A stretch of DNA of 64,000 bases from Helianthus annuus. Taxonomy: Eukaryota; Streptophyta; Magnoliopsida; Asterales; Asteraceae. The DNA lies in contig NC_035444.2 of the NCBI RefSeq assembly GCF_002127325.2, forward strand, positions 36,491,140-36,555,139. The letters are read 5' to 3'. Under the pieces are notes generated by a model. The model ran no database searches, was not told the DNA's origin, and saw only the letters and a program-made list of their open reading frames with translations. The position numbers and the translations under genes were made by a program. How positions within the stretch are numbered: position 1 is the stretch's first letter; each line of letters opens with the position of its first letter. Shown one piece after another: positions 1 through 64,000 of the stretch.

Positions 1-61
1 TTTGGGTTTTTCGGGCAGTTGGTCCTTATGTGCCCCTTCTCATTGCAACCATAACAGGTTG
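1..61 (-). pseudogene. Gag zinc-knuckle fragment of an older LTR retrotransposon
   Basis: Read on the minus strand, these bases encode a CCHC nucleocapsid knuckle, C-Y-G-C-N-E-K-G-H-I-R-T-N-C, with the canonical C-x2-C-x4-H-x4-C spacing, followed by a Pro/Lys/Asn tail. This motif binds RNA in Gag of many plant LTR retrotransposons. It is the oldest visible layer of the stack. The coding frame runs off the window's left edge and is cut on its 5' side by the A-element LTR starting at 62. It is a true CCHC, unlike the CHHC version in elements A to G, so it belongs to a different family. Its continuation is not seen on the far side of element A, after 43061. Confidence 0.7.
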
Positions 62-802
62 TGTTATGGGTGAAATTCTGAGCCCATATCCTGAGAAATA
101 TCTTGGATTATATCCTTGGTTATATGATATCTGTTCACATCCGGGATGCTGATTCAGGATATTGGTAACATCCTGAATGGTATCCTCAGGATCAGTAACG
201 GATTATGTGCAGGTACGTGGGTTAGAAGCTAGCAACGTTCACAAGGAATCATTTCGCGGAAGACTCGGTCCAAGTCGTTCGAATAAAGATGTTGAAGCCG
301 CATTACTCGGTCTACAACGTTTACAATAGAATATTCGGAGCATCCCATATTTATAGAATTTTCGTTTGTAATTCGTTACTATAAATAGGTGGGTATACTG
401 GATCGAATAGGACATCACAACTACACTCACTACACTCTCACACTTGTTCTTTAGCAATTTTCACTCTTCGCATCGTAACACTTAGCGATCTGGTCAATAT
501 CCCTGCATTGTATCCTGAAGTTTAAAGTAATAAGAAGAACTAGGCAAGCTGCGATTGTCAGCTCCCGAGGTTTATGCCGGTGATCTAGATTGGTCAAGGG
601 CTTTCCCTCGTACATCTCGTGTCATTTCCTTTACTTTTTGCTCATAGTTTGATCGTAGATACAGCTCAATATCCTAAGCCGTATCCTGAAAACTGTTTTT
701 ACAAACAACATAACCAGCATATTTCCAACACACTTTTTAGCACACTACCTCACTTAACTAATTTGATCAACTTAATTGCTTTGGTAATATTTGACCAAAA
801 CA
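62..802 (+). repeat. 5' LTR of element A
   Basis: It starts TGTTATGGGTG and ends ACCAAAACA, and it aligns along its length with 42341-43061. It is followed by a primer-binding site. A TATA-like ATAAATA lies near 382. The R/U5 part carries two predicted hairpins: AGCTG/CAGCT at 547-551 and 559-563, and CGAGG/CCTCG at 566-570 and 606-610. These occupy the same places as hairpins in the LTRs of C, D and E although the overall LTR sequence is only distantly similar. Confidence 0.85.
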
Positions 803-805
803 ATT

Positions 806-823
806 TGGCGTCCACCGTGGGCG
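806..823 (+). other. Primer-binding site of element A
   Basis: TGGCGTCCACCGTGGGCG begins three bases after the 5' LTR. It matches the PBS of C, D, E, F and G (TGGCGCCCACCGTGGGGC) with a few changes. The leading TGG is the complement of a tRNA CCA end. I did not assign the tRNA. Confidence 0.7.
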
Positions 824-903
824 AGTGGTGCTATCTTTACTAAAAATCTTGTGAAATCATTAATTGGTTTTCTGTTTTCAAAACTTTTGCCACATTATTT
901 GCA

Positions 904-3176
904 ATGGCCACAAGATCAAGCATGAGCTCCTCCACTGTGTCTGCTACAACTTCTGCTACTACTGGTCCGGTGCTTCCACCACCTCCTCCAAGGATGGAAT
1001 CTTCTTCACAACCTCAGGATATTATCCCTACTCGAGTATTCAGGGATCTGCTCCGATTTTAGCTTCTAATGATGAAATTCTAACCTTATTTGGAAGTGTG
1101 CAGGAACAAATGAGGCAGCAACAGGAAACAAACCAAATGCTATTGAGGGAAATACAACTCCTGAAGTCCCGTTCGAGCAGATCTGCCGAGGATATCGTCA
1201 CTCCACTACAGCCCAGAACTTTGAACTTCAGTTCGGCGTGTACACTGCGGATAATAGGGGGAATATTGTGCCCAGCCTTCCTCAGAATCATACTCATGAA
1301 ATACCCTCCTCGGTCAGGATGTCAACCATGAGGAGCTCAGGATATGCTTCAGGATATGGGCAGAATCCTCAGACTGGTAACGTGTCTAATAATATAATAC
1401 TCTTACCACTAACAGTGTTGGATCTTTGCAGGATACAGCTATGACATCAGCATTATCTAGGGAGCTTCAGAAGCTAAAGGATAAGATATCCAGTGTACCT
1501 GGGGTGGTTCAGCCAATTCCTGAAGTATCCCAGGATAGCCACAGGATATCTCGGTTTGTGCATCCTATTTGTGATGCTAAAATCCCAAAAAGATTCCAAA
1601 CTCCCAACATGAAGCTTTATGATGGAACCACGGATCCTGAGGAGCATATTGCCCAGTATAGGGAACGGATGGAAATCAATCCTATCCCTCCGGAACTTAA
1701 GGAAGCATGCTTATGCAAGGGTTTCGGCTCTACCTTAACATGATCAGCCTTAAAATGGCTGTTAAACGTTCCTCCTCACTCAATTACTTCTTTTGCTCAT
1801 TTGGTTTACTTATTTAATAGTCAATTTTCTTGTAGCCGGAGTTTTGAGAAATTAACCAGTGATCCTTACAGGATAACTCAAGGACCTCAGGAATCCTTGA
1901 GGGACTATGTGAATAAGTTTAGCCGGGAATCCTTGGATATCCCGCACTTTGATGTCGCAACAGCTATGTAGGCTTTCAAGATGGGATTGCAGAAAGATTC
2001 CCAATTTTACCAGGATCTTGTGATGAATCCCTGCAGAAATCTGGATGAAGCTCGTAACAGGGCATTGAGATATATCAGGCTGGAGGATGATAAGAAAATG
2101 CAAGAGAGGATGAATGCATCCTCAACATATGAATCAACTAACAGGAAGTCAGAATCCTCGTACAAACCATACCGCTCTAAGCCATATGGTAGAAATGATA
2201 ACAAGAAAGTGAATGCTGTCGAAGACGAGGATCCTAAAGAATATCCTGAATTATCTGAATATTGCTTTTCTGTTAACATTCCTGAATTGATGTATGCCAT
2301 GCAGGGTTTAGGAGACAAGGCTAGGTGGCCTCGAAAGAATCAACAAAAAGCTGATTGGAAAGATAAGTCAAAATGGTGTGCCTTCCACGAAGATTTCGGA
2401 CATGTGACTGAGGATTGCATTGCCCTAAGGAAAGAAATAAGCTATCTTCTGAGCAAGGGGTATCCGAAAGATCTCTTTGGAAGAAAGAAGAATAAGGGTC
2501 AGGATACTGAGAAGGATCCTGAACGAGCAGCCTCACCTCCCGCAGATGCCAAGATAATCAACTTCATTTCGGGAGGATCCAACATTTGTGGGACTTCGTA
2601 TTCGGCGGCGAAGAGACATGCAAAAGCAGCTAAGGCTGAAAGGGGAGACAAACCTGTCAGGATGACTACCCTTACAACTGACAAAGTGATCACATTTGAT
2701 GCTGATGACAGGGATACTGTCCAGGATCCTCATCATGATGCTTTAGTAATAACATTATATGTGGCTAACCACTTTATACGCAGGATATTGGTTGATAATG
2801 GCAGCTCCGTCAATATAATCCAACTAGAGACTCTGAAGAGAATGAATGTATCTCCGATGGATATCACTTCAAAGTCCACCGTGCTTGTTGGGTTCAGTGG
2901 AGAGGCTAGGAACACAGTGGGAGAGATAAAGTTACCAGTATATGTTGAAGGAGTCAACTCGATACAACGTTTCTGTGTGATGGATTCTCTATCCTGCTAT
3001 AACATCATACTGGGAAGACCATGGATTCATGATATGAAGGCTATGCCATCAACATATCACCAATGCATCAAGATCCCTACCCTTGGGGAGTTGTCAAAGT
3101 CGATAGTGATCAGCAGGAGGCGAAAGAATGTTACTCATCCTCGATGAAATCCTCGACCAAGCCTAGTGCAACATAG
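904..3176 (+). pseudogene. Element A gag-protease, degenerate
   Basis: This is the remnant of the ORF for capsid, nucleocapsid and protease. It probably started at ATG 904, followed by a Ser/Thr/Pro-rich N-terminus. The capsid part (about 1441-2110) is recognisable by its match to the intact gag of C. The knuckle-like C-x2-H-x4-H-x4-C motif begins at 2377, and the aspartic protease motif DNGSS lies at 2794-2808. It is broken by frameshifts before 1440, a TGA at 1741, a TAG near 1969 and a 1-bp loss near 3083 that throws the end out of the pol frame. The terminal TAG at 3174 is in the pol frame, as in the other elements. Confidence 0.75.
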
Positions 3177-3182
3177 CAATTA
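3174..3182 (+). promoter_or_regulatory. Leaky-stop context TAG-CAA-TTA in element A
   Basis: TAG CAA TTA lies between the protease and RT coding regions and is in frame with the pol fragment that follows. The hexanucleotide after UAG fits the CAR-YYA readthrough consensus known from tobamoviruses. The downstream 8-bp hairpin seen in C, D and E is not recognisable here. Its presence in this divergent family suggests the stop context is conserved. Confidence 0.6.
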
Positions 3183-3469
3183 AAGATGCGGGCCCAGGAT
3201 ATCGTGGAGGATCCAGAGCAGGATGTGAAGAAAATTATCCTGGATCAGGATAATCCTGATATCTCGGTGCTCGTAGGAACCAATATCCCTCAGGATATTG
3301 AAGAGCAGTTAACTAACTTTTTGAAATGCAGGATGTCAACGTTTGCATGGAAGCATGAGGATATGACAGGTATATCCAAAGACATTATCACTCACAAGTG
3401 TGGAATTGACAGGTCTTTCAAGCCTGTCCAGCAAAAGAGAAGGAAGTTTGCTCCAGAACGAAACATAAT
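3177..3469 (+). pseudogene. Element A pol, N-terminal fragment
   Basis: It encodes the segment just before the RT palm, matching the start of pol in C and E, including the stretch T-F-A-W-K-H-E-D-M-T-G-I and the following K-R-R-K-F-A-P-E-R. It is cut off abruptly by the minus-strand LTR of element D at 3470. The rest of A's pol does not reappear on the other side of D, which re-enters A in its antisense gene, so it is deleted and not merely interrupted. Confidence 0.75.
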
Positions 3470-4187
3470 TGTTTTGGTCAAAAATCACACAAGGATAATG
3501 CAACCAAACTCTCTGTAACGGGGAATGATGCTTGAAATGATGAATAAAGATAAGGATCACTTAAATGTAAATTGCACAAGTGACACAAGGATTTATACGA
3601 GGAAAAAGCCCTTGATCAATGAATGATCTCCGGCATAAAAAACCTCGGGTGATGGAAACTATCGATCACCAAGTTCAAATATAATATATAATCTTTACAA
3701 CTTCGGATAGTAACGAGCTAGGTACAAGGATCACTATGGTGTAGTATGCTAGAGCGTGTAAGAAATGTGTCGTCCCCTGCCAAATGCTCGAGAGTGCAGT
3801 TTATATAAGTGTGTGTGGTTGAATTTAGGCAAGTCACCTAACTACTAGCTCGTTACCCCTTTTAGAAATAGAAGTAAATTTAGCCTAACAAACTATCCGT
3901 AATTTGTGCTACGTTTCCATATTCTCCACAACGTCTACTTCCGGTTATACATGTGCGAAATTAGCGTGGAAGATTCCTTAATAACGTTGCCAAGACCAGG
4001 TCCAACTCGTAATTCCTGCAAAACAACATGAAATTCAAAGAGAACAATCGTTAGTATGAGGATCCTTGGGATGATCCATGATCCTGACCCTGGAGCTCTT
4101 TTGAGGATCACTACCTGCCACAGAAACAAGGATCACTGTTAGGATATCATGTAAGGATCACAGGTCATTAAAAATCTTGCCCTAACA
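3470..4187 (-). repeat. 3' LTR of element D
   Basis: On the plus strand it reads TGTTTTGGTC to GCCCTAACA, which is the reverse complement of a TG...CA LTR. It matches 41160-41884. The PPT lies immediately to its right, so this is the 3' LTR of a minus-strand element. It contains the GGTGAT/ATCACC and CGAGG/CCTCG hairpins shared with C and E. Confidence 0.9.
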
Positions 4188-4203
4188 ATTGCCCCCAAAA
4201 TAT
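4188..4203 (-). other. Polypurine tract of element D
   Basis: On the minus strand TATTTTGGGGGCAAT directly abuts the 3' LTR. The same purine run precedes the 3' LTRs of C, E and F, and a variant (TTTTTTGGGGACAAT) precedes that of A. It is the expected plus-strand primer of reverse transcription. Confidence 0.75.
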
Positions 4204-4494
4204 AAGGAGTAATTGTGAAACGTTGACGAGTTATATTTTGCTGATCTTATCTGTAACTAACTCAACGGATATATAGCCGTTGTAAACGAACTATCCGTTG
4301 CAATCCTGACGTCACGGAGGTGACAGCCCTGCACAAATCATGATTATAAATAGAGATAGGGATAGGATCGTTTGCACTTAAAATCAAGAACTTCTCCCTT
4401 TATAACCGCATTCAGAGGATTTGAACAGGTATTCTCCCCTTCATCTTCTTTCTTGCTTGCTCTGTTTTTCTTCTCGTATCTATTTCGTTCAAAA
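4204..4494 (+). promoter_or_regulatory. Promoter of D's antisense gene
   Basis: A TATA box (TATAAATA, 4345-4352) lies 143 bp before the antisense-gene ATG at 4495. A palindromic bZIP-type TGACGTCA is at 4307-4314. Upstream there are repeated AACGG/CCGTT cores around 4261-4300. The same order (AACGG cores, ACGTCA-type box, TATA, ATG) occurs in C, E and F. I infer from this conservation that the gene has its own promoter, inside the element and opposite to gag-pol. Confidence 0.65.
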
Positions 4495-5027
4495 ATGTTG
4501 CTCCGGAATTCCCCTGCCAAGGGTCTTCAGAAGGAAAGCCCCTTCAAGAGTCAAGGGATCATTACAGACTCTGCTAAAGAACGCTGTATCTTCACTGATC
4601 CTCAAATTGACAGGATTCGGTGCTGTTTTCCTGCAAATACTGTGTTCAAACCCCATGATCCTTCTGCTCTGAGCGATCACACTTCTGATTCATGGGTTGC
4701 TTTCCCTGTGACCCTGTTTGCCATAGGTTACATGTATCCCTTTCCAGCCTTCACCCAATCCTTCTTCTCCTTGACCGGCATATCTTACATTCAGGCCATG
4801 CCGATGATCTGGAGGGTTTTGTATACCCTTGAGAGGATCATCGAGCAAGAGGGGATAGACTTAGGCATGGCCGAGTTAGGTGAGCTGTATGATCTGACCA
4901 CCTTTGGTTCCCATCGTTATCTGTTCAAACGTAGACCTGGGGAGGAGCATCCGATCTTCAAGGCTACCAAGAATGATACTAACTGGAAGCGGCGGTTCTT
5001 TTTTGTGAGGAGAGATACCATCCCTGA
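4495..5027 (+). pseudogene. D antisense gene, exon 1 truncated by element C
   Basis: The open frame begins M-L-L-R-N-S-P and matches exon 1 of the complete genes in C and F. It includes the conserved core around P-M-I-W-R-V-L-Y-T and N-W-K-R-R-F-F-F-V-R-R-D. It stops 35 bases short of the usual 568-base exon because the LTR of element C begins at 5028. The remaining exons are absent from D. The domain resembles the plant family listed in Pfam as 'putative gypsy type transposon'. Its function is unknown. Confidence 0.75.
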
Positions 5028-5756
5028 TGTTAGGGCTGGATTTTTATTATAGGTGATCCTTACACGTGATCCTAACCAGTGATCCTTGTTTCTTTGGCAG
5101 ACAGTGATCCTCAGCCGGACTTCAGGATCAGGATCATGGGACATTATAGGATCCTCATACTAACGATCATCTTCGCTTAATGCAATGTTATTTTTGCAGG
5201 AATATCTAGCAGGATACGCTCTAAGCATCATGATCAAGGGACGCGTCTTCACAATTATGGCAAGAGCTTAATCAGAGATAGACGTTGCACAGGATATGGA
5301 AACATGGCTTGATTCATGGGCAGCAATTTAGGCTAGATTGTCTTTTATTTCTAAAGGGGTAATGAGCTGATAATTAGTCCTTTTACCTAAAATAGGTCAC
5401 CTACACTTATATAAATACCACTCTCCATCATTTGGAAGAGGACACACGATATACAACGCAACTCTCACACACTTAGACACCAAAAGCAATAGTGATCCTT
5501 GTACTCAGCTCATTATCATCCGAAGTTGTAATCATTTTGTTCTTATATTGAAGTTTGGTGATCGGTAGTTGCCATCACCCGAGGTTTTTTATGCCGGAGA
5601 TCATATATTGATCAAGGGCTTTTTCCTCGTATAAATCATTGTGTCTTTGCATCTTTATCACAGAAGTGATCTTTTACTTTCATAATTAACCAAGCATCAT
5701 ACCCCGTTTACATAAAGTTTGGTTACATTATCCTTGTGTGATTTTTGACCAAAACA
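5028..5756 (+). repeat. 5' LTR of element C
   Basis: It starts TGTTAGGGC and ends ACCAAAACA. A TATA box (TATATAA) at 5409-5415 marks the likely promoter. In R/U5 there are two adjacent hairpins: GGTGAT/ATCACC (5557-5562, 5574-5579), and an outer CGAGG/CCTCG (5580-5584, 5625-5629) enclosing GATCA/TGATC (5599-5603, 5609-5613). Confidence 0.93.
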
Positions 5757-5759
5757 GTT

Positions 5760-5777
5760 TGGCGCCCACCGTGGGGC
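5760..5777 (+). other. Primer-binding site of element C
   Basis: TGGCGCCCACCGTGGGGC starts three bases after the LTR. The same 18-mer, with at most a base or two changed, sits at the corresponding place in D, E, F and G. The tRNA was not identified. Confidence 0.8.
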
Positions 5778-5833
5778 AATTGGTGCTTCATTCATAAGAA
5801 AATCTTTTGTTCGAAATCATTTCAAAGAGTTAC

Positions 5834-8404
5834 ATGGCTTCATCATTGAAGAACACGTCCACGGCGATGTCTGCAGTCACCTCATCACAGATCACTTTGC
5901 CTCCTCCACCGGCAGGATCTCAGAAAAATACTGAGAAAAGATCAACTCCCACTTTCTCTAAACCTCTATCTTCTTCTACTATGAATTCTTCTATTCCCAG
6001 TACTAGTGACGTATTTGCTTTAATTTTGCAGATGAAGGATCGTATGCAGCGGCAGGATGAGACTAATGACAGGATCCTCAGGGAAATTGGAGACCTCAAA
6101 AGACAAAAGAAAGCGGCAGAGGATCATTCCCCACTGATGCCCAAATCCTTGAGCTTCGATACTCCAATGATCACTTCCCAGCCATCAGGGATCCCCGACG
6201 TGCAAATCATAGGGGAGTCAAGAGGATCACATCTCAACTCGGCAGCAATGACTCAGACATCAGATTCACATTTTCAGCCAGTAGGGTCCTATCCTCAGTA
6301 CATGGGATCCTTCATGAAGTCAGGAGCCTGTCCGGGGGCACAACAGTTTCAAGGATCCTACTTTGTTCCAGGATCATTCCAGGGCCAAGGATCCTCCTTT
6401 GTTCCAGGATCATCCCAGGTTCAAGGATCCTCCTTCGTTCCCGGATCATCCCAGACACCAGGATCCTTCCAGATACCAGGATCCCTAAAAAGTTTGCAAA
6501 CAGGAAGTATAGATGTCCATCAAGGGGACTTCATTCCAATGCAGACCATTGCTTCCACTGGTCCCTCCGTTGTTCCAGGATCCCAGCAATATGGGTTCCC
6601 TAACTTGAACCCAATGGGAGGTAACACTTTAAATAATTATCCTACCACTAACCATGGATTCATGCCAGATACAGGTACCAATCATGCTATGGCCAGGGAG
6701 TTGCAGAAGCTAAAAGATATGATCTCAAGTGTTCCAGGGGTAGTCAAGCCTATCCCAGAGATTGCAGATGGAAGCCACAAGGTATCTCGCTTTGCACCAC
6801 CAATTTGTGATGCAGAGGTACCCAAAAGGTTCCATATCCCTACCATGAAGCTGTATGATGGCACAACGGATCCAGAGGAGCATATAGCACAATACAGGGA
6901 GAGGATGGAGATCAATCCTATCCCAGAAAAGTTGAAGGAAGCATGCCTATGTAAAGGATTTGGATCCACTCTTACTGGATCAGCTCTTAAGTGGCTGCTA
7001 AGTCTTCCCCCCTACTCTATTACTTCATTTGCTAATTTAGTTAATTTATTCAATAACCAATTCTCTTGTAGCAGAAAATTTGAAAAATTAACTAGTGATT
7101 TGTACAGGATAACTCAAAATCATAATGAATCATTAAGGGATTATATAACTAAATTTAGTAAAGAATCCTTGGACATTCCCAACTTGGATATGGCTACGGC
7201 TGTTGAAGCCTTCAAAATGGGACTGCTTAAGGATTCATTATTCTATGATGATCTTGTTATGACACCATGCAGGAATCTAGATGAAGTAAGAACTCGAGCA
7301 CTCAGGTTCATCCGGCTAGAGGATGACAAGAGGATCCAGGAGAGACAAGTAGGATCCTCGAAACAGGAGAAGCAAGGATCCTCCTTCAAGAACAACAAAT
7401 TCAAATCCTACCATAGAAATGAGAACAAGAATGTGCATGCTGTTGACCAAGAAGAGGATGATGAAGATTATCCTCCAATCTCAGAATATTGGTTTTCCGT
7501 TGATAATCATGAACTGATCCTTGCAATGCAGAATCTAGGTGAAAAAGCTAGATGGCCCAGGAAGAATGATAAACCATCCGGGACTAAAGACAAGTCAAAA
7601 TGGTGTGCATACCATGAGGATTTCGGGCATCTAACTGAAGATTGCATAGCCTTAAGAAAAGAAATTGGATACCTGCTAAGCAAGGGGCATCTAAAAGAAT
7701 TGTTGGGGAGAAAAAAGCAAAGGACCCAGGATCCTGAAAGGATCCCCGAAAAAGCTCCAGCACCTCCGGCAAATGCACAAGTGATCAACTTTATATCCGG
7801 AGGATCAGACATCTGTGGTACATCCTTCTCGGCGGCCAAAAGACATGCAAAAGAATCAAAAATGGACAATGGTGAAAGGCCTATTAGAACATCAAGTGTC
7901 TCAGAAGGGAAGATGATAACATTTGATGAGGATGATCGCATTAACATTCAGGATCCTCACCATGATAGTTTAGTTATCACTCTCTTTATCTCTAACCATT
8001 TTGTCCGCAGGATCCTTATTGATGGCGGGAGCTCAGTGAACATTATCCAGCTGGATGTCCTGAAGAAGATGGGAATCCCAGAATCAGACATCACACCAAG
8101 ATCCTCCGTGCTTGTAGGATTCAGTGGGGAAACGAAGAAAACTCTGGGGGACATCAAACTCCCAATCTACGTGGAAGGATTACATAATTACCAAAAATTT
8201 TGTGTTATTGACTGTTTATCTTGTTGCAACGTTATCCTTGGCAGGCCTTGGATACATGATATGAAAGCAGTCCCATCTACCTACCATCAATGTGTGAAGC
8301 TCCCTAGCCCATGGGGAATAATCAAGATCGATAGTGATCAGCAGGAGGCTAAGGATTGTTATACCTCATCTATGAAGCCAACCTCGAAGCCAAGGGAGCA
8401 ATAG
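5834..8404 (+). CDS. gag-pro: Gag-protease polyprotein of element C
   Basis: An open frame of 856 codons makes the particle proteins and the protease. I chose ATG 5834 (M-A-S-S-L-K-N) because the other copies share that start. An in-frame ATG at 5807 is also possible. The N-terminal third is rich in Pro, Ser and Gln and includes short G-S-S-F-V-P repeats (about residues 170-220). A capsid-like alpha-helical region spans roughly residues 290-520. The knuckle-like motif is C-x2-H-x4-H-x4-C at residues 591-604 (7604-7645), with His in place of the second Cys. The aspartic protease motif DGGSS is at residues 730-734 (8021-8035). It ends in TAG followed by CAA TTA, in frame with pol. It is uninterrupted, whereas E's copy has two nonsense codons. 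Confidence 0.9.
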   Translation: MASSLKNTSTAMSAVTSSQITLPPPPAGSQKNTEKRSTPTFSKPLSSSTMNSSIPSTSDVFALILQMKDRMQRQDETNDRILREIGDLKRQKKAAEDHSPLMPKSLSFDTPMITSQPSGIPDVQIIGESRGSHLNSAAMTQTSDSHFQPVGSYPQYMGSFMKSGACPGAQQFQGSYFVPGSFQGQGSSFVPGSSQVQGSSFVPGSSQTPGSFQIPGSLKSLQTGSIDVHQGDFIPMQTIASTGPSVVPGSQQYGFPNLNPMGGNTLNNYPTTNHGFMPDTGTNHAMARELQKLKDMISSVPGVVKPIPEIADGSHKVSRFAPPICDAEVPKRFHIPTMKLYDGTTDPEEHIAQYRERMEINPIPEKLKEACLCKGFGSTLTGSALKWLLSLPPYSITSFANLVNLFNNQFSCSRKFEKLTSDLYRITQNHNESLRDYITKFSKESLDIPNLDMATAVEAFKMGLLKDSLFYDDLVMTPCRNLDEVRTRALRFIRLEDDKRIQERQVGSSKQEKQGSSFKNNKFKSYHRNENKNVHAVDQEEDDEDYPPISEYWFSVDNHELILAMQNLGEKARWPRKNDKPSGTKDKSKWCAYHEDFGHLTEDCIALRKEIGYLLSKGHLKELLGRKKQRTQDPERIPEKAPAPPANAQVINFISGGSDICGTSFSAAKRHAKESKMDNGERPIRTSSVSEGKMITFDEDDRINIQDPHHDSLVITLFISNHFVRRILIDGGSSVNIIQLDVLKKMGIPESDITPRSSVLVGFSGETKKTLGDIKLPIYVEGLHNYQKFCVIDCLSCCNVILGRPWIHDMKAVPSTYHQCVKLPSPWGIIKIDSDQQEAKDCYTSSMKPTSKPREQ

Positions 8405-8438
8405 CAATTACAGTATCCTCCAAGGAATGTCTTGGAGG
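8402..8438 (+). promoter_or_regulatory. Candidate UAG readthrough cassette between gag-pro and pol (C)
   Basis: TAG (8402-8404) is followed by CAA TTA and then, 12 nt after the stop, by a perfect hairpin: CCTCCAAG (8417-8424), loop GAATGT, CTTGGAGG (8431-8438). The frame stays open for over 800 codons after the stop. UAG-CAA-UUA is the tobamovirus leaky-stop context, and a nearby 3' stem-loop is a known readthrough stimulator in other viruses. The cassette recurs in D and E, and the stop context also in A. Use of readthrough is inferred. Confidence 0.7.
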
Positions 8439-11400
8439 CAAGGGAACAAGATGTGGATGAAATCCTCTTGGATCCTAGTGATCCTGAATCAAAAATCTAT
8501 ATCGGATCAGGGATCCTTGGCAAGATGAAAGAAGACATGATATCCTTCCTCAAAAGAAGAAAATCTACCTTTGCTTGGAAACATGAAGATATGACAGGTA
8601 TATCTAAGGATATTATTACTCACAAACTTGGCATTGACAGGTCTATCAAACCAATCCATCAAAAAAGGAGGAAGTTTGCACCAGAAAGGAATGCCATTAT
8701 CCAAGAAGAAGTAGAGAGACTACTTCGAGCAGGTATGATCAGAGAGGTAAAGTATCCAAAATGGTTAGCCAATGTGGTTGTTGTCCAAAAGAAAAATGGA
8801 AAGTGGAGGGTATGTGTCGATTTCACTGATCTGAATAAGGCATGTCCCAAGGATCCTTTCCCATTACCCCACATTGACTCCATGGTGGATGCAACGGCGG
8901 GGCATGAACTGTTGACCTTTATGGATGCATCATCTGGATTCCAACAAATTCAGATGGAACCATCTGACCAAGAGGATACAGCCTTTATGACCCCAACCGG
9001 TTTATATTGTTATATTGCCATGCCTTTTGGACTAAGAAATGCAGGTGCAACATATCAAAGGCTGGTGAATATGATGTTCAAAGATCAAATTGGAAAAACT
9101 ATGGAAGTGTACATAGATGACATGGTGGTCAAGTCAAAGAAAGCTGAGGATCACCTAAGGGATTTGGAAGAAGCATTCGATATCCTTGATAGTTACAACA
9201 TGAAACTTAATCCTTCGAAATGCCATTTTGGTGTTAAGGCAGGAAAGTTCTTAGGATACATGGTAACCCAGAGGGGCATTGAAGCAAGCCCGGAACAAAT
9301 CAAAGCATTAGTAAATATTAAATCTCCTGCCAATGCCAAGGATGTTCAAAGACTGACAGGCAGGATAGCAGCTTTGAACAGGTTCATATCGAAATCCTCA
9401 GAAAAATGCAAAGAATTCTACGATATCCTAAGGAAGAATAAGAAGTTCGAATGGACTGAGAAGCATGAGAACGCTTTACAAGCCCTCAAAGAATATATGT
9501 CCTCAGCACCAGCATTAGCTAAACCGGAAAAAGGAGATGTGTTATCCTTATACCTGGCGGTATCCTCAACCGCTGTAAGTGCTGTCCTTGTCAAGGATCA
9601 TGAAGGTACACAATATCCTATCTACTATGTAAGTAAAAGTTTACTTGATGCCGAATCCAGGTACTCACACCTCGAAAAACTTATTCTTGCATTAATCATG
9701 GCATCCACTAAGTTAAGGCATTATTTTGAAACCCATACTATTGTTGTTAAAACTAATTTTCCAATTAAGAATGTCCTCAGGAAACCGGAGATGTCAGGGA
9801 GAATGGCTAAGTGGGCAGTGAAGCTTAGTGCCCATGATATAAGATATGAACCAAGAACAGCCATTAAATCACAAGCCTTAGCCGACTTTGTGGCTGATTT
9901 CAGTAGTGATCTACAAAAAGAAGCAGAATTGGAGGTCCAGCAGCTGGATGAAACCAAGGATCCTTGGATATTACACACTGACGGATCCTCAAATGTCAAG
10001 GGCACAGGGCTCGGGATCCTACTAAAATCGCCACAGGGGGACATAATACCCCACTCCATAGCCTGTGAGTTCCAAGCAACTAACAATGAGGCTGAGTATG
10101 AAGCCTTGATTGCTGGCTTGCAAATTGCTAAGGATATGGGGGTAAAATATCTTAAAGTATATGTAGACTCATTATTGATCACCAATCACTTTAACGGATC
10201 CTATGCTGTTAAAGGTGAAAAACTAACCAAATATTTAGAGATAGTCAAAAAATTGGCACTCTCTTTTGTTTCTTTCAGCTTAACACAGGTACCAAGGGAG
10301 GATAACACGGAAGCTGATGCATTGGCCAACTTAGGATCATCCTTGAAAATTCCAGAAGACATAAGTATCCCTATCATCCATATCCTGGCTCCTGCTATTG
10401 AAAATCAAGTGGCCATGGAAATAGAAGAGGATACTGCAATAATCCCTAGTGAAGAAGCTCAATCTTATTCAGGATCATGGGTCTCACCAATCATGAAATA
10501 CTTGCAAAACGGAGAGATTCCAATGGGAGAAAATCCTAGAGCTTTCCGGATCAAGGTATCTCAATTTACAATCTTAAATAATGTGCTATATAAACGATCC
10601 CTTGCAGGACCATACTTAAGATGTATTGAGGATCCTGAAATTGAAGAAGTGTTGAGAGACTTCCATGAAGGAGATTGTGGAAACCACACTGGGGGCAGGG
10701 CATTATTCTCAAGGATCCTTAGAACAGGATACTACTGGCCAACCATGAAAAGGGATGCTGTAGAATATGCTAGGAAATGTGATCCTTGTCAAAGACACAG
10801 CAATATCCTTCACCAACCACCTGAACTGCTACACCCCATACCATCCTCTTGGCCATTCATGAGATGGGGAATGGATATAGTTGGGCAAGCTTCCTAAAGC
10901 ACCTGGCGGAAAAGTATTTATGCTTGCCATGACTGACTATTTTTCTAAGTGGATAGAAGCTGAAGCCTTCGCCCAAGTCAGAGAAAAGGAAGTCATATCC
11001 TTCATCAAAAGAAATATTATAACTAGATTTGGCATTCCCTCTGAAATTGTATGTGATAATGGCTCCCAATTCATTGGAAGCAGAACCACTAACTTTTGTG
11101 ACAGTTGGGGAATCAAGATGATAACATCAACACCAGTTCATCCACAAGCCAATGGTCAAGCAGAATCATCCAACAAGATCATCATCAACAATCTGAAGAA
11201 GAAGCTAGGATCCAAGAAGGGGAAATGGGCAGAGGAGTTACCTTATGTGCTATGGGCTGATAGAACAACTCCCAAGAATGCCACTGGTCAAACACCTTTC
11301 TCTTTAGTATTTGGGGCAGAAGCAGTGATCCCAACAGAAATGGTGATCCCAACTGCTAGAACAAGTACTCGTGATCCTGAAGAAAATGCTACAATTCTAG

Positions 11401-11711
11401 CCCAGGATTTGGATACTATTGAAGAAATCAGGGATCTAGCTAGGATAAGGATGGCAAGCTACCAACAAAGAATGGCTGGTGCCTACAACAAAAATGTTAG
11501 GATAAGGAAGTTCCAAGTCGGAGATATGGTGTTGAGAAAAACATTCCAAAACACTATTAATCCTGCTGACGGAAAGTTAGCACCAAAATGGGAAGGCCCT
11601 TACTTAATTGAAGCCGAAGCAGGAAAGGGGGCATACAGGTTGCTAACCATGGAAGGAAACTTATTGCCAAGAGCCTGGAATGCTGTTCACTTAAAGAAAT
11701 ATTTCCTGTGA
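8405..11711 (+). pseudogene. pol: Element C pol (RT-RNase H-integrase) with one frameshift
   Basis: Translation would enter from the readthrough stop. The reverse transcriptase has Y-I-D-D at 9110-9121. RNase H follows (D-G-S-S near 9978). Integrase has its HHCC zinc domain (about 10660-10800) and a D-D-35-E triad: Asp 10935, Asp 11055, Glu 11163. The C-terminus contains a G-P-Y-L motif, as in the GPY/F module. Compared with E there is one extra T at about 10880, which shifts the frame between the zinc domain and the catalytic core, so an active integrase cannot be made from this copy. The rest is open to the stop at 11711. Confidence 0.88.
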
Positions 11712-11959
11712 ACATGATCCTTCATGCATGTGATCCTTACATTGAAGCATCCTTGAAGGGTCCCGGTGATATCAGTGATCCTTACTCTGGTAATATCCTT
11801 ATCCTAGAAACTATTGCATTTTCTTACTTTTTACCTAAGGATAAGGATCATGTATCCTTCATCCTCTACTCACAAAACATTTGAGTTATGATAGTTCAGG
11901 TATCCTCAGCATATCGTCAAAAGATCTTCAAAAGCACCACAGATCCTTGGGTCCAACCC
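11712..11959. other. Non-coding spacer after pol in element C
   Basis: No open frame is supported here. The stretch is rich in GATCC/GGATC words like the rest of the element. A matching spacer follows pol in E (about 32051-32292). Confidence 0.5.
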
Positions 11960-12220
11960 CAGTTATCCTTGGGATTATCCCCAGTTTCCGCCAGCAGCGC
12001 TCGATGATCCTGATATAGTTCACGTCTTTGGGACCAGTACCCACTTCCGGGGCTGACAACCTCATCGTACTGGCTATACCCAGGATCCTACGTATAATGG
12101 TAGACGTACCATACATCCGTTCCTAAGGTTTCTAACGTTTTCACGTTAGCTAAGGTTTTGACATTTTCATGTCACTAAGTTTGGATAGTCGCCAGAAAGG
12201 GCCATACTCCAGTTTACATA
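11960..12220 (-). other. Conserved non-coding block of element C
   Basis: It is nearly identical (reverse complement) to 18651-18910 in F and 31785-32045 in E. It includes an imperfect palindrome around AACGTGAAAACGTT and a segment with the text ACCAGTACCCACTT. No long ORF is shared. Comparing E with F by eye, I see about ten differences in 260 bases, far fewer than in their pol genes. The role is unknown; a shared 3' end or polyadenylation region for the two converging genes is one possibility. Confidence 0.6.
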
Positions 12221-12338
12221 CGATCCTTCGGGCTTGTCCCCAGTTATCCTTTGGGCTTGTCCCCAGTTATCCTATGGGCTTGTCCCCAGTGATCCTCCGG
12301 GATCATTCTCAGTTATCCTTTGGGCATGTCCCCAGTTA
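12221..12338. repeat. Minisatellite in the 3' spacer of element C
   Basis: About four to five copies of a roughly 26-bp unit containing GGGCTTGTCCCCAGTTATCC, one of them replaced by a variant with CGGGATCATTCTCAG. Related arrays lie at the same place in F (18561-18650) and E (31669-31782) with different copy numbers. Variable tandem repeats in this 3' region are known for Tat/Ogre-type elements. Confidence 0.75.
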
Positions 12339-12793
12339 CTAATTTATTTCTTACATTGGCTTAGTCCCAAGTTGTGCTTCGTTTTTCAGGATTGTCAAAG
12401 GTAAAACACATAAGGATCCTTAATCCTTATTATCCATCAAAATCTTATCTACGATTGTCTCGATTGAAGGTTAGGATCCTAACTTGGATCCTCATGTATG
12501 ATCCTTGACTATTTTGATTATATTCATTATCCTAACCGACCCTTATACTTTGACAACCAAACCTATGATCCTTGAACTAAAGTACTTTGAAAATTTTCAA
12601 TATCAGGATATTTGATCCGGGATCATATCCTAAATTTGGATAACATATTTTCAACTCTTGCCACTTTAAACAAATATACTACAAAAACAACTAAGAAACA
12701 AGAAGATAAGGATAACAACACGAGATAAGCCAGAAAAGTTAAGTTATATTATTAAACAGAAGGATCATTAACCCTTTCAAAAAGTTGTCAAAA
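12339..12793. other. Non-coding spacer of element C
   Basis: An AT-richer spacer between the minisatellite and the 3' end of the antisense gene. No ORF is supported. It is clearly homologous to 31211-31668 in E and about 18130-18560 in F. Confidence 0.5.
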
Positions 12794-12847
12794 TTGCCAA
12801 CCCACATTTCTACCAGCAAAACGTGGCCCGTCCACATGGGTTGGCAA
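12794..12847 (-). other. Conserved hairpin downstream of C's antisense gene
   Basis: TTGCCAACCCA (12794-12804) pairs perfectly with TGGGTTGGCAA (12837-12847). It lies about 275 bp beyond the antisense stop codon. The same inverted repeat is at 31157-31210 in E and about 18064-18117 in F. It may act in 3'-end formation of the antisense transcript, which is an inference from position only. Confidence 0.55.
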
Positions 12848-13121
12848 AGGGTGTCCATTGTCTATGCGGTCTTAGCATTGTGCAGGAAAGTAAAAGCGGC
12901 AGGATCACAAAGGCTTCATCCCCAAACAGAGGATCCCTCCACCTTTTGTAATCCCACCTATTGTTCGAAGGATCCAGGATCCTTTACCCTAAAAACTATT
13001 GTTCGGAGATTACAGACCATAATTGTTCACAAACACCACCACCACAAAAAACCACTACCAATCCTAAAAAATTGGGCTCCGGCCTAGTCTCGAAATATCC
13101 ATCATCGCCCAATCATGCAGC

Positions 13122-14745
13122 CTACACCTTCGCTGCTTCATCACCACCAGCATCTCCACCTTGATCCTTCTCAGCATCACCACCTTCCAGCATGGGGATC
13201 TCCTCAGCCTCATCCTCGTCCTCCAGGTCCGCCAGCCTTGCCTTCCAACCTTCAACGTCCCACGAGCTTTTGTCAAAGGTAGGATCCTGAGCCTCCTCAG
13301 CCATCTGAAGTTGTATCTTGTACATAGCAATTGCCGCGGAGACCTTGGCATCTTGGGTGATCTCCTGCTTCTCGTTATCCATATCGATCAACCTCTGAGC
13401 AGCCTCATCCTTCGTGGCCCGGAGTTCCTTCTCAAGATCTGCTATCTTGAGATCCTTAAGCACGCCCATTTGTTGAAGGTCGGCAATCTGGCTCCCTTGA
13501 TCCTCAACATGGCCAAGATAGGTCTCGATCTCGGCAAGTTTCTGCAAAGAGGGAAACAAGGTAAGTCCAGAACCGGATGATCCTCAAAGAAACAGGATAC
13601 ACAAACAGGATATCCGAAACGGATAACCAACAGGGGCAGTGATCCTTACCTCATTCACGAAGTCAAGGAATTGCTGACGGAGGAGGGGAAATCCTTGGAG
13701 ATCTTCAGAGGTTTTCCTCTTTTTTCCCTTGCCCCGGATAGGTGCCTTGGGGGCTGAGACCGAAGGACTGGCAGCAGGAGCCTTCTTCTTTGAAGACTTG
13801 ACGTTGGTGAGATCATCTATCCCAAATTTAGAAGCAGATTTGACAGACCTGGCAGACTTTCCAGCACCTACACAATCAAAAACAAGATAAGTTGCTTTAT
13901 TAATCAAACAATCCTACATTTAATTTATTTTCTATAAGGGTACTTACTTGACATAGTGGCAGATGCAGAGGATACTTCTTGAGAATCTTGGACGGTGACT
14001 TGGAAACTTCTGATTTCAGGATTAAGCTTTTTAAAAGCTAGGACTCTCTCTTTTGCAGCAGGGCTTAATTTCAGATGAGCAATGGATATAGCTGCACAAG
14101 AGATAAAAAGAGATATTAGTGATCCTCATTATATGAGACAGGGCTGATAGTGATCCTTCGAGGATCCTCTATCCTACCATGAGTGGCACATTCCTTGGGC
14201 AGATCCTTCCCTTCTGGGATGGAATCCCTCCTAACAAAGAAAAAGCGACGCTTCCAGTTTGTATCGTTCTTAGTAACCTTGAAGACAGGGTGATCCTCCC
14301 CGGCTTTCCGTTTCAACAAATACCGGTGAGAACCAAAGGTGGTGAGATCGTAAAACTCAGCTAACTCCGCCATCCCCAGATCAATCCCTTCCTGCTCGAT
14401 GATCCTCTCGAAGGTATACAGAACCCTCCAGATCATCGGCATAGCTTGGATATATGAGATGCCGGTTAAGGAAAAGAAAGATTGGGTGAACAATGGAAAA
14501 GGATATGAATACCCTATGGTAAATGGAGTAGCAGGAAAAGCCACCCAGGTATCCGAAACAGAGTCACTCAGAGCGGTAGGTGTGAAGGACTTGAAAACAG
14601 CATTCGCCGGAAAGCAATGACGAATTCTGTCTATGTGAACATCAGTAAAGCAACACCTCTCCGTAGGAGAATCCTTGATAATCCCCTGGCTTTTTAAGGG
14701 ACTATCCTTCTTGGAATCCTTGTGTGGAGAATTCCGGAGCAACAT
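13122..14745 (-). CDS. Antisense spliced gene of element C (extra ORF), complete
   Basis: Four exons can be laid out with GT-AG introns that keep one frame: 14745-14178, 14091-13948, 13867-13650 and 13541-13122, giving 449 residues. Introns are 86, 80 and 108 bp. The donors at 13947 (GTAAGT) and 13649 (GTAAGG) and the acceptors (GTGCAG, GTGTAG, TTGCAG) are canonical. Exon 1 holds a globular domain conserved in all copies, related to the plant 'putative gypsy type transposon' family. Exon 3 is Lys/Ser/Pro-rich (possible nuclear signal K-G-K-K-R-K). Exon 4 is a coiled coil with an acidic C-terminus. It lies opposite to gag-pol, between pol and the 3' LTR, with its own TATA promoter. Extra antisense ORFs are known in the Tat lineage, but their role is not established. 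The exon model is inferred from sequence. Confidence 0.75.
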
Positions 14746-15047
14746 GTTTGTGACGAGACGGAAACAGAGTAGAAGCAGAAAACAGAGCAAAGAGAAAAGA
14801 AAGAGAGAAAGAGAAGAATACCTGATCAATCTTCGGTGCAGAATATAAAGGGAGTGTATCTTGAATTTAAATACAAACTGATCCTCACCCTATCTCCTAT
14901 TTATAATCATGATCTGCAGGGATTGTCACATCTATGACGTAATGATCACAACGGCTAGTCCATGTGTAACGGCTAGTTATTCGGAGTCGCCTGTTGGAGA
15001 TAAGATCGAAACAAAATATAACTCGTCAATCTACAATAAACTCCTTA
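14746..15047 (-). promoter_or_regulatory. Promoter of C's antisense gene
   Basis: The TATA box (TATAAATA on the minus strand, 14898-14905) is about 155 bp before the ATG. An ACGTCA-type box (14935-14942) lies about 30 bp further upstream. AACGG/CCGTT cores follow up to the PPT. The layout matches D, E and F. Confidence 0.6.
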
Positions 15048-15049
15048 TA

Positions 15050-15062
15050 TTTTGGGGGCAAT
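15050..15062 (+). other. Polypurine tract of element C
   Basis: The run ATTTTGGGGGCAAT directly abuts the 3' LTR at 15063, equivalent to the PPTs of D, E and F. Confidence 0.75.
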
Positions 15063-15789
15063 TTTTAGGGCTGGATTTTTATTATAGGTGATCCTTACAC
15101 GTGATCCTAACCAGTGATCCTTGTTTCTTTGGCAGACAGTGATCCTCAGCCGGACTTCAGGATCAGGATCATGGGACATTATAGGATCCTCATACTAACG
15201 ATCATCTTCACTTAATGCAATGTTATTTTTGCAGGAATATCTAGCAGGATACGCTCTAAGCATCATGATCAAGGGACGCGTCTTCACAATTATGGCAAGA
15301 GCTTAATCGGAGATAGACGTTGCACAGGATATGGAAACATGGCTTGATTCATGGGCAGCAATTTAGGCTAGATTGTCTTTTATTTCTAAAGGGGTAATGA
15401 GCTGATAATTAGTCCTTTTACCTAAAATAGGTCACCTACACTTGTATAAATACCACTCTCCATCATTTGGAAGGGGACACACGATATACAACGCAACTCT
15501 CACACACTTAGACATTCGAAACAATAGTGATCCTTGTACTCAGCTCATTATCATCCGAAGTTGTAATCATTTTGCTCTTATATTGAAGTTTGGTGATCGG
15601 TAGTTGCCATCACCCGAGGTTTTTTATGCCGGAGATCATATGTTGATCAAGGGCTTTTTCCTCGTATAAATCGTTGTGTCTTTGCATCTTTATCACAAAG
15701 TGATCCTTTACTTTCATAATTAACCAAGCATCATACCCGTTTACATAAAGTTTGGTTACATTATCCTTGTGTGATTTTTGACCAAAACA
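15063..15789 (+). repeat. 3' LTR of element C
   Basis: It matches 5028-5756 with roughly 15 differences. Its first two bases are TT instead of TG, a G-to-T change in the terminal dinucleotide that integrase recognises. It ends ACCAAAACA and is followed directly by the interior of F's LTR. Confidence 0.9.
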
Positions 15790-15927
15790 GTTAGTATGAG
15801 GATCCTTAGGATGATCCGTGATCCTGATCCTGAAGCTCCTCTAAGGATCACTATCTGTCAAGGAAACAAGGGTCACTTGTTAGGATAACATGTAAGGATC
15901 ATAGGTCATAAAAATTCAGCCCTAACA
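15790..15927 (-). repeat. Truncated 3' LTR of element F
   Basis: 138 bp that match 23154-23291, the corresponding end of F's 5' LTR, with the PPT on the right side. The other 570 or so bases are absent and replaced by the 3' LTR of element C. Confidence 0.85.
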
Positions 15928-16220
15928 ATTGCCCCCAAAATATAAGGAGTTTTTATGTGATATAAACGAGTTATATTTTGCTGAATCTTATCTATAACTA
16001 ACTCAACGAATATATAGCCGTTAAGATGGAACTATCCGTTGCGATCTGACGTCATGGAAGTGAGCACCTGCACAAATCATCATTATAAAATGGAAATAGG
16101 GATAGGATCGAATGTGTTTAAATTCAAAGCAACTCCCTTTATAACCGTATTTAGAAGATCAACCAGGTATTCTCCTTTCATCTTCTTCTCTCTTGTTCTG
16201 TTTTTCATATCTCGTTCAGT
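15928..16220 (+). promoter_or_regulatory. PPT and antisense-gene promoter of element F
   Basis: The PPT complement (15928-15943) is followed by AACGG/CCGTT cores, a palindromic TGACGTCA at 16047-16054 and a TATA-like TATAAAA at 16084-16090. The ATG is at 16221. Confidence 0.6.
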
Positions 16221-17733
16221 ATGTTGCTCCGGAATTCTCCTGCCAAGGATCAACAGAAGGAAGGCCCCTTTAAGAGCCAAGGGATCATCACAAACACTGC
16301 TAAAGAACGTTGTATCTTTGCTGATCCTCAGATTGATAGGATTCGGTGCTGTTTTCCTGCAAATACGGTGTTTAAAGCTTATGATCCTTCTGCCCTGAGT
16401 GACCACACCTCCGATTCATGGGTTGCCTTTCCTGTGATCCCGTTTTCCATAGGTTATACGTATCCCTTTCCAGCCTTTACTCAAGCATTCTTCTCCTTGA
16501 CCGGCATATCTTACGTTCAGGCCATGCCGATGATCTGGAGGGTTTTGTTTACCCTTGAAAGGATCATCGAGCAAGAGGGGATTGACTTAGGTATGGCCGA
16601 GTTGGGTGAGCTATACGATCTGACCACCTTTGGTTCCTATCGTTATCTGTTCAAACGTAGACCCGGGGAGGAGCATCCAATCTTCAAGGTTACCAAGAAT
16701 GATACTAATTGGAAGCGGCGATTCTTTTTTGTTAGGAGAGATACCATCCCTAACGGGAAGGATTTGCCCAAGGAGTGGGCTACCCATGGTAGGATAGAGG
16801 ATCCTGGAAGGATCACCATAGAACATATTCCTTGATAGAAGGATCACTGATATTCTGTTGTTTTCTTGTCGTGCAGCTATCTCCGTTTCACATCTGAAGT
16901 TGACTCCTGCTGCAAAAGAGAGACTCTTGGCCTTCAAGAAGCTTGATCCGGAGATAAGAACTTTCCAGGTTGCCACCCAGGATTCTCAAGAAGTATCCTC
17001 TGCCTCTGTCACAACGTCAAGTAAGTATCCTGATTTAAAAAGTAATTCTGTGTAGGATTTCAAATTCAGTTAGAATACTTATCTTATTTTGGTTGTGCAG
17101 GTGCTGGAAAATCCTCTAAGTCTGCTTCCAAGTTCGGCATCGATGATCTTACCAATGTCAAATCTGCAAGGAAGAGGACTCCTGCTAGCCCCAGTGCTTC
17201 TGTCCCCAAGGCACCTGTTAGAGGGAAAGGAGGCAAGAAGAGGAAAGCCTCTGAAGCTGAGGATCTTCAAGGTCTGCCCCTGCTCCGCCAACAATTTCTG
17301 GACTACTTTATTGAGGTAAGGATCACTGCCCCTGCCTGCGTATCCTGATAGTTTTGAGGACTGTTTCTGATATCATGCCTCGTTTTCCTTGCAGAAATTT
17401 GCTGAGATAGAGACGTATGTTGGCCACGTCGAGGATCAAGATCGCCAGATTGCTGATCTTCAACAAATGGGTGTGCTGAAGGATCTTAAGATAGCTGACC
17501 TTCAGAAGGAGCTCCGGGCCACTAAGGACGATGCTGCCAAGATGGTGATTAACTTTGACTACGAGAAGCATGAGATCACCCAGGATGCCAAGGTCTCTGC
17601 TGCAATAGCCATGTACAAGATCCAGCTGCAGATGGCTATGGAGGCTCAGGATCCTGCCTTCGACAAAATCACATGGGATGTGGAGGGCTGGAAGGCGAGG
17701 CTGGCAGAGTTGGAGGATGATGAGGAGGCTTAG
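16221..17733 (+). CDS. Antisense spliced gene of element F, complete
   Basis: Exons 16221-16788, 16877-17020, 17101-17315 and 17395-17733 join in frame to 421 residues. The first two exons have exactly the same lengths as in C and E (568 and 144). Donors are GTAGGA, GTAAGT and GTAAGG; acceptors are GTGCAG, GTGCAG and TTGCAG. The protein has the conserved exon 1 domain (including P-M-I-W-R-V-L), a basic exon 3 and a coiled-coil exon 4 with Q-M-G-V-L-K-D-L-K-I. It ends about 28 codons earlier than C's. It is intact although the sense genes of F have lost RT and integrase cores, which may mean selection or simply chance. Confidence 0.75.
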
Positions 17734-18560
17734 GAGATCCCGATGCTTGAAGGTGCTGGCAAGGATCATGCTGGAGAGGCAAGTGGAGCTGGTGGTGATG
17801 GTGCAGCGAAGGATTGAGCTGCAGGATTGGGCAATGATGGAAATTTCGAGACTTAGCCGGAGCCCAATTTTTTTGTGGTTGTTGATATTTTCTAGAAACA
17901 ATTATAGTCTGTAATTTGAACAATAGTTTTAGGATTAAGGATCCATGATCCTTCAGACAATAGGTAGGATTGCAAATGGTGGAGGGATCCTCTGTTTGGG
18001 GAATGAAGCCATTGTGATCCTGCCGCCTTTAAATTTCCTGCATGCACAAACAATGGACACCCTTTGCCAACCCATGTGGACGGGCCACGTTTTGCTGGTA
18101 GAAACATGGGTTGGCCATTTTGACAACTTTGAAGGGTTTTAAACCTTTGTTAATAAAATAACTCTAATCTCTTTTGGCTTATCTTGTGTTGTTTCCCTTG
18201 TTTATCCTTTTAATTTCCAATTGTTTTGATTTATGTTTGTCTGAGTAAGAAAAGTTAAGAAACTTAGGATATGATCCAGGACCAAATATCCTATAGTCGA
18301 TAACTTCCAAAAAAGTAGTTAATTTTGAGGATCATAGGTTTTAGTTGTCAAAGTGTAAGGGTTATTCAAAATAATGAGTGTAATCAAAACAGTTAAGGAT
18401 CATACCTGAGAATCCAAGTTAGGATCCTAACCTTTAATCAGGATAACCATAAGAAAAATTTTCAATGGATAATTAGGATTGAGGATCCTTAATTGTTTGA
18501 CTTTGAAAATCTGAAAACAGAATATAACTTGGGACTAAGCCAATATAAGAGATAAGTTAT
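17734..18560. other. Non-coding spacer of element F with conserved hairpin
   Basis: No gene is supported. It contains the hairpin conserved with C and E: GCCAACCCATGT pairs with ACATGGGTTGGC (about 18066-18077 and 18104-18115). F's stem is longer than in C and E. Otherwise it is homologous to 30890-31668 of E. Confidence 0.55.
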
Positions 18561-18650
18561 AACTGGGGACAAGCCCAAAGGATAACTGGGGACAAGCCCA
18601 AAGGATAACTGGGGACAAGCCCAAGGATAACTGGGGACAAGCCCAAGGAT
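18561..18650. repeat. Minisatellite in the 3' spacer of element F
   Basis: Four consecutive copies of a 22-24-bp unit, AACTGGGGACAAGCCCAAAGG with small length changes. It is the reverse complement of the array in C. Two further partial units lie near 18885-18920. Confidence 0.75.
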
Positions 18651-18910
18651 CGTATGTAAACTGGAGTATGGCCCTTACTGGCGACTATCCAAACTTAGTG
18701 ACATGAAAATGCCAAAACCTTAGCTAACGTGAAAACGTTAGAAACCTTAGGAACGGATGTATGGTACGTCTACCATTATACGTAGGATCCTAAATATAGC
18801 CAGTACGATGAGGTTGTCAGCCCCGAAAGTGGGTACTGGTCCCAAAGACGTGAACTATACCAGGATCATCGTGCGCTACCGGCGAAAACTGGGGACAAGC
18901 CCAAACTGGG
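18651..18910 (+). other. Conserved non-coding block of element F
   Basis: It matches 31785-32045 of E with about ten differences. The block has kept its sequence while the adjacent pol of F has lost large parts. Same block as 11960-12220 in C. Confidence 0.6.
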
Positions 18911-19156
18911 GACAATCCCAAAACTTTGGAGGGTTGGCCAACCATGTTGATCTTCTGTAAAATGATAACAACTCTGCAAAAGCTTAAACTTTGTGAAAAT
19001 AGATGTTAACATCTTTAACTTTTGATAAGTAATAAGTATAAGATGAGTGAAAATGAAAATGAAAGTAATGTGTTACCAAATGTAGAATCATATATCCTTT
19101 GAGGATCCTGGATCCTTAATCAGAATACCGGTATCGCTGAGGATCCCTGATCCTTC
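18911..19156. other. Spacer before pol of element F
   Basis: No coding feature is seen; AT-rich spacer between the conserved block and the end of F's pol. Confidence 0.4.
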
Positions 19157-20960
19157 TTACTTGAAATGAACAGCATTCCAAGCTCTTGGTAGGAGATCAC
19201 CATCCATTGTTATCAAATGATATGCCCCCTTTCCTGATTCAGCTTCAATTAGATAGGGGTCTTCCCACTTTGGTGCTAGCTCGCCATCAGAAGGATTTGT
19301 AGTGTTCTGGAATGCTTTTCTTAGCACAAAATCACCAACTTGAAATCTTCTAATCCTGACATTCTTGTTGTACGCTCCAACCATTCATTGTTGATAACTG
19401 GCGATTTCTTTTTTTCTGTCTTTGAGCGAAAGCTTCTTCTTAGGATGCAGATGTTATGTTGGTTGGTGTAGAATATTACTGTGTCTTTGACAAGCATCAC
19501 ACTTCTTTGTGTATTCCACAGCATGCGTCTTCATGGTAGGTCAATAGTATCCTGTTTTAAGGATCCTTGAGAATAGTGCTTTGCCCCCAGTGTGGTTTCC
19601 ACAGTCTCCTTGAATTTGAAAGCTTTAGGATTTTGTCTTGTAGGGATCTCTCCATGTTGTATATATCTTAGGATTGGAAGAATACAGGACCCTGAATTCG
19701 ACTGTACAAGATCACCAGGTATGATTGCAGAATCCTTCACTATCTCCATGGCTATGTGATCCTCAATTGCAGGAGTTAAAACATGGGTAATGAGTATTTT
19801 TCACATCTTCTGGCATCTTTAGGAATGATCCAAGGTTAGTTATTTTCTTCCCTGGGTACCTGTGGTAGACTGAAAAAGCAAAAGAATCTGCCAGTTTTCT
19901 GATTATTTCTAAGTACTTGATTAGCTTTTCACATTTGACAGTGTAAGAACTATTATAATGATTAGTAATTGATAGAGAATCTACATATACTTGAAGATAC
20001 CTGATCCTCATATTATTAGCTAATTGCAAACCTGCTATCAAGGCCTCATACTCTGCCTCATGATTAGTGGTTTGGAATTCACATGCAATGGATTGGGGTA
20101 TAATGTCCCCCTGTGGCGATTTTAGTAGTGTGCTTTGTCCAGTTCCTTTAACATTTGAAGCTCCATCCATGAAGAGTGTCCAAGGATCCTTGGTCTTCTC
20201 AAGTTGTTGAACTTCTAATTCAGCTTCCCTTTGTAGATCACTACTGAAATCAGCCACAGAGTCAGCTAAAGCTTCGGACTTGATGACAGTCCTAGGTTCA
20301 AACTTAATGTCATATGCATTAAGCTTGACTATCCACTTTGCCATTCTACCTGCTATTTCAGTTTTCCTGAGAACATACTCGATAGAAATGTTACTTTTCA
20401 CAATAATGGTGTGAGTCTCAAAATAATGTCCATGTTTAGCAGAAGCCATAATTAAATCAAGAATTAATTTCTTCAAACGAGAATACCTGGCCTCAGCATC
20501 AAGTAGAATTTTACTTACATAGTATACCGGATGTTGAGAACCTTCATGATCCTTAACTAGGATCACACTTACTACTTTAGCTGAAATAGCTAAGTATAAG
20601 GATAACGATTCTCCATTTTCTGGTTTCATCAGGGCTGGTGCTGAGGATAGATGATCCTTAAGAATGTTAAGTGCAACTTCATGCCTATCAGTCCACTCAA
20701 ACTTGTCTTTGAGCAATTTGTCTACCTCTTCTTGGACAATGGCATTCCTTTCAATTGCAAACTTTCTCCTTTTTTTGGTGGATTGGTTTGAATGACCTGT
20801 CAATGCCAAGTTTATGAGTGATAATATCCTTAGATATACCTGTCATATCTTCATGTTTCCAAGCGAAGGTAGATTTTCTTCTTTCCAAGAAGGATACTAA
20901 ATCCTGCTAAATACTGTCTAGGATCCAGATCCTATAAAAATTTTGGATTCAGGATCCTCT
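19157..20960 (-). pseudogene. pol: Element F pol, RT and integrase cores deleted
   Basis: Minus-strand pieces of pol. The N-terminal segment reaches E-R-N-A-I-V-Q-E-E-V-D-K and then jumps to the end of RT (F-E-W-T-D-R-H), so the palm domain with Y-x-D-D is missing. Connection and RNase H follow (20650-19800). The integrase zinc region is partial (19600-19490), and the next recognisable piece is the C-terminal domain (19384-19157), so the D-D-E core is missing too. There are several frame breaks. It is inactive. The gag-pol junction has lost the TAG by a small deletion. Confidence 0.8.
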
Positions 20961-22494
20961 GAGTTCAACATAATATCCTTGACGTATTGCTCTCTTGCCT
21001 CCATGATGTCTTGCTCCTTGGAGGCTGGCTTCTTTGAAGAAGTGTAATAGTTTTTTGCCTCCTGCTGATCATATCTCATAGAGTTGGGACCTTGACACGT
21101 TGAAGATATGTTGAGAGGGATTGCCTTCATATCGTGTATCCATGGCCTGCCAAAGATAACGTTACAGCAAGATAAGCAATCAATAACATAAAAAAAATTT
21201 TTTAACATAATTTACTCCCTCTATGTAGATAGGAAGTTTGGTGTCCCCCAATGTAATCTTTGTCTCTCCAAGGATAGATGATCTTTGGACAATATCGGAT
21301 TCAAGGATGTCCATTCTATCGAGGACATCCAACTGGATTATGTTCACTGAGCTCCTCCCATCAATGAGAATCCTGCGAACAAAATGGTTAGATATAAATA
21401 ATGTAATAACTACACCGTCGTGATGAGTATCCTGAATGTCCGCACAGTTATCCTCATCATATGATATCACTTTCTCCTGGGTAAGGATGGAGGTCCGAAC
21501 AGGTTTGCCCCCATTCTCCATCTTTGTTTCCTTTGCACGTCTCTTAGCTGCTGAGAACCTCCGGAGATGAAGTGGATGATTCAAGCATCGGATAGTGGAG
21601 GAGGAGCTTTTTCAGGAATTTTCTCAGGATACTTGATCCTTGACTTTTTCCTTCCAAGCAATTCCTTCAAGTATCCTTTGCTCTAAAGATAACTTATCTC
21701 CTTCCTAAATGCTATGCACTCATCTATGAGATGACCAGAATACCCATGGTAAGCACACCATTTCGATTCGTCTTTGGTGGCAGACGCTTTGTCATTCTTC
21801 CTTGGCCACCTAACCTTGTCACCTAAACTCTGGAAGGAGGAACCTTGAACCTGCGAGGATCCTTGAGCCTGAGAGGATCCTTGAACCTGCGAGGATCCTT
21901 GAGCCTGAGAGGATCCTTGAACCTGCGAGGATCCTTGAACCTGAGAGGATCCTTGAACCTGAGAGGATCCTTGAACCTGAGAGGATCCTTGAACCTGAGA
22001 GGATCCTTGAACCTGCGAGGATCCTTGAACCTGAGAGGATCCTTGAACTTGAGAGGATCCTTGAACCTGCGAGGATCCTCGAATCTGAGACATTGCCGAT
22101 GATCCAGAACGTATTCCTGTTGATCCACCCTGGTATTGGACATGTGGTGCTGCAAAGTTCTTAGGAAGTTATGACCGGAGTGTCGAAATTCAGCGACCAC
22201 GACATCAAAGGGGAGCGATCCTCTGCTGATTTTATCAATTTCGCGAAGGATCCTGCCATTAGTTTTGACCTGCTACATGTGATCCTTCATCTGCACAATC
22301 AAAGCATAAAAATTGTTGTTAGTAAGTGTAGAGGAAGAAACAACAGTTGGTTTTGTGAAAACGGGGGTTGTCTTTTTCGGAGAATTCTCAGCATCTTTCT
22401 GGAATGCAATGGGGAGATGATGCAAAGGCGGAATGCCCTGTGAAAAAGTGACTGCCGACATAGAGCTTGGAGTGTTCTTCGCTGGAGAAGCCAT
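20961..22494 (-). pseudogene. gag-pro: Element F gag-protease, capsid region deleted
   Basis: It starts at ATG 22494 (M-A-S-P-A-K-N), then a Ser/Gln-rich region that passes into a 13-copy repeat. From there it runs directly into G-D-K-V-R-W-P-R-K, just upstream of the knuckle-like C-x2-H motif. The capsid segment between them is deleted. The protease motif survives as D-G-R-S-S (Gly to Arg change) near 21360. Several frameshifts interrupt the frame. Confidence 0.75.
21845..22080 (-). repeat. 18-bp coding minisatellite in F gag
   Basis: About 13 tandem 18-bp units encode G-S-S-Q-V-Q (or Q-A-Q). Each contains a GGATCC hexamer. In C, D, E and G the same place holds a 36-bp unit coding G-S-S-F-V-P-G-S-S-Q-V-Q in low copy. 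F thus amplified half of that unit. Both strands are open through the array, producing spurious ORFs. Confidence 0.9.
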
Positions 22495-22560
22495 GTGGTT
22501 GAAGGTAATGAACCGAAATAAATGAAATGAACAAAATTTCTCAGAATTGAAGCACCAATT

Positions 22561-22578
22561 GCCCCACGGTGGGCGCCA
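22561..22578 (-). other. Primer-binding site of element F
   Basis: The reverse complement of TGGCGCCCACCGTGGGGC lies three bases inside the 5' LTR, as in the other elements. Confidence 0.8.
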
Positions 22579-22581
22579 AAC

Positions 22582-23291
22582 TGTTTTGGTCAAAAATCAC
22601 ACAAGGATAATGCAACCAAACTTTATGTAAACGGGGAATGATGCTTGGTTTGTTGAATAAAGTAAAGGATCACTTTAAAGTAAAATATGCAAGTGACACA
22701 AGGATTTATACGAGGAAAAAGCCCTTGATCAATGATCTCCGGCATAAAAAACCTCGGGTGATGGAAACTACCGATCACCAAACTTCAATATAACAAAAGA
22801 TGTTTACAACTTCGGATGGTAACGAGCTAGGTACAAAGATTGCTATGGTGTGGTGTGCTAGGTGTAAGAAACGTGTCTCCTCTTCCTAATGGCGAAGAGT
22901 GCCTTTTATATAAGTGTATGGGGTTGTATTTTAGGTAAATTAGCTAACTACTAGCTCGTTACCCCTTTAGAAATAGAAGTAATTTAGCCTAACTAATTTC
23001 CCTTGAATTGTGCTAAGTTTCCATATTCTCCACAGCGTCTATTTCTGGTAATACGTGTGCAAGATTAGCGTGGAGGATTCCTTGATTACGTTGCCAAGAC
23101 CAGGTCCAACTCGTAATTCCTGCAAAACAACATTAAATATAAAGAGAACAATCGTTAGTATGAGGATCCTTAGGATGATCCGTGATCCTGATCCTGAAGC
23201 TCCTCTGAGGATCACTATCTGTCAAGGAAACAAGGGTCACTTGTTAGGATAACATGTAAGGATCATAGGTCATAAAAATTCAGCCCTAACA
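22582..23291 (-). repeat. 5' LTR of element F
   Basis: 710 bp with the reverse-complement ends TGTTTTGGTC and CCTAACA. The right flank is the gag of element G (23292 on). Confidence 0.9.
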
Positions 23292-24361
23292 GGATTGATC
23301 TCCATCCTCTCCCTGTATTGTGCTATATGCTCCTCAGGATCCGTTGTACCATCATACAGCTTCATAGTAGGGATATGGAACCTTTTGGGTACCTCTGCAT
23401 CACAAATTGGTGGTGCAAAACGAGATACCTTATGGCTTCCATCTGCAATCTCCGGGATAGGCTTGACTACCCCTGGAACGCTTGAGATCATATCCTTCAG
23501 CTTCTGCAGTTCTCTGGCCATAGCATGGTTGATACCTGTATCCTGCACGAATCCATGGTTAGCGGTAAGATAATTATTTAAGGCGTTACCTCCCATTGGG
23601 TTCAAGTTAGGAACACCGGATGTGAATCCATATTGCTGGGATTCTGGGATGATGGAGGGACCAGTGGAAGCAACGGTCTGCATTGGAATGAAATCTCCTT
23701 GATGGACATCTAGACTTCCTGTTCGCAAATTCTTCAAGGATCCTGGCATCTGAAGGGATCCTTGAACCTGGGATGATCCTGGAACAAAGGAGGATCCTTG
23801 AACCTGGGATGACCCTGGAACAAAGGAGGATCCTTGAACCTGGGATGACCCTGGAACAAAGGAGGATCCTAAGCTCATGAAGGATCCCATATGTTGAGTA
23901 TAGGATCCTGCCGGTTGGAAATATGATCCTGATGCCTGAGTCATTGTTGCTGGGCCGCAATGCACTCCTCTTGATCCACCCATATATTGAATGTCTGGGA
24001 CCTCTGATGGCTGAGAAGTAATCATTGGAGTATCAAAATTTAAAGATTTGGGCATCAGTGGGGAATGATCCTCTGCCGTTTTCTTTTGCCTTTTGAGATC
24101 TCCGATTTCCCTGAGGATCCTGTCATTAGTTTCATCCTGCTGCTGCATACGATCCCTCATCTGCAAAATCAAAGTAAATATATCACTAGTACTGGGAACA
24201 GAAGAAGTTAGAGCAGAGGATGATGTTTTAGAGGAGATAGTAGTTGGTCTCTTCTCAGCATTTTTCTGAGATCCGGCTGGTGGTGGAGGCAAATGTGGAA
24301 TGCCAGTAGATGAATTGACTGCCGACATCGCTGTGGAAGTATTCTTCAACGACGAAGCCAT
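23292..24361 (-). pseudogene. gag: Element G gag, N-terminal part only
   Basis: It starts at ATG 24361 (M-A-S-S-L-K-N-T-S). It runs through the Pro/Ser/Gln-rich region with three 36-bp repeats (about 23760-23870) to R-E-R-M-E-I-N-P, where F's LTR cuts it. The frame is open as far as it goes. The rest of G (capsid to 3' LTR) is not in the window and seems to have been deleted together with part of D and F. Confidence 0.8.
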
Positions 24362-24417
24362 GCAACACTCCGGAATGGTCACCAACAGAAAAACTTTTTA
24401 TGAATGAAGCACCAATT

Positions 24418-24435
24418 GCCCCACGGTGGGCGCCA
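24418..24435 (-). other. Primer-binding site of element G
   Basis: The reverse complement of the shared 18-base PBS, three bases from the LTR. Confidence 0.8.
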
Positions 24436-24438
24436 AAC

Positions 24439-25157
24439 TGTTTTGGTCAAAAAATCACACAAGGATAATGCAACCAAACTCTATGTAATCGGGGAATGAT
24501 GCTTGGTTTGATGAAAAAGTAAAGGATCACTTTAGTATGAAATATGCAAGTGACACAAGGATTTATACGAGGAAAAAGCCCTTGATCAATGAATGATCTC
24601 CGGCATAAAAAACCTCGGGTGATGGCAACTACCGATCACCAAACTTCAATATAACAAATAATGATTACAACTTCGGATGGTAACGAGCTGAGTACAAGGA
24701 TCACTTTAGTATTGTGTCTAAGCGTGTGAGGAATGTGTTGTGTGTCTTCCGAATGTGGAAGAGTGCTATATACACAAGTGTGAGTGGCCCTATTTTAGGT
24801 AAATAGACTAACTATCAGCTCATTACCCCTTTAGGAATAAAAGTAAATCTAGCCTAAATTATCGCCCTTAAATCATGCTGAGTTTCCATATCCTCTACAA
24901 CGTTCATCTCTGATTAAGCATATGCCAAAGTTGTAAAGACGAGTCCCTTGATTACGTTGCTAAGAGCGGATCCTGCTAGACATTCCTGCAAGATAACATT
25001 AAATCCAATGAAAACAACTGTTAGCATGAGGATCCCTATGATGGTCCGTGATCCTGATCCTGGAACTCTTCTGAGGATCACTATCTGCCAAAGAAATAAG
25101 GATCACTGGTTAGGATCACATGTAAGGATCATATGTCATAAAAATCCAGCCCTAACA
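24439..25157 (-). repeat. 5' LTR of element G
   Basis: 719 bp with ends TGTTTTGGTC and CCTAACA. The PBS is on its left, so it is the 5' LTR of a minus-strand element. The right flank (GCAAG) is D's integrase coding region. Confidence 0.9.
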
Positions 25158-27678
25158 GCAAGCATGAACACTTTTCCACCAGGTGCCTTAGGGAGCTTGC
25201 CAACTATATCCATCCCCCATCTCATAAATGGCCAAGAGGAGGATATAGGATGTAGAAATTCAGTCGGCTGATGAAGGATATTGCTGTGTCTTTGACAAGG
25301 ATCACACTTCTTAGCATACTCCACAGCATCCCTTTTCATAGTTGGCCAGTAGTATCCTGTCCTTAAGATCCTTGAGAACAATGCCCTGCCCCCAGTGTGG
25401 TTTCCACAATCTCCTTCATGGAAGTCTTTTAAAACTTCTTGAACTTCAGGATCCTCGATACATCTTAAATATGGTCCTGCAAGAGATCGCTTATACAACA
25501 TATTATTTAAGATTGTGAATTGAGATACCTTAATTCTGAAAGCCCTAGGGTTTTCTCCCATAGGAATCTCTCCGTGTTGTAAGTATCTCATGATTGGTGA
25601 GATCCATGATCCTGAACAAGATTGAGTATCCTCACTAGGGATCATTGCAGAATCCTCTTCTATTTCCATGGCCACTTGATTTTCAATAGCAGGAGTCAGG
25701 ATATGGATGATGGGGATACTTATATCCACTGGGATCTTCAAAGATGATCCTAGATTAGCCAATGCATTAGCTTCTGTATTTTCTTCCCTTGGTACCTGTG
25801 TCAAACTAAAGAAAACAAAGGAGAGTGCCAATTCTTTGACTATCTCTAAATATTTAGTTAGTTTTTCACCTTTAACAGCATAGGATCCATTAAAGTGATT
25901 AGTGATTAACAATGAATCCACGTATACCTCATGATACCTGATCCCCATATGCTTAGCAATTTGCAAACCAGCAATTAAGGCTTCATATTCAGCCTCATTG
26001 TTAGTGGCTTGGAACTCACAAGCTATGGAGTGGGGTATTATGTCCCCCTGTGGCGATTTTAGTAGTATACCAAGCCCCGTGCCTTTGACATTTGAGGATC
26101 CATCAGTATGTAGTATCCAAGGATCCTTGGTCTCCTCCAGCTGCTGGACTTCCAATTCAGCTTCCTTTTGTAAATCACTACTGAAATCAGCCACAAAGTC
26201 TGCTAATGCTTGGGATTTGATGGCTGTTCTAGGCTCATATCTTATATCATAGGCACTAAGCTTTACTGCCCATTTAGCCATCCTTCCGGACATTTCTGGT
26301 TTCCTGAGGACATTCTTAATTGGAAAATTAGTTCTAACAACAATAACATGAGTTTCAAAATAATGTCTTAACTTAGTAGATGCCATAATTAATGCAAGAA
26401 TAAGTTTTTCAAGGTGTGAATACCTGGATTCAGCATCAAGTAAACTCTTACTTACATAATAGACAGGATATTGTGTACCTTCATGATCCTTAACAAGGAC
26501 TGCACTTACTGCTTTTGAGGATACCGCAAGATATAAGGATAACACATCTCCTTTTTCTGGTTTCATCAACGCTGGAGCTGAGGATAGGTATTCTTAAGGG
26601 CTTGTAAAGCACTCTCATGCTTCTCAGTCCACTCAAATTTCTTGTTCTTCCTTAGGATATCATAGAAATCTTTACACTTCTCTGAGGATTTGGATATAAA
26701 TCTGTTTAAAGCTGCTATCCTGCCTGTTAGCCTTTGCACATCCTTAGCGTTGGCAGGAGACTTGATATTCACCAATGCTTTGATTTGTTCCGGGCTTGCT
26801 TCAATGCCCCTCTTGGTTACCATATATCCTAAGAATTTACCTGCTTTAACACCAAAGTGACATTTTGAAGGATTAAGCTTCATGTTATATCTGTCAAGGA
26901 TATCAAATGCTTCCTCCAAGTCTCTTAGGTGATCCTCAGCTTTTATGGATTTCACCACCATATCATCTATGTACACTTCCATAGTCTGTCCAATCTGATC
27001 CTTGAACATCATATTCACCAGCCTTTGATATGTTACACCTGCATTCCTTAATCCAAACGGCATAGCAATATAACAATATAAACCGGTTGGGGTCATAAAA
27101 GTCGTATCTTCTTGGTCAGATGGTTCCATCTGAATTTGTTGGAATCCAGATGAAGCATCCATAAAAGTTAACAGTTCATGACCCGCCGTTGCATCCACCA
27201 TGGAGTCAATGTGGGGTAATGGGAAAGGATCCTTGGGACATGCCTTATTTAAATCAGTGAAATCGACACATACCCTCCACTTTCCATTTTTCTTTTGAAC
27301 AACAACCACATTGGCCAGCCGTCTTGGATACTTTACTTCTCTAATCATACCTGCTCGTAGCAATCTCTCTACCTCTTCCTAGATAATGGCATTTCTTTCT
27401 GGTGCAAACTTCCTCCTTTTTTGATGGATTGGTTTAAATGACCTGTCAATGCCAAGTTTATGAGTGATAATATCCTTAGATATACCTGTCATATCCTCAT
27501 GTTTCCATGCAAAGGTAGACTTTCTTCTTTTGAGGAAGGATACAAGGTCTTCTTTCATCTTGCCAAGGATCCCTGACCCGATATAGATTTTGGATTCAGG
27601 ATCATCAGGATCCATGAGAATTTCGACCACATCCTGCTCTCTTGCCTCCAAGACATCCCTTGGAGGATACTTTAATTG
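25158..27678 (-). pseudogene. pol: Element D pol, truncated in integrase
   Basis: RT (Y-I-D-D at about 26970), RNase H (D-G-S-S near 26100) and the integrase zinc domain (25430-25290) are recognisable. It ends at [11 protein letters not shown], where the LTR of G begins, so the integrase catalytic core is absent. It also carries a nonsense codon (CAA to TAG, 27379-27381) shortly before the palm domain and a 1-bp loss near 26580. It is not functional. Confidence 0.85.
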
Positions 27679-27681
27679 CTA
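27645..27681 (-). promoter_or_regulatory. Candidate UAG readthrough cassette in element D
   Basis: TAG (27679-27681) is followed by CAA TTA (27678-27673). After a 12-nt spacer comes the 8-bp stem CCTCCAAG/CTTGGAGG (27666-27659 and 27652-27645). The loop is GGATGT instead of GAATGT. The stem is unchanged although the loop and the base after CAATTA differ from C. Confidence 0.68.
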
Positions 27682-28235
27682 TTGCTCCCTTGATTTCGAG
27701 GCTGGTTTCATTGATGAAGTATAACAATCCTTAGCCTCCTGCTGATCACTATCGATCTTGACTATTCCCCAAGGGCTAGGGAGCTTCACACATTGATGGT
27801 AGGTGGATGGGACTGCCTTCATATCGTGTATCCAGGGTCTGCCAAGGATAACATTACAACAAGATAAACAGTCAATAACACAAAATTTTTGATAATTATG
27901 TAATCCTTCCACATAAATTGGGAGTTTGATGTCCCCCAGTGTTCTCTTAGTTTCGCCACTAAATCCCACAAGCACGGAGGATCTTGGTGTGATATCTGAT
28001 TCAGGGATACCCATTTTCTTCAGAACATCTAGCTGGATAATGTTTACTGAGCTTCCTCCGTCAATAAGGATTCTACGGACAAAATGGTTAGAAATAAAAA
28101 GAGTAATAACTAAACTATCATGATGAGGATCCTGGATGTCAACGCGATCATCCTCATCAAAGGTTATGACTTTTCCTTCCGAGACACTCGATGTTCGAAT
28201 AGGTCTTTCTCCATTATCCATTTTAGCTTCCTTGG
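27679..28235 (-). pseudogene. pro: Element D gag-pro, protease half
   Basis: The C-terminal part of D's gag-pro, with the aspartic protease motif D-G-G-S-S near 28055 and the shared end (R-E-Q, then TAG). The upstream half continues at 38976 beyond element E, which is inserted here. It is open in this piece. The last five bases, CTTGG (28231-28235), are one copy of E's target duplication. Confidence 0.8.
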
Positions 28236-28964
28236 TGTTTTGGTCAAAAATCACACAAGGATAATGCAACCAAACTTTATGTAAACGGGGTATGATGCTT
28301 GGTTAATTATGAAAGTAAAGGATCACTTCTGTGATAAAGATGCAAAGACACAACGATTTATACGAGGAAAAAGCCCTTGATCAATATATGATCTCCGGCA
28401 TAAAAAACCTCGGGTGATGGCAACTACCGATCACCAAACTTCAATATAAGAACAAAATGATTACAACTTCGGATGATAATGAGCTAAGTACAAGGATCAC
28501 TATTGTTTCGAGTGTCTAAGTGTGTGAGAGTTGCGGTGTATGTCGTGTGTCCTCTTCCAAATGATGGAGAGTGGTATTTATACAAGTGTAGGTGACCTAT
28601 TTTAGGTAAAAGGACTAATTATCAGCTCATTACCCCTTTAGAAATAAAAGACAATCTAGCCTAAATTGCTGCCCATGAATCAAGCGATGTTTCCATATCC
28701 TGTGCAACGTCTATCTCCGATTAAGCTCTTGCCATAATTATGAAGACGCGTCCCTTGATCATGATGCCTAGAGCGTATCCTGCTAGATGTTCCTGCAAAA
28801 CAATATGGTATTAAGTGGAAGTGGCCGTTAGTATGAGGATCACCATAATGTCCCATGATCCTGATCCTGAAGTCCTGCTGAGGATCACTGTCTGCCAAAG
28901 AAACAAGGATCACTGGTTAGGATCACGTATAAGGATCACCTATAATGAAAATCCAGCCCTAACA
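28236..28964 (-). repeat. 3' LTR of element E
   Basis: 729 bp, almost identical to 38247-38975. The PPT complement (28965-28980) follows immediately. Confidence 0.95.
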
Positions 28965-29280
28965 ATTGCCCCCAAAATATAAGGAGTTTATTGTAAATAA
29001 ACGAGTTATATTTTGCTCTGATCTTATCTTCAACGGATTATTCGGATAACTAGCCGTTATAAGCGGACTAGCCGTTGTGATCATTACGTCACAGATGTGA
29101 CAATCCCTGCAGATCATGATTATAAATAGGAGATAAGGTGAGGATCAGTTTGTATTTAAATTCAAGATACACTCCCTTTATATTCTGCACCGAAGATTGA
29201 TCAGGTATTCTTCTCCTTCTCTCTTTCTTTTCTCTTTGCTCTGTTTTCTGCTTCTACTCTGTTTCCGTCTCGTTACAAAC
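28965..29280 (+). promoter_or_regulatory. PPT and antisense-gene promoter of element E
   Basis: The PPT complement is at 28965-28980. Then come AACGG/CCGTT cores (29033-29076), an ACGTCA-type box TTACGTCA (29084-29091) and the TATA box TATAAATA (29121-29128). The ATG is at 29281, about 150 bp after TATA. Confidence 0.65.
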
Positions 29281-30889
29281 ATGTTGCTCCGGAATTCTCC
29301 ACACAAGGATTCCAAGAAGGATAGTCCCTTAAAAAGCCAGGGGATTATCAAGGATTCTCCTACGGAGAGGTGTTGCTTCACTGATGTTCACATAGACAGA
29401 ATTCGTCATTGCTTTCCGGCGAATGCTGTTTTCAAGTCCTTCACACCTACCGCTCTGAGTGACTCTGTTTCGGATACCTGGGTGGCTTTTCCTGCTACTC
29501 CATTTACCATAGGGTATTCATATCCTTTTCCATTGTTCACCCAATCTTTCTTTTCCTTAACCGGCATCTCATATATCCAAGCTATGCCGATGATTTGGAG
29601 GGTTCTGTATACCTTCGAGAGGATCATCGAGCAGGAAGGGATTGATCTGGGGATGGCGGAGTTAGCTGAGTTTTACGATCTCACCACCTTTGGTTCTCAC
29701 CGGTATTTGTTGAAACGGAAAGCCGGGGAGGATCACCCTGTCTTCAAGGTTACTAAGAACGATACAAACTGGAAGCGTCGCTTTTTCTTTGTTAGGAGGG
29801 ATTCCATCCCAGATGGGAAGGATCTGCCCAAGGAATGGGCCACTCATGGTAGGATAGAGGATCCTCGAAGGATCACTATCAGCCCTGTCCCATATAATGA
29901 GGATCACTAATATCTCTTTTTATCTCTTGTGCAGCTATATCCATCGCTCATCTGAAATTAAGCCCTGCTGCAAAAGAGAGAGTCCTAGCTTTTAAAAAGC
30001 TTAATCCTGAAATCAGAAGTTTCCAAGTCACCGTCCAAGATTCTCAAGAAGTATCCTCTGCATCTGCCACTATGTCAAGTAAGTATCCTTATAGAAAATA
30101 AGTTAAATGTAGGATTGTTTGATTAATAAAGCAGCTTATCTTGTTTTTGATTGTGTAGGTGCTGGAAAGTCTGCCAGGTCTGTCAAGTCTGCTTCTAAAT
30201 TTGGGATAGATGATCTCACCAACGTCAAGCCTTCGAGGAAGAAGGCTCCTGCTGCCAGTCCTTCGGCTTCAGCCCCCAAGGCACCTATCCGGGGCAAGGG
30301 AAAAAAGAGGAAAACCTCTGAAGATCTCCAAGGATTTCCCCTCCTCCGTCAGCAATTCCTTGACTACGTGAATGAGGTAAGGATCACTGCCCCTGTTGGT
30401 TATCCGTTTCGAATATCCTGTTTCTTTGAGGATCATCCGGTTCTGAACTTACCTTAATTCCCTCTTTGCAGAAACTTGCCGAGATCGAGACCTATCTTGG
30501 CCATGTTGAGGATCAAGAGAGCCAGATTGCCGACCTTCAACAAATGGGCGTGCTTAAGGATCTCAAGATAGCAGATCTTGAGAAGGAACTCCGGGCCATG
30601 AAGGATGAGGCTGCTCAGAGGTTGATCGATATGGATAGAGAAGCAGGAGATCACCCAAGACGCCAAGGTCTCCGCGGCAATTGCTATGTACAAGATACAA
30701 CTTCAGATGGCTGAGGAGGCTCAGGATCCTACCTTTGACAAAAGCTCGTGGGACGTTGAAGGTTGGAAGGCAAGGCTGGCGGACCTGGAGGACGAGGATG
30801 AGGCTGAGGAGATCCCCATGCTGGAAGGCGGTGATGCTGAGAAGGATCAAGGTGGCGATGCTGGTGGTGATGAAGCAGCGAAGGTGTAG
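29281..30889 (+). pseudogene. Antisense spliced gene of element E, frameshifted in last exon
   Basis: Exons 29281-29848, 29935-30078, 30159-30376 and 30472-30889 with introns of 86, 80 and 95 bp and canonical GT-AG ends. The reading frame joins correctly over the first three junctions. In exon 4 a 2-bp deletion near 30636 (between D-M-D and E-K-Q in the other copies) shifts the frame and ends the protein early. The original frame can still be followed to a TAG at 30887-30889. Without splicing, exon 1 would read on for only about 20 more codons to a TAA at 29908. Confidence 0.75.
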
Positions 30890-31668
30890 GCTGCATGATT
30901 GGGCGATGATGGATATTTCGAGACTAGGCCGGAGCCCAATTTTTTAGGATTGGTAGTGGTTTTTTGTGGTAGTGGTGTTTGTGAACAATTATGGTCTGTA
31001 ATCTCTGAACAATAGATTTTAGGGTAAAGGATCCTGGATCCTTTGAACAATAGGTAGGATTACAAAAAGGTGGAGGGATCCTCTGTTTGGGGGATGAAGC
31101 CTTTGTGATCCTGCCGCTTTTACTTTCCTGCAGACCGCATAGACAATGGACACCCTTTGCCAACCCATGTGGACGGGCCACGTTTTGCTGGTAGAAATGT
31201 GGGTTGGCAATTTTGACAACTTTTTGAAAGGGTTAATGATCCTTTTGTTTAATAATATTACTTTAACTTTTCTGGCTTATCTCGTGTTGGTATCCTTATC
31301 TTCTTGTTTCTTAGTTGTTTTTGTAGTATATTTGTTTAAAGTGGCAAGAGTTGAAAATATATTTAATAAAGTTAGGATATGATCCTAGATCAAATATCCT
31401 GATATTGAAAATATTCAAAGTATTTTAGTTCAAGGATCATAGGTTTGGTTGTCAAAGTATAAGGGTCGGTTAGGATAATGAGTATAATCAAAATAGTCAA
31501 GGATCATACCTGAGGATCCAAGTTAGGATCCTAACCTTCAATCGGGATAACCATAAGTAAAACTTTTAATGGATATTAAGGATTAAGGATCCTTAATTGT
31601 TTAACTTCGAAAACCTGAAAAAACGGAACATAACTTGGGACTAAGCCAATGTAAGAGATAAATTAGCA
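30890..31668. other. Non-coding spacer of element E with conserved hairpin
   Basis: No gene is supported. It contains the 11-bp inverted repeat TTGCCAACCCA/TGGGTTGGCAA (31157-31167 and 31200-31210), identical to that of C. Confidence 0.6.
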
Positions 31669-31782
31669 ACTGGGGACATGCCCAAAGGATAACCGAGAAT
31701 GATCCCGGAGGATCACTGGGGACAAGCCCAAAGGATAACTGGGGATGATCCCGGAGGATCACTGGGGACAAGCCCAAAGGAT
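31669..31782. repeat. Minisatellite in the 3' spacer of element E
   Basis: Two unit types alternate: AACTGGGGACAAGCCCAAAGG and a variant with GGATGATCCCGGAGGATC. It is the counterpart of 12221-12338 in C, with a different order of units. Confidence 0.75.
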
Positions 31783-31784
31783 CG

Positions 31785-32045
31785 TATGTAAACTGGAGTA
31801 TGGCCCTTACTGGCGACTATCCAAACTTAGTGACATGAAAATGTCAAAACCTTAGCTAACGTGAAAACGTTAGAAACCTTAGGAACGGATGTATGGTACG
31901 TCTACCATTATACGGAGGATCCTGGGTATAGCCAGTACGATGAGGTTGTCAGCCCCGGAAGTGGGTACTGGTCCCAAAGACGTGAACTATATCAGGATCA
32001 TCGTGCGCTGCTGGCGGAAACTGGGGATAATCCCAAGGATAACTG
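31785..32045 (+). other. Conserved non-coding block of element E
   Basis: The same block as in C (11960-12220) and F (18651-18910). It lies between the minisatellite and the end of pol. No shared ORF. Confidence 0.6.
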
Positions 32046-32292
32046 GGGTTGGACCCAAGGATCTGCGGTGCTTTTGAAGATCTTTGACGATATGCTGAAG
32101 ATACCTGAACTATCATAACTCAAATGTTTCGTGAGTAGAGGATGAAGGATACATGATCCTTATCCTTAGGTAAAAAGTAAGAAAATACAATAGTTTCTAG
32201 GATAAGCATATTACCAGAGTAAGGATCACTGATATCACCGGGATCCTTTAAGGATACTTCAATGTAAGGATCACGTGCATGGAGGATCATGT
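32046..32292. other. Spacer between conserved block and pol of E
   Basis: No gene is supported. Rich in GGATC/GATCC words; homologous to 11712-11959 of C. Confidence 0.45.
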
Positions 32293-35598
<3,306 letters not shown>

Positions 35599-38169
35599 CT
35601 ATTGCTCCCTTGGCTTCGAGGTTGGCTTCATAGATGAGGTATAACAATCCTTAGCCTCCTGCTGATCACTGTCGATCTTGATTATCCCCCATGGGCTAGG
35701 GAGCTTCACACATTGATGGTAGGTGGATGGGACTGCTTTCATATCATGTATCCAAGGCCTGCCAAGGATAACGTTGCAACAGGATAAACAGTCAATAACA
35801 CAAAATTTCTGATAATTATGTAATCCTTCCACGTAGATTGGGAGTTTGATGTCCCCCAGAGTTTTCTTCGTTTCCCCACTGAATCCTACAAGCACGGAGG
35901 ATCTCGGTGTGATGTCTGATTCTGGGATACCCATTTTCTTCAGAACATCAAGCTGGATAATGTTCACTGAGCTCCCTCCATCAATAAGGATCCTGCGGAC
36001 AAAATGGTTAGAGATAAAGAGAGTGATGACTAAACTATCATGGTGAGGATCCTGAATGTTAATGCGATCATCCTCATCAAATGTTATCATCTTCCCTTCT
36101 GAGACACTTGATGTTCTAAAAGGCCTTTCACCATTGTCCATTTTTTATTCTTTTGCATGTCTTTTGGCCGCCGAGAAGGATGTACCACAGATGTCTGATC
36201 CTCCGGATATAAAGTTGATCACTTGTGCATTTGCCGGCGGTGCTGGAGCTTTTTCGGGGATCCTTTCAGGATCCTGGGTCCTTTGCTTTTTTCTCCCCAA
36301 CAATTCTTTTAGATGCCCCTTGCTTAACAGATATCCAATCTCTTTTCTTAAAGCTATGCATTCTTCAGTTAGATGCCCGAAATCCTCATGGTATGCACAC
36401 CATTTTGACTTGTCTTTAGTCCCGGATGGTTTATCATTCTTCCTGGGCCATCTAGCTTTTTCACCTAGATTCTGCATTGCAAGGATCAATTCATGATTAT
36501 CAACGGAAAAACAGTATTCTGAGATTGGAGGATAATCTTCATCATCCTCTTCTTGGTCAACAGCATGCACATTCTTGTTCTCATTTCTATGGTAGGATTT
36601 GAATTTGTTGTTCTTGAAGGAGGATCCTTGCTTCTCCTGTTTTGAGGATCCTACTTGTCTCTCCTGGATCCTCTTGTCATCCTCTAGCCGGATGAACCTG
36701 AGTGCTCGAGTTCTTACTTCATCTAGATTCCTGCATGGTGTCATAACAAGATCATCATAGAATAATGAATCCTTAAGCAGTCCCATTTTGAAGGCTTCAA
36801 CAGCCGTAGCCATATCCAAGTTGGGAATGTCCAAGGATTCTTTACTAAATTTAGTTATATAATCCCTTAATGATTCATTATGATTTTGAGTTATCCTGTA
36901 CAAATCACTAGTTAATTTTTCAAATTTTCTGCTACAAGAGAATTGGTTATTGAATAAATTAACTAAATTAGCAAATGAAGTAATAGAGTAGGGGGGAAGA
37001 CTTAGCAGCCACTAAAGAGCTGATCCAGTAAGAGTGGATCCAAATCCTTTACATAGGCATGCTTCCTTCAACTTTTCTGGGATAGGATTGATCTCCATCC
37101 TCTCCCTGTATTGTGCTATATGCTCCTCTGGATCCGTTGTGCCATCATACAGCTTCATGGTAGGGATATGGAACCTTTTGGGTACCTCTGCATCACAAAT
37201 TGGTGGTGCAAAGCGAGATACCTTGTGGCTTCCATCTGCAATCTCTGGGATAGGCTTGACTACCCCTGGAACACTTGAGATCATATCTTTTAGCTTCTGC
37301 AACTCCCTGGCCATAGCATGATTGGTACCTGTATCCTGCATGAATCCATGGTTAGTGGTAGGATAATTATTTAAAGTGTTACCTCCCATTGGGTTCAAGT
37401 TAGGGAATCCATATTGCTGGGATTCCGGAACAACGGAGGGACCAGTGGAAGCAATGGTCTGCATTGGAATGAAGTCCCCTTGATGGACATCTAGACTTCC
37501 TGTTTGCAAACTTTTTAGGGATCCTGGCATCTGGAAGGATCCTGGTGTCTGGGATGATCCTGGAACGAAGGAGGATCCTTGAACCTGGGATGATCCTGGA
37601 ACAAAGGAGGATCCTTGGCCCTGGAATGATCCTGGAACAAAATAGGATCCTTGAAACTGCTGTGCCCCCGGATAGGCTCCTGAATTCATGAAGGATCCCA
37701 TGTACTGAGGATAGGATCCTACTGGCTGAAAATGTGAGCCTGATGTCTGAGTCATTGCTGCCGAGTTGAGATGTGATCCTCTTGACTCCCCTATGATTTG
37801 CATGTCCGGGATCCCTGATGGCTGGGAAGTGATCATTGGAGTATCGAAGCTCAAGGATTTGGGCATCAGTGGGGAGTGATCCTCTGCCGCTTTCTTTTGT
37901 CTTTTGAGGTCTCCAATTTCCCTGAGGATCCTGTCATTAGTCTCATCCTGCCGCTGCATACGATCCTTCATCTGCAAAATTAAAGCAAATATATCACTAG
38001 TACTGGGAATAGAAGAATTCATAGCAGAAGAAGATGGAGGTTTAGAGAAAGTGGGAGTTGATCTCTTCTCAGTATTTTTCTGAGATCCTGCCGGTGGAGG
38101 AGGCAAAGTGGTCTGTGATGAGGTGACTGCAGACATCGCCGTGGACGTGTTCTTCAATGATGAAGCCAT
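35599..38169 (-). pseudogene. gag-pro: Gag-protease of element E with two nonsense codons
   Basis: Same length and frame as the intact gag-pro of C (start 38169, M-A-S-S-L-K-N). Two point mutations stop it: an AAG to TAG at 37012-37014 in the capsid region, and a TCA to TAA at 36145-36147 between nucleocapsid and protease. The first does not have the leaky CAA-UUA context. Knuckle-like C-x2-H-x4-H-x4-C and protease D-G-G-S-S are otherwise intact. E could only be mobilised with Gag supplied by a relative such as C, unless both mutations arose after insertion. Confidence 0.88.
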
Positions 38170-38225
38170 ATAACTCTTTGAAATGATTTCGAACAAAAGA
38201 TTTTCTTATGAATGAAGCACCAATT

Positions 38226-38243
38226 GGCCCACGGTGGGCGCCA
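38226..38243 (-). other. Primer-binding site of element E
   Basis: The reverse complement of TGGCGCCCACCGTGGGCC, one base different from C, three bases from the LTR. Confidence 0.8.
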
Positions 38244-38246
38244 AAC

Positions 38247-38975
38247 TGTTTTGGTCAAAAATCACACAAGGATAATGCAACCAAACTTTATGTAAACGGG
38301 GTATGATGCTTGGTTAATTATGAAAGTAAAGGATCACTTCTGTGATAAAGATGCAAAGACACAACGATTTATACGAGGAAAAAGCCCTTGATCAATATAT
38401 GATCTCCGGCATAAAAAACCTCGGGTGATGGCAATTACCGATCACCAAACTTCAATATAAGAACAAAATGATTACAACTTCGGATGATAATGAGCTCAGT
38501 ACAAGGATCACTATTGTTTCGAGTGTCTAAGTGTGTGAGAGTTGCGGTGTATGTCGTGTGTCCTCTTCCAAATGATGGAGAGTGGTATTTATACAAGTGT
38601 AGGTGACCTATTTTAGGTAAAAGGACTAATTATCAGCTCATTACCCCTTTAGAAATAAAAGACAATCTAGCCTAAATTGCTGCCCATGAATCAAGCCATG
38701 TTTCCATATCCTGTGCAACGTCTATCTCCGATTAAGCTCTTGCCATAATTATGAAGACGCGTCCCTTGATCATGATGCCTAGAGCGTATCCTGCTAGATG
38801 TTCCTGCAAAACAATATGGTATTAAGTGGAAGTGGCCGTTAGTATGAGGATCACCATAATGTCCCATGATCCTGATCCTGAAGTCCTGCTGAGGATCACT
38901 GTCTGCCAAAGAAACAAGGATCACTGGTTAGGATCACGTATAAGGATCACCTATAATGAAAATCCAGCCCTAACA
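38247..38975 (-). repeat. 5' LTR of element E
   Basis: 729 bp, with about three differences from 28236-28964. The minus-strand TATA-like GTATAAATA is near 38590. The right flank is CTTGG, the second copy of the target duplication. Confidence 0.95.
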
Positions 38976-41072
38976 CTTGGCATGCCTTTTAGCTGCTGAG
39001 AAGGATGTACCACAGATGTCTGATCCTCCAGAAATAAAGTTTATCACTTGTGCATCTGCCGGAGGGGCTGGAGCTTTTTCAGGGATCCTTTCAGGATCCT
39101 GAGTCCTTGGCTTTTTTCTTCCCAGCAACTCTTTTAAATGCCCCTTGCTCAACAAATATCCAATTTCCTTTCTCAATGCGATGCATTCCTCTGTTAAATG
39201 CCCAAAATCCTCATGGTATGCACACCACTTTGATTTGTCTTTAATTGCGGCCGGTTTGTCATTTTTTCTGGGCCATCTGGCTTTTTCTCCTAGATTCTGC
39301 ATCGCAAGGATTAGTTCATGGTTATCAACGGAAAAACAATATTCAGAAATTGGAGGATAATCCTCATCATCCTCTTCTTGGTCAACAGCATGCACGTTCT
39401 GGTTGTCAGTTCTGTTATAGGATTTGAATTTGTTGTTCTTGAACGAGGATCCTTGCTTTTCTTGTTTTGAGGATCCTGCTAGTCTCTCCTGGATCCTCTT
39501 GTCATCCTCTAGCCGGATGAACCTGAGTGCCCGAGTCCTTACTTCATCTAGGTTCCTGCATGGTGTCATAACAAGATCATCATAGAACAGTGAATCCCTA
39601 AGCAATCCCATTTTGAAGGCCTCAACAGCCGTGGCTATATCCAAGTTGGGAATGTCCAAGGATTCTTTACTAAATTTGGTTATGTAATCCCTTAATGATT
39701 CATTATGACCCTGAGTTATCCTATATAAATCACTAGTTAATCGTTCAAATTTTCTACTACAAGAAAACTGATTATTGAATAAGTTAACCAGATTAGCAAA
39801 TGAAGTAATAGAGTAAGGGGGAAGACTTAGCAGCCATTTGAGAGCTGATCCAGTAAGAGTGGATCCAAATCCCTTGCATAGGCATGCTTCCTTTAACCTT
39901 TCTGGAATCGGATTGATCTCCATCCTCTCCCTGTATTGGGCTATGTGTTCCTCAGGATCCCTTGCATACAGCTTCATAGTTGGAATATGGAATCTTTTGG
40001 GTATCTCAGCATCACAAATTGGTGGTGCAAAACGAGATATCTTATGGCTTCCATATGCAATCTCCGGGATAGGTTTGACCACCCCTGGAACACTTGATAT
40101 CATATCCTTCAGTTTTTGCAGCTCTTTGGCCATAGCATGGTTGATACCTGCATCCTGCATGAATCCATGGTTAGTGGTAAGAGAATTATTAAAAGTGTTA
40201 CCTCCCATTCGGTTCAAGTTAGGAACACTGGATGTGAATCCATATTGCTGGGACTCTGGGATGATGGAGGGACTAGTGGAAGCAATGGTCTGCATTGGAA
40301 TAAAATCTCCCTGATGGACATCTGAACTTCCTGTTTGCAAACTCTTCAAGGATCCTGGCATCTGGAAGGATCCCTGGAACTGGGATGATCCTGGAACAAA
40401 GGAGGATCCTTGAACCTGGGATGATCCTGGAACAAAGGAGGATCCTTGAACCTGGGATGATCCTGGAACAAAGGAAGATCCTTGAACCTGGGATGATCCT
40501 GGAACAAAGGAGGATCCTTGAACCTGGGATGATCCTGGAACAAAGGAGGATCCTTGAACCTGCTGTGCTCCTGAGTAGGCTCCTGAATTCATGAAGGATC
40601 CCATATGCTGAGGATAGGATCCTGCTTGCTGGCAATATGAACCTGATACCAGAGTCACTATTGCTGAACCGAAGTGCACTCCTCTTGGTCCACCCACATG
40701 TTGAATATCTGGAACCTCTGATGGCTGAGAAGTAATCACAGGAGTATCAAAATTCAAAGATTTGGGCACCAGTGGAGAATGATCCTCCGCCGCTTTCTTT
40801 TGTTTCTTGAGATCTCCGATTTCTTTGAGGATCCTGTCATTGGTCTTGTCCTGTTGCTGTATATGATCTCTCATCTGCAAAATCAAAGTAAATATGTCAC
40901 TAGTAGTGGGAGTGTAGGAAGCAGAAGAAGTTGGAGGTTTAGAGAAAATAGGAGTTGGTTTCTTCTCAGCATTTTTCTGAGATCCAGCTGGTGGTGGAGG
41001 CAAAGGTGGAATGCCCTGAGATGAATTGACCGCAGACATCGCAGTAGAGGTATTCTTCACCGATGAAGCCAT
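38976..41072 (-). pseudogene. gag: Element D gag, N-terminal and capsid part
   Basis: ATG at 41072 (M-A-S-S-V-K-N-T-S). It is open from there to the insertion of E at 38976, where the sequence K-R-H-A-K would continue at 28230. It contains five tandem copies of the 36-bp repeat (40380-40565), the capsid region and the knuckle-like motif (about 39228-39186). A small in-frame loss removes three residues after K-L-Y in the conserved K-L-Y-D-G-T-T-D motif. Without element E the gag-pro of D would probably be open. Confidence 0.85.
40380..40565 (-). repeat. 36-bp coding minisatellite in D gag
   Basis: Five tandem copies of a 36-bp unit encoding G-S-S-F-V-P-G-S-S-Q-V-Q. Copy number is 5 here, 3 in G and about 2 in C and E, and only the 18-bp half is amplified in F. 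Confidence 0.9.
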
Positions 41073-41138
41073 GTATTCGTATGCAACGGTCTGAAATGAT
41101 CACCAACAAAAAACTTTCTTATGAATGAAGCACCAATT

Positions 41139-41156
41139 GCCCCACGGTGGGCGCCA
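41139..41156 (-). other. Primer-binding site of element D
   Basis: The reverse complement of TGGCGCCCACCGTGGGGC, three bases from the 5' LTR. Confidence 0.8.
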
Positions 41157-41159
41157 AAC

Positions 41160-41884
41160 TGTTTTGGTCAAAAATCACACAAGGATAATGCAACCAAACT
41201 CTCTGTAACGGGGAATGATGCTTGAAATGATGAATAAAGATAAGGATCAAAGAAATGTAAATTGCACAAGTGACACAAGGATTTATACGAGGAAAAAGCC
41301 CTTGATCAATGAATGATCTCCGGCATAAAAAACCTCGGGTGATGGAAACTACCGATCACCAAGTTCAAATATAATAAATAACGTTTACAACTTCGGATTG
41401 TAACGAGCTAGGTACAAGGATTACTATGGTGTAGTATGCTAGGGCGTGTAAGAAATGTGTCGTCCCTTGCCAAATGCTCGAGAGTGCAGTTTATATAGGT
41501 GTGTGTGGTTGAATTTAGGCAAGTCACCTAACTACTAGCTCGTTACCCCTTTTAGAAATAGAAGTAAATTTAGCCTAACAAACTATCCGTAATTTGTGCT
41601 AAGTTTCCATATTCTCCACAACGTCTATTTCCGGTTATGCATGTGCGAAATTAGCGTGGAAGATTCCTTAATAACGTTGCCAAGACCGGGTCCAACTCGT
41701 AATTCCTGCAAAACAACATGAAATTCAAAGAGAACAATCGTTAGTATGAGGATTCTTGGGATGATCCATGATCCATGATCCTGACCCTGGAGCTCTTCTG
41801 AGGATCACTATCTGCCATAGAAACAAGGATCACAGTTAGGATATCATGTAAGGATCACAGGTCATTAAAAATCCTGCCCTAACA
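41160..41884 (-). repeat. 5' LTR of element D
   Basis: 725 bp, about 97% like 3470-4187 by eye. It shares family-specific features such as the start of the R region and the TTTATATA box. The right flank ACAAC lies in A's antisense gene. Confidence 0.9.
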
Positions 41885-42110
41885 ACAACCACTCGTCGGA
41901 AACCATGTCCGACCGGATTTCCCGATCAAACGGCCGGAACACCGTCCCTTTCGGGAAAATGCCGGAGGATTTGAGAGTCGACAAGTGGCACTATCGAAGG
42001 TGCATATTTCCTTCTCTGGATCTTGGAGGATATTCTGGTGGATGAACGTGGGAGCGGAGTCACCGGAGCTCGATCTTGTTTGTCTTGTCATATGGTGCCG
42101 GAATATGGAA
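41885..42110 (-). pseudogene. Element A antisense gene, start of exon 1
   Basis: Read on the minus strand from ATG 42094 it gives M-T-R-Q-T-R-S-S. After at least two frame changes it gives residues that align with exon 1 of the C, E and F antisense genes, notably the motif V-F-R-P-F-D followed by S-D-x-x-S-D-x-W. It is cut by the LTR of D at 41884. This shows the antisense gene existed in the A family too. It is degenerate. Confidence 0.6.
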
Positions 42111-42340
42111 CAGGTGGGAGGATGAAGATGGAGATGAGAGAGGAAATATTTACCTTTTTTATCTTCGGTAATGGTTAAAAGAGGATGAGGATGAGAAGTT
42201 ACAGGGAGGTAATGAGTAATTATAGATAAGCGGTTACAAGCGGTCACATCAAAGTTCTAATCTCTTAATTGCCTCGTTATTCGTAAAAAATATGACCGTT
42301 AGTACTAGGATACTAAACGGTAACATTTTTTGGGGACAAT
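42111..42340 (-). promoter_or_regulatory. Antisense-gene promoter region and PPT of element A
   Basis: AACGGT-type cores (near 42290 and 42316) and a TATA-like TATAATTA on the minus strand (near 42215) lie between the antisense start and the PPT TTTTTTGGGGACAAT (42326-42340). It is weakly conserved with the promoters of C to F. Confidence 0.45.
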
Positions 42341-43061
42341 TGTTATGGGTGAAATTCTGAGCCCATATCCTGGGTAATATCTTAAGTTATATCTTGGTTG
42401 TATGATATATGCTCATGCCCGGGATGCTGATTCAGGATATTGGTAACATCCTGGATGGTATCCTGAGGACTACTAACGGATTATGTGCAGGAGCTCGTGC
42501 CCAAGCTTGCAACGTTCATGAGGACATTTTCTCCGGAAGACTCGGTCTAAGTCGTTCAAAAGAAGACGTTGAAGCCGTTTTACTCGGTCCATAACGTTAA
42601 CTATGGAATATTTGGAAGCATCCCCTGTTTATAGGAATTTTTGTTTGTATTGCTTAGCTATAAATAGGTGGATAAATCAGATCAAATAGGACAGAACAAC
42701 ACTCACTGCTCTCTAACACTTTAACTTTCTCGCAACTTTCACTTTCACAACAAGCATTGTAACACTTAGCGATCTGATCAATATCCTGCATTGTATCCTG
42801 ACGTTTGAAGTAATAAGAAGAACTAGGCAGCTGCGATTATCAGCTCCCGAGGTTTTGTGCCGGCGATCTAGATTGATCAAGGGTTTTCCTCGTACATCTC
42901 GTGTCACCCCTTTTACTTTTTGCTCATTGTTTGCTCATAGATATCCTGAAACTGTTTTTACAAACAAGTTAACAAACATATTTCCGATACACTTTCTTAG
43001 CACACTACCTCACTTAACTAATTTGATCACTAAATTACTTAGGTAATTTTTTACCAAAACA
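42341..43061 (+). repeat. 3' LTR of element A
   Basis: It starts TGTTATGGGTG right after the PPT and ends ACCAAAACA. It pairs with 62-802 but is clearly diverged. The hairpins AGCTG/CAGCT and CGAGG/CCTCG are retained. Confidence 0.85.
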
Positions 43062-43428
43062 ACTGGTACTTGCTATAGTAAACCTTACATTGATCGAAAG
43101 CAATAAATCCGAGTATCGATATACCGGTATCGATATTGTTCAGTTGGTTTGCATTCTATGTTTATTTTTCAACATTGCCATACATACTTTATTGAAAATG
43201 ACTATTGCTCTGCTATCGCACCAAATCGAACCGAAACCAACTGAACACCATTTGTATCGATATTTGTATTTATTCTTATTATTTTTGCTTTTGATAAATT
43301 AAGATCGTATTGCTACGATATATTACCAACACTCACTATAGCGACCGAAAGAGAAAACCCAAAAAAACTAAAATCTTTATATACCCTAAAAGATGTTGAC
43401 ATGTCTTTTACATCCACAAAAACTAGGG
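43062..43428. other. Degenerate repeat DNA right of element A
   Basis: No gene is supported. Contains ACCGGTATCGATATT-like words related to the 120-bp repeat at 43961-44300, so it may be the other half of the same old repeat. Confidence 0.35.
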
Positions 43429-43942
43429 GTGTCAATCGTGTCGGGGTGATGGGTTGGCGGGTTGACGGGTTACGGGTTGAAATGTTTGACCCTAACTCGA
43501 CCCATATTATTATTCGGGTCAAAGATTTCAACCCTAACCAACCCATATAAATTTGGGTCAACCCGAACCCGACCCATTTAACCCATATTTTTATATGAGT
43601 CATATAGGTTGACGATTTATAAACAAGGTGTTAGGTTTTAAGCGGGTTATCGATAATATGTATAATGATGAGTATGAATGTGACAAATAAATAATATAAT
43701 GTGTCAAATTAAAATTATTATAACTAACCATGTAAAATGATAACAGAAAAAACAAAAACAAAAATATTTAAGATTTTATTCTAAATAGTTAAACATGGTT
43801 AATGGGTCAACCGACCTGTTTTTAATACGGGTCAACCCGAACCGACTCATTTTTTTAAAACGGGTCATGTTAGTCGACCCAAACCTGTTTTTTTCGTGTC
43901 AGGTTCGGGTCGAGTTGACGGGTCGTGTTAAGAATGCCGCCC
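43429..43942. repeat. GGGTT/AACCC-rich degenerate element, possibly hAT-type MITE
   Basis: It begins AGGGGTGTCAATCG and is filled with GGGTT, GGGTCAA and AACCC words. It ends in a region of the same character (GACGGGTCGTGTTAAG). This style is common for non-autonomous hAT-like repeats in plants, but the terminal repeats are too decayed to define. Confidence 0.35.
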
Positions 43943-43960
43943 ATAACAAAAACCATAAAG

Positions 43961-44300
43961 CCAAATATCGGTAAGAGATTTGATATTCGATGTTGGTGTC
44001 GTTGTTGTTCGGTTCATCACGATACCGGTACGACTTTGAAAGATATCGACCCACTTTTAACATCGGTAAAAACAATAAAAACAAATAGTGGTACAAGCTT
44101 CGATATTCGATGTCGGTGCCGATGTTGTTCGGTTCGTCACAATACCGGTACGACTTTAAAAGATATCGACACACTTTTAACATCGGTAAAAACGATAAAA
44201 ACAAATATCGGTACAAGTTTCGATATTTGATGCCGGTGCCGATGTTGTTCGGTTGGAATTGATTCGGTTCGTCACAATACCAGTACGACACTAACACTTG
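43961..44300. repeat. 120-bp tandem repeat, nearly three copies
   Basis: The segment beginning GATATTCGATG recurs at 43981, 44101 and 44221, exactly 120 bp apart, with few differences. Each unit contains GTTGTTCGGTT, ATACCGGTACGAC and CTTTTAACATCGG. The third copy has a small insertion (GGAATTGATTCGGTT). Confidence 0.85.
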
Positions 44301-44539
44301 TTATAGCTTACGATACCAAAAAAATAGTTCATCGGTATTGAGCAAAATTTAAATCTAGACGTAGTTAAAAACAAACACATCATAACGACATATTCGAAAT
44401 ATTATAAAACGTACTTTGTTAAAAATTATAAGTGGAAAACAAAATACTAAAAGGTATATTGATATTGATATTGATATTTGATATTGATAATTGATAATAA
44501 TACAAATATTGTAACTCATTGTAATGTAATTGTGACTCA

Positions 44540-44846
44540 CTTGAATTTGAATTGTAACTCATAATGAACAGTAAAATATAATTGTTTACTTATTTTTATT
44601 TTTATTTTTATACCGTAACTCATTTTAATTGTAACTTATAATGAACAGTAAAGTATAATTTTTTATTTAATTTTATTTTTATACATATGAATTGTAACTT
44701 ATTATGAACAGTTAAATACAACTTTTTTTTTACTTATATTGTATTTTTATAACAATAGTATAATATAAGAAGTAAAAAATTATATTTCACTGTTTTATAC
44801 ATACGTACATATGAATTATAACTTACGATTAATTGTGAAATATATT
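44540..44846. repeat. Degenerate short repeats flanking the microsatellite
   Basis: A motif AATTGTAACTTATAATGAACAGT recurs, with variants, near 44550, 44630, 44690, 44815 and again at 45136. It occurs inverted near 45250 and 45305. AT-rich, with no coding potential. Confidence 0.5.
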
Positions 44847-45135
44847 TTATATTATATTATATTATATTATATTATATTATATTATATTATATTATATTAT
44901 ATTATATTATATTATATTATATTATATTATATTATATTATATTATATTATATTATATTATATTATATTATATTATATTATATTATATTATATTATATTAT
45001 ATTATATTATATTATATCATATCATATCATATCATATCATATCATATCATATCATATCATATCATATCATATCATATCATATCATATCATATCATATCAT
45101 ATCATATCATATCATATCATATCATATCATATTAT
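44847..45135. repeat. Compound pentanucleotide microsatellite
   Basis: About 34 copies of ATATT (44847-45016) switch abruptly to about 23 copies of ATATC (45017-45131). Open frames across it are only repeat translations. Confidence 0.95.
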
Positions 45136-45373
45136 GAATTGTAACTTATGATGAACAGTGAAATATGAAATATATGAAATATAATTTTTTATTTGTTATA
45201 TTATTTATTATATTATATAAATAGTAAAAAGATATATTTCAATACCATTATAAGTTACAATTCATATGTATATATAAAAATATTGTTTTTACTCTTCATT
45301 ATGAGTTACAATTCATACGTATAAATGTATAAATTGTTATTATAATAATTTTAGCTTATTAATATTATTGTTA
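45136..45373. other. AT-rich intergenic DNA
   Basis: No gene is seen. Carries inverted copies of the AATTGTAACT motif described for 44540-44846. Confidence 0.4.
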
Positions 45374-46045
45374 CTAGGTTAGAACCCTATGTATTACACG
45401 GGTTGAATAAATGTAATTTTATATATCAAATAATAAAAAATTGTATCTTTAAAAATCTTGTTTATTAAACTGGTTGAATAAATGTAATTTTATATACCAA
45501 ATAATAAAACAATTATATATTTAAAAATCTCGTTTATTACATGGAATGAATAAATGTAATTTTATATATTAAATAATAAAAAAAGTTGTATTTTAAGAAC
45601 CACGGGTTATAACCTAGTTGCATATATATTAATTCGTTTAGATGCACAAATATAACCACACTGACTGGTGCATTTTTTTATTATTTTTTATTTCTTTATT
45701 TTATTTTGTAGATTACTAAAAGAATGGACTAAAACCATAAATTTCGTATCAAAATGTTGGATGTTTACATCGAAGTTTGAAGTTTTAGTTTAATAAAATA
45801 AATAAATCATTTACATTATATTAATTTATATTTAACGTACATCTTTTGTTAATTTCATGATAAATAATTTTGAAATCTGATAAATATTTTAAATATTATA
45901 TTATCTCCTATACGAATTGTTTAAATTTATATTAAATTTAATTTTATAATTATCGTTTAATTGATATTAATTATCGATAAAAAATAGTTGGCCTCAATGA
46001 ATGACATGTGTCCCAAATCAAGTTTCTTTTATTATATAGTATAGA
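45374..46045 (-). mobile_element. Non-autonomous Helitron 1
   Basis: On the minus strand it begins TCTATACTATATAATAAAAG (46045 downwards), a typical plant Helitron 5' end. It finishes with the stem AACCC/GGGTT and then CTAG (45377-45374), followed by T. It is 672 bp with no ORF. Inside are three tandem copies of a roughly 74-bp unit (45390-45610) containing GAATAAATGTAATTTTATAT. The 5' neighbour is the CTAG end of Helitron 2, so the two lie head to tail. Confidence 0.65.
45390..45610. repeat. 74-bp tandem repeat inside Helitron 1
   Basis: Three copies sharing TTTATTA, GAATAAATGTAATTTTATAT and AAATAATAAAA blocks. Confidence 0.75.
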
Positions 46046-46057
46046 CTAGCCTAAGAT

Positions 46058-46074
46058 CCCGCGATTTTCGCGGG
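46058..46074 (-). other. 3' terminal hairpin of Helitron 2
   Basis: CCCGCGA TTT TCGCGGG, a perfect 7-bp stem. CTAG and then the TC start of Helitron 1 follow at 46049-46044. Confidence 0.75.
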
Positions 46075-47315
46075 TGGCTTAACACAAACATATATTATAT
46101 ACTGGCAATGAGATAAACTTTGTAATGAAAAAACTTTTCAATATAAACTTATAAAAATATGATTTTTCTCACTTAGGTAAATATGTTTTGATTCATTTTT
46201 TATAGGTATTGAGATGTTATTGTACAAATGATTTTATAGCAATTTTTAGAACCCGGATAGATTTCTTTTTTTAATTATTTTTTATAACTTTGGTTATTTG
46301 ATATATATTTTATTAAATAAAGCATTTTTAACCAGTTTTGATCTTAACGTATATTGAGCGGAACACATATTGACATGAACCTATTTTGAGCAAAACCCGT
46401 TTTAACTGACCCGAACCTATTTTGACATTAACATATATTGAGCAGAACAAATATAATCAATAATCAATGAAATAAATCATAGTAAAGCTATTTATGATTA
46501 ACACATAACTAAACCATACAAAAAGTAATTTATTCAGTACACATGCTAATTAACAAATACTCTTTGCTACAAAGTAATCACCGGTAGGATTGGGTGGTGG
46601 AGTTCTTTGCCCGAGATGAAAAAAAAACTACATATTAAAGCACGCACACAATCGTATATTTGTATTCTTTTTCAGATGTGGCAAGATTGTCGTGCCAACA
46701 GGCTGGGTAATAAAAACACTATTTACTTATAGAAAACATTAAAATAACGTATGTGCTAATTATGATTGAAGAAAGCAGTAGTACTATAATCATAATGTAA
46801 ATCTAAATATATAACTAATAAAAACAAATGTAGGAAAAATTTAAATAGCATTAATCATAAGTGTATAAATAAAAGTAATGCAAATAAAGTAATATTACAT
46901 AAATTCCTCTGTTTGTCCGAAGAACATTTAACTTGTCCAAAATCACCCCATTTGCTTTGAACATTTCTTTGTTAATCCTATAACTTTTGAACAAACATTC
47001 AGCTTATTAAGGAGCAGCTTGCAGGTACACATCATTCATTCCTCTTGCCAGATGCTTCCCAAATATGTATATTCAGTTGCTTTGTTTTTATCAATTATGG
47101 CTTTAGCCACCTTTAAAGCATATTATAAAATAATGACAGAGAAATCATACACATGGCATTAGAGAAAATATAAAAAAAATATGATAAATAACATTATTAA
47201 TGATACACATATATGTATTTTATATATATACACATAAACATAGACCTACCTACCTATTTGTAGGTACTGATCTTGCCAATAGAAAGTGTTTACAGTCCAT
47301 CATCAAGGTGTCTAC
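46075..47315. other. AT-rich DNA inside Helitron 2
   Basis: I see no complete gene. Short exon-like stretches on the minus strand (about 46910-47000 and 47040-47110) have no assigned match. They may be further captured fragments. Confidence 0.35.
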
Positions 47316-47318
47316 TTA

Positions 47319-47976
47319 GACCATGCGTAGTGGTTTGAGCAATAATGCCCCCACCCATTGGTGTTTTCTGGCATGTGGCAGTCCAGTCAGCATGGGGACA
47401 TTATTGGGCGTTTTTTGCAAAAGTGGCGTAGTGGAATAATGCCCAATAACGCCCCATCCAATCATTACACAATTATTTATTTTATTTTTAAATTAAAAAC
47501 TTAAAATACTTCATTAAATTAAAAAAACAATACTAAAAAATTACATTGCAAAAATTTAAGTTTTATAAAAGATCCAAATAAGACTTTTAATAAACAAAAC
47601 TTTAGGGGCCGATATAGCATTTTTGAAACTTGAAATGTTAAAGATATTAAAGTTTAAAACTATAGGGGGATAATGTGTCAACATCAAAGTTTTAAAACAA
47701 ACCTACAGGGGCCTTCTTCTTCTTCGTGACCTGAACCTCCATCAGAAATTTCGGCCAAAAATCCGGCAAACTCAAACCCCACATTCCATCTCTCTCTAAA
47801 CCCACATGCCCTCATTTGATTGGCCACTCAAACCCCCTTTGAAGCGTGATTTAAAAAACGCCAAATACCAAATCGCCCAAAATAACGCCCAATCACGCCG
47901 GTATGTAGTGGTTATCGGGCGTTTTTGGCCTTTTTTTCGAAATTTTTTTACAAAACACGCCCTATTACGGGCGGTC
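47319..47976. mobile_element. PIF/Harbinger-like MITE
   Basis: 658 bp flanked by TTA on both sides (47316-47318 and 47977-47979). The left end GACCATGCGTAGTGG and the reverse-complemented right end GACCGCCCGTAATAGG are imperfect terminal inverted repeats. TTA duplications are characteristic of PIF/Harbinger. The sub-terminal parts share GGGCGTTTTT and AACGCCC words. Non-coding. Confidence 0.65.
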
Positions 47977-47979
47977 TTA

Positions 47980-49390
47980 TAAACAATAACAGTCATACCC
48001 TAAGACAAAAAAGCAAAACAAACCGACTAATATTATCAGCACCCTAACTTTGCATTAATCATCATTTAAGTTGTTGCATGACACGATACCCAATGATGAA
48101 CTGAATTTATAAAGCCTTTAGGCTATGCTTTTAATGTAGTTAGCTAAAACAAACGAAAATATAACAAACTTCCCATTATCTCTGTTGACATCTTCTAGCA
48201 TATTCTAATTTTCTATATAAAATATATATAAGCTTCAGTTTTATCTATGGCAAAGAAAGATGATATACCATACAATTGCTTTATATGCAACAATTTAACA
48301 TATTATTACTTTTAAGAAAGGTACCCAACTTAACACTTAGCTCTAATGGATTGGCTACAAAATTTTTCAGATTGACCACCAATGCCCACTCCAGGTCTCG
48401 CTCCCATTATCTTAAAAAATCTAAACGAAAAAATAAAGTCAGTTATTGGCTATAGTGCATTAATCGATCAAAACATTTTCGGTACCGAGCTCATCCTTAG
48501 GTAACACAGCGAAAGTTAACCGGAGTGTAATTTTGATGCTTAAAACCTCCTAAATTATTTTATTCAAATGCATAGGTTCCATTAAAAAATTAAAATAACA
48601 TATCTTTAACAATCGTTTGGCATGCTAATCATTAACTGAAAGCATTGGCAATTTTGGGAAAAAAAGTGCTTTGTGTTAACATGAACTCACCCATTTCGGC
48701 GGGTACCAAGCATACCTTCTGAAGTAGATGTTGGGTTTAGCAAACTCAATGTGTAAAGCTACCTTCCCCTGTTAACATTACATATGCATCTGCAATTGTC
48801 AAAAGTGTGTGATGAATAACCTGACATCAAAACAAATATCATGAGTAGATTAGTCGGCATCTATGTTTCCAGCATGTTTGTAAAAACTCCCGTGACTTTC
48901 CTTCGCTTGTATACTTTTCATTATCTTACTTTGGAGGAAATTTACACTTTTTAGACATAACCTATTTTAGACTCTTTTAAATATTCAGGTGTAAAACAAA
49001 TGTCTTTAATGTCAGCTTGTCCTAGATATCACACATTACTAAACAACTTAAATCCAATTCCCTTCAATCTTTTCCCATCTCATGTCTCCCACGGCAATAC
49101 CCTATAGGATCAATATTAACAAAGTGAATTACAGATATGGACATTAATTTCAGTTAAAATAAGAAAAAATATCAAACATACCTGCATGAGAAGATTAGGT
49201 AGTAGGCGTTAATTAACTCCATTAGACACAACCGGTGAGAAACACTAAAAAACTATACCTATAAAAAAACAAACAAAAGTCATTAAGAAACACTAAGAAT
49301 CTATACCTATAAAAATGTTAATAGGTTATATTCGGTCTGTTTAGACACATTTCTAATTCGGATCGCTTCGGTTTTCGTTTAGGTCCAAAA
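47980..49390. other. Intron-like and exon-like DNA inside Helitron 2
   Basis: Mostly AT-rich. A minus-strand open stretch at about 48690-48775 (with A-L-H-I-E-F-A-K-P-N-I-Y-F) and another near 48375-48440 look like exons, but I cannot name the genes. Confidence 0.35.
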
Positions 49391-50049
49391 AACTAACCTG
49401 TTCGAATATCAAAAGCAGTTCCAATTCTCGTCCAGCAGTATCCACATGCAACAATACATTCCCGCTGGCTCGTAGAGTGAAAACATGTAACGTTTTATGC
49501 AGACTAACCTGTTCGAATATCAAAAGCAGTTCCAGTACTCGTTCAGCAGTATCCACAGGCAACAATACATTCCCGCTGGCTCGTAGAGTGTTTAATATAG
49601 CCTCTAAATTTTCAAGACACACAAAAATATGATTGTTATTTATAAGAATCGGCTTACAAATTTCGGTGCACACAAATAGCTGAATGAAACATATTTTTTT
49701 TTCAGACTACATATTTTAGTTAAAAAATACCTAAAAATTTATGATCTCTTTAACGTCTAGAAGGTTGATTACTCAAAGCATTATATGCATCTGTTATAAG
49801 AACTACAGGACGAACAAAAGACTCCAAAACTGTTCCATTTAAATGCCTGAAAATAAAAAATCAGCAACAACATTATGCAACGGAAATAAATTCAATATAT
49901 TTGCAGTTGGTATAGGGAATACCTCTCTTTGCGAAGATTATAGTCAACAGCATATATAACATCTTCTCCATCTTTAGTTATTTTCCAAACGATACTGCCC
50001 AAAAGACGACCAGCAACATGAGGTGCAATCACAATACCCTCCCCTTTTC
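49391..50049 (-). pseudogene. Captured exons of a CPSF100-like gene (polyadenylation factor subunit 2)
   Basis: Minus-strand exons encode consecutive parts of the metallo-beta-lactamase-fold region of CPSF100. 50049-49923 gives G-K-G-E-G-I-V-I-A-P-H-V-A-G and D-G-E-D-V-I-Y-A-V-D. 49846-49755 gives H-L-N-G-T-V-L-E-S-F-V-R-P and I-T-D-A-Y-N-A. About 49673-49391 gives T-L-R-A-S-G-N-V-L-L and E-L-L-L-I-F-E-Q. Splice-site-like AG and GT dinucleotides border the first two. The last exon is duplicated in tandem (49391-49479 and 49502-49590, about 89 bp each). CPSF100 works in mRNA 3'-end processing in the nucleus. Here it is only a fragment: the rest of the gene is absent, so no functional product is expected. 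It lies in the same orientation as the Helitron. Confidence 0.75.
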
Positions 50050-50142
50050 CTGAAATAAGTTCATTGAATCAATAAAATAAATGTAAAGTGGACTTAAAAC
50101 TGAATGATGAGTAATATATGGAATTCCTTGGTACCGTCTTTC

Positions 50143-50433
50143 TCAATGACAACAACCGTCATTCTCCACTGATGCTTTTGTCTTGCTGTTACTTTTTTCA
50201 TCACCACCCTGCTTTTTTGCGCCTTTTTTCGTTCTCTTCTCCTCCGAGGTCTCTTCATGATCCTCTTCTTCCGTCTTTTGAATCAGCAGCTTCTGTATCC
50301 TTATTCTCAGTCCCCTTGTCTGGAGCTTTCTTGCCATCAACTTCCATTGGCTCACTCTCGGGTTCTTCATTCCCTTTTTCTTCCCATCCTTCTCATTCTT
50401 TCTCATTTCAAACACGCACATTACACCTGACAC
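50143..50433 (-). pseudogene. Lys/Glu-rich gene fragment, unidentified
   Basis: A minus-strand frame rich in K, E and D, with the segment F-E-M-R-K-N-E-K-D-G-K-K-K-G. In a neighbouring frame it continues as an acidic stretch with P-M-E-V-D. The composition suggests a charged linker exon of a nuclear or regulatory protein, broken by a frameshift. I do not recognise the gene. Confidence 0.35.
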
Positions 50434-50449
50434 AACATTGAAACATTAA

Positions 50450-51950
50450 AAGGTAACGAAATAATAATATTCTCCAAAACTCGATTAAAAGACAGAAAAT
50501 CTACATACCACGATATGAGAATGCGGATGGTATTGCTGTAATTACAAAAGAATTTGATCTTTGATTTTGAGTGCGTGTTTGTTTTTAGCTATAAAGAGTG
50601 TTCACTGTTCTAAATTTGACTTTTAGGCTTGACTGATGTGCAAAATGAACCGAAGTCAGCTTCTTTTAGTAACCCATTTTACATATCAATTTTACTTGTG
50701 AACTAAAAAGATACTTGACTAAAGCTCCTCTTTTCATAACATACTTGCAAATTATTTGAATCGACTAAGAAAATTAGTCACCAAAGTCACCAACAACGTA
50801 AATTAAAAAGCCCATTAAAAATTTAAGAAAATAGCAGATCGCATAATAGTCAATGAGTAAGAAAGCCGATGACCACTGTTAATCTAAACCCCTATTTAAT
50901 GTTTAGGGTCTTCGGCTAAGCTTTGGCATTTACTAAATGGGCTTCTTTCAATTATATTACTTTATAATTTGGGCTTAATTTATTCTATAACTTTTGGGTC
51001 GCAAATGGTCCGGGCTTATAAAAATTGGGATTTTAATAACATCAACTATCCTATTTTTTTGTCAGGGGTATCTTCGTATTTATTTAGGGGTATCCTTTGT
51101 ATAAAACTGAAAAAAATACACTACGACTACGGGGTTGAGCCGTAGCGTGTGCTTCCGTTATTATTACATGGGCTCCGCCCCTGCCCTCAACTGCACCACC
51201 AAAACCTTTTGTCCCCAAAACTGAAACGCAACCCAACCCATTGCTAGCATCTCAATTATCTGCCAATTTACTAAAGCTGACAATTTAGTTTGAAAAAGAA
51301 GATAAAATACAATTATAACTTAATAAGTATTTAAAAAAAGACAAACCCTTGGATGTCTCATGAATGTAACATGAAAAAGGTACCCGGGAGAATGGCATAA
51401 GTAGGCTCAAACAATAGATTAGGATATAATTCATTTATTCTATACTCCATTATTCTCAACATAAAATTTAACTCAAAACCACACCCTTGAAGGCTTGTCT
51501 TTTCATACCATACAAACAGGACTAATAGGTCCAAAACAACCTTTTGATACAGGTCGTTGACACAAAAATAACTTTTTTTTACGGAAAATTTTACATTTTT
51601 CAATAACTAACTGGTGAGTGGTGTGTCAATATGATTACAAAAACTACTACATTAAAGCTGAATGGTTGGCAATTTACCTGGTCAATCTAACCTTTCACAA
51701 GACCAACATAAATATTATGTTATGCGCTGACTTCTTTCTTTCGTCGAAGAGGTGCAATGAGATGACCAAAACGTGAATGGAACAATTGGCCCTTAGCTTG
51801 CTCAAGGTTTTTTTTCAGCTGCACAATGAAAAGGAAAAACAATATTATATCAGCTACATCAACAAAAACAATCCTTATTGGGTCAATAACTACATATAGA
51901 AAAGGCTCTTAGAATTAAACAATCTTAGGTAAATAACAACCAGGAGGCAT
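50450..51950. other. Non-coding DNA between captured fragments
   Basis: No supported gene. A short basic open stretch on the minus strand near 51740-51830 (with Q-A-K-G-Q-L-F-H-S-R-F) may be another exon of unknown origin. Confidence 0.35.
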
Positions 51951-51954
51951 AACA

Positions 51955-52132
51955 CACCCATTGATAATCCCATTACATAGAATTTGGGACCATTTTGCAA
52001 TTTATCAGCTAATTCTTGAATATCAAATGCTTCACTTTTAACAATGCGCTTTGAATGTGGATCACTCTCTTTAGAACCTGCTCCGTCAAATGAAAGAATG
52101 TAAATTTGCAACTCCTCATTTGAAACAGTCAA
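51955..52132 (-). pseudogene. Captured exon of an alpha/beta-hydrolase gene
   Basis: The minus-strand frame contains E-E-L-Q-I-Y-I-L-S-F-D, S-E-A-F-D-I-Q-E-L-A-D-K-L and G-P-K-F-Y-V-M-G-L-S-M-G. The last part is the nucleophile elbow G-x-S-x-G of plant alpha/beta-hydrolase superfamily proteins. It stops being hydrolase-like immediately after that motif at a GT, consistent with an exon end. Family members usually have about G-Y-G-E-S-D where this copy has G-S-K-E-S-D, so it is already diverged. His and Asp of the triad are not present. Confidence 0.7.
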
Positions 52133-52139
52133 ACACTAT

Positions 52140-53290
52140 CACAAAAGTAGGTAGAAAGATGGCTTAGCATAAGATATTCCAGTCCACACCAAAACCACGA
52201 GTGGGACCCAATAGTCCAATATAAAAACTTCTAAACCACACTTTAACGCCACTATATCAGAACCCAAAACAATATAAAAGGCACATGAATTGTTTTATTA
52301 AGATATAAGTCTCGTATGATTTACCGATACTATAACGCCAAAACCTAGTGCATCCAGTCATCATTGAAGTAATGAGGATACCAAAAGAGAAAATGACTAC
52401 CAGTAGACCATTCGTATAAAGACTCCCAGTACCCCTTCTCTAAAAACAAAGTATCAAATCTTTATTTGTAAATTTTGATAAATTTGACAGTTCCATAAGT
52501 TTAAATGACTACCAGTAGACCATTCGTATCAACTGATTTTTCGATGCAAATCGGATTTAAACTGTTGAATCACAATGACAAACTTATTAACAATGATAAT
52601 CAAATAAATATTAACTTACATCAATTCAAATAAAACTAAACACAGATATTACAGAACAATCGAATATAGGGTTTCATATAAACTTGATAGAATGAAAAAA
52701 CATCAGAAATTAAAATTATTCAGCATCCAAATCGGGTTTAGAATTTTGCATAAACAACATATTCTTATAGAAAACCATAACTTAAAACCCCAAAATCAAC
52801 AGATTTTTCAATGACAATCTGATTTAGGGTTAATTCAACATAAACATAATTTTAAGACAGTAAAGAAACGAAAGAACACATGATAATGATTAAAGAAGAA
52901 ATTTCTAATAAACAACTTACAGATTTGTATATTGATATGAGAATTTCTGAATCGAATTAAGAAAAGGTAGACGTAGATGAAGAACCAGAAAAATCTAAAT
53001 CTAAGTATAAAACAATCTATATATGTAGATCCAGCGAATTTCATTGTTATATATGGAAACGGAATGTATTCTTGGAAGATGATTGGAGTGAAGGTGAAGA
53101 GATTATTGTGTGAAACGGTGAAGCCTTAATTAGGTTAAAGAAAGAAGAAGGAAAAGAAAAGAAGCGTGAGGGATGTGGTTTTGGCGGTCAAGAGAAGTAA
53201 ATAGGTATTAGTCTAATGCCAAGTGTCAACTAATGGGTTAAGATTATGACAAGTGGCTAAAAATTATTTTGTTTTATTAGAAGTAGTAGA
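52140..53290. other. 5' part of Helitron 2
   Basis: AT-rich, no firm gene. A hydrophobic exon-like stretch on the minus strand (about 52325-52440, with L-L-V-V-I-F-S-F-G-I-L-I) could be a captured membrane-segment exon. Two copies of a 26-bp segment (TGACTACCAGTAGACCATTCG) occur at 52395 and 52505. Confidence 0.4.
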
Positions 53291-53351
53291 TTAGTCTTTT
53301 GATTATTAATTACATAACATTACATAATAATGAACACAATTCAATAACAGT

Positions 53352-53353
53352 AA

Positions 53354-53409
<56 letters not shown>

Positions 53410-53576
53410 TACTATTACTATTACTATTACTATTACTATTACTATTACTATTATCGTCGTCGTTTATGTATTATACTTTTTTTACGTTTTATCATTACTG
53501 CTACTATTATTATTAAATTTTATGTCATTACCGTTAATATTATAGTAATAATAATTATTATTGTTCATCACCATCA

Positions 53577-53640
<64 letters not shown>

Positions 53641-53655
53641 GTAATAATTTTAGCT
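53352..53655. repeat. Trinucleotide and hexanucleotide microsatellites
   Basis: (ATT)n at 53352-53404, (ACTATT)n at 53405-53452 and a second (ATT)n at 53576-53640, with degenerate sequence between. The poly-Tyr/Ile frames are artefacts. Confidence 0.92.
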
Positions 53656-56600
53656 TATCAATATTATTATCATTTTTATTAGTATTTTGATTGTTAATTC
53701 TATAACGATAATAATGATACCATTATAATAGTAATAATTGCTATTATTATTATTAATAATATTATTATTAATATTATTATTATTATTATGTACATATTGG
53801 TTTCTTTAAACTTTTAGTTATGAGTTAACATGGACACCAGTCTTCTCTCATTTGTAGTCTGGTATCTAATATATCCAATGTTGCATTAACAACCTTTAAA
53901 AGTATTTTTTATTTAGCGAACCACCAATCTCTACACCAATGAAGATACGAATATTGTTTTCTTAATCCTACAAAAAGCATTATTTTAAACAGATTTATTA
54001 TTTATAATGTATGCAAGTTTTTAAAATGGTGTTCACTTTAACCTACTTATAGATTTAATACTTTAAAATTGCAAATAAATGATTGGCAATGATTAATGAT
54101 ATAAAGAACTCCATTAAAAATATCACTAACGTCCGTTGAATCCTACCCACCCGCTTTTCTCGTTCGTTAAATGCTATAGAATGTATTAAAATCGAAAGGG
54201 GTACACTTACAAAAAGTACAATTTGACCCACAAAAGAATTGAATCACGTAAACCAACCTTGATTAGTAACTTACACTTGAGGGTTGTTTGGCTCGAGTGT
54301 TTGGGTTTAGCAGTACGAGTTTGATAGCTTTTAGTTATGTTTTAACGATGTGTTTGCTATATCAATAAACTAAGTCGAGTCGAGTTTACAACTCTATACT
54401 CTATACTGATTCTCATTCCATCAAAAGTTATCTAAACAAACAAGTTATTACTCAACACACCAAATAATATAATCATCTATTGTTTGATTCCACCTAAAAG
54501 GCCAGTCTACAATATAAATGTGTGTATCTCTTGTATGACATAGACGTAACAAGACACGAACAACATAATAAATTGGTAAGTATGGGTTTAATTCAAAAGC
54601 TTGGAATAGAAACCATAATCTTGTTTAACTAAACCATTAGGAACTAGTCGACCTTAGTTTTATAATTTTAAAATGTGTTATATGTTTTCATTTAAGCTAA
54701 TTGAATTTTTATCAAAATTTAACACGAAATAGAAATGTGCATTAGGTTTTGTAGTTTATACATAATTATTTTTCACATTTTTTTAGTTGTTAACTTTATA
54801 TTTAGAGTATGGGAGAGTTTATTGGGGAACTATAAAAAGTGAGGAACTGAAGAATCATGCATTTAACATATTAAAAACTCAACTTAACATGTTAAAAATC
54901 ATTTTTTTTTTAAATTTCTGCACTTTTCCTTATAAATACATGTAGAACCATATTTATAAAAAAAACTTAAAAAGTAAAAATATAAAAAAGGTTTGAAAAA
55001 CACTTAAAAAAGGTTAATTTTTTTTACAAAAATTTTTTTTTTGTTCGAATAGTTTCTACACATTTTTATAAGGAAATGCACAATTTCTTTTCTAAAAAAA
55101 ACTTAATTTTTAACATGTTAAATTGAATTTTTAAGATATATTTAACATGTTAAATGCACTGTTTCCCGGTTTCCCACCTTTTAGCGTTCCCCAATGAACG
55201 TTACACTAGAGTATTAATATGCAAAATAAAAAAATATATAATAAAGTGGGCCGTGTTTGTGTAATCTCACGCCAAACGTGCCATGCACAATGTTAGGTGA
55301 AATGATTTTGGACCTGTATTACATATGCCGAAGGTTTGATTCACCAACCTGTCAACATGACCCATTTAACACCAAACCTTCAACCATATGATCCTAAATC
55401 AAAGACCGACTCATGGAGGGACAACCTTGTCAAATCGCTTAAGTTCGACCATTTATTTAATTTTAGTTTAACCATACGGTTTATCTTCATTTTAACAATT
55501 TGAATCGGATAAATTAACATATATTATATATACTAATACAATTACCAACTTGGGTCACACCCTTTAGTTTAAACATCATGTCTTTATATACTAATACAAT
55601 TACCAACTTACCCTTGGTTTAAACATCATGTCTATACATAACAATAAGGAAATACCGTTTAAACTATATTGCCACATCACCAATAGAACAATAAAATAGA
55701 CGTGCTTCTTCTTGAAACCGCTTAAATAGATATTAAAGTTGACAATTTTTTTACTCTATTCAATCAATTCAGGCGCATTCCGTTTCCATTCTACTTCCAT
55801 GTTTATCAATTTATTTAATCAGTTTCGTACTTGAATCGATTGAATTGCAATTACGGTTACAGTTCCGGTTCCGTCAATCCATTCACCATATGTAACAGTT
55901 TTATTTCTATTAAAGCAATTCACTTATATTCTGTTTCCATGTTTATCAATTTCTCACTTCTTAAATCCCAAATGGGGTTACATTTATAAATTATGTACCA
56001 ATACTCACTCTTCTTATTCTTATTTTCTTTTTGAATATGCATATGCATAATGATATTGCGTAAGATTTTTACACTTTGATATCTCTTGGCTCTTATACCA
56101 CTTTAATGCCCATCAAATTGGTTTTAGATTTTGCATATGTATGTGACTGAACGTATATATATGTGGTCACTGAATAGTAATTGATAATATGTATTTGAAC
56201 CATTGAATCCTTTTTCCATATTTTAGAGTAGTCATTTTTATTTGTCTTGACTCATGACAAATCGAAACCAAGATTTATTCTTATGAAATTGATAATATGG
56301 GTACCGAATACTAATTGACAATACGTACGTTGTTTCTTTCGTAAACGTTTGTTCGATATGTTTATGAAGTTTAGAGTAGTAATTTTTGTTTTTCTTGAAT
56401 CATGACAAATCGAAACCAAAATTTCTTCTTATGAAATTGATAATATGGGTACTGAATAGGAACTAATAATATGTACTTTGTTTTTTTCGTAAACGTTATC
56501 GTTCAATATGCTACGAAAACACATAAATTAGGGATTTTTATTGTTAAATTTGTTTTACATTGTCAAACACATAAATTGGGGATTTCTATTGTTATAAGTT

Positions 56601-56830
56601 GATGTTAATTATGATATCAATATGTAAGAACACGAGTTCAATTGGTATGTATCAGGATTGCATGAAAATTTGATACTCATAAAAAAATTAGTATATAAAC
56701 TGACAATAGAAGACAAAAATATTTGAGCCTGGGACAAATAAAAGGCAAAAAAGTTTGATGCTCATAAAAAAACTAGTTAACGAAAGCCAAAACTCAGCAG
56801 TTCTATTTGAAGACAAAATTTTTAAAATCG
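53656..56830. other. AT-rich intergenic DNA
   Basis: I see no gene or defined element. An inverted pair of AACATGTTAAA-type words lies around 54860-55150. A repeated phrase (TTGAAATTGATAATATGGGTACTGAAT-like, in short pieces) occurs near 56160, 56285 and 56430. Confidence 0.4.
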
Positions 56831-56839
56831 ATTTTATCT

Positions 56840-56890
56840 TAGCGTTTCAATATCCCGCTGCAATACGCGGGTAATGTTAACTTGTTTTGT
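56840..56890 (+). other. Helitron-like 3' end, degenerate
   Basis: CCCGC (56854-56858) and GCGGG (56867-56871) form a stem, followed by TAATGTTAACTTGT, where CTTG may be a decayed CTAG. The 5' end was not found. Confidence 0.3.
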
Positions 56891-57885
56891 AACAATTTGA
56901 ATCCGGATAAATTAACATATTTTGATGTGTAACAAAGCCGGAATATGCGGAAATTAGCCACCACTTTTGAGTTGTAGTATGGAAAATTAAATAAGTATTG
57001 ACGAGAAAGATTCGGTTGGTATTTGCCAGTTGGGATACTAAAGGAGAAAAGTTGAAAGGAATCTTTATTTTTTTTTTAGTTTTTTTTTTTTAATTTTTAT
57101 ATGTGTTTTTATTTTATTTAAATAAATATGTTTACACAGGGTGTCTCGTTCACCGTCCAGATTATAAAGGTGTGGTGTCATGTACTTGAAATGGAATAAA
57201 ATGTATGGATTCTCTTTCGGTCATATAAAATTCTAAACGTATTGTACGTGTGCTCATCATCTTCGGTCTAATATATTATTTTACATATTATAATAAAGTG
57301 TTTCTAGTATCTTTAGTTTAATTTTGGACCGTATAGAATAGTTTTTGACAAACGTTTTTATTTAGTGAACCAAATTAAATTACAAATCTTTCATAACATA
57401 TTAAGTTTAAGTTTGTTGGTTGACCAATATTTTTCGCTATTTTTCATACTTTGTATGTAATTTTAGTATAACAGAATTTATTTCAGATGAAATGGCACAT
57501 AATAATAAACATTGATATGAGTTAGGAGGGGTGGAGTGCATATTGTTTCAACACTATCATGATTTCAGACACTAAAAAATCCCTAAGGTTCTTTGGAGAA
57601 AAGTACCTACAGGGGTTCCAAGAAGCAACGCTCCTAACGCATATCAAGTTATATTTTTTCGTGTCAAGTGTATTCTTAAAACTGTTTTGAACTTGTTTGA
57701 TTGGCAAAGAGTTGCATAAAATGATGGTCAATGTAACTGATGGTTAGCTGAAGCTGATTATCAATGGTAACTTTGATAAATGGTAGCAAGTGAGCTCAGT
57801 AATAAAGTTACCACTAAGTGACAACTTAATTCTCGGTAGTAAGTTACTACTAAGCAGTGGCGAATGTGACCAACAGTAACTTAGG
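56891..57885. other. AT-rich intergenic DNA
   Basis: No gene or named element recognised. Confidence 0.4.
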
Positions 57886-58125
57886 GGCTGTTTGACAACA
57901 TCTGAATGGTTAAGTGCTGAATCAGTAAGAGGTCTGAACCATTAAGTACTGAACCAGTAAGAGGTCTGAACCATTAAGAGGCTGTATAACGCTTAACCTT
58001 TCAGAGGCAAATATCTCACCAATTCAGATTAGAGGTCTTAACCATTCAGACTCTGTATAATACTTAACCATTCAGAGGCAAATGTCTGAACCATTCAGAC
58101 ATCTGCTCGTGAAACAAACAGTCTG
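57886..58125. mobile_element. hAT-like MITE with internal CTGAACCATTAAG repeats
   Basis: The left end is GGGGCTGTTTG...CATCTGAATGG and the right end CCATTCAGACATCTG...CAAACAGT, an imperfect inverted repeat. The inside consists of short repeats of AGAGGTCTGAACCATT and related words. The GGGCTGTTTG type of end is common in plant hAT MITEs. No 8-bp duplication could be fixed. Confidence 0.5.
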
Positions 58126-58149
58126 AACCATTAACTGCTGAACCAGTAA

Positions 58150-58853
58150 GAGGTCTTATGTCGCAACCCCCGAGCCCTGCCCCGTGAGACGGGCGGCCGC
58201 GGCCTACTCAGAGATGGTGGTATCGGTGTTTATCATTAATTTGGCAGCGGAAATTTCATCAGGACCATAGTTAGGGAATATTTTATCAGAGTAAAACACC
58301 ACATTTTTATAATAATAAATATATTGGGATAAACCCGAGTTTCCATTATAAACATGTTTATAGGGATAAACCCTAATTTATTAAGATAAAACTTCTTCTT
58401 TATTCAGATAACTTTTATAGCCACTTTTCCAACCCTTCAGTGCTGTCCAACTGCCTTCTATTTGGCTTTCATATTTTGTTACCTGAGACGCGTTTAAAAA
58501 TATTTTATCAGCAAGAAATACTGGCGAGTGAATCCCAGTTTAATCAAAACAGGTTTTATCAATTTACAGTATTGAGGGCAATCCAGCAATTACATTTGTT
58601 TATCTCTCTTTAATTACCACCCACGGTACTGCCAAACCTGACTTGTGGTAATGTTACTACTTGTCACACCCTGACTTTTGCGGAAGCGTGATTATAGTGT
58701 GACTTTCTTAATATCATTGCATTCAATCATAACAGCAACTATATGATAACCCATAGTTTTGTCATCCATAATATAAGTTTAAAACATAACAACATTGTTT
58801 TAAAAACGTAGACTTCAAATTTAGTTTTTACAATCATACAAAATGTTAGGATC
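58150..58853. repeat. LTR-like repeat fragments
   Basis: Two segments start like LTRs: TGTCGCAACCCCCGAGCCC (58159) and TGTCACACCCTGAC (58672). Both are followed by a GCGGAA word. No partner LTR, PBS or coding region is in the window. The second is cut by the LTR at 58854. Confidence 0.35.
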
Positions 58854-59631
58854 TGGGGCCATCATGATTGTGTTTGTTTGCATAAAACAAATAATAAGTG
58901 CAGCGGAAATGAGTAGCAAACTTTGTAAACATAATCAAAGGAAAGTATAGATTGATAAACTATTGCTATTCATAGAGTCAAAAGATTTACAATAGAGCAA
59001 AAGATTACAATGCAAGCTTACAATCTAAACTCCCCCTCAGCCTGATACACCAGAGTTGGTTGCACAAGATGAAAAGATTGAATTGAGGAGAAGAACTCAC
59101 TCAAAACGATCAAGTATAATAGTACAGAATATTGTCATATTTATAGGCAAACCAAACTACTGATGAGCTTCAGCTGACGTCACCATGATAGTGACATCTA
59201 ACGACCTAACAAACTATAAACACTGTTCTATACAAACTACTGACATGCAACATCTGATAAGTAGTAAAATGCAAAACTAAGAAAAACTACTGCTTCACGT
59301 TCCACTGTTGTAGCCTGAGCACAGATGTTGAATCTTCAGTGCAATCTTCAAAGGTGATCAGTCTTTGAGAGAGCAGTGCTTGAGTCTTCAGCAGTACTTA
59401 GGAAACAACAGTAGATAGAGCATCAGTGTTTGTCTTCAGCAGTCGTTGGATAATCATCAGAGTTTGGTTTATCAGTTGTTGTAGTTGAGCAGCACTTAAG
59501 ATCCATCAGCTGTTAGATAACCACTGTCAAGGGGAGAGCATAGGATAAACTGCTGCTTATTGATGGTCCACTGATGAGATCCGGTTTTGGCTTTACATTA
59601 TCTGTTCCTCTGTTAGGGTTCAATCCCAACA
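58854..59631 (-). repeat. 3' LTR of the copia-like element
   Basis: 778 bp. On the plus strand it begins TGTTAGGATC and ends AATCCCAACA; as an LTR on the minus strand it begins TGTTGGGATT. The purine run AAGGGGGGGAT abuts it on the minus strand (59632-59643) as PPT. Confidence 0.75.
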
Positions 59632-59667
59632 ATCCCCCCCTTGAATAGATAATGCAAAAACCCTTCC

Positions 59668-62183
59668 TTATTCAGGACCTTTATTACTCATCAAGAGTGC
59701 CTTAGCTTGTTCCTTAAATACAGCTTCAAATTCTTTAGCACTCTGGTCATCTTCATCCCTGCACAGTGAAAGCTCAAGGAGATCCTGCAAATCTTCAACA
59801 CTAAGGCCTAGTGCTTCTTTCCTTGATATGTGCTTCACCTCACCATTGGATCTGAGCAAAGTCAATACGTGGGTCTTTTGATCAGACTTCCACTTTAGTA
59901 TTTTTGAATCCAATGGGTTTCTTGGGAGAGATTTATTATCAGATGAGTTGAGGGATGATGGCCTTGAAAACACATGCAAACTCTCAGACATTCTTTTGAA
60001 AGCTTCTTCAATGACTTTGTTTGCTGCAGTTATGTCTTCTGCAGTTTCTTGTCCAGTAAGCTCTTGTTTTTCTTTTTCCATCATGCCTGTTGCAGTGTTT
60101 GGGGATGCAGGACTGTTTAATACCTTCTTAAAAAGGTTTTGAATTCTTGCTGAGCTATCTTCTTTTAGACCCATTTTCATGATGGTGTCTTTGAGATACT
60201 CTGCTTCCTTTTCTTTAACCTCCTTGTCAGACAACTGTTTACCTTCTTCTTGGTTTGTCACAAGAGTAAGGTTGTCTGCTGATTTTAGCATTGTTTTGAG
60301 GCTTTCAATTTGTTGTTCCAGCTTCACCATTTGTTCTCTCTTCTTCCTTTTCTTCAGCCTCTCATAGGCTTCATCAGTTTGCTGCCTAGACCATTTTGAT
60401 ATAGCTTCAGCAGTGTCCACCTTAGCATCCACTAGCTCCTTTTTCTTTCCTTTATATTCAGCAGTGAGGTCAGCAATGAGCTTTTTGTGTTTACTCCAGT
60501 TTGGAGCATTCTTTTTCTTTGAAGGATCATTTTTGATTCTTTGGATCCTTTCAGCCTCATGCTTTAAAGCTACTAAAGGCCATTCTTTAAACTGTTGTTC
60601 TTCAGCAGGATAGAACTTTTCTTTCATGATGAAGGCTAGAAGTTGTTCTCTCAACTTCTTCTTTTGATCAGCCTTTTCTTTGTCTAGCTCTTGTGCAAAT
60701 TCTTCTATCTGCTTAACCTTTGCAAGGTAGAACTCCAGTCTATTAGCAATGCCTTCTTCGCTTAGCCTTTCATTTTCACTGTCAACCTTAGCTTTAACTT
60801 TAGCTTGCCTAGCCTTTATCTTGAGATAATCATTTATATCTTCTGGAGCTATATAGCCTATGAGTGAGGAGAATTTTCTTTTTGAGGGATCTGTTTCTGT
60901 ATAAAACTGCCTCATCTCATTTTTGATGGCTTCAAGCTCCAATGGATACTTTTCAGCATTCGGATCATGTATCCCTTCATCGGCAGTGATTGGCTTTCTG
61001 TTTCTGCTAAAGAGCTTTGGTTGAGATATAGGAAAGGATAGAGCAGTGGTGGATGATTGACTAACAACTGTTGAAACAACTGGTGTCTCAACTACTGTTG
61101 TCATCACAACTACTGATGTATCAGCAGATGTCTTCTGCTTTTGAGCAGGGGTTATTGTGGCAGTTGTTTGGGTGGTGATCAGTGGTTGACTAGCAGTAGT
61201 TGAAACAACTTGTGTTTCAACCACTGTTGCCATTACAACAGATGTTGTAACATCTGTTGTCTTCTGCCTTTTAGCAGGGGGTGATGATGGTTTGGTGGTT
61301 TTTGATTTTGATGGTGGTTTTTGTGTTGTGGACACAGGTGGTGGTGGTGGAACAGTAGTTGTGGTGATTTGTGTTGAGGTGGTGTGTGTTGGAGGTGTGT
61401 GTGTTGATGAGATGGCAGCTGTTTGGCTACGGACAGTAGTTTTTGTAACTGCTGTTGTATCAGCTGTTTGAGTTGAAGTTTTTGAGGTTTTGGGTTTTTC
61501 TGGTTCAATGTACAACCCATCTTCTATACCTTTCTTTTTCAGCTTGATTTTCTCCCCCTTTATCCATGAAGAAGATGGCAGATGGAACTTTCTCACTCTG
61601 AGCAGTCTTTTGAAAGCTAGCTTTTATAGCCTTGATGTCTGCTTGAGTGTCTTTGAACCTTGATTCCACCATGTTGGTCAGCATTTGTACTTGAAGAGCA
61701 TGCTTTTTATCAGCCATTTGTTGCTGTTGTTCAAGCATTGGTTGGAAAATATTCCAAAGCTCATTTGCAGCAAATGCATATGGAGCAGGTGCTTGAGCAG
61801 GAGGAGCAGATGATTGGGCTTTTTGAGCTTTTAACAGCTGCTGCACCATATCTTTTATCTCTGCAACTGAAGATTCCAGATTTTCAACTCTGGCCGTCAA
61901 TTCATTGTATTTTGAATCATCACCTGAATTAACAAGATCATCTGAATCCCCACCAGCAGTGGTTGTATTAATGTGTGACTTAGGAACAGAGTCCCAAAAA
62001 TCATCCATTGATGCCCCTTTTTCTTGGTACTGGGGACTTCTTTCTTCAGTAACCGATAAACCTTTGATGGTACCGGTGGTTAAAGTTAACTCACTGGTGG
62101 TTACCGATGTTGCCATCGAAGAAATTGCCTTCAAGGGAGTCTTAGTAATGTAACAACTGTCCAACTGAAGATCTGTTGATCCA
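59668..62183 (-). pseudogene. Thr/Pro-rich coiled-coil ORF of the copia-like element, frameshifted
   Basis: Two overlapping minus-strand frames form one ORF of about 830 codons: 62183-61515 and 61596-59668. The frame changes in a G-run near 61555 (K-G-G-E in one frame, K-G-E-K in the other). The N-terminal part has a coiled coil (V-E-N-L-E-S-S-V-A-E-I-K-D-M-V) and a Gln-rich stretch. The middle (about 61490-61060) is extremely rich in Thr, Pro and Val, mucin-like. The C-terminal half is a long Lys/Glu coiled coil. I see no transmembrane segment, zinc finger or enzyme motif. It resembles by position the env-like or extra ORFs of SIRE-type elements. Function unknown. Confidence 0.6.
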
Positions 62184-64000
62184 TGATGTGGGGTAAAATA
62201 CACATATTTATCCTGTGTAAATTGTATAATATTTGTATAGTTTTTATTTATTATTTTTAGTTTTAGTATTATATTATATTATTTTGTGTTTGGCTAGGTC
62301 CTGGTGCAAATAGAGAAAAAATGAGTAATATGGGAATAACCAGCTAGTTGAGCAGAGTAGGATGCCAGTGACCGAAATAAAATTGCCGCTATTTTCTGTG
62401 ATGGGCCGGGGTCACTATATCTATTTTATAAGCTTGAGGGACCATTAGTGTCATTATGCTGAAAGTTGAATAATTTATGTACATGTTACGACAAAAAAAG
62501 TGAAGATGAAGTGAATTGGTATTGTTGACCAACTCTAATTTTGGTTGACCACATATAAATTCTTTTGCTGTTGGTACCATTTGATTGGAGGAGGCGACAT
62601 ATGCAAGGTGAGCCGCACAAAAGGGGGGGGGGGCAGCTATACTGATTGGGCCGAAGCCCATTGGTTGGACGAATATAATTGGCGGCACATTATCGACTTT
62701 TGAAGGGGAACAATATCATTCGCAGAATAGAGGAAGACGTTGGAGATCAGACGTAACATCAGACACGACTTGGATACGAATTTTGGATCTTGAAACATCT
62801 TTTGAAGGTTTTGAAGGTTCGGGAAGGCGTGGAATCATCGTGGAAGGCTAGGGAGCACTCGGGTTTGAAGATTTTCGGGTTTTATCTTCTCGTTTATTCT
62901 TCGTGTTCGTTTGTTCTTTGATTATTCATGATGAATTCTGAATTAGTTATGATTATTATGTCTTTTGATACAATGATTATTGGCTAGACTTTTCGTACTG
63001 CCTAGGTTATGACAATAGCATAATAAAGTTTGGATTTTTATTCGGTTTTTGGCGTGGTTGTGGATTATTCTTGTACTGTAAAAGCTATGGGAATTTAACT
63101 TGGTGCGTATGCGTGCTTGTGACTATTTTATAATTGATTATTGCTTCATTCGATTCTTGGTGACGGTCTTTATCACATAATAGAGTCGGATTAGGGTTCT
63201 TGATTTAGGTGAGTGTCTATATCACGTAATAGGTCATTAATCCTTTAGGGTGAAAACGCGTAAGTAACCTTAGAAACAATATTCGGTAATTTAATAAAAT
63301 CAAGTGTGCTGCTAGACTCGTCGCGGAAAGGCTCGAGGATATTAATAGGTCTCGGTTTAGTTATAAGGACTTAACATTCCATTGTCTATTAAGCCAAGAT
63401 TAAAACCCGTAGTTGCTTTAGACGTTCGCGCGGCAAGGTAGAGCGTCTTACATAGGCACTTTCAAGAAACTAGAGGACGGAAAAGAAATCTAGAAAACCG
63501 GTGAGCGTAACAGCCTAGGTAGTGCCATAAGAATCACCTTGAGAGTGTTTGAGGGGCTTAGTGGTGTCTTAATAGGTTTAGTATCCAAAGATCCCGGTTC
63601 CACACCACAAAATTATCGAATAGAAATCCATTCTGAGTTTAGCCTGCGTCTAGCCTAGGTAGTCTTCATCACCACTGGTCAAAACCTTCGTTCGAGTTTG
63701 TATCTAGTCTTCTAGCATTATTTTATTATTTTATTTAGGATATTTAGAAACCCCCCCCCCCAATTAATAAACAATTTAGTATGTCGTGTCAGTCTAGGTC
63801 TAGATAGAGTCGTAGCGTAATTAGTAGAGTCCCTTGGGTTCGATACTCGGACTTCCTTAGGCTATACTGCATCGATCGGTACACTTGCCGGTCGTGTGGT
63901 TTAGGGTTTAGAGAGTCTTAGTTTTATAAATTTAAAACTTAGAGAGTCTAGAATTAGGGTAATTTTAGTTGTTTTTAATTAACCCACATTTAGCACATCA
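62184..64000 (+). repeat. Athila-like LTR, about 1.8 kb
   Basis: It starts TGATGTG (62184-62190) and the window ends CACATCA (63994-64000), an exact 7-bp inverted repeat of the start. The length, the low coding content and the U5-like text near the end (GGTTCGATACTCGGACTTCC, then GGTACACTTGCCGG) are typical of Athila-type Ty3/gypsy LTRs. It interrupts the copia-like ORF. The base after 64000 is not visible, so PBS and target duplication (ATCCA expected) cannot be tested. There is no gene inside. Confidence 0.6.

Follow-up and report, generated by a model that had tools for sequence, protein, structure and literature searches.

Sunflower retrotransposons appear, from their sequence, to ration their copying enzyme through a weak stop codon almost identical to the signal of a plant RNA virus, with a hairpin behind it. 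In the window (the whole 64,000-nucleotide stretch of Helianthus annuus DNA analysed here), gag-pro and pol of element copies A, C, D and E share one reading frame with a single UAG between them. We put the probability that this UAG is a site of type I (tobamovirus-like) programmed readthrough, in a Retand-type LTR retrotransposon, at roughly 80%. The majority of ribosomes would halt at the UAG to give Gag-Pro (capsid, nucleocapsid and protease), and a minority would insert an amino acid, probably tyrosine, to give Gag-Pro-Pol with reverse transcriptase, RNase H and integrase. Termination would be weakened by the CAA codon before the stop and by CAAUUA after it, and the RNA hairpin that begins 11–13 nt downstream probably boosts the rate.

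Copies C, D and E are Retand-type Ty3/gypsy elements. An additional RNase H (RVT_3, 526–643) lies between RT_RNaseH (to 475) and the integrase zinc domain (from 744), an arrangement given in a section of PMC6317226 as the definition of Retand, shared with Ogre. The region between pol and the 3' LTR of C spans 3351 bp and holds an antisense ORF; the corresponding lengths are 3,343 and 3,327 for the clusters Helianthus annuus 5 and 4 (PMC11963269). A search of this ORF for the antisense TRP28 domain gave no Pfam match at E 0.01. TRP28 is found in 97% of clusters and the sole exceptions named are Helianthus annuus 4 and 5 (PMC11963269), so the domain is not defining for these two. In its sizes C fits sunflower Retand clusters for which 121 and 71 copies are given as possibly active in recent times (PMC11963269). 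Gag-pro of C also carries a zinc-knuckle-like motif and a LIDGGSS motif read as the protease, both recognised by eye rather than by Pfam. By self-comparison, identity between C and E reaches 98% over 5.7 kb, that between D and C about 90%, and A stands at about 71% nucleotide identity; E sits inserted within D.

Features of the element copies (positions are those of the window)
Feature	Position	Strand	Basis or remark
C 5' LTR	5028..5756	+	self-comparison, ends from sequence
C, start TGGCGCCC, which we take to be the primer-binding site (putative)	5760..5777	+	directly past LTR
C gag-pro ORF, 856 aa from ATG, ends at TAG	5834..8404	+	ORF; Retrotrans_gag domain
C TAG, proposed leaky stop	8402..8404	+	CAA codon before
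C CAATTA (CARYYA) 3' context	8405..8410	+	sequence
C compact hairpin	8417..8438	+	8 Watson-Crick pairs and a possible G-U pair, start +13
C pol: RT, RNase H, second RNase H, integrase start	8405..10888	+	domains via homologous E pol
C remaining pol, integrase end, other frame	10881..11711	+	ORF, self-comparison
C antisense ORF, 257 aa, between pol and 3' LTR	14116..14889	-	no Pfam match
C 3' LTR	15063..15789	+	self-comparison, sequence
D TAG	27679..27681	-	CAA codon before
D CAATTA context	27673..27678	-	sequence
D compact hairpin	27645..27666	-	stem as in C; one loop change
Element E	28236..38975	-	LTRs 38247-38975, 28236-28964; 5-bp target duplication CCAAG
E pol ORF, 1101 aa, open end to end	32293..35598	-	ORF, domain search
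E TAG	35599..35601	-	CAA codon before
E CAATTA context	35593..35598	-	sequence
E compact hairpin	35565..35586	-	same sequence as C
A (diverged copy) TAG	3174..3176	+	ACA codon before, not CAA
A CAATTA context	3177..3182	+	sequence
A extended stem-loop	3187..3275	+	+11 to +99 past stop, 33 pairs, interrupted
B (decayed copy) junction	20985..21030	-	stop and hexamer absent; frame continuous over gap
TAGCAATTA sites	C 8402-8410 (+); D 27681-27673 (-); E 35601-35593 (-); A 3174-3182 (+)		stop plus hexamer

The sequence-only reading had placed gag-pro and pol of C in one frame with a lone TAG followed by CAATTA, and ORF and pattern reading confirmed this. It had also seen the stop and hexamer in the divergent copy A, where both were found; the stem of C, D and E is not kept there. 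The combined motif TAGCAATTA occurs five times in the window against 0.69 expected, the fifth occurrence (53743-53735, minus strand) lying inside a TAA/ATT microsatellite. CAATTA, a CARYYA hexamer, directly follows the stop at 4 of the 5 junctions in the window, the exception being B. Near the gap in B both CCTCCA and TGGAGG are found, and the 5' arm of the stem counts as lost or kept according to where the gap is put.

CARYYA is rare after stop triplets, following 18 of 7466 (0.24%; both strands of the window, junctions under study included). A, D and E contain five further in-frame stops (2, 1 and 2, respectively), and CARYYA follows none of them, a count confined to these three copies. Pol of A and C uses the same codon at 32 of 58 shared residues, and in the fast-changing pol N-terminus the two copies agree at just 2 of 45 in-frame hexamers, CAATTA being one of these. 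The likeness to type I sites of tobamoviruses (UAG-CAR-YYA) extends beyond the hexamer: in C and E all 15 consecutive letters of CAATAGCAATTACAG are those of the TMV leaky-stop test site printed in a section of PMC2754532, and D is identical to it over 12 letters.

Protein homologues place a stop at the same position in other plants. Among the gag-pro matches listed, 71 of 120 end 45–66 aa past the GRPWIH motif, a shared stop position, in a search of proteins of up to 1519 aa that shut out full one-ORF gag-pol and so biases this fraction. Tagetes, Deinandra and Erigeron have a stop at this position, as do more distant eudicots. In two proteins from two plant families, P0168 (Smallanthus) and P0162 (Microthlaspi), the stop column reads Tyr-Gln-Leu, and both are continuous, with the pol N-terminal peptide still fused to gag-pro. 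Gln-Leu is also kept in two Tagetes gene models; outside the window, CARYYA is deduced from Gln-Leu in proteins, junction DNA having been compared among the window copies. It should be noted that P0168 is a gene model, apparently rearranged just upstream.

Other relatives lack the stop. In the pol search, 44 of the 120 proteins among the matches listed carry protease and RT together, and one ORF is reported in 83% of eudicot clusters (PMC11963269). P0056 has lost the stop in frame, as has copy B, and Daucus-type proteins and Centaurea P0146 and P0163 are continuous and lack Gln-Leu. The third of the protein searches, run with residues 1–75 of pol, gave 13 matches and no additional Tyr-Gln-Leu junction. 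Across relatives the signal is seen as a shared stop position in a length-biased list, with Gln-Leu in some.

These data bear on another possibility, in which a single source copy carried the TAG as a neutral or harmful change and was then amplified, the CARYYA match being a coincidence and pol being supplied by other elements. C, D and E are indeed close copies, and the stop is missing from B and many relatives, as this would predict. However, the stop and hexamer are also present in A despite its divergence, the context is rare, same-position stops recur in other genera, and two sense variants in different families retain Gln-Leu, making such an origin very unlikely. The losses in B and relatives also count against readthrough itself, as do a frameshift in pol of C near 10885 and two additional nonsense codons in gag of E.

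Alternative splicing of the kind seen in the sister lineage Ogre could take the TAG out of part of the transcripts; pol would then come from spliced RNA and the stop would never be read. Ogre (Tat clade) has the same boundary, past the protease and ahead of RT, and a section of PMC6317226 reports that in pea and Medicago the gap between gag-prot and pol is spliced out. That gap averages 274 bp there, whereas the sunflower ORFs abut, in a frame that is continuous but for one codon. Gene models in Tagetes (P0023, P0165) and Centaurea join over the stop, although the Tagetes joins are software predictions, and P0056, missing the stop region in frame, is 98.5% identical over 684 aa to P0046, which has the stop. 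Using generic splice-site weights, we found no credible splice donor near the junctions of the window copies: up to 250 nt from the stops of C, D and E the top score is 0.4 (window 99th percentile 4.2), and extending the range to 900 nt upstream (560 nt in D) gives a best donor of 2.8, ~800 nt off. The TAG as an acceptor scores -4.7 to -7.6. Copy A does have a good acceptor-like site at +156 (6.5; window 99th percentile 5.3). Splicing also has no need of CAATTA, and we consider it very unlikely.

Termination could also be real, with ribosomes reaching pol on their own past the stop, through reinitiation or through internal entry. The sequence-only reading had pol without an ATG near its start, which describes C and E best (first in-frame ATG at codon 41 and codon 63) and D less well (codon 22). 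In A an in-frame ATG lies 9 nt past the stop, at codon 4, as separate translation would favour, but it is not kept in the other copies. Starting at codon 63 in E would forfeit the pol N-terminus, the peptide that the continuous proteins P0162 and P0168 retain joined to gag-pro. We regard this route as highly improbable. Splicing and reinitiation were set aside after the donor and acceptor scoring and on the ATG positions. Programmed readthrough is the best-supported reading, aided by the shared stop position and the two Tyr-Gln-Leu variants; the claims of stem conservation and novelty that accompanied it came out weaker.

The perfect 8-bp stem with a 6-nt loop exactly 12 nt past the stop of C was borne out. 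With up to two mismatches permitted, CCTCCAAG-6 nt-CTTGGAGG has three matches in the window against 0.02 expected. When the same 24 residues were recoded synonymously 100,000 times, a perfect 8-bp hairpin with its start between +8 and +20 appeared in 204 cases. The same stop, hexamer and stem had been noted in D and E; positions and stem hold, with the correction that both lie on the minus strand. Loop changes had been claimed for both, and D does differ from C (GGATGT vs GAATGT), but the E loop is that of C. Because C and E are 98% identical and D is ~90% identical to C, the three stems are not independent, and zero stem pairs vary between C and D. Over 117 nt, structure in C, D and E is not unusual (z -1.3 to -1.8).

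Copy A has a different, longer structure (z -5.3) that none of 200 shuffles equalled and none of 2000 synonymous recodings matched in stability. For A, folding over short ranges (36 and 61 nt) did not reach significance, the signal sitting in the longer element. The 8-bp stem, common only to close copies, is thus less well supported as a conserved part of the signal than had been proposed. Rfam at gathering thresholds gave zero matches in the window, and complements of the hairpin loop in the ~260 nt downstream, as a pseudoknot would use, are at most 4 nt.

Murine leukemia virus (gammaretrovirus, type III) likewise has an in-frame UAG between gag and pol and a downstream RNA structure. Its protease is located after the gag/pol stop. 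In the sunflower copies, by contrast, the protease motif precedes the stop, the base C directly follows it and no pseudoknot was seen; a section of PMC3542737 describes a pseudoknot after an 8-nt spacer as required in the murine virus. The type III signal (a G-/purine-rich octanucleotide, then a pseudoknot) was not found after UAG in these copies, which have CAATTACA (C, E) or CAATTAAA (D).

For TMV, the same section states that the short local context alone is required (PMC3542737), and a section of PMC2754532 gives 32% readthrough in planta with UAG read as tyrosine. Here the context belongs to an integrated LTR retrotransposon, in which it separates gag-pro from pol, and a downstream hairpin is added. 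Benyviruses are another parallel: a table in PMC3542737 lists UAG-CAA-UUA with a compact stem-loop, the latter marked as unpublished data. Compared by this tabulated description, the two-part arrangement is the same, but the benyvirus readthrough product is a coat-protein extension and that of the sunflower elements would be the polymerase. Among retrotransposons, a passage of PMC2754532 cites RIRE2 (Ohtsubo 1999) for readthrough candidates among rice gypsy-type elements, and a section of PMC6317226 files RIRE2 under Retand; it is a monocot element, likened to the sunflower copies through the citing paper only. The suggestion that the two-part cassette was new for the Tat lineage is weakened by these candidates and by the benyvirus table, at least as far as these excerpts describe them.

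Viral contigs gave no pattern match to C pol, and of 14 stretches that matched the pattern against the alignment, 0 were confirmed. Two phage records shared a short RNase H stretch only, and nine plasmid records were all below 60% identity. Genome contigs gave 18 matching loci; the junction was read in one, on a contig of a Streptomyces assembly, which alone among the 18 is plant-like by eye, is 39% identical, and runs in one continuous frame without the stop.

The protein traces hint at an old origin of the signal. Leaky TAG-CAR-YYA may even be an ancestral eudicot Retand switch that predates the split of Asteraceae and Brassicaceae, carries 3' hairpins that differ between lineages (a compact one in C, D and E, an extended one in A) and was repeatedly lost through stop-to-tyrosine change or in-frame deletion, whence the many one-ORF relatives. 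Such a switch would be a retrotransposon counterpart of the tobamovirus switch, independently reached. We hold this proposal tentatively and somewhat doubt it, given the length bias of the homologue list and the report of one ORF in most eudicot clusters.

To our knowledge, it is mostly an open question how pol is made in those plant LTR retrotransposons whose two ORFs share a frame. According to a 2009 paper, the plant readthrough cases verified by experiment were viral at that time, and readthrough is reported for mRNAs of Arabidopsis in a paper of 2022. If our reading is true, plant retrotransposons independently reached one of the best-studied leaky stops, and the junction is a directly testable cassette that likely sets the ratio of Gag-Pro to Pol. 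A leaky stop would also be a reason for gene models that split or mis-join Retand-type elements.

In copies C, D and E, three of the Retand-type Ty3/gypsy elements nested in the window, the gag-pro frame (Gag plus a protease motif) closes with ...CAA TAG. The unchanged frame then reads CAA TTA into pol, with RT, RNase H, second RNase H and integrase domains past the junction. A perfect 8-bp hairpin begins at +13 in all three copies, so the one-frame junction split by TAG-CAATTA and followed by a hairpin is present as the sequence-only reading had described it. The window has TAGCAATTA at 5 places compared to 0.69 expected, and four of these are at the junctions of C, D, E and the diverged copy A; the hairpin pattern occurs 3 times compared to 0.02 expected. 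The fifth TAGCAATTA (53735-53743, minus strand) is a chance occurrence inside a long TAA/ATT microsatellite. CARYYA, the tobamovirus leaky-stop context, directly follows 18 of the 7466 stop triplets in the window (junctions included). It follows none of the five further in-frame stops in A (two), D (one) and E (two), a count that leaves out the decayed copy B; these five stops look like decay.

Across 10,765 nt of C there are four perfect hairpins of at least 8 bp (loop 3-10), and the junction hairpin is the only one with at least 5 G/C in an arm. When the same 24 residues were randomly recoded with synonymous codons 100,000 times, such a hairpin arose between +8 and +20 in 204 cases. When folded at 36 nt, the compact hairpin stands out in C (z -2.6), D (-3.0) and E (-2.5); at 117 nt all three copies are ordinary, and the compact hairpin alone stands out. 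As judged from sequence, the junction is a real, well-formed and probably functional readthrough cassette.

Locations of the retrotransposon copies and of an antisense reading frame
Feature	Position	Strand	Description
Copy C	5028-15789		LTRs 729 and 727 bp, internal region 9306 bp
Copy E	28236-38975	minus	5-bp duplication CCAAG; inserted in copy D
Copy A	1396-3473		older fragment
Copy B	22521-19160	minus	older fragment
Antisense ORF of C	14116-14889	minus	257 aa, between pol and 3' LTR

Copy A is ~71% identical to C and E, and its pol N-terminus is strongly diverged (codon kept at 32 of 58 residues shared with C over pol 1-99), with TAG-CAATTA intact. A comparison of A with C over the first 45 in-frame hexamers finds two that are identical, the CAATTA site being one. 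This is suggestive of retention, not proof. The expectation that the stop and hexamer persist in A was borne out, but the stem of C is missing there. In its place is a 33-pair extended stem-loop from +11 to +99 (-51.9 kcal/mol, z -5.3), which was matched by 0 of 200 shuffles and 0 of 2000 synonymous recodings (mean -24.1). The junction windows of A are one of its two strongest folding peaks among 163 windows. The other, at 1436-1484, belongs to a structured region in gag (1436-1600, plus strand, z down to -6.2). In B, the stop and hexamer are gone through an in-frame gap (20985-21030, minus strand), and the gag-pro/pol frame is locally continuous, resembling one-ORF relatives.

A neutral TAG, with no function, is disfavoured, as both A and the homologous proteins count against it. 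The gag-pro search gave 244 hits, of which 120 were listed and examined; identity to Helianthus annuus proteins reached 99%. Among the 120, 71 end 45-66 residues past the GRPWIH motif, a share biased by the limit of candidates to at most 1519 aa, which excluded full one-ORF gag-pol proteins. A few of the 71 have slightly different ends (e.g. P0086, P0092, P0094). The remainder run on (21), lack the motif (22) or end early (6). Sources of the stopped proteins, many of which are gene models, are Helianthus, Tagetes, Deinandra, Erigeron, Centaurea, Cuscuta, Spinacia, Chenopodium, Beta, Silene, Saponaria, Salvia, Humulus and Raphanus. Thirteen listed homologues are from sources without an organism label: 5 stop there, 3 run on, 2 are short and 3 lack the motif. 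The pol search gave 5858 hits (up to 1926 aa); among the 120 listed, protease and RT motifs occur together in 44, RT without protease in 64, protease without RT in 3, and neither motif in 9. In a published survey, gag and pol share one ORF in 37 clusters (59%), with two ORFs in the rest, and the one-ORF share is 29% in monocots and 83% in eudicots (PMC11963269). Thus, elements with two ORFs do exist, but most eudicot clusters are of the other form. Two records are probably plant contamination: P0161, labelled Escherichia coli and 60% identical to sunflower Retand pol, and a plant-like Ty3/gypsy gag-pol ORF on Streptomyces clavifer assembly contig BMWJ01000029.1 (2474-4648).

P0168 (Smallanthus), a gene model apparently rearranged just upstream, is continuous (...TRQA-Y-QLKKEARDVLE), with Y in the stop column. 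P0162 (Microthlaspi, Brassicaceae) is also continuous (...KSHQL-Y-QLESKPS), and its Y shares a column with the stop of Raphanus P0120 (...KTHVL*). These Tyr-Gln-Leu variants, 2 of the 244 gag-pro search proteins, are the sharpest evidence among relatives. Gln-Leu is encoded by CAR-YYA if YYA is a Leu codon, and Tyr is one base from TAG. Gln-Leu is absent at this place in continuous Daucus-type proteins and in Centaurea P0146 and P0163.

Splicing could instead take the TAG out of pol-coding transcripts, as Ogre elements, the sister group, do splice at the gag-pro/pol boundary. Relatives thus do show splicing or deletion at this boundary: P0056, 98.5% identical to P0046 over 684 aa, joins gag-pro to pol in frame with the stop region missing, a join that may be a deletion, a splice product or an assembly effect. 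However, with splice-site weight matrices, the best donor within 250 nt of the stop in C, D and E scores at most 0.4 (window 99th percentile 4.2), the TAG scores poorly as an acceptor, and a good acceptor-like site at +156 in A has no matching donor. In Tagetes gene models P0023 and P0165, ...PWGV is joined straight to QLKK 54 residues from the FAW motif, the same distance as at the stop. This join apparently stems from an intron predicted to end exactly at the stop, with the AG of TAG as acceptor, and gene annotation may be misled by leaky stops in this way. Separate translation of pol by reinitiation after real termination would be served by the in-frame AUG at codon 4 of pol in A. That AUG is unique to A, and a conserved AUG near the pol start is absent; the earlier claim of no ATG near this start fits C and E best.

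For the readthrough cassette, 15 letters of C and E (CAATAGCAATTACAG) are identical to the tobacco mosaic virus (TMV) test sequence printed in PMC2754532; the match is 12 in a row for D and 10 for A. Readthrough there was 32% at the TMV site and 11% at that of BNYVV (also CAA-UYA), a G in place of the C that follows the stop eliminated readthrough, and plants insert tyrosine at the TMV stop (PMC2754532). Readthrough structures commonly begin around 8 nt past the stop, type II sites are described with extended stem-loops, and benyviruses are tabulated with UAG-CAA-UUA plus a compact stem-loop (PMC3542737). From the TMV and BNYVV figures and the structure anatomy, the predicted ratio of Gag-Pro to Gag-Pro-Pol would be very roughly 2:1 to 10:1. 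Since protease precedes the stop, readthrough would ration RT, RNase H and integrase only.

The proteins hint that the cassette is spread beyond C, D, E and A, more widely than the sequence-only reading saw, but its novelty is reduced by partial precedent. A search of titles and abstract openings, with subscription papers mostly outside it, found no TAG-CARYYA plus hairpin in a plant LTR retrotransposon, and the words readthrough and read-through are absent from the text of PMC11963269. Among gypsy-type retrotransposons of rice, readthrough candidates are cited in PMC2754532 (RIRE2, 1999), and PMC6317226 places RIRE2 under Retand. A passage of PMC5009743 about a survey from 2003 speaks of plant elements whose pol is in the +1 frame.

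Element sizes suggest an identification of C with Helianthus annuus 4 and 5, two Retand clusters tabulated as potentially recently active and named as the only ones there without a TRP28 domain (PMC11963269). Their LTRs (720/719), internal regions (9,310/9,313) and pol-3'LTR gaps (3,327/3,343) are close to those of C, in which the gap is 3351 bp. Insertions are nested over 3467-41885: E interrupts the gag of D, an LTR cuts the pol of A at 3467, an LTR of another element (24436-25157) adjoins the broken end of the pol of D, and further LTR copies are present. A Pfam search with the antisense ORF of C gave no match, and a near copy of this ORF lies in E (29137-29910, plus strand).
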